DNA of 64,000 nt from assembly GCA_947460595.1 (NCBI GenBank), contig CANHGS010000016.1, positions 1 through 64,000 of the forward strand, given 5' to 3'. Source of the stretch: Bacteroidota bacterium (GTDB lineage Bacteria > Bacteroidota > Bacteroidia > Chitinophagales > Chitinophagaceae). This document shows, piece by piece, positions 1 to 64,000 of this stretch (within the stretch, counting starts at the first letter, position 1; every line of letters starts with the position of its first letter). The notes beneath the pieces were generated by a model. It was not told the origin of the DNA. It did not search any database and worked only from the letters and a program-made list of their open reading frames with translations. The position numbers and the translations under genes are program-made.

Positions 1-1997
1 CCACCATTTTGATCTTTTGGTTCTATGAGTTTGATTTGATCTTGTAATAATTTATAAGCATGATTGCCATCCTGGAACCTTGCCCAAAGATTGATTTTCC
101 AACCCATTGACCAACCGGTTGAAGCGTCTCCTCTAAAGTTCAGTGAATTTCTTGCAGCTACAAATAGTTCTGGATTCCGATAAGGAGAAATCAGGTTACT
201 TGGAAAAACCCCATACAAATGGGATACATGCCTATGATGGTCAGTTGGATTGTCCCAATCTTCCAACCACTCTTGTAATTGACCATATTGACCAATTTGC
301 ATGGGGGGCAGCCTTTTAATAATTGCTTTCAGCGATTGAACAAATGCTTGATCCTGCTTTAGCAATTCAGCTGCTCGGATGGTTTTAGTAAATAAATCAT
401 AAACAAGTAAATTGTCCAAAGTGGCTCCTGCTGTAATGCAAACCCATTTTTTTCGAAGACTATAAGGAGCATTTTCTGGAGAAATAGAAGGGGATACTAC
501 AAGCCATTTGTTTACCGGTTCCTCAATTAAAAAATCTTGGAAAAAAAGGGCCGCCCCCTTCATGATAGGGTATACCGTTTGTAAATATGTTAGATCAGCA
601 TTGAACTTATATTTTTCCCAAAGATGTTGGCATAACCAAGCTGCACCAGTTGTCCAAAGTCCAGGTGCACCATCAATAGCCCCAGTAAATCGCCATAAGT
701 CTGTATTATGGTGTAACACCCAACCATTTGCTCCATACATTGATTGAGCAGTTTGCCTACCCGTTACAGAAAGCTCCTTTAACATTTGAACCAATGGTTC
801 ATTTGTTTCTGAAAGGTTGGTAATTTCAGATGGCCAATAATTCATTTCTGTATTAATGTTAACAGTATACTTGCTATCCCAAGCTGGAAAAAGTTGATCA
901 GTCCAAATACCCTGTAAATTGGCCGGTTGTCCCCCTGGCTGAGATGCACTTATCAGCAAATACCTTCCAAATTGAAAATACAATGCTGCCATTTGTGGAT
1001 CATTGGTCTTTGCAAATTCTTTTACGCGTTGATCAGTAGGCTTATTGATGGCATTGCTGCTTCCTAAATCAAGTGAAACCCTATTGAATTGATGTTGATA
1101 TGCAGTAATATGATTCTTGTATAAACTAGCATAGGATTTTCCTTTAACAGCATTCAAATATTTTTCCGCACGTTGTATTTGATTCCCCGTAATATCTTGA
1201 TAATTATTAAAGTTGGTGGCAATGGAAACATAGATGGTTGCTGAGTTGGCATGATTGATGACCAAAGACCTTTCATTGCTGTTGATTGTGCCTCCCTGTT
1301 GAAGAACTTGTACAATGGTATGAAATTTAATAGCCCCTTTGATTCCTTCATGATCACTTGTGATACCAGACATCATCAATTGATCAGATCCTTTATTGAC
1401 AATATTTACAGCAGCTGGCCTATCCAATGAAGCGGAAAAATCTAGCTGACCCGGTTTGTCAGCAGTCAATCTAATTATTGTTACTTGATCAGTAAAAGAG
1501 GTAAAGACTTCCCGTTTGTAAGTGGTACCTGCAACTTGATAACTAGTAGTTGCAACGGCATTTTGAATATTCAATTCCCTATGATAATTCGAATACATTT
1601 CATGACCTGGAAAATTGAGATACAAATTTCCAACAGTCTGATAGGGCATTCCATGCGCTCCTTGAGTGGTGATTTTCTTTTGCGCTAAGGCTTCTGCTTC
1701 TTCAAATTTGTTATCAAATATTAATTTTCTAATCTCACTGAGATGACTTAGTGCCTCTGGATTATCGTTCCTATAAGGGCTTCCGGCCCATACCGTATTT
1801 TCATTGAATTGAATACGTTCCCTAAAGGGATTTCCAAAAACCATGGCCCCTAACCTGCCATTACCCAATGGCAATGCCTCTACCCAATAATTGGCAGGTT
1901 GTTTATACCATAATTTAAGATTATTTACATCGGGCTGGCTAATAACAAATTGACAAAAGGCCAATTGTAAAAAAAATAGAATGATACATTTTTTCAT
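1..1997 (-). CDS. GH95 family alpha-L-fucosidase/galactosidase, C-terminus truncated by window edge
   Basis: Minus-strand reading from CAT at 1995-1997: MKKCIILFFLQLAFCQFVISQPDVNNLKLWYKQPANYWVEALPLGNGRLGAMVFGNP...NINTEMNYWPSEITNLSE...STGWSMGWKINLWARFQDGNHAYKLL. GH95 N-domain and NxN catalytic-region motif. Not in ORF track because the stop lies outside the window. Confidence 0.9.
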   Translation of the reverse strand, partial: MKKCIILFFLQLAFCQFVISQPDVNNLKLWYKQPANYWVEALPLGNGRLGAMVFGNPFRERIQFNENTVWAGSPYRNDNPEALSHLSEIRKLIFDNKFEEAEALAQKKITTQGAHGMPYQTVGNLYLNFPGHEMYSNYHRELNIQNAVATTSYQVAGTTYKREVFTSFTDQVTIIRLTADKPGQLDFSASLDRPAAVNIVNKGSDQLMMSGITSDHEGIKGAIKFHTIVQVLQQGGTINSNERSLVINHANSATIYVSIATNFNNYQDITGNQIQRAEKYLNAVKGKSYASLYKNHITAYQHQFNRVSLDLGSSNAINKPTDQRVKEFAKTNDPQMAALYFQFGRYLLISASQPGGQPANLQGIWTDQLFPAWDSKYTVNINTEMNYWPSEITNLSETNEPLVQMLKELSVTGRQTAQSMYGANGWVLHHNTDLWRFTGAIDGAPGLWTTGAAWLCQHLWEKYKFNADLTYLQTVYPIMKGAALFFQDFLIEEPVNKWLVVSPSISPENAPYSLRKKWVCITAGATLDNLLVYDLFTKTIRAAELLKQDQAFVQSLKAIIKRLPPMQIGQYGQLQEWLEDWDNPTDHHRHVSHLYGVFPSNLISPYRNPELFVAARNSLNFRGDASTGWSMGWKINLWARFQDGNHAYKLLQDQIKLIEPKDQNG

Positions 1998-2009
1998 ATA
2001 TCAGAATTA

Positions 2010-3245
2010 CTATTTTTTAAGTAAGGGTACTGCTACATTAAAAGACATAGTTTGTCCCTTATCGGCCCTAGTAGCACCATATAAATATTTGGGAATTCCA
2101 TTTTCAAGAAGTAGACAGGGACGCTCTAGTTGTGATGTATTAATGGAACCATCCTTCCAAAAGAATGTTCTTCCAATTACTTTTGCATGTTTTGCAGGTT
2201 GCCAATTTGATCCGTTCTTAGATACCATTAAAGCCCATGCGCCTCCATCTCCAGTAAATTTTCCAACCACATCTCTGACGATTGCTAGATAGTATCCTTT
2301 TTGATACCATACAAACGGGTCCTCAGCTACCATCCATTCTTTTCCAGCATCTTTGATTTCAAAAATAGGTTGATCTTGTTTTTTGAAAGGACCAAAAGGG
2401 CTGTCTGAAAATGCCACACCAAACCGCACTTTTCCACCACTAATTTTCTCTGATTTACCTACCTGTTTATAAAGCAAAATAACTTTCCCATTGTTATCAA
2501 AAGCCGCCGCAGGATTTGATACCATCAGTGCATCGTGAGCTGTAGAATCAGAACTAATATCCAATACAGGATGATCAAGTCTTTTCCAATCTCCATCTGG
2601 TTTATCTGCTACAGCTACACCAATACGTTGTGTATTTCTATATTTCCACCAGTTATTGGTGTAAGCTTCCTTTTTATTAATAGGAACAGTACAGCTTGTT
2701 CCCATATAAAAAAGGTAATATTTCCCTTTATGTTGAACAACAGTTGGATTATGTGTGGCAGATCCATCCCAAAATTGAGTACCTCTAGACGGTAGTGCTA
2801 CTTTTACATGTTTAAAAGGACCGCCAGGCTGATTGGATACTGCAACAGCAATTTCAGAGGTAATTGGCCAAGATTCAAATCCATCAGTTAATGGCCATCT
2901 TGAATACAACATATAATACTTATTGTCTTTTCCTTTAGTAACTGAACCGCACCAAACATAATAACCAGAATCAATAAATTTATTAGTAAGGGGAACAGGC
3001 TGAACCAGTTCATTCAAATCAAAATCATCTGTCCAATTCCCAGATATTTTTACACTACCTTCTTTTGTAGCTTTTACTGTTGTATCCGGCCCAAAATGGT
3101 CTTTATTGAAACTGTTCAGAATGCCGCTATTTATATTTATGTCTTTAGACAAAAAAACATTGTTCGCATAGATTCTTCCAAAGAAAAAGAACGAAACAAA
3201 AGCAGTGAAACATATTTTGATGTTACTATAGTTCTCCCTTTTCAT
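2010..3245 (-). CDS. Secreted GH43/GH117-like five-bladed beta-propeller glycosidase (paralog 1 of 3)
   Basis: 411 aa ORF; YVWCGSVTKGKDNKYYMLYSRWP...FWDGSATHNPTVVQHKGKYYLFYMG...AEDPFVWYQ; similar to ORFs at 10089 and 25114. Confidence 0.75.
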   Translation of the reverse strand: MKRENYSNIKICFTAFVSFFFFGRIYANNVFLSKDININSGILNSFNKDHFGPDTTVKATKEGSVKISGNWTDDFDLNELVQPVPLTNKFIDSGYYVWCGSVTKGKDNKYYMLYSRWPLTDGFESWPITSEIAVAVSNQPGGPFKHVKVALPSRGTQFWDGSATHNPTVVQHKGKYYLFYMGTSCTVPINKKEAYTNNWWKYRNTQRIGVAVADKPDGDWKRLDHPVLDISSDSTAHDALMVSNPAAAFDNNGKVILLYKQVGKSEKISGGKVRFGVAFSDSPFGPFKKQDQPIFEIKDAGKEWMVAEDPFVWYQKGYYLAIVRDVVGKFTGDGGAWALMVSKNGSNWQPAKHAKVIGRTFFWKDGSINTSQLERPCLLLENGIPKYLYGATRADKGQTMSFNVAVPLLKK

Positions 3246-3270
3246 ATTCTAATTTAAGTGACATTATAGT

Positions 3271-3309
3271 TAAAAAAGTAAAGGCTGGCTACAAAGAACC
3301 AGCCTTTTT
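3271..3309 (-). terminator. Intrinsic terminator/attenuator hairpin after susD-1
   Basis: Stem AAAGGCTGG (3280-3288) / CCAGCCTTT (3299-3307), 10-nt loop, T-rich tract on the minus strand (TTTACTTTTTT); lies between SusD stop (3348) and next start (3245). Confidence 0.7.
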
Positions 3310-3347
3310 CTATCTTACCTTAAACTGCCAAACTTTTATAAAAAATT

Positions 3348-5048
3348 TTACCATCCTGGATTTTGCTTCAGATTCGGATTCAAATTCAATTCCGTTTCTG
3401 GTATAGGCCATAGATAATCACGACTCTTATTAAAATTGGTTAGAATTAAAATACGGTAGTCAGAAGAAGGTTGCGGCGTATAAGTAGTATAGTTATAAAT
3501 AGGTTCGTCAAACTCATCAAATTGAACAGAAGGATATTGGTTAAATTCACCTATTAATGGTCTTCCCATAATTGGCCTTGTCATAATAACTTCAGCACGC
3601 TTCCAACGTAACAAGTCATCCCAACGAAGATTTTCATTCCATAATTCAATTTTGCGTTCATACCTTACCAATTTTCTCATTTCAGTTTGACTTAAGCCAA
3701 CTGTAACTAGAGGCATTTTAACATCACTCCTACCTCGAACCAAATTGATTGCATTGATACAATCAGCATCTATTTGATTCAATTCAATTTTAGCCTCCGC
3801 AAAAGTCAATAACACTTCTGCATACCTACAAAGCATAAAAGGCGTTTCACATTGTGTAAGCAAGGCTGTGTATTTGAAATCAAAGTACTTTCTTACACAA
3901 TATCCTGTAAAAGAAGTAAACACGGTTGAAGTATAACTCTCCGGATTCTTCACTGTTGCACCAGCCGCATTTAAGGTATTTGGCTTATCCGCTCTTGTAT
4001 CATATACAAACCCATTCCACATATCTCCAGGAACAACAAAGCAGTAACGCATGCGTGGATCACGGTTATCATATGGCTTTGACTTATTGTACAGAGGAGA
4101 CGCATTAATATTTTTTCCATCAATACACTGATAAGAATCCATCATATTCTGTGTTGGAACAATAGTGGTAAATCCACCAGAAACTGATCTAGGTGCAGTG
4201 TACTGGGGAAATGCTGTTGCATTGTTAGCCGTTACCAAATGCCCCTGTGTCAAAATTTGTTCTGTATTGCTAGCACTTCTTAAAACAGCTTCAGTAAACA
4301 ATGTAGAATAACTAGGCATTAAGCTATACTGCTTTGAATCAATGACTACTTTGGCAGCTGCAGCAGCAACAGCCCAATCATTATTCTGGAGGGCTGCCCT
4401 TGCTTTATAAGCCATTGCTGCGCCTGCAGTTACTCTACCTAGTTGTTTTACAGTTGATCCAGTTAATAATTGATAGGATAAATCAAAATCAGCATAAATT
4501 TTCTTAAGTACCTCTGCTCTGGCAGTTCTGGTTACATTCTTACCTTCGTCAACTGTTGATACGGGTTTATCAACATATACCACATCTCCAAACATATTTG
4601 TCAAACGCAAATAATAATAAGCCCTTAAGAAATAAACTTCACCTTGGAATTGTTTAACGTTTGCTGCAGAAATTTTGCCCTTATTTTCTTCAATTTTTTG
4701 CAACATCAAATTACATCTACCAATACCCTGATACATACTTAACCAAAGTGATCTAAAGTGACCTTCTTTAAAGTCTAATACAGATTGCATGACGTTTTGT
4801 GCAAAACCGCCACCACGAATAAACACCGTTTCGGTTAATGCATCCATACTATACTCGGGTGCAAAATATCCGTTATTTCCTGCTGTGATAAAAGTATAGC
4901 AGGCGTTTACACCCCCTTGTATTTCAGTTTCGTTGGTAAAAAATGTTTCTGCTGAAGGAACGGTTAAAGGGTATAGTTCAATGGCTTTATTACAGCTTGA
5001 AATAAACACCGTAATAGTTAACATTATATATAATAAATTCTTCCTCAT
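3348..5048 (-). CDS. susD: SusD/RagB family outer-membrane glycan-binding lipoprotein
   Basis: 566 aa; lipobox-like ISSC near N-terminus, EGQVYFLRAYYYLRL-type motif (FQGEVYFLRAYYYLRLTNMFGDVVY), C-terminal LNPNLKQNPGW; directly downstream of SusC. Confidence 0.93.
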   Translation of the reverse strand: MRKNLLYIMLTITVFISSCNKAIELYPLTVPSAETFFTNETEIQGGVNACYTFITAGNNGYFAPEYSMDALTETVFIRGGGFAQNVMQSVLDFKEGHFRSLWLSMYQGIGRCNLMLQKIEENKGKISAANVKQFQGEVYFLRAYYYLRLTNMFGDVVYVDKPVSTVDEGKNVTRTARAEVLKKIYADFDLSYQLLTGSTVKQLGRVTAGAAMAYKARAALQNNDWAVAAAAAKVVIDSKQYSLMPSYSTLFTEAVLRSASNTEQILTQGHLVTANNATAFPQYTAPRSVSGGFTTIVPTQNMMDSYQCIDGKNINASPLYNKSKPYDNRDPRMRYCFVVPGDMWNGFVYDTRADKPNTLNAAGATVKNPESYTSTVFTSFTGYCVRKYFDFKYTALLTQCETPFMLCRYAEVLLTFAEAKIELNQIDADCINAINLVRGRSDVKMPLVTVGLSQTEMRKLVRYERKIELWNENLRWDDLLRWKRAEVIMTRPIMGRPLIGEFNQYPSVQFDEFDEPIYNYTTYTPQPSSDYRILILTNFNKSRDYLWPIPETELNLNPNLKQNPGW

Positions 5049-5081
5049 AATTTAATCATTTAATTGTTATACTTGATTATC

Positions 5082-8000
5082 TTAAAATTTCAGGTTCACG
5101 CCAAATGTGTATGTTCCAAGAAGAGGAACAGTATTTTGAATTGATTCAGGTGATTCAGGATCCATACCTATAGGCATTTTACTGATGGTGAACAGGTTGT
5201 TTCCATTAGCAAAGAAACTTACGCCTGTTAATCCAGTTCCTTTTAACCATGTAGTTGGTAATGTGTATCCTATTTGAACGTTCTTTAAACGCACATAGGC
5301 TGCATTAACCATCCAGAAATTAGACGATTGTAAATTATTAGATTGTTGATTAATAGATAAGCGAGGATAAGCTGCATTAGGATTAGGGTTTGCTTCTGAC
5401 CAACGATCAAGATGTTGAATAAGTGCAGTAGAAGCATTTTGGAAGGGGTAAGCAGCCCATCCACCAAAATAACTATCCCTTTTTCCAACTCCTTGGAAAA
5501 ACAAAGTCAAATCAAATCCTTTGTAATTCATTGCCAATTCTAGCGAATTAGTAAACCTTGGAATTGGACTACCTAAAACCACACGGTCAGTACCAGTTAA
5601 TTTTTTGTCACCGTCTTGATCAATGTACCTGAGGTCTCCACCTTGCAACTTGCCAAATTGAGCTACATTATATGCTCTTGCTTCAGCAAAAGATGAAAAG
5701 AATCCATCAGATACCAATCCAAAAAAAGCATCTATTGGTGAGCCTACCTGTCTTACTTTGTTACCTGATACCTGAGGGGCTAACCCACCAAAACTGGTGA
5801 TTTTATTATTTACATCAGATAAAATACCTGTTATTTTAAAGGATACATCTCCAATATGATTCTTGTAAGATACGGCAGCATCCCATCCAATGTTTTCCAT
5901 AGATCCGGCATTCTGACTAGGTGAATTAGAATAACCCATTACACCCGGAATAGCAAGGCTAAGCAAGATATTATTGGTGGTTTTTTTATACCAGTCAAAA
6001 GTTACATCAACTTTACCCTTAAATAAGGATAAGTCAATACCATAGTCAATCATGGTACTTGATTCCCAAGTAATATTATTAAGTGCGTAGGTTGTAGCAG
6101 CATAACCTGGGTTAAGAACACCATTGAAAACGGTAAATTGGCTGGTGTTGATATTTAATGCAAAAGGATAATTACCTAAACCAGACTGATTACCCAATTG
6201 TCCCCAAGACGCTCTAAGCTTACCATTGGATAACCAATCAATGTTTTTCATGAATTTTTCAGCAGAAAAACGCCATGCACCTGAGAAGGATGGAAACAAA
6301 CCCCATTTATAGCCGTTAGCAAATCTTGAAGAACCGTCATTACGAACATTGGCCTCTAAAAAGTACTTCCCTTCATAATTATAGTTCAATCTTCCAAAAT
6401 AAGACATTAAAGCCCATTGGGTAGCACTTCCACTATTGGTCATTCCTGTAGGATCATAAGAACTAATCTGTTCAAATTGTTGGAAATTATTCCCTTGTCT
6501 GTATGCGGATATGGTATTATAATCATTGGTTAAATATTGAAAACCACCCAAAGCAGAAATGGTATGTTTACCCAATGATTTGGTATAATTTAAAAGAAGG
6601 TTCAAATCATTCTCCGTTGTTTGTTCCCTTTGCTCAGTCATATTTGCTAGAGCGGTTGACTTCAAGGAGATTAGACCTGTTTTGTAATCGTATACATCTG
6701 CAGTCTTATTTACATTCTTATAGCTGTTAGTGTTGATTTTAGGTGTATACCAAAAATCAATATGCATTCCTTTGAATGGTGAAATTCTAGCAGAAATTTT
6801 TGCAAGTATTTCTTGATACTCTTCCCTTCTTACAGATAAGCCGTCATAGATAAACTGCATGGGATGTGCAGTTCCAGCATAGCTAGTACCCCAAATACCA
6901 TTTGAATAAATAGTTTGATAAATGGCTGGATGCCTCATCATACCTTCTATTTCAGTATTTGGAGCAGCGTCTTTAATAAATGTATTTCTAATAGATAAAT
7001 CAAACCCAAATTCTAAGACTTTATTTACCGTATAACTATTATTGGAACGCAATCCATAACGCTTGTATTCAGAATTAGGCAAAAGCGCATCCTGCCAAGA
7101 ATAGTTCAAAGAAGTATTAGACCTGAATTTTTCATTACCTACAGAAAATCCAATATATTGTTGCGTTTGAAAGGCCTTGTCTTTATAAGCCTGACGCATC
7201 ATATCGGTATTGGGATAAGCATCACGGTCAGTAGCATTCTTCCAAGTATCAATTAAAGTTTTTCCGTAAACGCTACCTCCTGCAACACCTGCATCTGTGC
7301 GCAAGTCATTTCCATTAGCTTCATCATACAATGTCATATAGTCCCATGCTGTTGCATTAGTAGGAAGTACCAATGGTTTTGAAAAACCTACAGAACTCCT
7401 ATAAGTAAGGTTTACTTTATCCGCTTTCCCACGTTTGGTAGTAATTAAAATCACTCCATTTGCAGCGCGTGAACCATAAATAGCAGAAGAAGCGGCATCT
7501 TTTAAAACTGACATAGATTCAATGTCATTGGGGTCTACTGCATCAACAGAAGAAGCAACTCCATCAATCAACACCAATGGATTATTGTCATTTACAGTAC
7601 CAATACCTCTAATTCTAATACTAGTACCTTCTTTACCAGGCTTTCCACTATTTGAGGTTACAGTAACACCTGGTGCCATACCTTGTAATGCTTGGGTAGT
7701 TAGTATGGTATTTCTCTTAGTTAAATCCTCTCCTTTCAAAGAAACAACTGATCCAGAAAGGTTAACTTTCTTTTGAGTACCATAACCTACCACTACCACT
7801 TGATCCAATTCATTCACTACTTGGTTCAATGTAATAGCATTCTCTTGTCCGGGAATAGGAACCAATTCTATAAGTTGATATCCTACGGCTGAAATAGCAA
7901 TTGCTTTCCCCTCTGGTACTTTAATTGAGAAAGCACCTTGTTTGTCAGAAACTACACCTGCGTCTTGACCTTTAATTTTAATAGAAGCGGATTCAATGGG

Positions 8001-8123
8001 TTTACCATCTGCCGATTTAACAATTCCCTTAATTGATATTGTCTGGGAGTATCCATTTTGAATTCCCAGGAAGATGGCAAAAAAGAGAATAACAAGCGAA
8101 AGAAATGAATTCTTTTTTTTCAT
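5082..8123 (-). CDS. susC: SusC/RagA family TonB-linked outer membrane transporter
   Basis: IKGIVKSADGKPIESASIKIKG carboxypeptidase-like domain, VVVVGYGTQKKVNLSGSV plug, IRIRGIGTVNDNNPLVLIDG, DAASSAIYGSRAANGVILITTKRG. The ORF track starts at 8159; MKKKNSFLSL at 8123 is the likelier signal-peptide start. Confidence 0.95.
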   Translation of the reverse strand: MKKKNSFLSLVILFFAIFLGIQNGYSQTISIKGIVKSADGKPIESASIKIKGQDAGVVSDKQGAFSIKVPEGKAIAISAVGYQLIELVPIPGQENAITLNQVVNELDQVVVVGYGTQKKVNLSGSVVSLKGEDLTKRNTILTTQALQGMAPGVTVTSNSGKPGKEGTSIRIRGIGTVNDNNPLVLIDGVASSVDAVDPNDIESMSVLKDAASSAIYGSRAANGVILITTKRGKADKVNLTYRSSVGFSKPLVLPTNATAWDYMTLYDEANGNDLRTDAGVAGGSVYGKTLIDTWKNATDRDAYPNTDMMRQAYKDKAFQTQQYIGFSVGNEKFRSNTSLNYSWQDALLPNSEYKRYGLRSNNSYTVNKVLEFGFDLSIRNTFIKDAAPNTEIEGMMRHPAIYQTIYSNGIWGTSYAGTAHPMQFIYDGLSVRREEYQEILAKISARISPFKGMHIDFWYTPKINTNSYKNVNKTADVYDYKTGLISLKSTALANMTEQREQTTENDLNLLLNYTKSLGKHTISALGGFQYLTNDYNTISAYRQGNNFQQFEQISSYDPTGMTNSGSATQWALMSYFGRLNYNYEGKYFLEANVRNDGSSRFANGYKWGLFPSFSGAWRFSAEKFMKNIDWLSNGKLRASWGQLGNQSGLGNYPFALNINTSQFTVFNGVLNPGYAATTYALNNITWESSTMIDYGIDLSLFKGKVDVTFDWYKKTTNNILLSLAIPGVMGYSNSPSQNAGSMENIGWDAAVSYKNHIGDVSFKITGILSDVNNKITSFGGLAPQVSGNKVRQVGSPIDAFFGLVSDGFFSSFAEARAYNVAQFGKLQGGDLRYIDQDGDKKLTGTDRVVLGSPIPRFTNSLELAMNYKGFDLTLFFQGVGKRDSYFGGWAAYPFQNASTALIQHLDRWSEANPNPNAAYPRLSINQQSNNLQSSNFWMVNAAYVRLKNVQIGYTLPTTWLKGTGLTGVSFFANGNNLFTISKMPIGMDPESPESIQNTVPLLGTYTFGVNLKF

Positions 8124-8234
8124 ACAGCAATCGTTTTGGTTTGGTTTGGTTGTTAGCAATTTGGTAATCGCCCTAGCAAAGTATATAAATAAATACTGCC
8201 ACTAGACTAACCAAGAACCTGATACTGATGAATA

Positions 8235-8273
8235 CCTATCGAAAACGATTCCGCAAACATTATCGATAGATAG
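8235..8273. promoter_or_regulatory. Composite LacI-like operator, site A (upstream of susC-1)
   Basis: CCTATCGAAAACGATTCCGCAAACATTATCGATAGATAG; 7-bp arms CTATCGA (8236-8242) and TCGATAG (8263-8269) separated by exactly 20 bp; same architecture as sites B and C. Confidence 0.8.
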
Positions 8274-8336
8274 AGTTTTTTTTGAAAGACTATTCTAAAT
8301 GGAAATTTTTGACAAAAAAATGAATTCCAATTTAGT

Positions 8337-10061
8337 TTAAAAACTATAGTGGAACCAATCTATATCAACAAGTCCATTTTCACTCAAATTGTTGTAATTA
8401 TAGATTCCAATATGGTCTCCTCTAAAGCCCCCCCATTTTAAATTGTACACTCCTCCAAAATATTTGAAATTGATACCATCAGTGCTGTAAGAATATGAAT
8501 TGATGCAGTTTTCATTGATTTCTGATCTTATCCACACATATGTAGCCTTAATCAATTCACCATTTTGAATATTCCCATTCAGATTATACTTGATGAACTT
8601 TCCCGTAGCATCCATTTTTACAGCAAGTGTACAATAGTCTTTACCTCCATTAAAATGGCTTAATCCAGCTTCCTCTCCTATAGCCATTCTAGATATGTCA
8701 AATTTTAAAATAAGCGCTACTTGATGGCTTTTCACATATCTCTGACAAATAGTGTTACCAGCTTTAAAAAAATCGTTCTCAACTAATGGTTTAAATGCTT
8801 TTAATCGCAAAAAACCAGGACGCTCTTTAAGAGACCACATATTTGCCCTAGGTTGATAGTTCCACATCCATTTCGGATCTAAATCTTTGCTATTAAATTC
8901 ATCACTACCTTGAGGAAAGGTTTTTTTCTGCCCTTGTATTGGTTTTTCTGCTTCCCAAACTGGCTCAGCTACATTGTCATGATTATAGTCAATTCCAGCC
9001 ATTGGCCATCCATCAATCCAATTTAATGGTAGTAAAGCAATTGGGCGCCCATTCTCATATCCGCCACCTTGATGCGTTAAAAAATACCATTTATCCCCTT
9101 CGGGTGTATCTAATATGGCTCCTTGATCAAGCCTGCCTCCTGTACTATCAGGATGCACCATCACATATGTTTGAGTACCTTGTGGTGAAATATCATATAA
9201 TCCAGGATCACCAGGTTTACCAGGACTACCATCTGGTTTTGTACCATAGAGGTTTTTTGATCTAATCATTACAGCTCTTCGGTCAAAGTCTTTACCAAAA
9301 CATTCATTGTGGTATAAATAATAATAGCCATCTTTTTTGAATATTTTATTTCCTTCGCCCCAGGTTGCATCTGGCAAAATATTAGTGCCTCTATCTGTTT
9401 GATCTAGTGTTTTAATTTTCATTTTATTGATATCCCCATCCAATAGTCTTGTACCATCTGGTGACATCTGAAATAAAATTGGGAACCAATTTTTTTGAGG
9501 ATTACTAGCTATCATATAAGCCTTGCCATCATCATCCCAAAAGGGACAATTATCATCCCAATTCAATCCAAATAACTCAACACCGTTTTTATCTTTCATT
9601 AACTGAACATTCCATGGACCAGAAATTTTCTTTGCCGTTGCAACATAGATTCCCCCTCCGTTATATGTTGTAAAATAAACCCAGAATTTATGATCATGAT
9701 ATCTAATTGAAGCCGCATAAATACCTTTATTGTAATGATCCATTACAGTATAATCAAATCTTTGATCCTTTAATTGGCTTGGCAAATCCTTAATCACGGA
9801 TCCAATGGTTTTCCAATTCACAAGGTCACGGGAATGCAGGATTACAATTCCCGGTGAAAATTGAAATGTGGATGAGATAAGATAATAATCTTTCCCAACC
9901 CGTATAACATCTGGATCACTATAGTCTGCTGGAAGAATCATATTCCTATACCTCCCATTACCCAAATCGCCCCAGCTTTTCGTGTTATGCTGAGCAAATA
10001 GCAATTGAGATTTTAAAAAATAATAAACGCTAAAAAGGATAATATAGAATTTGTTAACCAT
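8337..10061 (-). CDS. GH43 (GH43_12-like) glycosidase with C-terminal concanavalin-like domain
   Basis: YSDPDVIRVGKDYYLISSTFQFSPGIVILHSRDLVNWKTIG; GEGNKIFKKDGYYYLYHNE acid-residue region; C-terminal beta-sandwich. Confidence 0.85.
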   Translation of the reverse strand: MVNKFYIILFSVYYFLKSQLLFAQHNTKSWGDLGNGRYRNMILPADYSDPDVIRVGKDYYLISSTFQFSPGIVILHSRDLVNWKTIGSVIKDLPSQLKDQRFDYTVMDHYNKGIYAASIRYHDHKFWVYFTTYNGGGIYVATAKKISGPWNVQLMKDKNGVELFGLNWDDNCPFWDDDGKAYMIASNPQKNWFPILFQMSPDGTRLLDGDINKMKIKTLDQTDRGTNILPDATWGEGNKIFKKDGYYYLYHNECFGKDFDRRAVMIRSKNLYGTKPDGSPGKPGDPGLYDISPQGTQTYVMVHPDSTGGRLDQGAILDTPEGDKWYFLTHQGGGYENGRPIALLPLNWIDGWPMAGIDYNHDNVAEPVWEAEKPIQGQKKTFPQGSDEFNSKDLDPKWMWNYQPRANMWSLKERPGFLRLKAFKPLVENDFFKAGNTICQRYVKSHQVALILKFDISRMAIGEEAGLSHFNGGKDYCTLAVKMDATGKFIKYNLNGNIQNGELIKATYVWIRSEINENCINSYSYSTDGINFKYFGGVYNLKWGGFRGDHIGIYNYNNLSENGLVDIDWFHYSF

Positions 10062-10088
10062 TTAAACTATTTAGAATTTACAGAATAT

Positions 10089-11198
10089 TTAATATTGAAT
10101 TTTAAACAGATAACATGCAGTTCCTGGGCCATTATTTAAGTTAACCCCAGCTGGTGCGTATAAATAAGTTGGCTTACCTTTTTTTAGTAACAATTGTGGA
10201 CGTTCAAATTTATCGGCATGATAATTTGGCGCCTTCTTTAGTATAGAATCAGGAACATATTGGTTCATTTTATCAAATCCTAATTTTCCATCCTGAAATT
10301 CAAAGAAAAGCCCATCATCAGAAGATAGCAATAAGCCTTTTTCCAGATAATTATCTGTCATTAACAGATAGATCTTGTTTTTATGAACAAATACATAGGG
10401 GTCTTCTATAAATCTAGTTTCATCATTATTGGTAACTCTTTTAGGATAATGTGTATAAGGCCCTTCAAGATTACTAGCAATTGCCACACCATAGGTATTA
10501 ATAGTTCTTCCATTAGTGGCTTTATAACTGCCCCTATAATAAAGATAATATTTACCATTTTCAGGATGTTTCAATAAAGTAGGGTTGTCTATCCCACCAA
10601 AAATTTTATGACTCCAAATAGCCGTATCAGAACTTGAGGGAGGAGCAAGAATCATTTTGGGAGCCGACCAGGGACCATTAATATTTTTAGAAGTTATCAT
10701 TCCAATTACATGAGACTTTTTTGTCCAATTATTGAGTGTTGAAGTATTTGAATGAAAAAGCAATACGTATTTGCCATCAATGTATTTAATGGTAGGATTA
10801 TGTTGTGTACCACTATTCCACGCGCCAACTGGTGCTTCACCAGGCTTTAAGAGAACTCTTTGAAAAGTAAATGGACCTTCTGGTGAATTAGAACTGTATT
10901 GGGCAATTTCAGAAGAGGAATACCAATACTCAAATCCTTTTTTATAACTCTTGTCATTGGGCAATATGGGAATGCGAGAAACAAATAAATGCACTTTATT
11001 ATCATTACCCCAAATAGGGCTAGTACACCAGATATGATAGTTTTTTTCCTCTAAAATCAACCCTTTAAAGATTAATTTTTTTGACCACTCCTCTTTATAA
11101 TCATTAGATGTTTGAGCTAAGATATAATTAGTAAAAGTTATCAGGTTGAAAAACAAAAGTATTTTAATGAAATATCTATTCAAATGACTGGCTTTCAT
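10089..11198 (-). CDS. Secreted GH43/GH117-like beta-propeller glycosidase (paralog 2 of 3)
   Basis: YHIWCTSPIWGNDNKVHLFVSR...GTQHNPTIKYIDGKYVLLFHSN...FIEDPYVFVHKNKIYLLMTDN; shares motif order with 2010 and 25114 ORFs. Confidence 0.7.
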   Translation of the reverse strand: MKASHLNRYFIKILLFFNLITFTNYILAQTSNDYKEEWSKKLIFKGLILEEKNYHIWCTSPIWGNDNKVHLFVSRIPILPNDKSYKKGFEYWYSSSEIAQYSSNSPEGPFTFQRVLLKPGEAPVGAWNSGTQHNPTIKYIDGKYVLLFHSNTSTLNNWTKKSHVIGMITSKNINGPWSAPKMILAPPSSSDTAIWSHKIFGGIDNPTLLKHPENGKYYLYYRGSYKATNGRTINTYGVAIASNLEGPYTHYPKRVTNNDETRFIEDPYVFVHKNKIYLLMTDNYLEKGLLLSSDDGLFFEFQDGKLGFDKMNQYVPDSILKKAPNYHADKFERPQLLLKKGKPTYLYAPAGVNLNNGPGTACYLFKIQY

Positions 11199-11231
11199 TT
11201 TAAAATAATTACATGAATTTTGATTGTCAAT

Positions 11232-13688
11232 TTATATTCCATCTGCTTCTTTAAATTCTTTGCTAGCAGCCCCTTTAGTGGGTTTACAGATAAATTCTAG
11301 CTTTTCAAATTTATCATAGTCAATACCCAACTGTTTTTTGACAATTTCATTAAACCTGGATGGAAATTCATATGTAATACCTATACGTTTAACATCAATA
11401 TCTTTAAACCCTAATTGGTAGGCAGGCGAGTTCTCTTGTAAACGAAAATCCCCCGTTTTAATATTCCTGAATAAGGGGTCAGCAACAAAGCTATTTTTAT
11501 CTGCTCCGCGTGTTCTATAATAATCTAGTGCAGATTGTCCGTGATCCTTCAAATTTGCATCGAAATACAAGTTTTTGTCAATATTGGGTTCTTCAATTTT
11601 AAGTTCTGTTAACTTACCATTTACTGTACCCTGTCTGTAAAAAGTATTATGGGAAGCAATTTTATAAAAAATATTATTTTGGATATTGCAAGCGGTATAA
11701 GGTGGCATCTTATCCCTAGTAAAGACATCCATAATACTGAAATAACCAATAAACATTCTATTAGTTTTACCAGCAGAATTCTCGTATACAATATCATGTA
11801 TATCGGCTATAATGTTGTTATATGCATTATTCTCATAGTACTTAAGATTGATACCCCCACCGTTACAATTGTAAATTACGTTTTCTGAAATATGGGTATT
11901 TTTAAGAAATGCATCAGTTCTTATGGCTTGTTGCATGCCTACCCCATTCAAATGATGAATATAATTGCGTTTAATTTGGTTTCCATCACCAACATCAGAT
12001 AAATAAATAGCATTCCCATCAAAACATTTTTGCATGACCAGAAATACCTCATTGTCTTCAACAGTATTGTTCCGAGTATGATAATAAGGAGCAGTTTTGG
12101 GCCATTGATTATAAAAAACAAAATTGTTGAAATTATACGAAGTGGTATCATCTTGGTATAATGCTTCAGGCGCAATTTCATCTAAACGAAGACTACCAAC
12201 CTGTTCTCTGTTTTCACCCTTTAATTGAAAGAACATGGGGCGTGTACCACTCAAAACAATTGCATCGTAGGGCAAATGGTGCAACTTATTATTTTGTATG
12301 ATGTTTTCACCACTTTGCCATACCATGATCCCATTTGATTGATAATAAAATTCACCACAATGGTGAATTTGGTTATTGATTATTTTATTTGACTTATTTA
12401 CATTGAGTTTACCTGGCCCATATCCGCAAAGTAAAATACCAGTACCTCCCACATAATCAATCAAATTGTTTTTGATCACATTGCTTTGGGCATGTAAATC
12501 CAATCTAACAGCAGCACTTCCAGCATTTGTTAACCTACAATTACTCAGTTCACAATATTCAGCATCGCGAAAGCGTACCATGGCATTTTCCTTATTCCAC
12601 ATATCCCATTCATGCTGTAGCCCTATATCTTTTTTAGTAATTACTTCTCTTTCTCCTCGCGTAAATGTCAACCCCTTAAAGGAAATATTTCTAACAATCC
12701 CTCCTGATTCGTGCCCGTCTACCAAAATATACTCAGACAAGGCAGGGAATGTCACTTGTTTTGGCTGACCACTGATTGGCCAATAATAAACCAGCTTTTC
12801 TTTGGTATTCACCACCCACTCTCCTGGAGTATCCAGATAATCAATCACATTTTCAACCCTGCAACTTCCACCTTCCATTGCATGCAAATGTTTATCAATT
12901 TTACCCATTGGATAAGTTGCTGGAAGTTCTGTTTGGGCTACCGATTTTGTTTCATCAACTGAAGCCAAACTGAGATAATTGGTAACATAGCCTACATTGG
13001 GTTGAACAAAGATTTCAATGTCATTTAAATTATCCCAATTTTTAATGATGCCAGTTGGAAACCAAAGAGAATTCCTATCAGCTTTAATCATTCCCTTCCA
13101 GTCTATACCTCCCCCATCTCCACCAGTCATTACTTTGGTTGGCTCAAAACCCTTGGATGCAGCCCTTGTAAGTAGTTTACCATTATCATATAATGTATAA
13201 AAACGTTCTTTCCCATTGGGCAATTCGGGCAGTTGTGCAACAAATACTTTTCCATTTGCAATTGATGGTAGTCCTTTAATGGATTTGGCTAACTTCCAAC
13301 CAGTAATGGCAATATCTGAGGAGATAATTGGATTCTCATCAGGATATGCCATATATACTATTTGATAGGAATCATAATGACTATCTGCCGGCGTAAATAC
13401 TTCTGTTTCTAATAATGTGAATTCCCCTCCACGGATAAGTACATAAATATTTCTATAGCAGTCTTTTTTAATGAACCTAACAGCTTTTTTGGCTTGGCCG
13501 ATAGTTGCAAATGGGCCATCCGTTTTATTAGCATTTGGCTCTGCCAATTTACCAGACCAAGTATCATTGCCTTTAGTTGAAACATAAAAATCAGCAAAGG
13601 GAGTTCCACTATTTTGGGCTAGGATTAGTTCAAAATTATTGATCAGTAAAACAAAAATTAAAGCTTTAAGCAAGTGATACTTTCTCAT
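11232..13688 (-). CDS. Secreted right-handed parallel beta-helix protein (GH141-like)
   Basis: ADFYVSTKGNDTWSGKLAEPNANKTDGPFATIGQAKKAVR; repeated N-rich coils (NNLIDYVGGTGILLCGYG, NNQIHHCGEFYYQSNGIMVWQSGENIIQNNKLHHLPYDAIVLSG); DTPGEWVVNTKEKLVYYWP. Confidence 0.75.
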   Translation of the reverse strand: MRKYHLLKALIFVLLINNFELILAQNSGTPFADFYVSTKGNDTWSGKLAEPNANKTDGPFATIGQAKKAVRFIKKDCYRNIYVLIRGGEFTLLETEVFTPADSHYDSYQIVYMAYPDENPIISSDIAITGWKLAKSIKGLPSIANGKVFVAQLPELPNGKERFYTLYDNGKLLTRAASKGFEPTKVMTGGDGGGIDWKGMIKADRNSLWFPTGIIKNWDNLNDIEIFVQPNVGYVTNYLSLASVDETKSVAQTELPATYPMGKIDKHLHAMEGGSCRVENVIDYLDTPGEWVVNTKEKLVYYWPISGQPKQVTFPALSEYILVDGHESGGIVRNISFKGLTFTRGEREVITKKDIGLQHEWDMWNKENAMVRFRDAEYCELSNCRLTNAGSAAVRLDLHAQSNVIKNNLIDYVGGTGILLCGYGPGKLNVNKSNKIINNQIHHCGEFYYQSNGIMVWQSGENIIQNNKLHHLPYDAIVLSGTRPMFFQLKGENREQVGSLRLDEIAPEALYQDDTTSYNFNNFVFYNQWPKTAPYYHTRNNTVEDNEVFLVMQKCFDGNAIYLSDVGDGNQIKRNYIHHLNGVGMQQAIRTDAFLKNTHISENVIYNCNGGGINLKYYENNAYNNIIADIHDIVYENSAGKTNRMFIGYFSIMDVFTRDKMPPYTACNIQNNIFYKIASHNTFYRQGTVNGKLTELKIEEPNIDKNLYFDANLKDHGQSALDYYRTRGADKNSFVADPLFRNIKTGDFRLQENSPAYQLGFKDIDVKRIGITYEFPSRFNEIVKKQLGIDYDKFEKLEFICKPTKGAASKEFKEADGI

Positions 13689-13742
13689 ATAAAAATTTAC
13701 ATTTTTGGGTATGGTTATTAGGAATTTACAACATGGATTGAA

Positions 13743-16205
13743 TTATCGATAATCCAACCAGGCAGTTGCTATAGTGTTTGTATCTGATACAAATCGAATC
13801 CAACGAGCTTGAATATTTTTCGGGAATTTGAAACTGAATTTTTCATTGGCCTTTACAACAAAGCTTTTATAATTTACCCATTCATTGTCTCCAGTAGGAT
13901 CAAATTGAATAGAAATGGTAACAGACTTATTTGATTGATGTGATAAGCTAAGTGTACGATCATCATAAAACCCGTATAAATAAGGATCTGAGGGTGTATT
14001 AGCAATGACAGAACTATTAAGCCAAGGCCCACCTTTTCCTACAGGCTTGCCTAGTTGCCACAAATCATCTATCACGCCTGCCCAAATTGAACATTTCTTA
14101 TCTTTTGATTGAAAAATATGAGGGTTGCTTAATGATCCAGAATTCAGAGTCAATCCAGTCATCACAAGCATTCCCCTAAATGAAGTATAATCGTTGATTT
14201 TAAAATTATGAGAAGAAATGGGTCTAATTTTTGCATATCCATCTGCATTTTCCGCTGGTAATTCGTAAAATGTTCCACCACAATTAAAAAGATCTCTTTC
14301 AGTAGCAACTTCTCTACAAATGCGTAATTGCTGTTTTGCCATTAATTCCTGATAACTTTCATTTCCTAATGGCAATCTCCACCTCCTTTTAGCATCATCA
14401 ACTATAAGATAAGAACTAGACTCAACTGTAACCACTTGACTAGGAATAGCAACTTTTTCTCTAATAAAATGGGCAATTGAATCATTAGACGCAGGAACAA
14501 TATTCATTTGCTCATCCATCTCATAATACCCTGTTTCTGTTTTTTTATTTTCAGCATTTGCCAAAATCCCTAGAACACCACGATTATTCCCCAAGCTATA
14601 TAGCAAACCTCCTTGATCATTGGTTGATCCAACTGTAGCTAACCCATTGAACATTTTATTCACAGTTACTAATCTTGGCTTATTTGAGGTATACACAAAA
14701 GAAATAGTTGCTTTAGTAGCATTATCAGCCTTCACACGAATCCATTCTGCTTGTTCATTTTGATCAAAAGCAACCCATGAAGAACTATTTGCTGCAAGTT
14801 TTAAGGTTTGCAATTTGCTCCATTGATTATTTCCTTTTTTGTCAACTTCAAAAGAAAAATTCAGGTCTTGCTTGCCATCGTTCTTTACCCATGCAATTCT
14901 ATTATTCCATCCTGCAAATAAAAAAGGATCTGATACTGAACCAGGTTGAATTGATTCCGAAAGCCATACAGAACCTGCCGCATCAGTTGTTCCAGTATGG
15001 TCTGGTTGAGTTAATGTAGTAAACCATAAATTAGATTGTGATTGACCAGGACCTGCAATCCCACCTTTTGCTTGTCTTTTATTTAAGAACTCGCTTTTAG
15101 CAGCATCGTCACAACCAAAAACCAATTGGTCATTCCATCTTGTAAAATCTCCTATAACTTTTAAATAAGAAGATCTAGGACGAATACCTGAGGTATTTGA
15201 TGCAGTGAATGTTTGAGGAAATTTCCAAAACATGCCATGCATGGTCATCAAGTAATCTGGATTTTTTTCTGAACCTATATTTCGAATCCTAGGCCATTCG
15301 GTATTCCAACCATGAGCGCCGTCATAACTATTACTTGCTTTGGGTAATCTATAAAAGGTCCAATTTCCCTTGTCTCTCAAACCCAACAAAACAGATTTAT
15401 AGTCCCAACCGGTAGACCAGATTGGCTGTGTATTAGGATTGTCATTCCCATAAATTCCACCAGGTCCTGTTACTTCAGTAAACTGGTTTCTTCTAATCAA
15501 TTTCCAATTTTTTCCATCCCATTCAGAAAGAGAGCCTGCTTCCGTTCTTGGGTCTGTTCGCGCCTTCTCCCCTTGTTCTCCATTATTAGAATATACCAGT
15601 ACCCCTTGACCAGAATAAGTTCCTTTTCCATGAACTCCAACTAATAATTCACTTTCAAAACTCTTTGCACCTTCTCTTCTCATTAAATTCCCGTCTTTAT
15701 ACAAAGTCTTTACATCCAAAGAATGAACATCAACATCATAAAAACCTTCTTCCATAGTTCCTATAATCACTTTATTGGCAGGATCAATTAAACTTCTTGC
15801 AATACCTGTAAATCTGCCAGGTGCTTTACTAATAGGAATGACCCTAACATTTCCATTGGTATCAATGGCATAAGGCCCAATAAATAATTGACTACTTTCT
15901 TTGTGTATCATCCTGTTGGCAGGTGTTCCTCCAATACTCTCGGGTCTTGTGATCCTTTGTAGGGATGATGTAATCTCATAAAGTTTATCAGATGAACCAA
16001 AGGGCATATGAGGGCCGTAGGTTATAACCCATAGGCGATTAGCCCATGGTACTACTGCGCCAGTTCCGCATTCACCTTCATTATTAAAATAAGCTAGGCT
16101 TGGATAAATGCCACTGATACTGATGGGAGCTTTTTGTTTCTGCGCAAAAGCAGTTAGCATAAAAAATGAAAATGCCAAACTTGCTAAAAAGTAATTGATT
16201 CGCAT
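13743..16205 (-). CDS. Large secreted protein of unassigned family with internally duplicated module
   Basis: 820 aa with signal peptide; no GH family recognised; repeats (IRPRSSYLKVIGDFTRW... / IRPISSHNFKINDYTSF...; SDPFLFAGWNNR...AEWIRVKADNATKATISFVY / SDPYLYGFYDDR...ARWIRFVSDTNTIATAWLDY). Confidence 0.85.
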   Translation of the reverse strand: MRINYFLASLAFSFFMLTAFAQKQKAPISISGIYPSLAYFNNEGECGTGAVVPWANRLWVITYGPHMPFGSSDKLYEITSSLQRITRPESIGGTPANRMIHKESSQLFIGPYAIDTNGNVRVIPISKAPGRFTGIARSLIDPANKVIIGTMEEGFYDVDVHSLDVKTLYKDGNLMRREGAKSFESELLVGVHGKGTYSGQGVLVYSNNGEQGEKARTDPRTEAGSLSEWDGKNWKLIRRNQFTEVTGPGGIYGNDNPNTQPIWSTGWDYKSVLLGLRDKGNWTFYRLPKASNSYDGAHGWNTEWPRIRNIGSEKNPDYLMTMHGMFWKFPQTFTASNTSGIRPRSSYLKVIGDFTRWNDQLVFGCDDAAKSEFLNKRQAKGGIAGPGQSQSNLWFTTLTQPDHTGTTDAAGSVWLSESIQPGSVSDPFLFAGWNNRIAWVKNDGKQDLNFSFEVDKKGNNQWSKLQTLKLAANSSSWVAFDQNEQAEWIRVKADNATKATISFVYTSNKPRLVTVNKMFNGLATVGSTNDQGGLLYSLGNNRGVLGILANAENKKTETGYYEMDEQMNIVPASNDSIAHFIREKVAIPSQVVTVESSSYLIVDDAKRRWRLPLGNESYQELMAKQQLRICREVATERDLFNCGGTFYELPAENADGYAKIRPISSHNFKINDYTSFRGMLVMTGLTLNSGSLSNPHIFQSKDKKCSIWAGVIDDLWQLGKPVGKGGPWLNSSVIANTPSDPYLYGFYDDRTLSLSHQSNKSVTISIQFDPTGDNEWVNYKSFVVKANEKFSFKFPKNIQARWIRFVSDTNTIATAWLDYR

Positions 16206-16229
16206 ATTTAAATATGTTTTTCGGATGTT

Positions 16230-17282
16230 CTATTTAAAGTTTTTCCAAATTAGTTTTCCCAACTTAATGATACTATCTGAATCAGACTTTCTGTAGGTTC
16301 CAGATTTATCAGGTGCAGTTGATAGTAATATATTAGAGCCCCCTCTATCAAAATTTTGTTTGATAAAATGATATAAACTATCAACTGGATAAAATTTACT
16401 CATTGGAAAGGTGAACCAAACTGATCCTTTCATCAACCCATTTCCTAGTGTTAGAGAATCACATCTTTGAGAAGTAATTTCATACTCAAAAGGCAAATAA
16501 TATTGTTGACCATTAATGGTTCTATTGGGATTATGTCCTTCTATTGGCGGAGTGCGTTCCTCCCCATTTATAAAATCTGTTGGAAAATATCTAAGTTTAC
16601 TGCCATCTTGTACATGCTCATTAAAATGTACAAAGGTTTTTGGGTTAATACTTTTCACCAAATCATACGATTCTTGAGGCTTAAGCGAAGTATCTGCCCA
16701 ACATTGCATATCAAGCCAGAACTCATAAATATTGCCATAGTTAGTGGCCAATTCAGAAAGCTGCGCAAGTATAATTTTTTTGGCACTAGACTTCTCTAAT
16801 TCGGACTTGATTACTGGATTCCATTTTGAAGGATCCCAATCTTTACTACCCCAAAGGCAATAATATAAGCAAGGCTTAATATTATATTTTCTACAAGCAT
16901 TGACAAATAATTTAACTACATCTTTTTTGAAGGGACTATTTGCAACATCAAAACTAGTTACCTTACTATCCCACAAACAAAAACCGGAGGTATGTCTGGT
17001 AGTTAACACTGCATATTTTATACCCGCCGCTTTTAATGTTTTCATCATGGATTCAAAATCCAAATTTGTTGGATTAAAAATCTTCGGATCCGTATTTTTT
17101 GAAAATTCGCGGACCAAAAATGTGTTATCATTAAAGTGAACAAATGCTCCAAAGCGAAGACTTTCCCATTCTGCAATTTCATTAGTTTTATGACTAGCAG
17201 GAGCGTAAGATTCAATTTCTTTTCTATTAAAAGAAAATATACTTACAATGACAAAAAAGAAAATAACAATAACAAACTTCAT
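16230..17282 (-). CDS. GH29-like alpha-L-fucosidase, short form
   Basis: WESLRFGAFVHFNDNTF, KAAGIKYAVLTTRHTSGFCLWDSKVTSFDV, YEFWLDMQCW nucleophile-region; 350 aa, no extra C-terminal CBM. Confidence 0.8.
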   Translation of the reverse strand: MKFVIVIFFFVIVSIFSFNRKEIESYAPASHKTNEIAEWESLRFGAFVHFNDNTFLVREFSKNTDPKIFNPTNLDFESMMKTLKAAGIKYAVLTTRHTSGFCLWDSKVTSFDVANSPFKKDVVKLFVNACRKYNIKPCLYYCLWGSKDWDPSKWNPVIKSELEKSSAKKIILAQLSELATNYGNIYEFWLDMQCWADTSLKPQESYDLVKSINPKTFVHFNEHVQDGSKLRYFPTDFINGEERTPPIEGHNPNRTINGQQYYLPFEYEITSQRCDSLTLGNGLMKGSVWFTFPMSKFYPVDSLYHFIKQNFDRGGSNILLSTAPDKSGTYRKSDSDSIIKLGKLIWKNFK

Positions 17283-17298
17283 AACGATTATTAATTAA

Positions 17299-19632
17299 TT
17301 ATTTTAGCATCAACACCACATCTGATTTTCTGGATTCTGGACTTACATTAATAGAGATGATTTTCCCTGATTTCAATACTGCTTCCACTGTTGTATTATA
17401 AGGAGCATGTAATTTGAAACTTACATCCCAATCTTTAGGCCATGAGGGAAATAAATAAATCTTATTGTCTACCGTTTGCATTAGCATTTCTTGAAGTCCA
17501 ATCATACCACTCCCACCCCAATTATGGTCTGGCACCCAATCATGCCCTGGCCCCCAAAATGTTGGAAATCTTCTTTCTGAATCACGCAACTTCTGAATAG
17601 TAATCTCAGCTGCTTCATTAGTAAGACCCAAACGAGCACAAAATATAGCATCTTGATGCCAACTGATATAATTCTTTTGAATTGGCAGATCCGTTCCGTA
17701 TTTCCAAGTATTAATAGCTGTTTCTAAATCAGGTCTCCCTATTCCATAAATACCATATGGGAAAACGGGATATAGTTGAGGGATTTCTTGATTATTAATG
17801 CGTGCCCATGTCCATGCAGGTGAAATGGTTTTATGACCATCTTTCTCCCTAAATGCTATGGGAGGAATACGATTTAACATGCCTTCCCAATGCTTGCGTT
17901 TTTCTCTTGGAACATATTTGTCTGAAAGTTCTAACAAACGAGTTAATACAGTTTGTAAACCAGCAATAGTTGAGGTAGAATTATAAGCCATCTTATATGT
18001 TTCAGCACCAGTACCGGGATATAAAATAAGTTTGCCATTCCCATCCAGTGCTTGTTTACCACGCAAAAGGGCTTCTTTTTGATAATGTTCATCAAAAAAA
18101 GTTAGACAACTTTCAATGAAAGGAATATATTTTGATATATCCTGACCAGAATAACGATCCAGATCCAACATCATTAAACAAAACTCCATTTGTGTATCCC
18201 ACAAATATTCTAGCCAATAATTATATTCTACGCCCTTAGGAAAATAGTCAGGTCTTTTCCATCCATAAGATGTGGCTAAAGGAAGTCCAAATTGTTCAAG
18301 CTGTTCTGTAAAGGAAGCCCCTTTATGCCCCCAGTAATATTCCGTTCTTTTTTCTGCGTTTCCTAAGGCTTGCAAATAAAAATTTAACTGAGGCGCAAGC
18401 ATATCAAAATCGCCGCTTTTAAACATAGGAAAATAAACCAACCGTTGATTTTGCGCCGTATGTGTACCTCCTCCCCAGTTTCGGTGATCGGGTGTAAACG
18501 GTAGACTTTTATCTATGTAGGAAGGATCAAACGTAAACAAACCACCATTGAATTTAGTAGGATATTTTCCAAAAGCATTACAACCTAGTTGATACCTGAA
18601 TAATTGATAATTTCTACCAACCTGCCATTCCGCAGACTTTGGATTAGGAATATCTGAATTGATGTTAATATAGCTTCGATTCCAAAACTCATTCCACCAA
18701 TTCAAAGTTTTTTCTTTAGCAGCATTTTGATTTAAAACTGCATTATTCTCCATGTTTAATAATCCTCTTTTCCAATCTTGAATGGATGGAGTATTATCAA
18801 CATGCAGCATCACCATCAAATGATTATTACGAGAAGGTTTTTTTGTTTTTAGCTTCCAACCTTTGAAATCTGTATCAGCATATTTTCCTGATGTGGTTCC
18901 AACAGCTTCCATATTATTTCCAATCATCTCTCCTCCAAAAGTTAGATTTTTAAGAGGATTCCATAGTTGGTCCTTTATTGGTAGTAAGCCCTGTTGTTTA
19001 ACCGTAAAATCAAATAAGGATTCATCGCGGTTGCGATGATAAAAGACTATGCTATTCTTATTAAAGCCAATTGAATCTTTTCTAATAATAGCATTCATTG
19101 GGGCATCGCGATAGCCTAAGCTAGCATTGGTCATTTTGGGATTGTTCCATTCTAAGTCATTCATTCGCCAATTCTCATATATAGCTTCAACAGATACGGG
19201 CCTACCACTTTCGGTTTCAACATTGATTACCGGCTTAAAAACATCAACCCAGATTTTAACAATCGTTTTGTATCCGGCATTAGTTCCTGAAATTTCAACA
19301 TAACCCTCCTTGAGTTTCAATTCTTGTTTAAATACACCCTGATCAAAAGGATTGGGACTGATCTTCAACCGCACCCTCCCAAATTTTGGAAAAACATTGT
19401 TTTCGTCAAAAGCCCCACTTCTAGAAAGATAAAATAATATCTCACCTTTTTCAACCCATACATTTAAACCAATATCTCCACCTCCACAAGGCATGGATTC
19501 AGATGAGTTTTGACTTTGGGTAGTCCAAACAATATTGTATTGATCTAACCCAATTCTATTCTGACCAAATGTTTTTAGAATTGAACTAGATAAAACAAAC
19601 ACCATTAAAATCCAGACAATATTTTTTCTCAT
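17299..19632 (-). CDS. DUF5703-domain protein, predicted (alpha/alpha)6 glycosidase (paralog 1 of 2)
   Basis: NIVWTTQSQNSSESMPCGGGDIGLNVWVEKGEILFYLSRSGAFDENN; FWGPGHDWVPDHNWGGSGMIGLQEMLMQ; paralog at 32093. Confidence 0.75.
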   Translation of the reverse strand: MRKNIVWILMVFVLSSSILKTFGQNRIGLDQYNIVWTTQSQNSSESMPCGGGDIGLNVWVEKGEILFYLSRSGAFDENNVFPKFGRVRLKISPNPFDQGVFKQELKLKEGYVEISGTNAGYKTIVKIWVDVFKPVINVETESGRPVSVEAIYENWRMNDLEWNNPKMTNASLGYRDAPMNAIIRKDSIGFNKNSIVFYHRNRDESLFDFTVKQQGLLPIKDQLWNPLKNLTFGGEMIGNNMEAVGTTSGKYADTDFKGWKLKTKKPSRNNHLMVMLHVDNTPSIQDWKRGLLNMENNAVLNQNAAKEKTLNWWNEFWNRSYININSDIPNPKSAEWQVGRNYQLFRYQLGCNAFGKYPTKFNGGLFTFDPSYIDKSLPFTPDHRNWGGGTHTAQNQRLVYFPMFKSGDFDMLAPQLNFYLQALGNAEKRTEYYWGHKGASFTEQLEQFGLPLATSYGWKRPDYFPKGVEYNYWLEYLWDTQMEFCLMMLDLDRYSGQDISKYIPFIESCLTFFDEHYQKEALLRGKQALDGNGKLILYPGTGAETYKMAYNSTSTIAGLQTVLTRLLELSDKYVPREKRKHWEGMLNRIPPIAFREKDGHKTISPAWTWARINNQEIPQLYPVFPYGIYGIGRPDLETAINTWKYGTDLPIQKNYISWHQDAIFCARLGLTNEAAEITIQKLRDSERRFPTFWGPGHDWVPDHNWGGSGMIGLQEMLMQTVDNKIYLFPSWPKDWDVSFKLHAPYNTTVEAVLKSGKIISINVSPESRKSDVVLMLK

Positions 19633-19650
19633 CTTAAATTGAAAATTAGA

Positions 19651-21684
19651 TTATTGAATACTTGAATTAAAGACTTTAAATCCTCTTGCATTCTCCACCA
19701 TAATAGTTGTATTTGCAGATGGTTTGGCCATTTTAATCTTGGTAGATTCACCAGGACTCAACACTGGCAATGGATATTCCTTATCAATTTTATTCTCTGA
19801 ACTTAAAACAAGTTTGTAATTTTTCAATGTGTACGATGGAAAATCTGCACGTGCAGTAATGACCAGATCAGCTTTTTCGTAAGAAACTATCACCGGCGAA
19901 AGATCAGTCTGGAAAGAAGTATAGAGTCCTCTGGGTTTCCGATTGGCATCCACAATACCCCATTCCCTATATCCACTTGGATTGGTATTTGTAAACCTGC
20001 TTAGATAATCGTTGAAACTCCAATAAGATATACCACTAGCATAGGGATTTCTTCTCATAATTTCTATTACCCCTTTGAGATTGTCAATACGTTGTTGTTC
20101 ATTTTTCACTTGGTCGGATCTTAGTCCAAATTCAGATACAAACACTGGTTTATCCGGATATTTTTGATGGATGTTTTGTAGTAATTTTTCAAACCCTTCC
20201 AGCCCTGAATAGATATTGATGCAAATAAAATCGCAATGGCGATAGCTGTCGTGCGGAGGCAACAAGTTTTCTTTATTTCCGGCGGAGCCTAGTCCCATAA
20301 AAGTAATCAGACGTGTCTTATCCAGATCTAGGTATTTTTCGCGTTGGAACAGAGTCCATTCATCTCCTTCGGGTGTCCAGCTTTGGTATTCATTGCCGGT
20401 GCTCCAAGCTACAATGCTCGGGGAGTTCCAGAATTCTTCCACCATCTCAGTCATTTGAGCACGAAATTTCTCCCTCAAAGTTGAATTCCCCAATAATACT
20501 GAAGAGAACCCCCAGCTCGGAATCTCTGCAAAGATGAGTGATCCGTTTTCATCAGCCCATTTGTAGAAATGTTTGCTGGTTGGTGTATGACACAACCTAG
20601 CCATGATCATGTTTCCATTGCGCTGCAAACCCATGTCTAGTGAGGCCAGTTCTGCTGGGTCTGTTGATCCGTACTTTGGATGATCAGAATGACGATTGGC
20701 TCCTGCTACCCGAATTGGCTTCCCATTTAAAAGCAATTGAATTCCTTCCTGTTTAAACTCTCTGATTCCAAAATAAGTTTTGTAAGAACCAATGGCTTTT
20801 TTATCAGAGATTAAACTTGACTCTACGTCATACAAATTTGGGTTGTCAAAGTCCCACAACAGCGTATTTGCAGCAGATAAAGTATCATCGATCACTACCT
20901 TTTCCTGTGTCCATGCTTTTAGTTTGATTGTTTTTGAAAGCTGGTTACCAGAGCGTATCGCCTTTAGATTTGTCCGCAAAGTGATAGCAGGCTGAATTGT
21001 AATTACGGTATCACTAAACGTTTTATTTTCAATCCAGGTGATAATTTTAATCTGGGAACTTCCTGTTTGAAGATTGGGAACCGATTCAATTTTTTGTTTT
21101 GAGATAAATATTTTGGAAGATACTTCAATTGTCACATCTCTTGTAATTCCTCCAAATTCATACCAAGGAAAAAGCTGATCGTTGGGATTTTTGCCCGTTC
21201 TGGCCCCCGGAATTTCCAATTGGTTCCATGAATTATCAGCTTCTACAACCAGATAATTCACATCAGGAAATTTTACTTTTTTAGTGATATCTAGTGTAAA
21301 CGGGGTATACCCGCCTTCGTGCATACCCACCAGTTCTCCGTTTAGGAATATTCTACATTTATAATAAACAGCATCAAATTTGAGTCTGACGAATGAATTG
21401 GCTACATCGGCTGGAAGTTTAAAACCCTTTCTATACCAAGCCTTCCCTATAAAATTATAACGTGTATCAATGCTCCAGGTATGCGGAACGTTTACCTGAT
21501 CCCATCCAGCAGCTAACATATTTATATTGTCTTTACCAAGTTCCCAAGGCAAATGCCAGTCATTCTGTTCACCTACGTTTGTTGGATCTATGGCAAAACT
21601 CCATTTACCATTCAAAGAAATCTTCTGTGATCTAGAAGAAACTGCAATAATTAAACTGAAAAAAAGCAAAAACAAATTTTTCAT
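19651..21684 (-). CDS. GH2 family beta-glycosidase (galactosidase/glucuronidase-like)
   Basis: ISLNGKWSFAIDP, INVPHTWSID, NGELVGMHEGGYTPFTLDIT, acid/base region VAWSTGNEYQS, nucleophile region PVFVSEFGLRSDQ. Confidence 0.9.
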   Translation of the reverse strand: MKNLFLLFFSLIIAVSSRSQKISLNGKWSFAIDPTNVGEQNDWHLPWELGKDNINMLAAGWDQVNVPHTWSIDTRYNFIGKAWYRKGFKLPADVANSFVRLKFDAVYYKCRIFLNGELVGMHEGGYTPFTLDITKKVKFPDVNYLVVEADNSWNQLEIPGARTGKNPNDQLFPWYEFGGITRDVTIEVSSKIFISKQKIESVPNLQTGSSQIKIITWIENKTFSDTVITIQPAITLRTNLKAIRSGNQLSKTIKLKAWTQEKVVIDDTLSAANTLLWDFDNPNLYDVESSLISDKKAIGSYKTYFGIREFKQEGIQLLLNGKPIRVAGANRHSDHPKYGSTDPAELASLDMGLQRNGNMIMARLCHTPTSKHFYKWADENGSLIFAEIPSWGFSSVLLGNSTLREKFRAQMTEMVEEFWNSPSIVAWSTGNEYQSWTPEGDEWTLFQREKYLDLDKTRLITFMGLGSAGNKENLLPPHDSYRHCDFICINIYSGLEGFEKLLQNIHQKYPDKPVFVSEFGLRSDQVKNEQQRIDNLKGVIEIMRRNPYASGISYWSFNDYLSRFTNTNPSGYREWGIVDANRKPRGLYTSFQTDLSPVIVSYEKADLVITARADFPSYTLKNYKLVLSSENKIDKEYPLPVLSPGESTKIKMAKPSANTTIMVENARGFKVFNSSIQ

Positions 21685-21734
21685 AAAACAGAGATTAAAA
21701 ATTCATGAATTATTTAAAAAGAAATTAAATAAGA

Positions 21735-24700
21735 TTATCTATTTGCCATCACCTCACCTCGCAACAAAATTTTTCCCAGGTATACTACTGTATGATTGTA
21801 TTTCTCAGGATTTTTGTTAATATCTTCCAATTGCATTTCTCCCAAAATCTTGATCTTGTCGGGATTGTCTTTAGAAATTTTCAAGACCACGGAATGAATA
21901 CCTGGTTTAGTTTTTACAAAAGCACACTGTCCTCTGTACCTATTGTTGCAATTCCGGTTAAACCGGTTGATTAATTTTTTATCTACAAACTCATTTCCCG
22001 CAATAAAATTAATAGGACTCAATTCCTTCAGATTCATCAAAACTCCATCAAGTTCCAATTCAATTTGTCCTACTTCTGGCCCACCAATATCAAAGATGCC
22101 AATCATTGTTCCGTCAAACTTGAAGCTGATGGATGAACCTGGATTTTCCGCCTTCATTACATAAGGAAACCAAGGAGAAAATTGGTTTAAAGATTCAACC
22201 ATATTGGGATCAATGGTTACCCAATCAGAACTAAAACTAGCAATTGATTTAGGATCAAGCATTTTGGCATCTTCCCAATTATCAGCAATCAGCGGTTCTG
22301 CTAGATGATGAACCTGACTCCCTGCTTTACGCTTCATTTTCAACATTGCCCTTGCAATAGCTTCAGCATATAAGTTACCACCCGCTTCCAATGGGTGTGT
22401 ACCATCTGCCGAAAACACAATTTTGTCTGTGAACACTGCAGGATCTGATTTCCAAATAAGCTTTTCTTTACTCTCAAGAAATGCTGCCTGTAAACCCATG
22501 TGTACCGATGGAATAGCATAATAATCTGCTATTTTTTCTAAGTGCTGGATATTTTCTGGAACTTTCCCTTCTGCATATACTTTAGTTTGTCCTTGGGCGG
22601 TGGTGTAGATAAAACAAATATCAATTCTTGGATTGTATTTCCAAATTTGACGTACAATCCCTTCCATACCATCTGGAAAAGCACCATTCACTGCAAATTC
22701 AACAAAAACTACATCCGGATTAAATTTTAAAACCTGATCGTATACCCTACAAGCACCAAGGTCTGTTCCAGTTCCTGACACCCCCGCATTAATTCCCAAC
22801 ATTTTTACTTTGGGAAATAGCTGTTGGATAAACTTTGCAGATTGTGCTCTGTACTGATTATTTGCCCGGGTAATACTTCCACCTAAATAGCCAATGGTTA
22901 CAGTATTTCCCTTTTTTAGTTTATTAAAAAAATTGGGGAGTCCTTTTCGAATGTTGAATTCATTTGGATGAGAAAAATTATTTGTTTGTATAACTGGAGC
23001 CGCATAATCTAATGGATTAAAAAATAATGGACTTGCCCCAGTCTGGCTTGCCGCAATAATATCTTCGGAATTATTTACAAAGGCATTCATGTTCCAACTA
23101 TCGCGCCAGCTAATGGCAAATTGGTTTTCTTTAATAGTTATCGGAAGCCATATGTGTCTACTATCGAATGGTTGTTCGGGCTTATTAATATCAAACATGG
23201 CAATATATGCATCTTTCTTGCCAATAACAGGAAGGATAAATGTAGGTTGGCCTCCGTATGTTTTCTCTTTACCAAAACCATTTTGAGGGTTCACTCCTTC
23301 ACATGGATTGCCTTGCAATACCCAAGGTCCTGTTAATGATTTACTGGTAAAATATCTTGCCGGATTTGGATCCCAACCAGTTGATCCGGATCCCAATAAA
23401 TGATAGATCCCATTTATTTTAATAATGGCTGGCCCTTCTGTCTTTGCTGTTATACCTTCACAGATTTCGTACTTTCCATCCGGCATTAAGTAATCATCTT
23501 TCATTTTCCCAACTACAACTGCTCTATCCGGCTTTCTTACAGTAAGATGGTATAAGTCACCATTTTCCTCTTGAAACAATGCGTAATCACCTGAGCCATT
23601 TGGAGAGTCTGCACCCAAAAATTTATGACTGTACTTGAATGGCCCTATAGGACTGTCAGATAAGGCAACGCCAACATATCCTGTAGTCACTCCTTGTCCT
23701 TTCAGATATAATTTAAAAAAAGCAACAAACTTTTTTGTTTTAGTATTATAAACCACTTTGGGTCTATCAAAATTGCATTGGTATGCCAAATCGTGACCAT
23801 CATCATTATAAACAAGCGGTAGCACCAATCCATTATCCGACCAATTAATCAAGTCTTCTGAAGCGTAACAATGAATTCCACCATCTGCAAAAGTTTTCTC
23901 TGAAAGACCTTCAATTTTATGTGTTCCATACCAATAATAAATTCCTTTAAAGTAAAGAATACCGCCACCATGTGCATTAATTGGATTGCCATCTGTATCA
24001 TTCCAAATTTGACCCGGGCTTATTATGGTTAACTTAGAATCTACTTGCTTATTTAAATCACTTATACTCCAAGTATCCTGCCATTTAATCAACATTTTAG
24101 TATTTCTAAATTCAATAGGTAACCAGATATACCTTCCCGTAATTGGATTTTCTGGTTTCCAAATATCAAACATGACTATATAAGCATCTTTTTTTCCTTC
24201 TATGGGAAAAATAAAGGAAGATTGCCCTCCATAAGTGACATCACTGCCCACACTATCAAGAGAATTGGTGCCTATACATGGATTGCCATGATATGTCCAT
24301 TTTCCCATAATATTATTTGAAGTATAATAGCGTGCTGCATTGGGCTTCCAGCCACTAGAACCAGAGCCAAGCAAATGATATATCCCATTTCTTTTTATGA
24401 CAACAGGCGCTTCAGTATGCAATTCAATTCCTTCACAAGGTTTGTATTCCCCTAGTGGATAATAATAATCACTATCTAACTTGCCAATTACAAAAACTTT
24501 ATCTGGCTTCCTAACTGTTAAATGGTAAAGACTGCCATCATCATCAGTGAACATTGAGAAATCGCCAGAACCCTTGACCGAACCGCCTCCTTGAAATTTA
24601 TGGTGATAGATAAATGGCCCTGTAGGTTTATCCGCAACTGCTACACCAACATTACTTGTTTCGTAACCTAACCCTTTTAAATAAAGCTTGAAGAAAGCTA

Positions 24701-25103
24701 CAAATTGCTTATTCTTTTTATTATAAACTACTTTAGGTCTTTCAAGAATACAACCATATGCCAAATCCGATTTTTCATTCTTGAAGTCAACACTCAAAAC
24801 AATTCCTTCATCTTGCCAATTAATAAGATCTACAGAGGAGTAACAATGAATACCAGCATCAGCAAATGTTTTTTCAGATCTGCCTGCTAGTTTGTGTTCC
24901 CCATACCAATAATATTTGTCTTGATAGAAAATGATACCGCCTCCATGTGCATTAATTGGATTTCCATTCTTATCCAACCAATTTTGAGCAGGCTTAAATT
25001 CAGTCTGTTCAAAAGGAGACTTTTTTGCCTGAGAAAAAATGACGCCTACATTTAAAAACCAACAAACTGGAATGATACAGCAAACAATGATAGATCTGTT
25101 CAT
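21735..25103 (-). CDS. Three-domain enzyme: GH43_34-like + GH43_34-like + SGNH/GDSL esterase
   Basis: Two copies of NGNPINAHGGGI.YY..YYWYG.HK..G.SEKTFAD.GIHCY..DLINW (period about 975 bp), followed by VTIGYLGGSITRANNQYRAQ...NAGVSGTGTDLGACRVYDQVL. ORF track starts at 25205; the signal-peptide start MNRSIIVCC at 25103 is more likely and removes the overlap with the upstream gene. Confidence 0.85.
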   Translation of the reverse strand: MNRSIIVCCIIPVCWFLNVGVIFSQAKKSPFEQTEFKPAQNWLDKNGNPINAHGGGIIFYQDKYYWYGEHKLAGRSEKTFADAGIHCYSSVDLINWQDEGIVLSVDFKNEKSDLAYGCILERPKVVYNKKNKQFVAFFKLYLKGLGYETSNVGVAVADKPTGPFIYHHKFQGGGSVKGSGDFSMFTDDDGSLYHLTVRKPDKVFVIGKLDSDYYYPLGEYKPCEGIELHTEAPVVIKRNGIYHLLGSGSSGWKPNAARYYTSNNIMGKWTYHGNPCIGTNSLDSVGSDVTYGGQSSFIFPIEGKKDAYIVMFDIWKPENPITGRYIWLPIEFRNTKMLIKWQDTWSISDLNKQVDSKLTIISPGQIWNDTDGNPINAHGGGILYFKGIYYWYGTHKIEGLSEKTFADGGIHCYASEDLINWSDNGLVLPLVYNDDGHDLAYQCNFDRPKVVYNTKTKKFVAFFKLYLKGQGVTTGYVGVALSDSPIGPFKYSHKFLGADSPNGSGDYALFQEENGDLYHLTVRKPDRAVVVGKMKDDYLMPDGKYEICEGITAKTEGPAIIKINGIYHLLGSGSTGWDPNPARYFTSKSLTGPWVLQGNPCEGVNPQNGFGKEKTYGGQPTFILPVIGKKDAYIAMFDINKPEQPFDSRHIWLPITIKENQFAISWRDSWNMNAFVNNSEDIIAASQTGASPLFFNPLDYAAPVIQTNNFSHPNEFNIRKGLPNFFNKLKKGNTVTIGYLGGSITRANNQYRAQSAKFIQQLFPKVKMLGINAGVSGTGTDLGACRVYDQVLKFNPDVVFVEFAVNGAFPDGMEGIVRQIWKYNPRIDICFIYTTAQGQTKVYAEGKVPENIQHLEKIADYYAIPSVHMGLQAAFLESKEKLIWKSDPAVFTDKIVFSADGTHPLEAGGNLYAEAIARAMLKMKRKAGSQVHHLAEPLIADNWEDAKMLDPKSIASFSSDWVTIDPNMVESLNQFSPWFPYVMKAENPGSSISFKFDGTMIGIFDIGGPEVGQIELELDGVLMNLKELSPINFIAGNEFVDKKLINRFNRNCNNRYRGQCAFVKTKPGIHSVVLKISKDNPDKIKILGEMQLEDINKNPEKYNHTVVYLGKILLRGEVMANR

Positions 25104-25113
25104 TATTCCTACT

Positions 25114-26196
25114 TTATGGTTTTTTGAGAGGAATTTGCACATTATAAGAATGACCAAGTGTTTCATTAACCGCACAAAGCAAGGCAACCAGCTTCCCGTT
25201 TTCAAAAAAAAGCTGGGGTCTTTCCAACGCTTCTAACTGTTTAATACTCCCATCAGCCCATTTAATTTTCAAATCTGAAACTAGTGGGTGTTTTGCTAAT
25301 TTCCAATCCAATCCGTCTAGTGAATAAAACAACACTAAACTTCTTCCTGCATTTGTAAAAGCGCCTTTCATATCTTTCACAATAGCGTAATAACAATTAT
25401 CCTGATACCAAACAAATGGGTCCTCGGCTGGGAAGTCAACATTTTCAACTGTGAAAATGGGATTGTTTTGTTTTACAAATGGGCCTTCTGGTTTATTAGC
25501 TATTGCAGTTAAATGCACAACTGGGCCTCCAAAGGGTTGTGGTTTTTTTCGTGCAACTGCTTTATATACCATAAGGAAACGTCCGTCAGGCATTTGAGTT
25601 ACAGATGGATTTGCCACCATTTGTGCATCGTAGGCTGTAGTATCGGAAGAAATGTCAAGGATGGGTTTATCAAATCGTTTCCATGGACCATTTGGATTAT
25701 CAGCAATGACTACTCCAATTCGTTGATTGTTCCTATGTGTCCAATTCAATTGTGGGCTGGTAATTTTACCATCCCCATAATTACCAGCATAATACAAATA
25801 ATATTTACCATTAAAAAAATGAACTGTAGGATTGTGCGAATACATCCCATCCCAAAAATTAGGACCACGATGAGGGATTACCACATCTTTAAATACAAAA
25901 GGCCCAAAAGGAGAATCAGCAATAGCATGAGCTACTTCAGAACTAGTTACCCAAGCTGCCATACCTAAGTTCCTTGGCCATCTAGAGTAAAAAAGGTGGT
26001 ACTTTTTATCTAAATGAGATTTAACTAGTGTACCACACCATATATAGGAACTATCATTAATGAATTTGGCTGTTAAGGGAACCGGCTGAATCATTTTTCC
26101 CAAATTCAATTCTCCCGCAGCTGAATGCTCTTTTTGAGAAAAAAGTACTTTTGAACAGAGTAAACAAATTATAAAGAGTAATTGATTTTTTCTCAT
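25114..26196 (-). CDS. Secreted GH43/GH117-like beta-propeller glycosidase (paralog 3 of 3), first gene of operon B
   Basis: YIWCGTLVKSHLDKKYHLFYSRWP...FWDGMYSHNPTVHFFNGKYYLYYAGN...AEDPFVWYQDNCYYAIVKD. Confidence 0.75.
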   Translation of the reverse strand: MRKNQLLFIICLLCSKVLFSQKEHSAAGELNLGKMIQPVPLTAKFINDSSYIWCGTLVKSHLDKKYHLFYSRWPRNLGMAAWVTSSEVAHAIADSPFGPFVFKDVVIPHRGPNFWDGMYSHNPTVHFFNGKYYLYYAGNYGDGKITSPQLNWTHRNNQRIGVVIADNPNGPWKRFDKPILDISSDTTAYDAQMVANPSVTQMPDGRFLMVYKAVARKKPQPFGGPVVHLTAIANKPEGPFVKQNNPIFTVENVDFPAEDPFVWYQDNCYYAIVKDMKGAFTNAGRSLVLFYSLDGLDWKLAKHPLVSDLKIKWADGSIKQLEALERPQLFFENGKLVALLCAVNETLGHSYNVQIPLKKP

Positions 26197-26315
26197 GGCA
26201 AACTGTTTGAAAAATTGAAAAAGGAAAATACATCATCTTCCAATTCACATTTATTACTAAAATTATTGATGATACTTCTCATAAGTTGCAGTAATATTCT
26301 GTGACAAAAAAATTA

Positions 26316-26351
26316 CCTATCGATATCATAGCTGGAAACGTTATCGATAGG
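26316..26351. promoter_or_regulatory. Composite LacI-like operator, site B (upstream of operon B)
   Basis: CCTATCGATATCATAGCTGGAAACGTTATCGATAGG; CTATCGA (26317-26323) N20 TCGATAG (26344-26350); about 120 bp upstream of ATG at 26196. Confidence 0.8.
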
Positions 26352-26381
26352 TTGTAAATAAATTAAGTATTAGTCAATCAC

Positions 26382-28175
26382 TTATCCCTTTGGAGAAGAC
26401 GGTGGAAATAATTGAAATTCTTTTATCCCAGACATATAATCCCTGTCCTTGATGATTAATCTAAAATACCTTGCATTTACAGGATTAAGCTCCTTTTCCC
26501 AATCTCCCATTTTATTGGCCACTACCCATGTAATCCAATTGTTGTCTTTTTGATACTGTAATTCAAAACCGAGAATAGATGAATTCAACAACACACGCTC
26601 CATTAATTTTACTTTCCCAACCAATTGAGGTTTTCCCAAATCCACTTCTAGCCAAGCAGATGATTGAAAGATGGCCCTCATTTGATCTTTATTTCTGATA
26701 TAGTGCGCTGAACTTCCATAATATTGATCAATATCAATATTATCTCTTCTGCCAGGCACCCAAGCAGTTCCAGGATTGTCGTCAATTGCTGAATTTGCAT
26801 CATGCAAAAATTGGCCCACCGAGCTTGAAGCAATCACTTTCTTTTGATAGGCTAAAGAACCTGATGAAGAAAAGGGTCTGATGATTCCAGCATTATCTGC
26901 ATTTTTATTTAAAGTAAGTTTTATAGTTGTAGCAATAGAGTCTTTCAGTTTTGAAACAACTATCAATTTTAGGTTTTCCTTACTCTGAATAAATGGAATT
27001 GGTTGACCATTAAGTAGGCTAGCTTGCAAAACTGTAATACTCATTGGTGGCAAAACAATGGTATCATTAGGCTGCTGAAGCAGATGTAAGAAAACTGATT
27101 TTCCTTTATAGGTACTAAGTATCTGATTGGTAGGGGTATATGGTCCTCCTTTAGTTCCATAAACAGATTGTTCAATTGGCTTTAACCAACGTCCGAATTC
27201 CCTGAGGCGATTTTCAAAATTTTGTGGTATTTGTCCAAGACTATCTGGGCCAGTATTCAATAAAAGATTTCCATTACCACCCGCACATTTCAATAAAGTA
27301 ATAGCTGCTTCTTTTAGTGATCTAGGGGTATCGTTAAAACGCCATGCCCATTGATGTCCCAAATTGGTACATGTCTCCCATGGCACAGCACCATATCCTG
27401 CTACAAATCCTTCCGGAGTTGCATAGTCTCCGTTTGGTCCAATATAACTATGAGATTCATCTGTATGTAAAACATCTAAGCGATTATTGATAATAATACC
27501 CGGTTGTAACCTATTGGCCATTTCATAAATCAAACTGGGCTTTACTGGAGATGGCATACCCTCGTAGTCAATCCACAAAAGACTAATTTTTCCATAATTT
27601 GTTAGGAGTTCTTTTAATTGTTCCAATACACGTGCTTCGAACACTTTGTTGGATGCACCATTTCTACAATCCAAATCTTTCCAATCAGCTGGTGAGAAAT
27701 ACCAGCAAATAGGCAATTGTGCTTTATGAGCTGCATCTGCCAGCTCTTTACAAACATCTCTACCAAAAGCAGTTTTCATGATATTATAATCGGTAGTCTT
27801 GGTATTCCACATACAAAAACCATCATGGTGTTTTGCAGTAAATACCAAATACTTCATTCCAGCCGACTTAGCTATCTCAACCCATTTGTCTGCATTAAAT
27901 TGAACAGGATTAAATCTTAAATACAGTGAATCGTATTTTGATGCTCCGTAACTAGCTCTAGACCAACTTATTTCTTTTCCAATCACTGAAACAGGCCCCC
28001 AATGCATAAACATTCCCAATCTTGCATTTTGCCACCAGGCCAATTTAGGCTGCTGAAAATTTCTTTGCTGTGAATAGAGCTTTGACCCTAAAAAAAGGAA
28101 AATAAAAAACAGATAAACAAGCCTTAAATAAGGCTTTGCTTTTTTACTGAAATTGTTACTATAATACAAATTCAT
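26382..28175 (-). CDS. GH29 alpha-L-fucosidase with C-terminal F5/8 type C (discoidin-like) domain
   Basis: WWQNARLGMFMHWGPVSVIGKEISW, KHHDGFCMWNTKTTDYNI, ISLLWIDYEG; C-terminal SAWLEVDLGKPQLVGKVKLMERV...ARYFRLIIKDRDYMSGIKEFQLF. Confidence 0.92.
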   Translation of the reverse strand: MNLYYSNNFSKKAKPYLRLVYLFFIFLFLGSKLYSQQRNFQQPKLAWWQNARLGMFMHWGPVSVIGKEISWSRASYGASKYDSLYLRFNPVQFNADKWVEIAKSAGMKYLVFTAKHHDGFCMWNTKTTDYNIMKTAFGRDVCKELADAAHKAQLPICWYFSPADWKDLDCRNGASNKVFEARVLEQLKELLTNYGKISLLWIDYEGMPSPVKPSLIYEMANRLQPGIIINNRLDVLHTDESHSYIGPNGDYATPEGFVAGYGAVPWETCTNLGHQWAWRFNDTPRSLKEAAITLLKCAGGNGNLLLNTGPDSLGQIPQNFENRLREFGRWLKPIEQSVYGTKGGPYTPTNQILSTYKGKSVFLHLLQQPNDTIVLPPMSITVLQASLLNGQPIPFIQSKENLKLIVVSKLKDSIATTIKLTLNKNADNAGIIRPFSSSGSLAYQKKVIASSSVGQFLHDANSAIDDNPGTAWVPGRRDNIDIDQYYGSSAHYIRNKDQMRAIFQSSAWLEVDLGKPQLVGKVKLMERVLLNSSILGFELQYQKDNNWITWVVANKMGDWEKELNPVNARYFRLIIKDRDYMSGIKEFQLFPPSSPKG

Positions 28176-30624
28176 ATACTTGATTTTTTTGGCTTAAAAA
28201 TGTTAGGTTATAAGTTTTGGGTTGTATCAAAGTCTCTTCCTTCCTACCCTTTGCATAAAGAGGCTTGGCAATTTTTTCATTAGTATTATAAGGATTAATA
28301 GATTTTGGATTGCCTTGAATTAATTTAATTTCTTTTATTGGAACAAGAGAATTAGGAAGTCTTAAATTACAAATACCTCCCAAATTTGATTTTACTATCA
28401 ACTTAGTAACCAAGGAATTTTTCCACTCAATTTCTACTTCAAACCCACCTCTGGCTTTTAATCCTGTAATGGATCCATTTTTCCAAGCACTAGGTATGGC
28501 CGGTAAAATATCTATGGCATCATCATGACTCTGTAATAACATCTCAGCAATTCCTGCAGTCACTCCCAAATTTGCATCAATTTGAAAAACATCAGTACCC
28601 CATGTACCAATTATTGCACTAAGCATATTGGGCATACTTCCTCCAGATAATTTATAGTCAACTGGTTGAATTACTTTTTGTAAAAACTCATATGCTTTTT
28701 CACCATCATGCAACCTTGCCCATTGAGAAATGCGCCAAGCTCTACTCCAACTAGTATAATTATGGTCTCCACGCTGTTCTAGAGATCTTTTAACAGCAGC
28801 TGCCATATTAGGGGTTCTATAAAAGCTCAATTGCCCTGAAGGATAAAATCCATATAAGTGAGATATATGAGCTTGATTTTCATTTTCCGAGTCCCAATCC
28901 CAGATCCATTCTTGTAATTGACCAAATTGACCAACCTGATGTGGAACTAATTTTCTCCTAGCTACCTCAATCCTATTGAGAATTGAATCCTGTTTAATTC
29001 CAATTAGTCTTGCGGCTTTATTAGTAGCATTAAAAATATCAAATACCAGCTGGTTATCAAGTGTAGATCCATAATTAACTTTTGCTACCCGATTGATTCC
29101 TTTTGGTGCATTTTCTGGAGACATTACAGGACCTATAACCAGCCAATTGTGTTCAGGCTCTGTTACCATCATGTCTAAATAAAATTCACTGACACCTCTA
29201 ATTATGTCATAATTCTTTTTAAGAAATGCTGTATCGCCAGTAAAAAGAAAATGTTGCCAAATATGCGTGGCAAGCCACGCTCCTCCTGATGGCCAGGTAC
29301 CTACTCCAACACCGTCTATCATTCCTGTCATTCTAAATAAATCCGTATTATGATGAACCATCCATCCTCCAGATTTATACATTTTTTTAGCCGATTCTTT
29401 TCCAGTAACACTTAAATCACGCAACATATCAAATAAGGGGTATTGCATTTCAGATAAATTAGTTAGATCTGCTGCCCAATAATTCATTTCGGTATTGATA
29501 TTGATGGTGTATTTACTGTCCCAAGAAGGTCTAGCTCGGTCATTCCATAACCCTTGCAGTGTTAAAGGTTGACCACTGGGTCTAGAACCAGCAATCATTA
29601 AATATCTACCAAACTGATACGATAAAACATTCAATGACGGGTCCGATTGATAATTTTTTAATCGGTCTTTTAAAGGAAGAGATGAATAAGGAGATTCATC
29701 TAATGAAAAAGTTGATCGTTTAAAATATTGTTGATAATCTGCTACATGATTTTGCAATAGTTCATCATAAGATTTTTGTCCAGCTTTATTTAAATCAACA
29801 ATACCATCTTCAGGACTAGCAGACAAATTGTTATACTGCTTAAAATTGGTGCGCATAGATAATAAGATTGTTAGCGAATTTGCTTTATTTACAATCAAAC
29901 ATGATCCTACTTTGGTAATCCCACCACCTTCTGGAATCACTCTCAAATAACTATTCAACATTACTTTACCCTGAATACCTTCCTGATCAGGTGATACCAT
30001 GGTCATTTGAATAGTATTATTGTTATAATTTGACACTGATGCATGTTGCTTTGTATCCATAAAACAAGACCCATTAATGGATCCTGGCTTATTAGCAGTA
30101 ATTCTCATTACTAGTACTTGGTCTGGATAAGAAACAAATACTTCTCTTTGATATCTAACACCACGTAATTCAAAAATGGTTTTAGTAACGGCTGTATTTA
30201 AATCCAATGTTCTAGAATATTGACTAATTGAATCATATTCATTCATTTGAAAATAAAAATTGCCAACAGGGGCCAAAAACATTCCTTGACTGTTTTTTGA
30301 CAAGAAGTGTTTAGAAATCAATAATTCTGCCTCAGAATACTTTTTTTCAAACTGCAATTGATGAACCTTATCTATATAGAATCCTGCACTATCATTTACA
30401 TTGTTATAGGGTGATCCAGACCAAAATGTAGCTTCATTTAATTGCACTTTTTCTTCCAATGGATTGCCATAAACCATGGCTGCCATCCTTCCATTTCCTA
30501 TAGGCAAAGCTTCGCCCCAACTATTTGCTGGTGATTTACTCCATATTTGTAAACCAGATTGGGCAGTAACCGATAAGTATCCAACTAATATTAATAATGT
30601 GATTATTACTTTCAACTTGATCAT
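28159..30624 (-). CDS. GH95 family alpha-L-fucosidase/galactosidase
   Basis: QIWSKSPANSWGEALPIGNGRMAAMVYGNPLEEKVQLNEATFWSGSPYNN; NINTEMNYWAADLTNLSE; overlaps the GH29 start by about 17 bp. Confidence 0.93.
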   Translation of the reverse strand: MIKLKVIITLLILVGYLSVTAQSGLQIWSKSPANSWGEALPIGNGRMAAMVYGNPLEEKVQLNEATFWSGSPYNNVNDSAGFYIDKVHQLQFEKKYSEAELLISKHFLSKNSQGMFLAPVGNFYFQMNEYDSISQYSRTLDLNTAVTKTIFELRGVRYQREVFVSYPDQVLVMRITANKPGSINGSCFMDTKQHASVSNYNNNTIQMTMVSPDQEGIQGKVMLNSYLRVIPEGGGITKVGSCLIVNKANSLTILLSMRTNFKQYNNLSASPEDGIVDLNKAGQKSYDELLQNHVADYQQYFKRSTFSLDESPYSSLPLKDRLKNYQSDPSLNVLSYQFGRYLMIAGSRPSGQPLTLQGLWNDRARPSWDSKYTININTEMNYWAADLTNLSEMQYPLFDMLRDLSVTGKESAKKMYKSGGWMVHHNTDLFRMTGMIDGVGVGTWPSGGAWLATHIWQHFLFTGDTAFLKKNYDIIRGVSEFYLDMMVTEPEHNWLVIGPVMSPENAPKGINRVAKVNYGSTLDNQLVFDIFNATNKAARLIGIKQDSILNRIEVARRKLVPHQVGQFGQLQEWIWDWDSENENQAHISHLYGFYPSGQLSFYRTPNMAAAVKRSLEQRGDHNYTSWSRAWRISQWARLHDGEKAYEFLQKVIQPVDYKLSGGSMPNMLSAIIGTWGTDVFQIDANLGVTAGIAEMLLQSHDDAIDILPAIPSAWKNGSITGLKARGGFEVEIEWKNSLVTKLIVKSNLGGICNLRLPNSLVPIKEIKLIQGNPKSINPYNTNEKIAKPLYAKGRKEETLIQPKTYNLTFLSQKNQVYEFVL

Positions 30625-30649
30625 TTTAATAATTTACTTGCGTTTATTT

Positions 30650-32077
30650 CTAATAATTCAAACAAACAACGGTAGCAAAATCATCCAAACTTGCTTTTGG
30701 CAATAAAAGCACTACTTCTTTGGATGATTGTTTGATTGTAACTTTTGATCTTGCGTTTGCCAATAAATATCCTTTCTTAATATTTGCATTAAAAGCGGGC
30801 AGAACTAATTTACCATCAGAAGGCCAATGCATAATATGTATGTATAATTTTCCGGGCTTAGTTGTACAACGCCATTCTGCAGCTTTTTCAATGAATTGCT
30901 TCTTGCCTTCTACCATTGCATATTCCCCAAATTCTGTTCCAAAAGCAGTTCTCCCACAACCATAAATTGCCTCACCATTAGTTTTTAACCATTCGCCCAT
31001 TTTTAATAACCTAGATGAGTAAGGAAAAGTAATCTCTCCTTCTGCTGTAGGACCTACATTCAATAGATAGTTACCATTTTTAGAAACAGCATCTACCAAA
31101 TTATAAAGCAATTCATTAACGGGTCTAAATGCAGTATCCCATCTTTTAAATGCCCAACTTTTATTCAAAGTCCCACATAATTCCCAAGGAGCAGATTGTG
31201 GTTCATGAAAAGCTTCATTGTCTCCACTACCATTAAAATCAGTTATTGGAAGGCCAATTGGTTTACCTAGTTTAATCCGGCTATTAATCAGGATATCAGG
31301 TACAATACTTCTTGCCATGCTAGCAATTTGTTCTGCACGCTCTTGGGTAATTTCGCCAGCAGTATCAAACCAAAGAATTGCAGGGCGATATTTTTCACAA
31401 AGCTCCCGTATTTGTGGAATTGATTTTTGATCTAGATATTTATTCATGTCCCTTTTATAGCCTGGCCATGACCAATTGTTTCCATAAGCATCTGGTTCAT
31501 TCCAATCTTGTGCATGAGAATAATAAAGGCCAAACTTAATGCCATGCTTGTCACAAGCTTCTTTCAATTCTAAAATGGGATCTCTTTTAAATGGAGTAGC
31601 ATCTACAATATTATAGGATGTAACTTTTGTGCCAAACATTGAAAATCCATCATGATGTTTAGATGTTATAACCATATATTTCATACCTGCAGATTTCATG
31701 AGCTTTACCCATTCATCCGCATTAAATTTTACAGGATTAAACTCATTTGCTAACGCACGATACTCTTCAATTGGAAGTTTACTCATTTTCAATGCCCACT
31801 CTCCACCCAATATTTTTTCTCCTTTCCAATAACCTGCCATTTTTGAATAAAGACCCCAATGCATAAACATGCCAAATTTGGCATCTCTAAACCAAGCTAT
31901 CCTTTGTTTCTCAGTTTCAGACGGATGATAGTCACCAATAGAAGGAGCTCCAAATTGGTCTAGATTAGTCATCTCACCAAATTGTACAGTTGATTCTTTA
32001 TGCTTAGATTGTTCTTGCGCAGAAAGACTACTCGCAGAATAAAGCATTGTAAAAAATAGAAATACATGATATCTCAT
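30650..32077 (-). CDS. GH29 alpha-L-fucosidase
   Basis: WFRDAKFGMFMHWGLYS, VITSKHHDGFSMFGTKVTSYNIVDATPFKRD, PAILWFDTAGEI. Confidence 0.93.
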   Translation of the reverse strand: MRYHVFLFFTMLYSASSLSAQEQSKHKESTVQFGEMTNLDQFGAPSIGDYHPSETEKQRIAWFRDAKFGMFMHWGLYSKMAGYWKGEKILGGEWALKMSKLPIEEYRALANEFNPVKFNADEWVKLMKSAGMKYMVITSKHHDGFSMFGTKVTSYNIVDATPFKRDPILELKEACDKHGIKFGLYYSHAQDWNEPDAYGNNWSWPGYKRDMNKYLDQKSIPQIRELCEKYRPAILWFDTAGEITQERAEQIASMARSIVPDILINSRIKLGKPIGLPITDFNGSGDNEAFHEPQSAPWELCGTLNKSWAFKRWDTAFRPVNELLYNLVDAVSKNGNYLLNVGPTAEGEITFPYSSRLLKMGEWLKTNGEAIYGCGRTAFGTEFGEYAMVEGKKQFIEKAAEWRCTTKPGKLYIHIMHWPSDGKLVLPAFNANIKKGYLLANARSKVTIKQSSKEVVLLLPKASLDDFATVVCLNY

Positions 32078-32092
32078 AGCAAATCTTGATAT

Positions 32093-34444
32093 TTAATTTG
32101 ATGAAATTGAATATTGATTATTGACAATAATGTCCTTTCTACGATACTCTGGGGTTACTTTTAATGAAACAATTTTTCCTTTTTTTACACTTGCTTCTAC
32201 AACTGTATTTTCCGGAGCATGTAATTTGAAATCAACGTCCCATTTTGTTGGCCAAGCTGGTAACAAGTAAATCTTACCATCCCCATATGGGTCAGCGGCC
32301 ATAAGCATTTCCTGTAGTCCTACCATTCCTGAGCCACCCCAGTTATGATCTGGTACCCAATCATGTCCGGGACCAAAAAAAGCAGGAAAACGAGCTTGCG
32401 GATTGAAGTTGCCTAGCTTATCCACTATTCTTTTAGCCGTTTCATCAGTATTACCAATTGCGGCCATATTAACCACTACAGGCATCCATGAGAAATCTCT
32501 GGTTACTTTTTGAGAACGATTTTGAGGTAATAAATCCCAAGTGTTCTTTGCAATTTGTGTTGTTCCAGGTTTGGTAACAGTTTGTAAACGATAAGGCCAA
32601 GATGCATACAACTCAGGAAGTTCCCAAAGATTATACTCTTTTTCCCATTCCTTTGCTGGCAATAAAATGGGTTTCCCGTTTCGTTCTCCAACTGGCAAGT
32701 CTGGTAATACTTGATAAATATTCTTAAAATATTTTTTCTCAGTTGTAGAAACTAAATTATTAGGTAGTTTGGTTAAAGCATCGCAAATTCTTCGTAACCC
32801 AGCAATGACTTCAATTGGATTTTTAGCACCTACTAATAATTCAATTGAATTAGCAGGATAGATACTTAGTTTACCATCATCCCCAAGTTCTTTACCAGTA
32901 AGCCGTTTGGTTTCATTGCGATAAAAAGAATTGTAAAACTTAACAGTCCCTTTTATCCACTCCATATCAGCACTTATGTCTTTACCTAAAGTGGCATAAC
33001 CATGCAAAGTCATCCAAGCATTTTCCAACATCATGGCAAAAGCATATTTTAAATGCTGCGCTCCACATTGGCCTGAAGGTAAAGGCCACCATGTTAGACC
33101 CCATATTTTTATAGCTTCTGGATAGACAACACCCTCGGCTCCAAGCCCTTTGGCACGTGCAGCAGCAGACACAGCATGGTTTCTGTAAAAAGCATTTGAA
33201 GCTTCCAGCAAATCCGCATCACCAGCAAGAATAGTAGGCCATCCTAACCATCGCTGGTTCTGTGCCATAAAACTGCAAAATAGCCAATGACGTATGTCCG
33301 GAGTAGAAGGCCCCATTAAGGCTCTATTGATTTCTCCAGGGTGATTCCCTTTAATTTTTTCAAAATTATCTGTTGTAAAAATGCCACCATTAAAAAGTAG
33401 CGGCAATTTTCCATTACGGTTACAGGCAAGCATGTATCTGAATAATTGATAGTTCCTTCCAACTATCCAGGCAGAGTCTGAAGAAGCGGCTTCATTATTG
33501 ATAGTAATATAGGATCGATTCCAAAATTCATTCCATCGCTTGGCTTCTTCAATAGCATAAGATTTGAGTGATTTTTCATCCAAATAAGCTTTAGCTTCCT
33601 GAATCCATTTTTCAGGATTAATGGCTTGACCAGCGCGCAACGATGCAACAATCGTGTGATTAGCAGCTGGTTCTACCATCATTGTCCAAGACGCACCTTT
33701 CCATCTTTGCCATTCAACAGGCTTCTTACCAATGGGTTTAATGGGTTGACTGGAAACAATTGCGCCGCCAAACAAATTTCTCTCAGTTGGATTATAGACA
33801 TGATTAACTGCAAATGGTTGAATATTAAGTTCGTTTTGCAGAACAGATGGATATTTTTCGTTTTGGTGAAACCATAAAACACCTTGATTATTCATACTAA
33901 TACTATCGGCACGAAGGGTGGTAACTCTTTTACCCATATCAATGTACATGCTATCTCTTGTAATCTCTCGCCATGATCCAAAACTTATTTCAAGCGCAGT
34001 TTTGTTTTGTGTTGCCGATTCAATGATTAAATTTTCACCAGCAAACCAAAGCTTGATCTTAATTGATTCCCCATTTTTAGAACTTGCAGTAATAAAGATT
34101 GCACCTGAAGCCAAATCAAGCTCTTGTTTAAAAGAACTAAGATTTGTAAAAACTTTATTTGAAGGAGTAATGCGCAAAGCGCCTAATTTAAGCAAACGGC
34201 CATCTTCATCATAAGCCAAATTATGTGCTAAGTATAACCAAACTGAGCCTTCTTGAACCCATACATTAGCACCGGCACCAAATCTTCCAGAAAGCGGCAT
34301 AGACTCCCATGCATCTGGAGAAGGTGTATTCCAAACAACATTATATTGATTGGAAATTTTTGATTTTTGAGTTTGATTTTGGGCTAATAAATTATGAACA
34401 AAACCAAAAGAGCAAAACAAAATGAGGAAGTTCAAATATTTCAT
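32093..34444 (-). CDS. DUF5703-domain protein, predicted (alpha/alpha)6 glycosidase (paralog 2 of 2)
   Basis: YNVVWNTPSPDAWESMPLSGRFGAGANVWVQEGSVWLYLAHNLAYDEDG; FFGPGHDWVPDHNWGGSGMVGLQEMLM; paralog at 17299. Confidence 0.75.
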   Translation of the reverse strand: MKYLNFLILFCSFGFVHNLLAQNQTQKSKISNQYNVVWNTPSPDAWESMPLSGRFGAGANVWVQEGSVWLYLAHNLAYDEDGRLLKLGALRITPSNKVFTNLSSFKQELDLASGAIFITASSKNGESIKIKLWFAGENLIIESATQNKTALEISFGSWREITRDSMYIDMGKRVTTLRADSISMNNQGVLWFHQNEKYPSVLQNELNIQPFAVNHVYNPTERNLFGGAIVSSQPIKPIGKKPVEWQRWKGASWTMMVEPAANHTIVASLRAGQAINPEKWIQEAKAYLDEKSLKSYAIEEAKRWNEFWNRSYITINNEAASSDSAWIVGRNYQLFRYMLACNRNGKLPLLFNGGIFTTDNFEKIKGNHPGEINRALMGPSTPDIRHWLFCSFMAQNQRWLGWPTILAGDADLLEASNAFYRNHAVSAAARAKGLGAEGVVYPEAIKIWGLTWWPLPSGQCGAQHLKYAFAMMLENAWMTLHGYATLGKDISADMEWIKGTVKFYNSFYRNETKRLTGKELGDDGKLSIYPANSIELLVGAKNPIEVIAGLRRICDALTKLPNNLVSTTEKKYFKNIYQVLPDLPVGERNGKPILLPAKEWEKEYNLWELPELYASWPYRLQTVTKPGTTQIAKNTWDLLPQNRSQKVTRDFSWMPVVVNMAAIGNTDETAKRIVDKLGNFNPQARFPAFFGPGHDWVPDHNWGGSGMVGLQEMLMAADPYGDGKIYLLPAWPTKWDVDFKLHAPENTVVEASVKKGKIVSLKVTPEYRRKDIIVNNQYSISSN

Positions 34445-34469
34445 AAAAACAAGATTCTTTAAAAATTAA

Positions 34470-36134
34470 TCAATAGGTTAAACTTGTGGCATACAAGCCA
34501 ATATATGACCCAACAAATCCTTTTGCTTTTTTTGTACTTAAGTTTGTAACATCTACATTCTCTATTAAAAGCACTTTACTACCCTTGGTTTTATAGTAAA
34601 AAGAAGCTACGCCTTCTTTTACTGAAATACTTAATGCTATTTTTTCAGTGCTATTGACTTTATTTATTTCTCTTCTAGAAACAATACTATCTTTTCCATT
34701 TACAATGCTTCTAACAATAATCATTGACTTTCCACCTTCTAGGATTTTCCCAAGCGTTAGATAATTTTTCTCATTCTGGAAATAGGCCAAACCAGCAAAT
34801 TCATTCTCTTTTGTAGGAGTGAAATCCAAGACTGTTGTAGCTTCAAAATTCTGGTGTTGCTGCCGTCTTCCAAGAAATGCAGGATTAACCAATTGACTAA
34901 GACTTTTTGGCAATAGATTTATCTCCATTTTACCATTGTTTAAATTCCACCATTGGTTATAAGGTGTTCTAACTGTATTCCAATTCAAATTCAATTTCTT
35001 AGAATTAAATTCATCCTTCCAAGTAAAATTACCCGTGTGTAATCCATTTATTGATGCTGTTGAATTAAATGAAACAACAGTTGGAACCTGCATCCCTTTT
35101 TCAAGGATTATTGGAAAACCATCTACCCATTTTACAGGAAGTATAAATGTTTCTCTACCAGTATTAAACTGTTCATCAGCATAAGGTCTTGTTCCAAGAA
35201 ATACAGTAAACCAATTTCCTTTTGAATCCTGAACCATATCAGCATGTCCTACATTGGTAATTTTATTATTTCTATTTGATGGCAGATCAATTTGGGTTAA
35301 AATAGGATTATTAGGAGAAGGACTATACGGTCCTCTTACATTTTTACTTCTAAACACAAGCTCTTTATGACCGGATAGGGTTCCACCTTCGGCAGCAAGT
35401 AAATAATAATACCCATTTACTTTAAAAATATGCGGACCTTCCAACCATCGGGGATGTGACGCAGTGTCTGAACCTCCATCCATTAATATTTGTCTTTCTT
35501 TTGAAACTTGTTCCTTTTCAAAATCAAAAGAATGAATCCAAATAACAGTATGGCCAGTCCAACGGGGTTTATCACTAGCTTGACTACTTAAAATATATCC
35601 AGCTCCGTCATCGTCAACAAAAAATGAAGGATCAATCCCTTTAACTTCTGGAAGCTTGATGGGCATACTCCAACCTTTAAAAGGATCTTTTGTTGTAACA
35701 TAATAATTTCCAATACCTCCTACAACAGTATTGATCACATAAAAGGTCTGAGTATTTTCATTATATGTGATGGAAGGTGCATAAATACCTCCAGAGATAC
35801 CAAGTCCATCTAATTTTAATTGCGAAACTTGATCTAATACATGTCCAATTTGTTTCCAGTGTATTAAATCGGTACTATGAAAAATTGGTATTCCAGGAAA
35901 ATAAGAAAAGCTTGAATTAATAAGAAAATAGTCCTTCCCTCTTTTGCAAATGCTGGGATCAGGATACATACCAGGTAAAATAGGATTATAGGTTTGATTT
36001 TTTGAATTCAATTTCTGACTAAAAAATGCATCATTACCTTTATATTCAAAATAACTGAATATAGCTTTGTTGTTTTGAGCTAGCCCAAAAAACAAAATTG
36101 TTTGAAACATAACAAATAGCGCTATTCTTTTCAC
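34470..36134 (-). CDS. GH43 family glycosidase (xylosidase/arabinofuranosidase-like)
   Basis: NPILPGMYPDPSICKRGKDYFLINSSFSYFPGIPIFHSTDLIHWKQIG; LEGPHIFKVNGYYYLLAAEGG; C-terminal beta-sandwich. Confidence 0.9.
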   Translation of the reverse strand: MKRIALFVMFQTILFFGLAQNNKAIFSYFEYKGNDAFFSQKLNSKNQTYNPILPGMYPDPSICKRGKDYFLINSSFSYFPGIPIFHSTDLIHWKQIGHVLDQVSQLKLDGLGISGGIYAPSITYNENTQTFYVINTVVGGIGNYYVTTKDPFKGWSMPIKLPEVKGIDPSFFVDDDGAGYILSSQASDKPRWTGHTVIWIHSFDFEKEQVSKERQILMDGGSDTASHPRWLEGPHIFKVNGYYYLLAAEGGTLSGHKELVFRSKNVRGPYSPSPNNPILTQIDLPSNRNNKITNVGHADMVQDSKGNWFTVFLGTRPYADEQFNTGRETFILPVKWVDGFPIILEKGMQVPTVVSFNSTASINGLHTGNFTWKDEFNSKKLNLNWNTVRTPYNQWWNLNNGKMEINLLPKSLSQLVNPAFLGRRQQHQNFEATTVLDFTPTKENEFAGLAYFQNEKNYLTLGKILEGGKSMIIVRSIVNGKDSIVSRREINKVNSTEKIALSISVKEGVASFYYKTKGSKVLLIENVDVTNLSTKKAKGFVGSYIGLYATSLTY

Positions 36135-36190
36135 TAAAACTGAATATTTAATGACATGATTGTTAATTCATAAAATGAATACCATTCTAC

Positions 36191-38755
36191 TTAAAATATA
36201 TTGGGTAATTTTTTACTAATTACTAACTCAAAATTTGTTTGATTCCGAATTAGCTTAAAATGGTGTATAGTCTTATTTCCGTTTTCTTTCAGATAACTTT
36301 CAAAATCGATTCGATTATTTATTTTATTTTGATTAACCATTTGAATCAAATCACCTGTTCTAAATCCCAAAATATATGCCTCAGAATTAATATCAACATT
36401 TGCTAAGGCAACACCTCCAGATTCAAACGCAACACCATAAGCAGACATTTCTTCTCCTTTTGGCTCTTTGAGTAACACGTTTAACCAAGAGTAAGTTTTT
36501 ATTTTAGGTATTGAAACAGCCTCATTAAACTCAATTTTAATCTCTGGCAACAAAGGTGTTTTTGCAATTTTTTTTAATGAAGGCTTAGTAACTCCAAAAT
36601 GATCCATATCAAAATTTACAAACCCTTGCTTTATTGCTAATGAATTCTGTTGAAGTCTAAAATCTCCAAATGATGGATTAATAAATAAAGGATTCCCATT
36701 GATTGAATTAGAATCACAACCATTTTTAATAAACTTGAGCATGCTTGCCTTATCAGTTACATAAAAATTATAATCCATCTCTTTACCCCATTTTCCATCA
36801 ACAGGGATGGCAGAGTTCATGATTGCTGGTTGATAAGATTTAAAAACAATATTATTCTTAAATACATCACCACTATTTCTATACCAAACATGTGGATGTA
36901 ATCCATTTTTAAGAATGATATTATTGGTTACTATCCTACCATATCCTTCTCTTAACTTTAAGCCTCTGTTTAAGAGTAAATTGTTATAAATTTCATAGTT
37001 GGTTGACCCATCATCTAAGTCAATATCCCAACCATGGTCACATCGCCACCGAGAGTTTCTAATAATATTTTTGTCAAGCATATCCAACAATGGCAGTGAA
37101 GGATCTTTTTCAACTGCAGTTGAGGTTTCATTTGCGTTACCAGTCCAATATCTGTCTCGGCCCCAAGAATTGAAACTACCATGATCACCTGTTTCTAACA
37201 CTGTATTAAAAACATCGCAATTTTCAATTATATGACCTCCAAAGGTTCCTTCATTGATATTTATGCCTGCTCTAGGCACATCGTAAATACTACAATGATT
37301 GATTTTTACGCGGTGTGACATTGAAATATGAATAGGCGCAGTCTGTTTTTCATCTCTACCTGTTAGTGTAATCAAACAGTTTTCAACCAAACAATCCTCA
37401 GGAAAATTTTTACTTTTTGGACCTGGTGTTCTATCAATGGTTGTATAATTTTGTTTTGAATACCTAAATAATGGACTTCTAACTGCATTTGGATCTCCAA
37501 CAAATGCTATTCCTGATGCACCACTATTGTGTATATAACAGCCAATGATAGCAATACGTCTATTATAATTATTTACAAAAATGGTATTGCCTCCAACCTG
37601 ATCAAACTCACAATCTGAAATAGAACAATCTTCTGCCCCATCAAAGAATACAGCCCCTCCTCTAAAAACAGTCCAATCGGACCTTAATAAAGGTTCTTTA
37701 TTATCCATAAACGTTCTTGCGGCATGTTTAAAAACAAATCCTTTTATTTGAATACCTTTTACTGGTTTATCTGCGTTTCCGTTGAACTCAATTAGATTTC
37801 TTAACCTAACTACTTCTACTTTAGCATTTTTCAGATTAGTTGTAGGTTCAGGAAAATAATATAATTTCTTGTCCTGCTGATTATAAAACCATTCCCCAGG
37901 CATATCTAATTCTTCAAACACATTTTCAACCATTCTATAAACTGGATGCATTGCTGAAGGTCTATTATTTTGCCAACCTCCAATTGTGTCAAGCAATCCA
38001 TTTGGTTTCTTACCCTTTATCAACCAGTGCATATCACCCCATAGTAGGTTATGCATGGCATGTAAATAAGCTCCAGCCGGGTTTTCCCATTTATCCAAAT
38101 GCTTTTGATCAATAGGATTATTTGATGAGTCATTTTTGATTGTATGACTAAGCTCCCATGTATCATAAACATTTTTCCCAGAAATAGCATTTGGGAATCT
38201 TGCCATTCTTTGTCTAACCCCATTAATATATAATTGATCAATACTTAGGTTTTGGGGAACAGTTGCAACATAAATCCCATTTCTATATAGCTCCCACTTA
38301 AGTTGCAGCAAGCTTCCACCACTCAAAATTGCTCCACCTTCTTCTACTGCTCTAAACGTGATATTGCTTTCTGCAGAAGTTAAATGTATGGTTTGATCCA
38401 AATAATAAGTTCCATTTAAAAAAACCACTTCAACCTTGCTACTAGAAGTCATCTTTGCAGCAACTGATTGGGCTTTTGCAAAACTGCTTAAAGGCTGATC
38501 AATAGTTCCAGGATTAGAATCTTTACCTTTTGGTGAAACATAAATTTTTTTGAGAACCCATTCTCTATTTTGTTTTATGATTTTTGTATCCTTAAAAACA
38601 ATTGGTTTTTTATCACTAAAATGTTTCTTTAAATTGAGACTTTTGTAATCAAGATTATTTGAATAAAAATTATTCTCGTTTGCATGAAGGCTGCACACAA
38701 CTATGAAAAAAATAAAATTTAAACTAATAAGTTGAAATATGCATCTAGAATCCAT
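36191..38755 (-). CDS. Right-handed parallel beta-helix protein with C-terminal PDZ-like domain
   Basis: KKIYVSPKGKDSNPGTIDQPLSSFAKAQSVA; beta-helix coils; DMPGEWFYNQQDKKLYYFPEP; C-terminus GGVALANVDINSEAYILGFRTGDLIQMVNQNKINNRIDFESYLKEN is PDZ-like. ORF track start 38776; MDSRCIF at 38755 equally plausible. Confidence 0.75.
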   Translation of the reverse strand: MDSRCIFQLISLNFIFFIVVCSLHANENNFYSNNLDYKSLNLKKHFSDKKPIVFKDTKIIKQNREWVLKKIYVSPKGKDSNPGTIDQPLSSFAKAQSVAAKMTSSSKVEVVFLNGTYYLDQTIHLTSAESNITFRAVEEGGAILSGGSLLQLKWELYRNGIYVATVPQNLSIDQLYINGVRQRMARFPNAISGKNVYDTWELSHTIKNDSSNNPIDQKHLDKWENPAGAYLHAMHNLLWGDMHWLIKGKKPNGLLDTIGGWQNNRPSAMHPVYRMVENVFEELDMPGEWFYNQQDKKLYYFPEPTTNLKNAKVEVVRLRNLIEFNGNADKPVKGIQIKGFVFKHAARTFMDNKEPLLRSDWTVFRGGAVFFDGAEDCSISDCEFDQVGGNTIFVNNYNRRIAIIGCYIHNSGASGIAFVGDPNAVRSPLFRYSKQNYTTIDRTPGPKSKNFPEDCLVENCLITLTGRDEKQTAPIHISMSHRVKINHCSIYDVPRAGININEGTFGGHIIENCDVFNTVLETGDHGSFNSWGRDRYWTGNANETSTAVEKDPSLPLLDMLDKNIIRNSRWRCDHGWDIDLDDGSTNYEIYNNLLLNRGLKLREGYGRIVTNNIILKNGLHPHVWYRNSGDVFKNNIVFKSYQPAIMNSAIPVDGKWGKEMDYNFYVTDKASMLKFIKNGCDSNSINGNPLFINPSFGDFRLQQNSLAIKQGFVNFDMDHFGVTKPSLKKIAKTPLLPEIKIEFNEAVSIPKIKTYSWLNVLLKEPKGEEMSAYGVAFESGGVALANVDINSEAYILGFRTGDLIQMVNQNKINNRIDFESYLKENGNKTIHHFKLIRNQTNFELVISKKLPNIF

Positions 38756-38809
38756 TTTCAGTCTTATAAAAACCATAAATAATGCTTTAATGATAAATTA
38801 AGTATGGAG

Positions 38810-41800
38810 TTATTGAACAGTTGCTTCAATTGTTTGCTTTGCTATTAGATAAACTGGCCCAACTAAGCCTGCCGGTAATAATGGTGTATCTTTTTTGTGA
38901 TAGTACCAAACAACAAATGCTTTCCTGTTTTTTTCAGGTCGAGATTGATTTTTCAGAAACCATTCAGGATATGCTTTCATCATGCGACCGTTGGCCCCTC
39001 TATCCACTCCCCATTCAAAATCTGCCGGATATTGTTCATCACCCACCAACAAATTATGCCAAGAATTAACAATAGCAATTTCAATAATATTGGTACCCAC
39101 TTTCAATAAATCTGATATATCACTTATAAAGGGGGTATTCCAAATTACCCTATTCAATTTGCCATTAACCTTAACAGTTGCTAAATCATAAACCTTACCT
39201 AAGTCAAGTTGATAATGTTGACCATTTTTAAACGCAGATGTATTTAACTCAAAGCTGATTTTATATTTTGCTGTACCTGAAAAGTATTTTATAGAATCGG
39301 CTGTATTATTGGAAAAAGAGCCTAATGTTTTAATATTCGATATAAATGATTTACCTACAGGCGGATAAAAGGACACCTCTTCCCTAAAATTTAAAGGGAT
39401 AGTATCTGACTTTTTCAAATCAAAGGACTTTGTCTTTCCAGATTCAAAGTACATAGTTCCTTTAACTGGTATAACCGACTCTAAAACCGGGACTCCGTTT
39501 TTTGAAGTATTGATCTGATATTCAGAACCTGATTCTATACCTGTTAAATGATCAAAACCAGTAGGAACATTCTTTCTAAATACAACAAATAGGGATTTAT
39601 GTTTAGGAAGAATTAGATCAAGTTCAGTGGCATTATTTTGCATTCTCCAAATGGGTGCTTGAATAATTGTTCCAGTTTCTGCATCCCATAATTCAGGTAT
39701 CTTTTTTAATACAGAAAATGAAGCGGTGAATTTTTTATCGGCTTCGCCAACATTGGCAATAAAATACCAAGACTCATTTCCATTGGTACGTTGTTGTATT
39801 TGAATATCTGAATCTGGATTCAATAGTTTATAGGTTGGCAAACAACCAATTTTATTCAAAACATTGTTTAGCCCTTGAGAAGAACTGTCTGTATAAAGAA
39901 CGCCTTTACCAATATGTTTAACTAAAGCTTTATCATTACCCCATAATGAATTTGCGATTTTGGTTATTGTTGCGTCGTTATTGGGATAATTGGATAAACT
40001 TGGAGAAGCTACTGGTTTAGCAGAAATGATTGTAGCACCTTGCTGTAACAACTCTTCTATTTTAGAGACGATTTCTGGAAGTAATTTTCCATTATGGGGT
40101 ATTGTTAATACAAAATAACTTCTTCCAGAGGGAAGCACAATTTTGCCATTAATCACTTTTAGTTTATGTAAAAAAACATCTCTTGAAATGATATCAGTAA
40201 GGGGTGAATCACCACCTAGACTTAGTGCAAAAATGGTTGTCTCTCCTTTTTGTAACATAGTCTGAACCCTAGACATATATTGGAAAAATTCTTTTCCTGG
40301 TTCATACCAAGTTTGATATCTACTAAAATGTGTACCCCACCAACCCATGCCTAATCCCGGTTGATATTTATCATCAAAAGGTTGATGTACCCAATGATGT
40401 AATACCATTCTGTTTACACCGGTTGCATAACCTCCATCAAGTGTAGGTTTTAAAAAAGAGGGAACTTCTGACCATTTGGAATTAACTGGAGAACCTGTTA
40501 AAGCCTCTGCTGCAATGATATTTTTACCAGCAGCACGAGCCGAACCGGTAACAACTGGGTTAGCAGGAGTTTTCCGCCCACTCCAAAATTCCCTCATAGG
40601 AATATCAGCTAAGGCAGAACCCTCTACTATGCTAAATGGACCACCATAAGCTTCGTGTTGAACTTGCATACCCACTGCATGTATCATATTGGCAGCGGGA
40701 TTCCAACCATTTGTAAAAAACAATTGACTAATAACGTCTTTATAATCCCACTCAAACCTAGCACTAAGTTCTTTACTTTCTATTTCACGTTGTGAGGGCA
40801 ATAAAGAATCTTTGGGGTTATTGGTTTTTTTACCGTTTCTCACTGTAGCATTAAAAGTCATCAACCATGGTAATGGGTCATAACCTTTTAATTTAATAAA
40901 ATCTGATCTAAAGTTTTCACTCCAATTTTGATTTCCCGCTTCGTAACTATCAATTAAAAAATGTTTTAACCCAGTTCCCAATAATGGACCTAAATGTGTT
41001 TTTAAAGGTTCAATTACATTTGTCCAATGCAATTTGGTCATAGACAGACTCATTTTATCAGCTTCTAAAACCTTCCCTAATAAATCATCTGGAATTGGAT
41101 GAGGAGGTCTACCAGTTGATGCATGTGCTAATCTATAAACAACCCATTTTCCAATTGGTGAAGACCAATGAAGAGTACCATTTGCATCCATTTTTGATGA
41201 AATATCAAGTACTTCAGTTAATTTAATAGAAGATTTATTGGCAGGAATGGCCAATACTGCAATATCCTTAAACCAAGAAACAGTTCTACCTGTTTTTCCC
41301 CATCCTTCGTCTGCAACAACTATGGGGTTAGGTAGCTTCAAAGATGTATTGGTATTCCCTTCTATCACGGTTTCACTCCATACCAACTGTTGCATACTTT
41401 GTGGTTCATCAATCCAAGGTCCACCTGTAGTGGAGTAGCCAACGGTATTATGCAAACCCAAATCAAGACCCAATCGTTTTGCTTCAGAAGCAGCATGCTT
41501 AATGGCTTCCCAATATTTGGGGCTTCTATAAGTTTGATCAGGCCAAGGATTATTCAAAGTAGGCAAGTGACTTTCAACAACTGATGAAGAAATATTGAAA
41601 ATGGTAGCACCTCCTATTCCTGAAGCTTTCATAGCTTCTAAATCTTTTGTAATACCTTCTTTTGAGAAATTAGATCCTAACCAATGCCACCATACAAATG
41701 GACGATATTTGAGGGGGGGGTGTAAAAATTCATTTTCAAGTTCAATGGCTTCTTTACCTTTTGTGGGAACAAATCCTTTTTGAGAATGACTAGTTTGAAA

Positions 41801-41851
41801 ACACATTAGTAAATTGGTCAAAAACGCCAATTGCAATATACTTTTTTTCAT
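38810..41851 (-). CDS. GH106 family alpha-L-rhamnosidase
   Basis: LKYRPFVWWHWLGSNFSKEGITKDLEAMKASGIGGATIFNI; VQHEAYGGPFSIVEGSALADIPMREFW; C-terminal YPADFEWGVDRGANGRMMKAYPEWFL...GLVGPVYLIAK. Likely start MKKSILQ at 41851. Confidence 0.9.
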   Translation of the reverse strand: MKKSILQLAFLTNLLMCFQTSHSQKGFVPTKGKEAIELENEFLHPPLKYRPFVWWHWLGSNFSKEGITKDLEAMKASGIGGATIFNISSSVVESHLPTLNNPWPDQTYRSPKYWEAIKHAASEAKRLGLDLGLHNTVGYSTTGGPWIDEPQSMQQLVWSETVIEGNTNTSLKLPNPIVVADEGWGKTGRTVSWFKDIAVLAIPANKSSIKLTEVLDISSKMDANGTLHWSSPIGKWVVYRLAHASTGRPPHPIPDDLLGKVLEADKMSLSMTKLHWTNVIEPLKTHLGPLLGTGLKHFLIDSYEAGNQNWSENFRSDFIKLKGYDPLPWLMTFNATVRNGKKTNNPKDSLLPSQREIESKELSARFEWDYKDVISQLFFTNGWNPAANMIHAVGMQVQHEAYGGPFSIVEGSALADIPMREFWSGRKTPANPVVTGSARAAGKNIIAAEALTGSPVNSKWSEVPSFLKPTLDGGYATGVNRMVLHHWVHQPFDDKYQPGLGMGWWGTHFSRYQTWYEPGKEFFQYMSRVQTMLQKGETTIFALSLGGDSPLTDIISRDVFLHKLKVINGKIVLPSGRSYFVLTIPHNGKLLPEIVSKIEELLQQGATIISAKPVASPSLSNYPNNDATITKIANSLWGNDKALVKHIGKGVLYTDSSSQGLNNVLNKIGCLPTYKLLNPDSDIQIQQRTNGNESWYFIANVGEADKKFTASFSVLKKIPELWDAETGTIIQAPIWRMQNNATELDLILPKHKSLFVVFRKNVPTGFDHLTGIESGSEYQINTSKNGVPVLESVIPVKGTMYFESGKTKSFDLKKSDTIPLNFREEVSFYPPVGKSFISNIKTLGSFSNNTADSIKYFSGTAKYKISFELNTSAFKNGQHYQLDLGKVYDLATVKVNGKLNRVIWNTPFISDISDLLKVGTNIIEIAIVNSWHNLLVGDEQYPADFEWGVDRGANGRMMKAYPEWFLKNQSRPEKNRKAFVVWYYHKKDTPLLPAGLVGPVYLIAKQTIEATVQ

Positions 41852-41889
41852 ATAGTAAGATATAATTTGAATAGAAGCAATTTTCAATT

Positions 41890-41903
41890 ATTTCAATTGA
41901 AAT
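41890..41903. promoter_or_regulatory. 14-bp perfect palindrome in the divergent AraC/GH106 promoter region
   Basis: ATTTCAATTGAAAT equals its own reverse complement; 39 bp upstream of GH106 start 41851. Function unproven. Confidence 0.35.
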
Positions 41904-42092
41904 CAACAAGCATTAAAATAGATCCTTGACGGATATCTCTACAAATAAAACCCTTCTGACTAATGAAAAAGAAGCAGATATTATCTAACACTTACACTAT
42001 TTTACCATAATATTTTTGTATTTTCAATACTCAAGTTAGATTTAATATTTTCTGCGATTTAGTTTTTATTCACCCACAACTTTTTAGAATAT

Positions 42093-42956
42093 ATGCGGCC
42101 TCAATTATTGAAAATAACATCGGGTCCTTCTATTTCATTTAGTGCAAGAAAAGACGAAACTCCCTATTTAAATAACAATTGGCATTATCACCCTGAAATA
42201 GAATTAATACATGTGATGAAAGGTGAGGGAACTTTATTTGCAGGAGACACTTCTATTCGTTTTAAAGAAGGGAATCTTATACTCCTTGGATCACAATTAC
42301 CTCATTATTGGAGGTTTGACGAGATCTACACTCAAAAGAACCCAATGACTTCACTAATAGAATTGACACAGTTTTGTGAAGACTTTTGGGGGAACGAATT
42401 TCTAAAATTACCTGAAAACAAAAATTTACTTCGACTATTTGAAAGAGCAAAAAGAGGCATAGTAATATCTGAAAAAATAGCTGTTAAAGCAAAATTGTTA
42501 TTATCCAAATTAATAAAAGCAACGGCATCAGACAGAATTGCTATATTGATTAATTTATTAACTACCTTATCAAAAGAGTCAAATCCCAATTATATTTCCA
42601 ATACGCATAATTTTGAATTTGATTCATCGGAGAATGATCGCATCAATGCCATTTACAATTACTCGCTAAGTCACTTTAAAAGAAAAATATATCTTAAAGA
42701 CGTAGCAGCAATAGCAAACTTGTCTACCAACTCCTTTTGCAGATACTTTAAATCAAGAACAAAGAAAAGTTATTCCGTCTTTATTATAGAATTGAGGGTT
42801 GGTTATGCCTGTAAATTGCTAGCTGAAAAAAATCTAAGTATTAAAGAGATCTGTTTTAATAGTGGATTTAATACATTCACAAATTTCAACAAACAGTTTA
42901 AGTTTCTAAAAGGTATGCAGCCCAATGAATATAGAAAACGAATGGATTTAGAATAA
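42093..42956 (+). CDS. AraC family transcriptional regulator (cupin N-domain + AraC HTH)
   Basis: WHYHPEIELIHVMKGEGTLFAGDTSIRFKEGNLILLGSQLPHYW cupin; KIYLKDVAAIANLSTNSFCRYFKSRTKKSYSVFIIELRVGYACKLLAEKNLSIKEICFNSGFNTFTNFNKQFKFLKGMQPNEYRK HTH. Confidence 0.95.
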   Translation: MRPQLLKITSGPSISFSARKDETPYLNNNWHYHPEIELIHVMKGEGTLFAGDTSIRFKEGNLILLGSQLPHYWRFDEIYTQKNPMTSLIELTQFCEDFWGNEFLKLPENKNLLRLFERAKRGIVISEKIAVKAKLLLSKLIKATASDRIAILINLLTTLSKESNPNYISNTHNFEFDSSENDRINAIYNYSLSHFKRKIYLKDVAAIANLSTNSFCRYFKSRTKKSYSVFIIELRVGYACKLLAEKNLSIKEICFNSGFNTFTNFNKQFKFLKGMQPNEYRKRMDLE

Positions 42957-42996
42957 TCAAAATAAATAATGCACAGTACTTTTAAAATATTAAAAT

Positions 42997-43016
42997 ATTG
43001 ATTTTAAAAAATCAAT
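42997..43016. terminator. Possible AT-rich bidirectional terminator hairpin between convergent genes
   Basis: ATTGATTTT-AA-AAAATCAAT inverted repeat between the AraC stop (42956) and the GH95-like stop (43016). Confidence 0.35.
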
Positions 43017-45310
43017 TATCTAATCATATCTAGAACCTGCCAATTTTGATTTTTGCTGAGTTGTTTACCTTTTTTTATTCCAAATGGATGAACCATATTA
43101 GTATTATGCTTCACTGCTTCTATTGTAGGTTTGATATAATTTCCAGTTGATAACAAAATGGAATCTCCCTTTTTTAAATGAACTAATATTTCACCGTTAC
43201 CCAAATACTTAATAGCATTTTTAATGGAAAAATCTGAAGGTCTTAATTGACTCGCGTAAATTGTTTTAAGAATAAAATCCTCACCGGTTAAACTTTTTAC
43301 TTTAATCCATTCAAGCTGCTTATTTTTCATTGAAGCACTCACAAAAAAGCCGCCCTCGGCCCTTAAATCAGAAAAACTGGCATCTTTCCATTCAACTGGC
43401 AAGGCAGGAAATACTTGAATCTTACCTCCCCAACTTTGCAATAGCATTTCAAGTACCGAAGCAGCCCCACTTAAAGGCGTTTCAATTACAGGGTTTCTCC
43501 CATCGCTTTCTGTATAAAATGTATTGGTATGAAACTGACTAATACCAGTACTACCCGTTAAAAACTGTTGTATATTTTTATTGGCATCATCACCTCTACC
43601 TAATGCCGCGTATAAGGATGCAGCACCTGTATAAGAATAACCTGCTAATGATTTACCAGATTCAATTTTGTGCCAGTGATCTACAGATTTATCTACTAAA
43701 ATACTATCTGCTTTAATATCCGGTTTCAATTGAAAAAGTGGATACAAAGCTAACAAGTGAGAATAATGCCTGTGTGACATATCAACCGATTGATTACTAG
43801 CTATCATTAATCCATTTTTATCAATTGGATAAGCCACTAATTTATCTAATACTTGTTTCCATTGATGAACATCATTTTTTGTTTCTGATTTTTCACAAGT
43901 CTGAATCATTGTGTTCAATAACCATCTAAGATTCGCAAGATTGTAATTAGAATTGGTATATTTTTCAAACCCTCTATACTCGGGTGATTCCATAGGTAGA
44001 AGCTGAATATTTCCCAAGGAATCCACCCTCATCATTTTCTCATAACAAGCGTAAATTTGAACTGCTTTGGGTAACCATTTTTCTTTGATTGCTTGCCAAT
44101 TTCCATCATAAGCATATTGTTTCCAATAATTATTCATAGTCCAACAAAGGTCACCAAGCTTAGGACCACAAAATCTATTTAAGAGCACTTCAAAATTATC
44201 ATCAACAATACTGATCATATTTTCTCCTAACGCTAGATGATTGCTAGTGTAAACTGGAAAATAGGTCAATTGAATATTTAAGTTCCACCACATTCCAGGC
44301 CATTGACTTGTTTTATAATAAGGGCCAAATAAATCTACAGCAGGGCCGTCAGGTCTAGAGCATGTTGCCATTTTGTATAACTGAATCCAATAAAATGCCT
44401 CAACCCTGGCATCGGGTATACTTAAAAAAGATTTTTGGTAAAACTGGTGCCACCAATTTTGATGAGCTTTCTTTATATTGACAATGGGCTGTTTTTGGGT
44501 ATTAGTAATAACTTGCATTGCAACTTTCTCAGATTTGTTTGCAATAGGCACTTCATTTGCAATACTTAGATAGAGGGTACTTTGTTGTTCTTTACTGGAA
44601 ACCAATTCAGTCCAAACAGTTGCAAAATCACCACCCGCAAGTAATGGCTGCTTAATAATATGGAATTGATCTTGAATGAATAATTGCGGTGATGGATTGG
44701 TAATATATGACTTAGAATCACTGTTATTGGGGAAAACCAATGCCCTTGGCGAAGAGGGATTTCCTGGTAGAAAACGCCATTTATAATCGGCTTTTGCTTC
44801 TCCATTTTTTTCTGTTGAAATAACTTCAATTATTTCTACATTTTGATGATAGGGAACATACGCTTTAATTTCAATGGTACCTGCTGTTGTAATGAATTTT
44901 CCTTTTATTTCAGCATTCCAAATATCCTGTTCCATTGTACCAGATATGATTTTTCCAAAGGGCTTAAGCAACATTGCGCCAACTTCTAGTCTACAGAAAT
45001 CATACAAAACACTAGTCCCAGGAACTCCAAAAGATGTTTTTTTGTCTGGAGCTTTTCTATGGTCAGTCACATCCGTTCTGCCAACATGAAAAACAATACT
45101 ACTATCCAATTGAGAAACATAAACCATCATTCCAATTTGACCATTTCCAGTAAATGCTCCTTCATTCCATTGCAAAGGCATTTCCTCCCAAACCAAATTA
45201 TGTTGTTGGATAAAGGATGGCCAATTAACCTTCATACTTGGAGATACCCTTTGAGCAATAACACTTGTATATCCCAATATGAAAATAAAAAAAGAAAATA
45301 TTGTTTTCAT
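43016..45310 (-). CDS. GH95-like (alpha/alpha)6 glycosidase
   Basis: HNLVWEEMPLQWNEGAFTGNGQIGMMVYVSQLDSSIVFHVGRTDVTDHR; MWWNLNIQLTYFPVYTSNHLALGENM (NxN retained); VIETPLSGAASVLEMLLQSWGGKIQVFPALPVEWKDASFSDLRAEGGFFVSA. Confidence 0.75.
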   Translation of the reverse strand: MKTIFSFFIFILGYTSVIAQRVSPSMKVNWPSFIQQHNLVWEEMPLQWNEGAFTGNGQIGMMVYVSQLDSSIVFHVGRTDVTDHRKAPDKKTSFGVPGTSVLYDFCRLEVGAMLLKPFGKIISGTMEQDIWNAEIKGKFITTAGTIEIKAYVPYHQNVEIIEVISTEKNGEAKADYKWRFLPGNPSSPRALVFPNNSDSKSYITNPSPQLFIQDQFHIIKQPLLAGGDFATVWTELVSSKEQQSTLYLSIANEVPIANKSEKVAMQVITNTQKQPIVNIKKAHQNWWHQFYQKSFLSIPDARVEAFYWIQLYKMATCSRPDGPAVDLFGPYYKTSQWPGMWWNLNIQLTYFPVYTSNHLALGENMISIVDDNFEVLLNRFCGPKLGDLCWTMNNYWKQYAYDGNWQAIKEKWLPKAVQIYACYEKMMRVDSLGNIQLLPMESPEYRGFEKYTNSNYNLANLRWLLNTMIQTCEKSETKNDVHQWKQVLDKLVAYPIDKNGLMIASNQSVDMSHRHYSHLLALYPLFQLKPDIKADSILVDKSVDHWHKIESGKSLAGYSYTGAASLYAALGRGDDANKNIQQFLTGSTGISQFHTNTFYTESDGRNPVIETPLSGAASVLEMLLQSWGGKIQVFPALPVEWKDASFSDLRAEGGFFVSASMKNKQLEWIKVKSLTGEDFILKTIYASQLRPSDFSIKNAIKYLGNGEILVHLKKGDSILLSTGNYIKPTIEAVKHNTNMVHPFGIKKGKQLSKNQNWQVLDMIR

Positions 45311-45360
45311 ACCTATTTCTAGTTGTAAGAATCTATTATCAGATTAGAAATTTAGATAAA

Positions 45361-47046
45361 TTAATGCTCAGTTATTCTAAACCAATCAAAATCCACTGCT
45401 ATCCTTTTTCCTGTTCCCCTATTAAATGAATAAATACCTACCATCATTCCCATAAATCCCCAATTGGGTGTGCCTTGATCACTCAGGTAAGATGCATTCA
45501 AAATAGATCCTGCCTTTTCCCATTTTTTATTATCATAACTGTAAAAGAAATCCCTTTTGAGTTTATCAACTGTAACTTTTAGATATAAATTAGTTTGTCT
45601 AATATTAGCCACTATATTATTAATGGAAGGAACGCCAAACTTCATCTCTTCTAATACTAATACAAGCTTTCCCGAACTATCTCTTTGCAAACCTAATCTA
45701 GTAAATGTTTTTGTATCATAGTAACAAGTAATACCAGACTGTTCTTTTGTATCAGGATTGAAATTCATTTTTAAACTGGCTTGATATTTCAACCATCTTT
45801 CCCTTTGTACCAATACATTTCTACCCAGAATTGTATCTAAATCAAAATCTCCTGTGTAAATTCTCAGAAACCCTTTCTTTTCCATTAAACTAATATCCTT
45901 TTCAACTGGATTTCTTCTGAATTGCCAAGGCAAGCCTATGGAGATTCCATCAAATTCATCAGAAACTTTGTTTTGTTGTTTAAACTCTGGCAAATTTGGT
46001 TTTATATCAATATCCATAGCTTGCCTACCTATTTTATCCTTTGGCCACCCATCATTTGACCATTCAAGTCTAATTAACGAAGTTTCTCTTCCAAGTTGAC
46101 TAATCCCCTTGATAGCAGGCTTATCTTTTAAGGTTCCAGGCAACCAGCGTTGCGATATAACCATAGTAAACCATTCCTCATTTTGAGTCTTAAATATTTT
46201 ACCATGACCTTGGTGAAAATTAATGGCTTGTGGATTCTTTTGAGTAAGCGATGGATTGTAAGGAGAATTAATATAAGGGCCATATATATTCTTTGATCTT
46301 GCCACCAACATATGGTGCCCATTGAACAAACCACCTGAAGCAGCCATTGTTAAATAGTAATAACCATCCTTGAATAATAGATGTGGTCCTTCCGGTGCAG
46401 CCTTTTTACCTTCTGTCTCCAACCAAAATGGTCCTTCTACTATCTTTGTACATTCTTTGTTGAGTTTAACAATTTTTGTACCGTTTCCAGTAGGTATACC
46501 TGCTGCATAAAGCATATAATGATCTCCATTGGGATCCACAAAATGAGATGGATCATTACCATTGTCTGTTAATTGTACTGGTTTAGACCAAGGTCCCATG
46601 ATTGACTTTGATTTAACCATATAATTTCCTCTTACGTTGTAACTTCTATCTTTTTTTAACTGAACAGTACAATAAAAAACATAAAACTCACCATTATAGT
46701 AAGATATATCTGGCGCCCAAATACCCATACCATCCCAATAGGAACTTAGGTCTAAATCTTCTGTCTTATTGAATACATGCCCAATCTGCTTCCAATGAAT
46801 TAAGTCCTTAGAATGTGAAATAATTATACCAGGAAAATATTCAAAGGTTGAATTAACGCAATAATAATCATCCCCCACTTTAACAACAGAAGGATCTGGA
46901 AAAAAACCGGGAATGACGGGGTTTAGATATTCATTTTTAGCAAGCTTAGGGTACCATCTCTTGTCACTACTGTCTTGAGCAAAAGTTGACTTAAAAAGAA
47001 TAAGAGTCAAAAAATTAAAAACAATCAATACTTTATTGAAATTCAT
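45361..47046 (-). CDS. GH43 family glycosidase
   Basis: NPVIPGFFPDPSVVKVGDDYYCVNSTFEYFPGIIISHSKDLIHWKQIGHVF; PEGPHLLFKDGYYYLTMAASGG. Confidence 0.9.
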   Translation of the reverse strand: MNFNKVLIVFNFLTLILFKSTFAQDSSDKRWYPKLAKNEYLNPVIPGFFPDPSVVKVGDDYYCVNSTFEYFPGIIISHSKDLIHWKQIGHVFNKTEDLDLSSYWDGMGIWAPDISYYNGEFYVFYCTVQLKKDRSYNVRGNYMVKSKSIMGPWSKPVQLTDNGNDPSHFVDPNGDHYMLYAAGIPTGNGTKIVKLNKECTKIVEGPFWLETEGKKAAPEGPHLLFKDGYYYLTMAASGGLFNGHHMLVARSKNIYGPYINSPYNPSLTQKNPQAINFHQGHGKIFKTQNEEWFTMVISQRWLPGTLKDKPAIKGISQLGRETSLIRLEWSNDGWPKDKIGRQAMDIDIKPNLPEFKQQNKVSDEFDGISIGLPWQFRRNPVEKDISLMEKKGFLRIYTGDFDLDTILGRNVLVQRERWLKYQASLKMNFNPDTKEQSGITCYYDTKTFTRLGLQRDSSGKLVLVLEEMKFGVPSINNIVANIRQTNLYLKVTVDKLKRDFFYSYDNKKWEKAGSILNASYLSDQGTPNWGFMGMMVGIYSFNRGTGKRIAVDFDWFRITEH

Positions 47047-47089
47047 TATATTTTACCTTAATTATAAAAGAAATAGAAGTTTTATAGCA

Positions 47090-49993
47090 TCATATTTTTA
47101 ACAGTTTTAAAGAAACCGGACCAATTAAACCAGATACTAGTAACGGATCGCTTTTGCGATAATAATTCCATGTACTAAAAGTATATCTACCGCTAGAAGG
47201 CCGCTGTTTACCATGCAAAAACCATTCAGGATACTTAACCAATTCTCTACCTCTGAATAAACTATCTGAACTAAAACTCTCTTTGGTCCATTCCATATCT
47301 GCTGGTTCTTGTTCATCTCCAATCATTCGATTAGCCCACAAATTGGTTACATCAATTCTAATTTCATTTTTTCCTGTCTTTAAATACTTGGTGATATCTA
47401 AAACAAACGGGTATTTCCATAAATTAGCTACTTCCTTTCCATTCACAAATACATCAGCGAAATTTTTCACCATCCCAAGATCTAGGATCATTTTTGAAGA
47501 TTCGTTAACCTGAGATTCCAAAAGAGAAAATGTTTTTGAATAGGAAGCAGTTCCAGAAAAATAATTAATTGCTTTAGAGTCAAAATTTGTCCATGACTTC
47601 AAATAGGGTATGACAAACTTTGAAGGTGTCTTCTGAACACCATGAAAATCTATCTCCCATTCTTTACTTAAATCAATAGCAGTATTTATAGTACTATTTA
47701 AAGACTCATTAAAAGCAACTTTTTTATTAATATCTCCATTCTTAAAAACAACAAACCATGATTGCAGGGATTCAAATGGAATACTGACCAAAGTTCTATT
47801 CCCCTCTTGTTTCCATTTCACATTATGAAATATTTCACCAGTTTCTGCATTCCAGATTTCAGGTATTTTGCCACCTACTCTGAAACCAATAGTGAAAGTT
47901 TGTGCTTTCTTTTCTTGATTTGCAACAAAATACAAATCATCCTTTCCAATAGATCTATGAATCCAAGCAATCTTAGCTTGACTAGAAGACTCTACTAATT
48001 CAAAGTCCTTTTCAACCTTCATCTCTTGTAATACCTCTTCCGGTTTCAATCCAAGAAATATCATACCCTTCCCATATCTTCTAAATTTATTTTGTATTCC
48101 ATCAAGATCTCCCCATACTTTATTTCCAATTTTAATTACTTGTTTATCATGTTCTGGAAAATTCTCAAGTCCTGGAGTTCTTAGAGGTTTAGGACCTAAG
48201 ACAATAGCACCTTCCTCAACCAATTGTTGTATCTTTTTTGCCAATGCAAGAGACATAATAGAAGTATTTGTCAAAACTAACACCCTATATTGCATGCCAC
48301 TTGGCAGACACAGTTTACCATCCTTTACATACATCAATTTGATTAAGCTCTCTTCATCAATTGCATCTCCATTGTAACCTAGAGGCACACTAAATCCTCT
48401 TTGCTTTTTAGGATACAGATAACAAATGTCTCCAACAAACTGTCCCTGCCTCAACATATATTGACACCGAGATATATAAGTATTCCAGGACAAGGATTGT
48501 TTCCAATAAGTATTTGCTGGGTTAATTTGTAAGCCATAACTACCTCCAATCATACCAGGTATGGCTTTATCTAACCAGGGCTGATGTGGTTGAATATGCA
48601 ACTCCATCCTGTTAATCCCTTTGGAAAAGGCAAGATCAGCCTCAGCTTTTAAGTCTTCTGGAGAGATACTCCAATTTCCGTGTTGGGGCTCGGCGGTAAA
48701 AGATTCTGCAGAAACAATTTTTTTACCACTAATATGAGCTGCCGATGCAGCCAAATTGAGCGTCCACCATCCATAGACTTTATTATTATGCCAAAATTCC
48801 CCCGCTGGCATTTCATTTTTTACAGCATTCTCAACAAGATTCATTGGAGCATTATAAGATTGAACCTCCAATTCAACTCCGGGATATTGATGTACTAAAT
48901 TCCCTAAAGCTCCATAATACTGTTCCATAAACAATTCAGAGATGGTTTTCTCAAAATCATAAATGAAACGCTCTGACATTTCTTTATTTTCAATAATAAT
49001 GCTTGGGCTAAGCGACTTACTTCTTGGATCATAATTTTCCACTTGAACACCAGTAATTACTGGCAACCAGATGATTGGATCATATCCCCTTCTTTTTATA
49101 AACTGGTCCCTAAATTGGTGATTCCAATTTTGCAATCCAGCTTCATAACTATCTACTGCAATATATTTTAAAGACTTTCCAGCCAATTTACCAGCATCTT
49201 TTAAAATCTTACCCGGATAATTATTAAAATGAATTTTCAAAGCATTGCTATCTAATTTATCACATTCTATTCCTGCTACATCAAGTGCTGCTTGAACCGG
49301 CATTTTTCCAGTAGTGGTATGTCCATATCTAATAATTTTCCAATTCCCAATAGGAACTTGCCATTTCAAAATATCGTCATTTTTGATAAAAGAGGAAATG
49401 TCTTTTACATTGTCTTTTAAAACAACACCTGACTCTTCTAATCTAATAGCAATTACAGCAACATCTTTGTAATAATTCCATTTGGAATCTACTTTGGGTT
49501 TATTCAATTTGATATCAGTAAAACTTCCTCCAACAATAGTTGTATCTATCCAAACCAATTTTTGCATAGATTGCACTGGCTGAATCCATGTTCCCCCACT
49601 AGATGACCAACCAAGAGAATTGTGAAAAGTAGCTTCTAATCCAAGCCTATCTGCTTCTCTAATTGAAAACTGTATGAGATCCCACCATTCCTTGCTTAAT
49701 GTTGCAACATTTGGTAATACATTTTGAGGATCATTAATTATATCCTGAACACCAGGCTTTAATTGAAAATGATAAAAACCCCCAATCCCAGCTTTCTTCA
49801 TTGCTTCCAAATCTCTAGTAATCCCTTCCTTGCTAATTTGTCTTCCATACCATCTCCACCAAACTGTTGGTCTTGTATTGGTTGGAGGAACTTTGAAGGA
49901 TTGCTCTATAGACTGATTAATTTGAGCAACTAAAGCCACACTGTATCCAATTTGGAATAATATAAACAGTGATAGAATCTTATTTATTTTCAT
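47090..49993 (-). CDS. GH106 family alpha-L-rhamnosidase
   Basis: TNTRPTVWWRWYGRQISKEGITRDLEAMKKAGIGGFYHFQL; LEVQSYNAPMNLVENAVKNEMPAGEFW; C-terminal GDEQEPADMEWTKESF...GLIGPVSLKLLK. Likely start MKINKIL at 49993. Confidence 0.9.
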   Translation of the reverse strand: MKINKILSLFILFQIGYSVALVAQINQSIEQSFKVPPTNTRPTVWWRWYGRQISKEGITRDLEAMKKAGIGGFYHFQLKPGVQDIINDPQNVLPNVATLSKEWWDLIQFSIREADRLGLEATFHNSLGWSSSGGTWIQPVQSMQKLVWIDTTIVGGSFTDIKLNKPKVDSKWNYYKDVAVIAIRLEESGVVLKDNVKDISSFIKNDDILKWQVPIGNWKIIRYGHTTTGKMPVQAALDVAGIECDKLDSNALKIHFNNYPGKILKDAGKLAGKSLKYIAVDSYEAGLQNWNHQFRDQFIKRRGYDPIIWLPVITGVQVENYDPRSKSLSPSIIIENKEMSERFIYDFEKTISELFMEQYYGALGNLVHQYPGVELEVQSYNAPMNLVENAVKNEMPAGEFWHNNKVYGWWTLNLAASAAHISGKKIVSAESFTAEPQHGNWSISPEDLKAEADLAFSKGINRMELHIQPHQPWLDKAIPGMIGGSYGLQINPANTYWKQSLSWNTYISRCQYMLRQGQFVGDICYLYPKKQRGFSVPLGYNGDAIDEESLIKLMYVKDGKLCLPSGMQYRVLVLTNTSIMSLALAKKIQQLVEEGAIVLGPKPLRTPGLENFPEHDKQVIKIGNKVWGDLDGIQNKFRRYGKGMIFLGLKPEEVLQEMKVEKDFELVESSSQAKIAWIHRSIGKDDLYFVANQEKKAQTFTIGFRVGGKIPEIWNAETGEIFHNVKWKQEGNRTLVSIPFESLQSWFVVFKNGDINKKVAFNESLNSTINTAIDLSKEWEIDFHGVQKTPSKFVIPYLKSWTNFDSKAINYFSGTASYSKTFSLLESQVNESSKMILDLGMVKNFADVFVNGKEVANLWKYPFVLDITKYLKTGKNEIRIDVTNLWANRMIGDEQEPADMEWTKESFSSDSLFRGRELVKYPEWFLHGKQRPSSGRYTFSTWNYYRKSDPLLVSGLIGPVSLKLLKI

Positions 49994-50000
49994 AATCACT

Positions 50001-51695
50001 TTATTCTGCACGATATAAGATGAACTCTCCAATTGAAGGAGCTTCTTTTTGGTTTTCTAATAACAACCTAAATTTTTGCGCTTTGATTACTTTGAAGGAC
50101 TCAGTGCTTCCAGTACCATCCGTAGAAAGTTTGTTAATAGACTTCCATGAACCAGATTCAAAATATTGTAATTCATGTGTTTGTTTAATACCTGACCATG
50201 GATGCCATGGTTCTACTAATGACATGGCATTGATAGCATATTCAGTTCCAAAATCAATTTCCAAACTAGCATTTGTATTTCCCTTAGCAGCCTGCCATTT
50301 TGAATTTGGATTGCCATCATTCAAATTTTTGGTATTAGAAGTGCTGTCAGTACTGCTAGCAACTATTAATTTTCCTGATGTAGGCAATGGCAATACTTTA
50401 GGCTCTCCCTCAAATTCTATAGCAATTACTGAACTCATTTTATCTGGGGCATAACTAGGCAATTGTATTTGACTACTAGATTTAGAGGGAACTATATTCA
50501 GATTCTTGCTCTTATCCGCTAACAAATAGGCTTTCTTAATCTTATTGCCCAATGGAACATTTAAAAGCCCATTTGTTGGCCAATCAAAGACATGTAAATA
50601 AATCACTTGACCTTTTCTTGTTGCCCTTCCCCATGATAAGAATGGAAATGGACTAGCATTTGTACCATAGATTGATTCACCATTTAATTGAAGCCATTCT
50701 CCAATTTCTAATAGATTCTGTTGACATACAACGGGAATCACACCATAGGCATTGGGTCCAACATTCAAAAGAAAGTTGCCTCCTTTACTAACAATGTCTA
50801 CCAATTTTTGTGTAAGCTCTTTGGTGGTCTTCCATCTATCATCCCAGGCATTAAAACCCCAATGTCCATTCATAGTCATACATACTTCCCAATTCCTACC
50901 AGGAAACCCAGTTGCAGGAATAAACTGTTCTGGAGTTTCTAAATCACCTCCCATACCAGCTCCTAGCCTATTATTAGTTATTAATTGTGGATATTGCTTG
51001 GCTACTTCCGCTAATTTCAAGGTCATGCTTTTAGTCATATTGGTTGGTGTATCCCACCATAAAATGGCTACATCTCCATAATTTGATAAAATTTCCTTTA
51101 CCTGTGGCAATGCAATTTCATCAATGTATTTCTCCATGCTACCCACATGTGAACTATCCCAATCTTTATTTCCTGAAACCGCTCCACCAGGATGATACCA
51201 ATCTTGGGCTTGAGAATAATAAAATCCAAGTTTCATATCGTATTTCCTACAAGCTTCCGCCAATTCTTTTAATACATCTCTTTTAAATGGTGTTGCATCA
51301 ACTATATTGTAGGTAGATGCCTTAGAACCAAACATGGCAAACCCATCATGATGCTTGCTAGTAATGACCATATACTTTTGACCTGCTGCTTTTGCCAACT
51401 TCACCCATTCTTCTGCATTAAATTGTGTTGGATTAAATTCCTTGGCAAGAGCTGAATAAGTAGTTCTTGGAATCTTTGCTGTATGCATGATCCATTCTCC
51501 ATAAGTAGTTGTATTGCCCCACTTACCAGCAGGAACAGAATAAATACCCCAATGAATAAACATGCCAAACTTAGCATCTCTCCACCACTGCATCTTTGGA
51601 TCATTCATTTTTGAAGCAGCATTCCCCTCCCCATTTTGAGAAAAAGAAACTATTGCTAATACAAAACCCAAAACTGTAAATGCATATTTTTTCAT
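50001..51695 (-). CDS. GH29 alpha-L-fucosidase with C-terminal F5/8 type C domain
   Basis: WWRDAKFGMFIHWGIYSVPAGKW; VITSKHHDGFAMFGSKASTYNIVDATPFKRDV; VAILWWDTPTNM; C-terminal discoidin-like ASLEIDFGTEYAINAMSLVEPWHPWSG. Confidence 0.92.
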   Translation of the reverse strand: MKKYAFTVLGFVLAIVSFSQNGEGNAASKMNDPKMQWWRDAKFGMFIHWGIYSVPAGKWGNTTTYGEWIMHTAKIPRTTYSALAKEFNPTQFNAEEWVKLAKAAGQKYMVITSKHHDGFAMFGSKASTYNIVDATPFKRDVLKELAEACRKYDMKLGFYYSQAQDWYHPGGAVSGNKDWDSSHVGSMEKYIDEIALPQVKEILSNYGDVAILWWDTPTNMTKSMTLKLAEVAKQYPQLITNNRLGAGMGGDLETPEQFIPATGFPGRNWEVCMTMNGHWGFNAWDDRWKTTKELTQKLVDIVSKGGNFLLNVGPNAYGVIPVVCQQNLLEIGEWLQLNGESIYGTNASPFPFLSWGRATRKGQVIYLHVFDWPTNGLLNVPLGNKIKKAYLLADKSKNLNIVPSKSSSQIQLPSYAPDKMSSVIAIEFEGEPKVLPLPTSGKLIVASSTDSTSNTKNLNDGNPNSKWQAAKGNTNASLEIDFGTEYAINAMSLVEPWHPWSGIKQTHELQYFESGSWKSINKLSTDGTGSTESFKVIKAQKFRLLLENQKEAPSIGEFILYRAE

Positions 51696-51704
51696 AAATC
51701 AATT

Positions 51705-53492
51705 TTAAAATAACATCCTATTATAAATTCGCAAATGTTGAATTGAACCTGTAAAATTTTTAAGCTTTGTATTTTCTTTATCGGTAGTACCTACTTGCAT
51801 TACTACATCGCCAACGGCTTCAAAATCTTTTCCTACTGTACCTACACGCCCAGCGGCAGTTGCATCTTTAGTTGAATGCTTAATACCTTTTTGTTGCTTA
51901 ACCAACTGTCCTGCTTTATAAATTAATGCCGTTCCATTTTGGTAAACACAGGTTAGATGTACCATTTTATCTTGTTCATATATTTTATCTACTTCTACAT
52001 CTGTGTGGCTTTCAATACTACCAATCCTGAAAATAAGTCCCCCATCTTTTTTCAGCTGAATAGACCAACCTGAATTACCTGTTTTAGGAATTCTAGCAAT
52101 TGGAGTCATATTGGCTAGTTCAGATGCCTGAATATCCATATCAATGGTAATTGTATCTCCATAACCTACATTCCTATCAAAAAAGTAAAATTTTTGATCT
52201 CCTATAAACCGAATGGGTTCTGATTCTGCCAATTGCCAAATGGGTGCCTTAAGATTTGCAAATGGTTTTGCTCTAATGATTTCATTCCCCTTACCCAAAG
52301 GTTTCATAAATATAACATCGTCTACTTCCATCCATTGATCTGGCCCACCTTCTGAAGCAATGCTGATGGTTATCTGATGATTGGTAACTTTAATGGGAGG
52401 AAGCTGAACCCTAGTCCATTTATCTGATGCAGGCACTTTCATTATCAAATCTTTTCCACCAAAATCAGATGCCTTAATATAAGCAGATGTTTGCCCACCG
52501 GAACTTCTAACCATGGCAGAAAGTTGGTACTCCCCATTCATGATAAATTCTAATTGCTGTTTTATACCTGCATTGTAAGGGGCAGGTGCTCCAATGCGCA
52601 ATTTGTAATTTTCTAAATAGGCATCCCCTTCTATTAATTGAACGGCTCCATTAGTTCCCTCATTATTCCAACAAAGAGGTTTTTGTGAATTGTATTTATT
52701 TTGATTAAATTCAAAATTGCCATTAGGAAGAATGGTGATTCCTGGATAGTCTTTTGCATAGTATCTGAAATACTTAAAAACAGACTCAGCGGGTTGTAGC
52801 GTACTATCTACTTTACCTACTCCATTTAATGCGGTTAACCAGACAGCTTGGTGCGCGTTTAGCTGATCCCATTCTGCTTTTGCTACAATATTGCCATTAT
52901 CATAGAAAATGACACCGTCTGGGGTAAACTCATAAGCATCTAAAAACCACCCATCTTTGTCAAACTTGAAAGGAACTTGTGCTCTGTGTGGCCAAGGCCT
53001 TCTATCTATTCCTTTAAATGGCAAATCAAAATAGAGGTTATTAGTTGCAACCCAAGTTTTGGAATCAATTTCGTAGGAATCAATTTCAAAAATATTATTA
53101 TTAGGATTTTTTCCGCCTCTCTGCCAAAAGGATGTATGAACACCATGTCCCTCCATGAATGGCTTTGACAAACACTCATAATATCCGTAACCAAAATTAT
53201 GATTACTGATTACACCGCCACCGGTATTCTCCCATTTTCCGTCAATCTTTTCGTGATTTAGAACAACATGTAAAGCACCATCTTTTACAAATACATTTTC
53301 TTTTCTATTCAATCCATCCATATAACCAAACCCTGTTCTTCTATCAATTCTATAACGCCAATCTTGCTCATTTAAACGATTACCCTTAAAACTCTCGTCA
53401 AACAGAAGTGTATATCCTTTATTTGCAGGAGGTTGAGCAAGGACAGTCTGAAAAACTAAAACTAGAAAAATGATACATTGAATAAACTTCAT
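51705..53492 (-). CDS. GH16 endo-glycosidase with CBM4/9-like and C-terminal LamG-like domains
   Basis: GYTLLFDESFKGNRLNEQDWRYR; NNNIFEIDSYEIDSKTW carries the GH16 ExDxxE motif; middle jelly-roll (ILPNGNFEFNQ...WTRVQLPPIKV), C-terminal LamG-like (MVHLTCVYQNGTALIYKAGQLV...GSIQHLRIYNRML). Confidence 0.8.
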   Translation of the reverse strand: MKFIQCIIFLVLVFQTVLAQPPANKGYTLLFDESFKGNRLNEQDWRYRIDRRTGFGYMDGLNRKENVFVKDGALHVVLNHEKIDGKWENTGGGVISNHNFGYGYYECLSKPFMEGHGVHTSFWQRGGKNPNNNIFEIDSYEIDSKTWVATNNLYFDLPFKGIDRRPWPHRAQVPFKFDKDGWFLDAYEFTPDGVIFYDNGNIVAKAEWDQLNAHQAVWLTALNGVGKVDSTLQPAESVFKYFRYYAKDYPGITILPNGNFEFNQNKYNSQKPLCWNNEGTNGAVQLIEGDAYLENYKLRIGAPAPYNAGIKQQLEFIMNGEYQLSAMVRSSGGQTSAYIKASDFGGKDLIMKVPASDKWTRVQLPPIKVTNHQITISIASEGGPDQWMEVDDVIFMKPLGKGNEIIRAKPFANLKAPIWQLAESEPIRFIGDQKFYFFDRNVGYGDTITIDMDIQASELANMTPIARIPKTGNSGWSIQLKKDGGLIFRIGSIESHTDVEVDKIYEQDKMVHLTCVYQNGTALIYKAGQLVKQQKGIKHSTKDATAAGRVGTVGKDFEAVGDVVMQVGTTDKENTKLKNFTGSIQHLRIYNRMLF

Positions 53493-53494
53493 GT

Positions 53495-54346
53495 CTATTG
53501 ACTTTTATGATGGATGATTTGAAAGATTTTCTTTGCCGATTTTTCGCCTATATCGTCAAGACCTTCTTGGCTGTAATGAACAAAATCACGCATCCATCCC
53601 CTTTCAAAAAAAAGATTGGTTGCTGAATACACTATAAAAACATTGTCCAATTCCTTTGAAACTGATTCCTGTATGAATCTAACTGTATCATTTCCGTCTT
53701 GCTCACGACCGGACTGATACCCCGTTTCAACAATGAAGAATAGAGTGGTTTTGCCAAATTTTTGTCTAAATGAATGAATGACCCAAATTAAAGCTGCTTT
53801 ATATTCAATTGCGCTTAATTTTCCCGCATGAATGGCATTGGCATCACGTTCACCTTGCATCCAAATAATTCCAGAAAGATTAACCTTACTAGCTGATACA
53901 GCCTTGGTTGTTTTCTCAATGGCTGACCAAATTAAATTCCCACTACTATCCCAAGTACCATAATTATCCAATTCTGCTTTAACACTACAGGAACTTCCAC
54001 TTCTTGCTGCATGAACAACAATCACGTCTTCCTGTTGCAACAAAGCAAAGGTTTTGGTAAAAGAGGGAAGTATGGTTCCTCTTCCTCGCACAGATTCTAG
54101 ACTTTTCCAATTTTGTCCAGCAGGATCCCTTAGTGGCTTAATTTGATCTAATAGAATATCATATTCGAATGCCTTATTGGTTAGATGTTTATTACTCAGA
54201 ACACTATCACCTAGGCCACCTGCATTACTTTGTCCTGCCAACAAAAACAACTTTTGCGCATGTAATGGATTATGCAGAAAAAGCATCAACCCTAAAAAAG
54301 AAAATGGCAAAAACCAGATTTTGGGATAAAGTTCTCTCATTATCAT
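53495..54346 (-). CDS. SGNH/SASA-type carbohydrate O-acetylesterase
   Basis: KLFLLAGQSNAGGLGDSVL; SGIIWMQGERDAN; RDFVHYSQEGLDDIGEKSA. ORF track start 54406 overlaps the MFS gene; MIMREL at 54346 removes the overlap. Confidence 0.85.
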   Translation of the reverse strand: MIMRELYPKIWFLPFSFLGLMLFLHNPLHAQKLFLLAGQSNAGGLGDSVLSNKHLTNKAFEYDILLDQIKPLRDPAGQNWKSLESVRGRGTILPSFTKTFALLQQEDVIVVHAARSGSSCSVKAELDNYGTWDSSGNLIWSAIEKTTKAVSASKVNLSGIIWMQGERDANAIHAGKLSAIEYKAALIWVIHSFRQKFGKTTLFFIVETGYQSGREQDGNDTVRFIQESVSKELDNVFIVYSATNLFFERGWMRDFVHYSQEGLDDIGEKSAKKIFQIIHHKSQ

Positions 54347-54374
54347 GTGAGTGATTATTTTATTGAAATGGTTT

Positions 54375-55754
54375 TTAACTTTTGGGCAATTTTTGTATCC
54401 CCCCAAATTTCAATACCAACCAACCTATTGGATGTAAAAAAGCCATCATAAAAAACCACCAAGCATAGCCGTGACCCTGCACCACATCTAATATTGGATT
54501 AAGTAAAACATGTAACCCCTTATCTAAGAATCCGGAAACTTTTGTAGATGCTCCTGATACCATTGTTGCCACTATCGTATTCATCATGATTCCACCAATG
54601 GTACTTCCTGCTGCAACAATACTAAACACAGTTCCTAGCGAATGTTTTGGAACTACGTCTAATACCAAGGATGTAATGTTGATTAACCATGCCAATGAAG
54701 CCATTACTGCACAAACAGTAATAGTCATGGCCATATTCAAACCTGTTACCTGGCTTATCAAAGGAGAGAGTGGCATTATGAGCGCACAACCTAACATAAC
54801 AGATAACCTGCTTTTTACTGGTGCTACTCCTTTTTTAACAAGCCTACCGGATAGCCAGCCCCCCAACAAACTTCCCACTCCCGCCGCGGCATAGATAACC
54901 CATGTAATTTTTAATTGCTCTTGAGAAAGATGACGATCAGAACTTAAATATTTGGGAAACCAAAACTGATAGAAATACCATACCGGGTCAGTCACCAAGC
55001 GGCCGATGAGTAATAACCAAGTTCCTTTAAATAATAATACCTGTTTCCACGACCATGTATTTTGTTTATCTGCAGTTGTTGCTTCTTCAGCAAGGTCATC
55101 ACTAATTAACTGAAGTTCTGAATCAGTAATTAATTTAGATTTTTGTGGTAGCCTGTAAAAACTTAACCATGGTATAAGCCAAAGCAATCCAACTAAACCA
55201 GTTATTATAAAAGCCAATCGCCATCCAGTTCCCTGTCCTAACCAACCAACTAAAACTGGTAAAGTAGCGGCATAGTTATAGGTTGCCAGTGGGATTACAA
55301 TATAAGGCGCTATAGTTGCACCAATAGTAGCTCCCATAGTGTAAAGACCAATGGCAAATGCCCTTTCTTTTTTAGGGAACCATTCAGAAACGGCTTTTGA
55401 TGCCGCAGGCCAAATGCCTGCTTCACCTAAACCCAATGCAAATCTATACGCACTCAAAGAGGTAATGCTATTGGCTGCTGCAGTAAAAGCATTGGCAATG
55501 GACCACCAGGCTACAAAAACAAACATTCCTGCTCTTGTTCCAATTTTATCAGCGATGCGCCCACTCAATAAATAGGCAATGGTATATGCAACAAGGAAAA
55601 TATTTACAATGTTAGCATAGTCCTGTTCGTTCATATTCAAATCCTTTTGAATAGTAGGAGCTAAAGCCGACAAGGTTTGCCTATCTACATAGTTAAGCAC
55701 TGCCGCAACAAAAAGCAACCCCACAATCCACCAGCGCATTCCTTTTATTTTCAT
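54375..55754 (-). CDS. MFS transporter, anion:cation symporter (hexuronate/ExuT-like) family
   Basis: RWWIVGLLFVAAVLNYVDRQTLSALAPTIQKDLNM; ALGLGEAGIWPAASKAVSEWFPKKERAFAIGLYTMGATIGATIAP. Confidence 0.88.
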   Translation of the reverse strand: MKIKGMRWWIVGLLFVAAVLNYVDRQTLSALAPTIQKDLNMNEQDYANIVNIFLVAYTIAYLLSGRIADKIGTRAGMFVFVAWWSIANAFTAAANSITSLSAYRFALGLGEAGIWPAASKAVSEWFPKKERAFAIGLYTMGATIGATIAPYIVIPLATYNYAATLPVLVGWLGQGTGWRLAFIITGLVGLLWLIPWLSFYRLPQKSKLITDSELQLISDDLAEEATTADKQNTWSWKQVLLFKGTWLLLIGRLVTDPVWYFYQFWFPKYLSSDRHLSQEQLKITWVIYAAAGVGSLLGGWLSGRLVKKGVAPVKSRLSVMLGCALIMPLSPLISQVTGLNMAMTITVCAVMASLAWLINITSLVLDVVPKHSLGTVFSIVAAGSTIGGIMMNTIVATMVSGASTKVSGFLDKGLHVLLNPILDVVQGHGYAWWFFMMAFLHPIGWLVLKFGGIQKLPKS

Positions 55755-55782
55755 TGTATTTTTTTGTGCTTCTTAACAAAAA

Positions 55783-58065
55783 TTAATTTCCATAGCACCT
55801 TACAGCGAAGAGTGATGCCGGGATATTTTTGGAAGGATGATTCAATTTAATCATCAGACTGTTGGTAGATACAGGTTCAGATAATATAATTCGATTGATT
55901 GTTTCATAATTATTTTTCTTCTGATATAATAACTTACCACCATGGTCAAATATGGAATAGTCAGTAACACAGAAAGGCATATCTCTTTCTGGATGACCCA
56001 TTAAAACCGATTCCATTGGATGATCAAAGTCGGTATCAAAACATAAATCAATAGAATTGATTGTTTTAGTTTCTTCCCAGCTGATTATTAGGGAAGGATT
56101 GGGATCACTAAAATCTGAGACCCATGCATTAGGCTGAATGGTGGGTCTTTCCATTCCATTTAAGAGATTATCCACATTGAAACAATCTAGTGGTTCAGAA
56201 ATCTTCAATGAAATATTTTGTCCCTCTGGTCTCCTTTTAGGACACCAAAACTCAAAAGAATCAACGCCAATTTCTTCAGTAGGAGTTTGTTTTCCAAAAT
56301 TTGAAACAGCCGGATTTACATGATTGAATAATGACAAAATACCGGTTATCCTTTGGTTTGAAAAATGCAAGCCAATTTTAGGGTTTTTTAGAAACACTAG
56401 ATAAGCATAACAACTATTACTAATGGTTGTATTAAAGTCTATAGAAATACAGTTTCTCCCCTTTTGGATTGGCAGTGTTTTTGATGCAATAATGTTTTCA
56501 GGAGTGTAATTAGAATTACTCCTACTTATTCTCAATTCCACATTTAATTCTGTAACATCATCTCCCATGGCATGTACAATAAATGTAGGAACCTTACCGG
56601 CATTTAATGGAACCATTTGTGCAACAGACCATTCCAAAGTCTTTACAATATCAGATTCTATAAGTTCAGACAGTTTCAAAGTGCTACTCACACGCAATGT
56701 TGCTTGTTTTACTAAGTCCTGTTCGTCCATACGTTGAATTCCTGGAATATAGTGACCTTCTCTAAGCAGAACTTGTTGTAATTCATGCATTTTCTCATCT
56801 TTCCGTAAATCTCTTGGCATAGTTTGATGATCAATACATAAAGAAGCTGCAGTTCCAACAGCTTGACCTATGGCGCCAGAAGTAGCCATTACCCTAGTAG
56901 AAGCAAATGCCACATGTGAAGCACTGATTATTCTACCTGCGAGGAATAAATTTTCAATATTCTTACTGTATAAACACCTATAAGGAATTTGATAAATCCC
57001 TTTGCTATGCCATTGATTACAACCAGGTTTTTCACTAAACACACCATCTGCGGGATGCAAGTCAATACTCCATCCTCCATAAGCAACCGCATCATCATGT
57101 GTTCTTTGCTCAACTATATCCTGCTGAATCAACATATAATCACCTTCAAACCTTCTACTCTCTCTTTTACCAGGAATAGAACCAACCCATTCAAGTGTTA
57201 GATTTTCTGCTTCAGGAAATTCGCCAGAGTTTTTAATATGATTCCAAACGCCATAAACAACTTTCCACAATTCCCATTTAATCTTTTCTGTATCATGCAC
57301 CGTATCTAACCTGCCACCATACTCTATCCACCATAATTTACAACCAAAGTCCTTTGAATTAAAGGAGCGAAATCTAGGTATTGTAGTTATGTCTTTTAAT
57401 GCATAGGACGGTGGAATATATTTTACAGGTTTACCTGTATCTTTTGAGTAGAAATACAAAGAATGACCTAATAATTCTCCATAAGCTTTAGTTGGTGCAA
57501 ATAATTCCCCAAATTCATCTTTTGATTCAGCCCCCATTCTAAATGCAGCGCCAGATAGAAAGCCAAGAATCCCATCTCCTGAAGCATCAATATATATTGG
57601 AGCTTTTATTATGTAAGAGGTCTGATTTTGACTACAAAAACCAAATATAGAATCAATACTATCGGCAGTCTTTTTATTCAATTGATAAATGGCAGTATTT
57701 AGCAACAATTCTATACCCTTCTCTTGAACTACTTTATCCAATAATATACTATCAAAAATCACTGGATTCCCTTCTGGATTTCGATGCATATTTTCAACCA
57801 AAATTTCATCCATTACCCCGCCTTCCCTGGACCATCGATTATTATTACCCATATGAGAAGTTGCACCTAGAATCCATAGTCTTACCTCGCTTGATGCATT
57901 ACCTCCAAGAACAGGACGGTCTTGCACCAAAGTCACTTTTTTACCTAATCTTGCAGCAGCAATGGCAGCACATACACCTGATATACCACCACCAACTACG
58001 GCAATATCTGAATTAATAGAAATGGTAGTTAAATCCCTTTGATCTATACCCTGGCTTAAAATCAT
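55783..58065 (-). CDS. FAD-dependent oxidoreductase with C-terminal discoidin-like domain, no signal peptide apparent
   Basis: SDIAVVGGGISGVCAAIAAARLGKKVTLVQDRPVLGGNASSEVRLW dinucleotide-binding motif; RIISASHVAFASTRVMATSGAIGQAVGTAASLC; C-terminus PNPSLIISWEETKTINSIDLCFDTDFDHPMES...SLMIKLNHPSKNIPASLFAVRCYG resembles F5/8 type C. Confidence 0.85.
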   Translation of the reverse strand: MILSQGIDQRDLTTISINSDIAVVGGGISGVCAAIAAARLGKKVTLVQDRPVLGGNASSEVRLWILGATSHMGNNNRWSREGGVMDEILVENMHRNPEGNPVIFDSILLDKVVQEKGIELLLNTAIYQLNKKTADSIDSIFGFCSQNQTSYIIKAPIYIDASGDGILGFLSGAAFRMGAESKDEFGELFAPTKAYGELLGHSLYFYSKDTGKPVKYIPPSYALKDITTIPRFRSFNSKDFGCKLWWIEYGGRLDTVHDTEKIKWELWKVVYGVWNHIKNSGEFPEAENLTLEWVGSIPGKRESRRFEGDYMLIQQDIVEQRTHDDAVAYGGWSIDLHPADGVFSEKPGCNQWHSKGIYQIPYRCLYSKNIENLFLAGRIISASHVAFASTRVMATSGAIGQAVGTAASLCIDHQTMPRDLRKDEKMHELQQVLLREGHYIPGIQRMDEQDLVKQATLRVSSTLKLSELIESDIVKTLEWSVAQMVPLNAGKVPTFIVHAMGDDVTELNVELRISRSNSNYTPENIIASKTLPIQKGRNCISIDFNTTISNSCYAYLVFLKNPKIGLHFSNQRITGILSLFNHVNPAVSNFGKQTPTEEIGVDSFEFWCPKRRPEGQNISLKISEPLDCFNVDNLLNGMERPTIQPNAWVSDFSDPNPSLIISWEETKTINSIDLCFDTDFDHPMESVLMGHPERDMPFCVTDYSIFDHGGKLLYQKKNNYETINRIILSEPVSTNSLMIKLNHPSKNIPASLFAVRCYGN

Positions 58066-58130
58066 TTTTTACACTTTCTATGATAGGAAAATTGAGATAG
58101 AATCATATAATTGAAACTAGTTCAAACATT

Positions 58131-60230
58131 TTAATAACCTGGATTTTGTACCAGATTTGGATTATTCAACATATCAGAATATGGAATTGGTAAAAACATA
58201 ATATTAGGAGTAATATATGCATAATCAGAAATTGGTTTTGCATATTGTGAAGCAAGGTGATTCTTAATATTGTCTACCATAATATTCCATCTTTTCAAGT
58301 CATACCAGCGATGTCCTTCAAAAAGCAATTCCCTTCTTCTTTCCAACCTGACTTTTGCTCTTAAGTCTGCTTGATTTGAATAAGTATAATCTGGTAATGC
58401 TTGAACTGCAGGAGTTCCAATTGTGCCACCATGAGCTCTTCTAATGGCGTTGATTTGAGCCAAAGCTATATCCATATTTGCTGATCCTCCAATTTCCATC
58501 AAAGCTTCGGCATACATTAATAAAACATCTGAATAACGAATCCAATGGAAATCATCTGCATTATCATTAAAAGTTGCAGTATTTACTTGATCATTATATT
58601 TGACAATTTGGCCAAAATTGGCAATATTGATTGAGACATTCCTTCTAGGATCTGCAAATTCAAATATGCCATTAGGATTGGGGGCAATAGTAAAAATTTG
58701 ACCAGGCTGGAATCCAGCAACTGAAGCGCTATAGGTAGAATTACTTTGTACCCAGGTAAATGCTGGAGCAGTTGCAGTATTCCTAATAGAGACATAAAAT
58801 GTAGGTGTTCTAATCCCAACAGCAGTTGCTGGAGTATTGACTGCTGGTGATATTTGGTCATATAACATTTCCATTTTCCCATCAGCTTCATACAACTTTA
58901 CTTGAAAATTGATGTTTTTGGAAGCTGTTGTACCAGCTCTCCAAGTCCAGTTTTTCCATTCCACAGTCAAAACCCTATTAGGTGCTGTTCCAATAGTACT
59001 ATAAGTTGCCACACCTCCTGTTCCATTCAAATTATCCATTAATGGACCTACAACAGGATCAGTTACGGTACTAATATTGGGTGCGGTATTTACCCTATTT
59101 ATGAAGCTAATAAATCCATTACTGCTCATGTAAAAATTGTTATAATTTACTCCTCCATAATTGAAATTAAATCCAATAGGTAGCGCTCCAGAAATAGCAT
59201 CATCTGTTTGAACAGCAGCAACATTCGTTCCGGTTGTTAATGGTACATAAGTAGTAGTACCAGCAGTAAAATTATAATTAATAAAATCAGTGGAGGGTTT
59301 TACATAACCAAATTGTACATAGGTCCACTTCATTCTAGTAAATCCTGCTAATTCGGCAGCTAATCCTGCTGTACCCCTAGAGTAAAAAATACGCTCTCTA
59401 TCTGCAGCTTTTGTAGCAACTGCAGCACTAAAGATATTGGCATAATTGGTATTCAAATCAACATTATATAAAGTCTTATTATCAACTATTTCCTTTAGTT
59501 TATCAGCAGCTAGTTGAAATTTTGAAGCGTCATTAATTGGAAACCCAGCCATTGTTAAATAGACCTTTCCAAGCAAAGATTTTGCAGCAACTTTTGTTGC
59601 TCTACCACCATTTTGAACATTTCCATAATCGTAAAAATCATCTAAATTGGTTTCCGCTTCTTTTAAATCTTCAATAATAGTATTATAAACTTCTTTAGAT
59701 GGTGCTCTAGCTGGTAAAAGATTGTTTTTAGAAATATCTGCCGGCTCCAACATTAAAGGAACGTCACCATATAATTGAACCAATCTGAAATAGTTAAATG
59801 CTCTTAAAAATTTTGCTTCAGCCCTGACTCTCTTAATAATTGCAGGCTTTATTTTGGTACTATCATAAACATATAAAAGTACATTATTGGCCCTATCTAT
59901 GGCCCTATAAGCATTGGTCCAAACTTGTTTTGGATAGGAATGTTGTGAGTTATAAACAACGTTTTCTAATTCCAATCGCTCACCTAAAGCAGTTCCTGTT
60001 AATGCACCATCGTCTGAAATAATTTCAACCATATAAATAGGAGGAATACCATTACTTACGTCTACACGCATTGCCTGATAAACTCCATTCACTGCTGCTA
60101 TTGCATCTGCATCAGTTTGATAAAAATTGCTATTGGTTATTAAACCTTTTGGGTCTTCTGTTAAAAATTTTTTACAAGAACTGGTAAGTAATACCAATAC
60201 AAGCAAGAAATATATATTTGATTTTTTCAT
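58131..60230 (-). CDS. susD: SusD/RagB family lipoprotein with inserted nidogen-like beta-sandwich domain
   Basis: 699 aa; LTSSCKKFLTEDPKG lipobox and SusD N-domain; AEAKFLRAFNYFRLVQLYGDVPL; NLVQNPGY C-terminus; roughly 200 aa insert at aa 318-518. Confidence 0.93.
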   Translation of the reverse strand: MKKSNIYFLLVLVLLTSSCKKFLTEDPKGLITNSNFYQTDADAIAAVNGVYQAMRVDVSNGIPPIYMVEIISDDGALTGTALGERLELENVVYNSQHSYPKQVWTNAYRAIDRANNVLLYVYDSTKIKPAIIKRVRAEAKFLRAFNYFRLVQLYGDVPLMLEPADISKNNLLPARAPSKEVYNTIIEDLKEAETNLDDFYDYGNVQNGGRATKVAAKSLLGKVYLTMAGFPINDASKFQLAADKLKEIVDNKTLYNVDLNTNYANIFSAAVATKAADRERIFYSRGTAGLAAELAGFTRMKWTYVQFGYVKPSTDFINYNFTAGTTTYVPLTTGTNVAAVQTDDAISGALPIGFNFNYGGVNYNNFYMSSNGFISFINRVNTAPNISTVTDPVVGPLMDNLNGTGGVATYSTIGTAPNRVLTVEWKNWTWRAGTTASKNINFQVKLYEADGKMEMLYDQISPAVNTPATAVGIRTPTFYVSIRNTATAPAFTWVQSNSTYSASVAGFQPGQIFTIAPNPNGIFEFADPRRNVSINIANFGQIVKYNDQVNTATFNDNADDFHWIRYSDVLLMYAEALMEIGGSANMDIALAQINAIRRAHGGTIGTPAVQALPDYTYSNQADLRAKVRLERRRELLFEGHRWYDLKRWNIMVDNIKNHLASQYAKPISDYAYITPNIMFLPIPYSDMLNNPNLVQNPGY

Positions 60231-60248
60231 TGTTTTTGTTTTTAGGTA

Positions 60249-63200
60249 TTATAAGTTAACAGTAAAACCAAAACGATAAACCCTTCCAATTGGAGACGTA
60301 CCGTCATCAACACCACGGGCAAGACCGCCTCTTGTATTTACTTCTGGATTATATCCTGAATATTTGGTTATAGTAAATGGATTTTGAACGTTTACATAAG
60401 CCCTCAATGAAGTCAATTTTAATTTTTTAACAATCTTACCAGATAAGTTGTAAGCCAATGTTATATCTCTACAACGTAGATATGATCCATCTTCAATAAA
60501 ATAATCAGTTGATTCTCTGGCGTCTAAAATAGTACCTGCCACAGGAACCTGGGTAGTTAAATTTCTAGCCCTAATTTGATCAATTAATTTAGGATCAGTA
60601 TCTGGATATATCATTTGATAACGATTATCAAATACGGCTTTTCTTGTGTTTACTAATCCACTCATACTTCCAGTTGACATATCAAACATGTTAAAAATCT
60701 GATTCCCAACTGAATAGCTAAAGAAGGTGGTAAGATCAAATTGTTTGAAAGACAATGAGGAATTAAATCCACCAAAATATTTAGGTAATGCAGAACCTAT
60801 ATATGTTCTATCTGCGTCATTTAACAACCCATCGTTATTAATATCAGCAAAACGCCTAGTTCCCTCTTTTACACCAACTTGAAAAGTTGCAGGCTTGTTT
60901 AATATAGAAGTATCATTCCAAATACCAATTGACCTATATCCAAAGAATTGTCCAACAGGTTGCCCTGGAGTAACGCGGAATAAGAAGGCACTTCCTACCA
61001 CGTTTTCAACGTCTACATACTCGCCAGCAGCACCAGAAAGTTTTTCAACATTGTTTCTATTGAAAGCAATATTGAAATCAACATTCCAACGTAGATTTTT
61101 ATTATTGATAATTTTAGCACCCAGTGCAAATTCTAATCCTTCATTGGTAATAGAAGCTACATTTTTAGTAATACTAGTGTAGCCAGTTGTTAGTGGAGGA
61201 GTTATATTGAATAATAAGCCATCAGTGTATTTACGATAAGCATCAATAGCTAAGGTTAATCTATTATTTAAAAAGCCCAAGTCTAGACCAATATTTGTAG
61301 AAGATGTTTTCTCCCATTGCAAATCGGGATTAGCCAACCTACTTGGAGCAAATGCAATACTATTAGCGCCACCAAAAATCATATTGGTAACACTTAATGT
61401 AGATAGCGTTGAATAAGAATTAATTGCCTGATTCCCTACCAATCCCCAGCTAGCTCTGAACTTTAATTCATTCACATAATATTTCAACTTGCTAAACCAT
61501 TGCTCTTGATCAACCCTCCAAGCTGTTCCAATAGAAGGAAAGAATCCAAACTGTTTGTCTTCAGCAAATTTTGATGTTCCATCATACCTGCCAGATACAC
61601 TCAAATAGTATTTACCTCCGTAATTATAAGAGCCTCTAAATATGCTAGAAACCAATTGGCTGGAATTATAAGAGCTATTGGGTACACCAGGGGTAGATCC
61701 GGATTGGATAGAGTTAAATGAAGTAATATCTGAAGTAAAACCTTGTGAGGAAGCTGTTTGTGTTTTAGAAATAAATTTCTCTGCTGATGCTACTGCTACA
61801 GCGCTTAAGTTATGATTCTTACCAATCTTTTTATTATAATTCAATTGCAGCTGATATAGTGCACTGCTATTTTGTGAATTTCCTAAACTGGCTACTCCCC
61901 TTTGAGTGCTAAATGCCAAAAGCAAAGCAGTTGGAACGTAGTTTTCCAAAAGTGCATTAAATGTACTTAAACCAATGGTACCAGTTAGTTTCAAGGATTT
62001 GCTAATATCATATGCCAATGCAACATTTGCCAACATCTGGGTAGAAGTATTAACATTCTGAACCCCTTTGGCTGAAGAATAAATCAATGGGTTATTGGTT
62101 GTGGAAGCTTGGCTAATTACAGTGGCTAGTGCAAATCTTGAATTATAGAACAATGGACCTTGTGCAGGATCTTCATAATAAGTGTTACCATAATGGAAAG
62201 TGCTCAATTTATTAAAACTACCATCAGGGTTAATCAATGGGGAAGATGGAGCCCAACTTAATGCTCTATTGGTTAAGGTACCTGAAGGTTGTCCACTCCT
62301 TACGGCACTTGTGATATTTACACTTGCCGTTAATGTTACTTTGGGTAGAATATTGCCTTCATAATTGAATTTTCCATTATAACGCTTCAAATAAGAATTA
62401 GGAATAATTCCCTGTTGGTTATAGTATTGACCAGACAAGTAAAATTTAGATATTTTGTCCCCTCCAGAAACACTTAACGAAAGATCTGTTGTTGGAGCCG
62501 ATTGTTGTAAACTTGCCTGATGATTATAATCTTTTAAACTATCAATCTCAGATGGCAAATAAGGCTGTAAAGTGGTTGCAGTATAAGTACCAATTAAGGT
62601 TCTATATCTCCATGCTTCATTTACAAGTGTTGCGTAGTCGTTAGATTTTAAAACATCTACTTGCTTTAAAGGTTTGGCAAATGATTGGTTTAGATTCACT
62701 GATACTTTAACCTTTCCTGCTTTTCCAGATTTTGTTGTTATTAATACTACTCCATTTGAACCGCGTGAACCATATATGGCAGTTGCAGCAGCATCTTTTA
62801 AAATATCAATGCTTTCAATGTCATTCGGGTTTAACATAGAAAGCGGATTAGACGTACCTAAACCACCAAGGTTGGCATTTCCGTTATTTAAGTTCAGATT
62901 GGGAGTATTTAAAGGAATCCCATCTACTACATACAAAGGTTGGGATGAAAAGCTCAATGAACTAATTCCCCTAATCTCAATACTAATACCACCACCGGGC
63001 TCTGAACTATTTTCCATCACATTTACACCCGCGGCTCGTCCGCCAATCAATTGTTGCACGTTAGAATAACCTCCTTCCGTATTGTTTTTGGTACTTACTT
63101 GAGATATAGAAGTTGTTACTTCACTTTTCCGCTTTCTTTCATAACCAACCACAATTACTTCATCAATTTCCTTAACAACGGAACTCATAGTTAATTCCTT

Positions 63201-63473
63201 AGAAATCCCCTTAACAGGAAGTTCCAAAGGTTGATAGTTGATGGCAGAAATAACCAATACATCAGTTGGATTTACTTTTAAAGTAAATTGACCTTGTGCG
63301 TTGGTAGAAGTACCTCTTTTAGTACCTTTTACTAAAATAGATGCACCTTGAATTACGGTACCAGAGTCCGATTTAATGGTGGAACTAATAGTTGCGCTTT
63401 GCGCGTAGAGCATCATTGGCAAGAATAGAAGCACCATTCCTGTAATAAGCCCCATCAATGAGAACTTTTTCAT
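60249..63473 (-). CDS. susC: SusC/RagA family TonB-linked outer membrane transporter
   Basis: 1074 aa; QGASILVKGTKRGTSTNAQGQFTLKV, DEVIVVGYERKRKSEVTTSISQV, ISIEIRGISSLSFSSQPLYVVDGIPL, DAAATAIYGSRGSNGVVLITTKSG. Confidence 0.95.
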   Translation of the reverse strand: MKKFSLMGLITGMVLLFLPMMLYAQSATISSTIKSDSGTVIQGASILVKGTKRGTSTNAQGQFTLKVNPTDVLVISAINYQPLELPVKGISKELTMSSVVKEIDEVIVVGYERKRKSEVTTSISQVSTKNNTEGGYSNVQQLIGGRAAGVNVMENSSEPGGGISIEIRGISSLSFSSQPLYVVDGIPLNTPNLNLNNGNANLGGLGTSNPLSMLNPNDIESIDILKDAAATAIYGSRGSNGVVLITTKSGKAGKVKVSVNLNQSFAKPLKQVDVLKSNDYATLVNEAWRYRTLIGTYTATTLQPYLPSEIDSLKDYNHQASLQQSAPTTDLSLSVSGGDKISKFYLSGQYYNQQGIIPNSYLKRYNGKFNYEGNILPKVTLTASVNITSAVRSGQPSGTLTNRALSWAPSSPLINPDGSFNKLSTFHYGNTYYEDPAQGPLFYNSRFALATVISQASTTNNPLIYSSAKGVQNVNTSTQMLANVALAYDISKSLKLTGTIGLSTFNALLENYVPTALLLAFSTQRGVASLGNSQNSSALYQLQLNYNKKIGKNHNLSAVAVASAEKFISKTQTASSQGFTSDITSFNSIQSGSTPGVPNSSYNSSQLVSSIFRGSYNYGGKYYLSVSGRYDGTSKFAEDKQFGFFPSIGTAWRVDQEQWFSKLKYYVNELKFRASWGLVGNQAINSYSTLSTLSVTNMIFGGANSIAFAPSRLANPDLQWEKTSSTNIGLDLGFLNNRLTLAIDAYRKYTDGLLFNITPPLTTGYTSITKNVASITNEGLEFALGAKIINNKNLRWNVDFNIAFNRNNVEKLSGAAGEYVDVENVVGSAFLFRVTPGQPVGQFFGYRSIGIWNDTSILNKPATFQVGVKEGTRRFADINNDGLLNDADRTYIGSALPKYFGGFNSSLSFKQFDLTTFFSYSVGNQIFNMFDMSTGSMSGLVNTRKAVFDNRYQMIYPDTDPKLIDQIRARNLTTQVPVAGTILDARESTDYFIEDGSYLRCRDITLAYNLSGKIVKKLKLTSLRAYVNVQNPFTITKYSGYNPEVNTRGGLARGVDDGTSPIGRVYRFGFTVNL

Positions 63474-63612
63474 GGCAAACTGTTTGGTTTTTTAGTTGCA
63501 AATAGGATAGATGATTAAAAAATGTTAATAATCTATATATTTACAATCGAGGCTGAATATACTATGTGTATTAGAAATAATCAGATAGACAAAAAACCAA
63601 AAACAACATTCA

Positions 63613-63651
63613 CCTATCGAAATCAATTGCGGAAACGTTTTCGATAGATAG
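63613..63651. promoter_or_regulatory. Composite LacI-like operator, site C (between susC-2 and the regulator gene)
   Basis: CCTATCGAAATCAATTGCGGAAACGTTTTCGATAGATAG; CTATCGA (63614-63620) N20 TCGATAG (63641-63647). Confidence 0.82.
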
Positions 63652-63665
63652 ACAATTTTTAACAA

Positions 63666-64000
63666 ATGCCTAGAGTAAGTTGTCCAAAATGTAATAAAGT
63701 AGAAACAATTCAGAAATCTGGAATTGTCAGAAACAAGCAACGATTTTATTGCAAGGATTGTAATTATAACTTTACCATCCATCATGAAAGCAATAAACAA
63801 AAATCAAAAAGCAAAATCAGCAATTCATTACAAACCTCTTTACAAGATATAGCCAAAGCAATTGGCATTTCTGTTTCCACAGTTTCAAGAGCATTACACA
63901 ATCATCCAGACATTAGCAGCAAAACAAAAACGGCTGTTCAGAAATTAGCCAATGAATTATCCTATCAACCAAATGCATTAGCTCAAAGTTTGGTTACAAA
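63666..64000 (+). CDS. Zinc-ribbon / LacI family hybrid transcriptional regulator, C-terminus truncated by window edge
   Basis: Translated by hand from ATG 63666: MPRVSCPKCNKVETIQKSGIVRNKQRFYCKDCNYNFTIHHESNKQKSKSKISNSLQTSLQDIAKAIGISVSTVSRALHNHPDISSKTKTAVQKLANELSYQPNALAQSLVT. CxxC-x19-CxxC, then canonical LacI HTH and hinge start. Absent from ORF track because no stop falls inside the window. Confidence 0.92.
   Translation, partial: MPRVSCPKCNKVETIQKSGIVRNKQRFYCKDCNYNFTIHHESNKQKSKSKISNSLQTSLQDIAKAIGISVSTVSRALHNHPDISSKTKTAVQKLANELSYQPNALAQSLVT

Follow-up and report, generated by a model that had tools for sequence, protein, structure and literature searches.

Regulators of the LacI family are among the best studied switches and are usually regarded as proteins composed of a helix-turn-helix (HTH) domain plus a sensor, with operators of 16–22 bp. 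The bacterial repressor NrdR is composed of a zinc ribbon and an ATP-cone sensor and contains no HTH. A length of 16–22 nt was reported for the operators of the LacI family, and most LacI-family transcription factors have a site in their own promoter and sugar genes as neighbours (PMC4052901). The InsA protein of IS1 contains a zinc finger and an HTH, both of which are required for binding to the IS1 ends, and acts as an autorepressor (PMC12428005). No paper on a fusion of a LacI regulator with a zinc ribbon was found in the open-licence literature, where most subscription journals are missing.

The fusion gene described here was located at the end of a 64,000-nucleotide stretch of contig CANHGS010000016.1 from a bacterium of the family Chitinophagaceae (phylum Bacteroidota), hereafter referred to as the window. 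The gene starts with an ATG at position 63666 of the forward strand and crosses the window end. When the frame was followed beyond position 64000, it formed a single intact ORF of 389 residues, whose 3′ part reached codon 389 and a stop ending at position 64835 of the contig (G000:C16). The encoded protein was composed of a zinc ribbon (residues 1–37, with the ribbon itself at 6–37; 63666..63776, +) with cysteines at positions 6, 9, 29, and 32, a tether of variable length and sequence (residues 38–57; 63777..63836, +), a LacI-family HTH (residues 58–103; 63837..63974, +), and a LacI hinge and sensor, of which only the beginning (63975..64000, +) was contained in the window. The ribbon was supported by the profiles NF050000 and NF048018, the strands of an AF2 model, and invariant residues, and the tether by AF2 pLDDT and substitution rate. 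The HTH was assigned by Pfam (PF00356, E=3.4e-15), and the hinge and sensor by Pfam and by PDB fold matches. The sensor domain comprised residues 114–386, with Pfam matches to Peripla_BP_1 (residues 114–375, E=2e-29) and Peripla_BP_3 (residues 226–386).

The preliminary description of this DNA had reported two cysteine pairs followed, after a polar stretch, by a normal LacI HTH. Both were recovered, the former as Cys6-Pro-Lys-Cys9 and Cys29-Lys-Asp-Cys32 with 19 residues between them, read from the ATG at 63666, and the latter at residues 58–103 (Pfam LacI, E=3e-15). The extension past position 64000, proposed there as a check, gave one ORF in which the LacI sensor was complete. No ATG, GTG, or TTG was present among codons 2–108 in a start-codon scan, and an in-frame stop was located two codons 5′ of the ATG. 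Because start codons were absent between codons 1 and 109, the HTH can be translated solely together with the ribbon. An internal start yielding a normal LacI protein was thus ruled out for the window gene, and with it the objection that a start near residue 55 gives the sole translated form. A frameshift or assembly error between the two domains was ruled out by the single ORF and by the identical architecture of more than 20 other genes.

The protein scored 56.0 bits with PF00356 (cut-off 27) and 103.3 bits with the Peripla_BP sensor (cut-off 22.2), as expected for the LacI/GalR family. However, the HTH of this family is located at the very N-terminus, whereas here it began at residue 58, behind the ribbon and the tether, and the protein was therefore classed as a LacI/GalR variant and not as a typical member. 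Compared with LacI/GalR regulators such as CcpA, PurR, and RbsR, the fusion shared the HTH and sugar-binding sensor, CpG-centred operator cores, a site in its own promoter, and sugar-gene neighbours, but contained 57 extra N-terminal residues including the zinc ribbon. The AF2 model without the ribbon had the LacI fold, and its best PDB matches included CcpA, PurR, and RbsR. NrdR, set beside the fusion by description and not by sequence, likewise combines a zinc ribbon with a ligand-sensing domain, but its sensor is different and an HTH is lacking.

When residues 1–55 were compared with zinc-ribbon families, two curated profiles were matched over their cut-offs, NF050000 (IS1_IS1595_Zn) with 33.6 bits (cut-off 28) and NF048018 with 31.3 bits (cut-off 27), and all four cysteines were in place; the profile failure that the preliminary description had named as a refutation was thus not observed. 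The Pfam ribbon models InsA and IS1595 also matched, below their gathering scores, and NF050000 scores fell under the 28-bit cut-off in some fusion relatives (26.6 in L024 and 20.0 in L026). Besides the four cysteines, residues Gly19, Arg22, Gln25, Arg26, and Phe36 were invariant in an alignment of 21–22 fusion proteins. In five of the closest pairs, the ribbon had a dN of 0 at dS values of 0.56–3.1, the linker being altered in four of the five, and the tether was the fastest-changing region in most pairs compared. These rates point to very strong purifying selection on the ribbon. In the AF2 model, the ribbon was three-stranded (residues 15–21, 24–29, and 34–37) with pLDDT values of 75–84, and residues 41–55 had values below 50. 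The latter are predicted to form a disordered tether, with the ribbon folding separately. The four invariant cysteines and the predicted ribbon fold suggest that the ribbon binds zinc. A PDB search with the ribbon model gave weak matches throughout, the best of which was a Dof–DNA complex (E=0.25). At the level of sequence, the protein is an IS1 InsA-like ribbon fused to a PUL-linked LacI regulator.

Zinc ribbons can release their metal upon oxidation, and two CxxC pairs made of four invariant cysteines might also serve to sense metal or redox state and so gate the LacI switch. This role is highly improbable, because the non-cysteine residues that the fusions share with the InsA-like proteins (Gly19, Gln25, Arg26, and Phe36) were just as invariant as the cysteines, a Pfam survey of the neighbouring genes showed none for a response to metal or redox stress, and the operators were extended at the place where a second DNA reader would act.

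The fusion was distributed across several lineages of the Bacteroidota. A scan of one genome per species gave nine full-length ribbon relatives with 58–98% identity from Chitinophagaceae, Chitinophagales, and less precisely named Bacteroidota bins. The survey suggested in the preliminary description found the fusion, with all four cysteines invariant, in nine genera of Chitinophagaceae (11 of 249 genomes of the family sample). Two more families of the class, f9 and f10, which do not belong to the order, were represented among the 6 positive genomes of 395 in the class sample. The phylum sample contained it in 6 of 396 genomes, and all these counts are lower bounds, first-look candidates having been scored in part. 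A true fusion, annotated merely as a substrate-binding domain-containing protein, was also present on a plasmid of Hymenobacter tibetensis (Cytophagales). Candidates beyond the Bacteroidota, on Paracoccus and Pantoea plasmids, were rejected as annotated LacI genes behind unrelated sequence.

On a tree built on the HTH plus sensor, the presence of the ribbon was explained by two changes (bootstrap range 2–2). A ribbonless clade (L070–L077) was nested among the ribbon proteins, and a clade of ribbon proteins only was therefore rejected (AU p=0.0016). One gain and one nested loss of the ribbon would be the simplest history; two independent gains are possible, the union of the two ribbon clades being weakly supported (84/55). 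Most genes of the nested ribbonless clade (L070, L071, and L073–L077) begin with an MKRHQVTI-like sequence, and no convincing ribbon remnants were found 5′ of the genes of this clade. In clade II, genes L023, L024, L025, and L040 had an in-frame Met directly before the HTH (KKHMTTI..., QQSMPTI..., RPHMTTI...; e.g. KKHMTTIADIAQAL), which may be the fossil start of an ancestral LacI. Its distribution marks the fusion as an old architecture, conserved within a LacI subfamily of one Bacteroidota class, and not as a local capture.

The origin of the ribbon was examined through its relatives outside the fusions. No second NF050000 ribbon was found by a profile search of the window's genome, and this result, together with the conservation of the fusion across families, ruled out a recent IS insertion. 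The protein scored 38.9 bits with the IS1 transposase profile NF033558 (cut-off 100), and the match was confined to residues 6–88. The fusion resembled IS1 InsA in the class of its ribbon, which was over the cut-off of the IS1/IS1595 profile NF050000, and in the position of the ribbon N-terminal to an HTH, but it had a LacI-type HTH and a sugar sensor, and no transposase part, element, or terminal inverted repeats. The nearest ribbons outside the fusions were those of stand-alone Bacteroidia proteins of about 140 aa (L043–L061 and L132–L135), with BLOSUM scores against the fusion ribbon of 96–118, compared with 43–78 for transposase-like proteins, which disfavours a direct transposase origin. 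These ribbon-plus-HTH proteins matched the InsA part of the IS1 transposase with 75–80 bits, the remainder being missing, and all non-fusion matches to the ribbon profile in the family sample were ORFs of 140–174 aa. Unlike the fusion, the stand-alone proteins had an InsA-like HTH, a short C-terminal ...ITELGDKFMVIKWERF tail, and no sensor. Because the fusion ribbon was closer to these host proteins than to transposases, its donor is more likely to have been a domesticated InsA-like regulator than a transposase. The preliminary description had proposed that a captured or domesticated transposase module was joined to a PUL regulator; the InsA-like ribbon on a PUL-linked LacI regulator stands, but a local capture is not supported, and a transposase is the less likely donor.

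The conserved upstream element of the stand-alone genes differed from that of the fusion and contained direct repeats (TGCTAANTNGGTATA), and a conserved TATCG was looked for 5′ of these genes and not found. The element was a conserved tandem one in the 120 bp upstream, roughly TTGCTAANTNGGTATATT-n-ATGCTAATTTGGTATA, and it suggests that the stand-alone proteins are autoregulated, domesticated InsA-like regulators. In one further genome (G671), the NF050000 ribbon occurred in 12 places, most of them in ORFs of 130–160 aa; these copies may represent an element that is still active or a regulator family that has expanded.

A candidate operator, CTATCGAAATCAATTGCGGAAACGTTTTCGATAG, was located at 63614..63647, upstream of the fusion gene, from whose ATG it was separated by 18 bp; its distance to the start of SusC was 140 bp. 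It was defined by a phylogenetic footprint (L010–L019 and L028–L031) and by conservation over 18 sites. The 34-bp site had the form CTATCG-N22-CGATAG, with LacI cores at positions 11–12 and 23–24, spaced by 12 bp. In the window site, the CpG of the strong core was at 63636–63637 and the weak core at 63624–63625, between the outer CTATCG and CGATAG. Operators of the family are palindromes with a central CG, and their reported length is 16–22 nt (PMC4052901). Here, CpG-centred cores were present, but the conserved unit was 34 bp, containing two cores and outer flanks. This geometry was common to the upstream regions of fusion genes in near relatives and in the f9 and f10 genomes and preceded most fusion genes; upstream of L030, the 34-bp palindrome was nearly perfect. 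Within the 18 collected sites, Ade3 and Thy32 were invariant, and Thy2 and Ade33 were conserved to the same degree as the cores. These conserved positions, 2–3 and 32–33, lie outside the 16-bp LacI unit.

Because the 18 sites were partly picked by eye, a flank-blind search, in which the two LacI cores alone were scored and the TAT/ATA flanks were ignored, served as the unbiased test. Sites were found at 17 of 20 ribbon loci, with at least four of the six flank bases in 15 and all six in 11. The median was three of six at 15 ribbonless LacI sites with comparable cores (p=1e-4, uncorrected for relatedness), although one ribbonless site (L096) had five. Part of the clade II loci had no recognisable site. 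In the flank-scoring run, L024, L026, and L040 had none within 300 bp, the L040 site being located farther upstream, and the match at L027 had no flanks. The 200 bp upstream of the Hymenobacter plasmid fusion contained no site. The nested ribbonless clade kept the GGGAA half-site and had paired GGGAACATTCCC-like sites (GGGAA(C/T)(A/G)TTCCC-like), 19–20 bp apart and without TATC flanks, whereas ribbon relatives with the GGGAACG half-site had TA(T/C)CGGGAACG with cores 12 bp apart. In these comparisons, the TAT/ATA flanks were associated with the ribbon, being mostly missing at ribbonless LacI sites and absent in the ribbon-loss clade. The main weakness of this association is that it represents few evolutionary events, one clade and one nested loss, however many sequences are counted.

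Two CpG-centred cores 12 bp apart were also observed upstream of the LacI genes L003, L081, L083, L085, L087, L096, L107, and L111. The paired cores of many Bacteroidota LacI genes are spaced as if two dimers were bound side by side. Because the 12-bp spacing occurs with ribbonless LacI regulators too, the flanks alone, and not the pairing, track the ribbon.

Protein contacts are a frequent role of zinc ribbons. The ribbon could accordingly be a protein–protein module that bridges two LacI dimers on tandem cores or touches RNA polymerase, with the outer TATC/GATA read by a modified LacI HTH or an N-terminal arm. A core spacing of 12 bp implies that two dimers sit next to each other, perhaps in need of bridging; the spacing is 19–20 bp in the ribbon-loss clade, and the PDB matches of the ribbon model, all weak, included polymerase subunits. 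This role is nevertheless doubtful, since the 12-bp spacing is shared with other ribbonless LacI regulators and the ribbon belongs to the class of InsA, a protein that needs its zinc finger to bind DNA (PMC12428005). The GGGAA half-site was moreover common to ribbon and ribbonless relatives, so that the specificity of the HTH is similar while the flank differs. It is very unlikely that the outer TATC/GATA are the site of another regulator or a promoter element that flanks the LacI cores by chance, with the ribbon uninvolved. The right flank GATAGATA is indeed near the start codon in the near clade, but the flanks were symmetric, and their distance from the cores did not vary, either among several families or among three window promoters in different positions. 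The very strong purifying selection on the ribbon also argues against its being uninvolved.

Divergent from the regulator, a SusC-like TonB-dependent transporter (60249..63473, −; Pfam Plug and TonB_dep_Rec) was followed by a SusD-like glycan-binding protein (58131..60230, −; Pfam SusD_RagB, E=4e-34), with FAD oxidoreductase, MFS, SASA esterase, LamG, GH29, and GH106 genes next in line (47090..58065, −; Pfam). A second SusC-like transporter (5082..8159, −; Pfam Plug, E=5e-20) and a second SusD (3348–5048, −; SusD_RagB, E=1e-50) were located at the other end of the window. The second candidate operator, CTATCGAAAACGATTCCGCAAACATTATCGATAG (8236..8269), was upstream of this pair (8159..3348, −) and was supported by a pattern match and by orthologous promoters. 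The third, CTATCGATATCATAGCTGGAAACGTTATCGATAG (26317..26350), was supported by a pattern match and by conservation over the 18 sites, and was upstream of an ORF (26196..25114, −) that heads a run of enzyme genes (GH43, GH2, DUF5703, and GH29). The window contained three pattern matches, compared with 0.58 expected even when one mismatch was allowed, and no shuffle gave three. Exact TATCG-N22-CGATA occurred five times in the 3.66-Mb genome; the three occurrences in the window were all in promoter gaps with LacI cores, and the two outside were without LacI cores. The genome-wide count of this pattern was rejected as a regulon marker in other genomes, where it was close to a reversed-pattern control, and the LacI core must therefore form part of the search pattern.

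Two of the window operators recurred at orthologous promoters in relatives (G089 and G046). In G089, of the same genus, the SusC orthologue was preceded by an identical copy of the inner 32 bp of the 8236..8269 site, and these 32 bp also occurred 5′ of the orthologous SusC gene of G046. A search of the G089 stretch gave no match to the 26317..26350 operator. In the window, and likewise in each of the eight near relatives with enough upstream DNA (L011–L017 and L019), the fusion gene was divergent from SusC/SusD or from a gene for a FAD oxidoreductase. As in a PUL regulator, the gene was located beside susC/susD and glycan enzymes, with operator copies at the cluster promoters, from which its regulation of the cluster is predicted. 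The cluster enzymes (GH29, GH95, GH106, GH43, and GH2) point to a glycan rich in fucose, rhamnose, and xylose or arabinose as the target. The cluster also contained an AraC-type (HTH_18) regulator (42093–42956, +) and large ORFs of 369–861 aa without a Pfam match at 1e-15 (10089–16205 and 36191–38776), which are possibly new enzymes.

Taken together, the protein is rather probably an autoregulating LacI-family PUL regulator whose ribbons read the outer operator bases. It would control its own gene and the surrounding fucose/rhamnose/xylose-glycan utilization cluster, and its sensor domain would bind a sugar freed from the glycan and thereby relieve repression, like other LacI regulators. The HTHs would occupy the LacI cores 12 bp apart within the 34-bp site, and the ribbons would touch the outer CTA/TAG ends, giving a longer recognition sequence and a higher specificity or affinity. 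The reading of the flanks by the ribbon would have a precedent in the zinc finger and HTH of InsA on the IS1 ends. The preliminary description had proposed a two-module DNA reader, for which the extended operator flanks are indirect evidence; we infer the direct contact of ribbon and flank, as well as repression rather than activation and a sugar ligand. The InsA-type zinc ribbon, with its flexible tether, would have been acquired by an ancestor from which several Bacteroidia lineages descend. There is about an even chance that a LacI subfamily gained this ribbon as a second sequence-reading head, that its operators co-evolved into composite sites of 34 bp, in which two LacI cores lie between two outer ribbon boxes, and that one branch later lost the ribbon and the boxes together.

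The fusion is a variant of the LacI family, and the 34-bp operator is what is new here. Operator searches restricted to 14–24 bp (as in PMC4052901) would truncate such sites. The proposed reading yields a predicted regulon for a large locus devoted to fucose/rhamnose glycans. If true, it would show clearly how a bacterial repressor can become more specific when a domain is added, and the ribbonless sister group would be a natural control.
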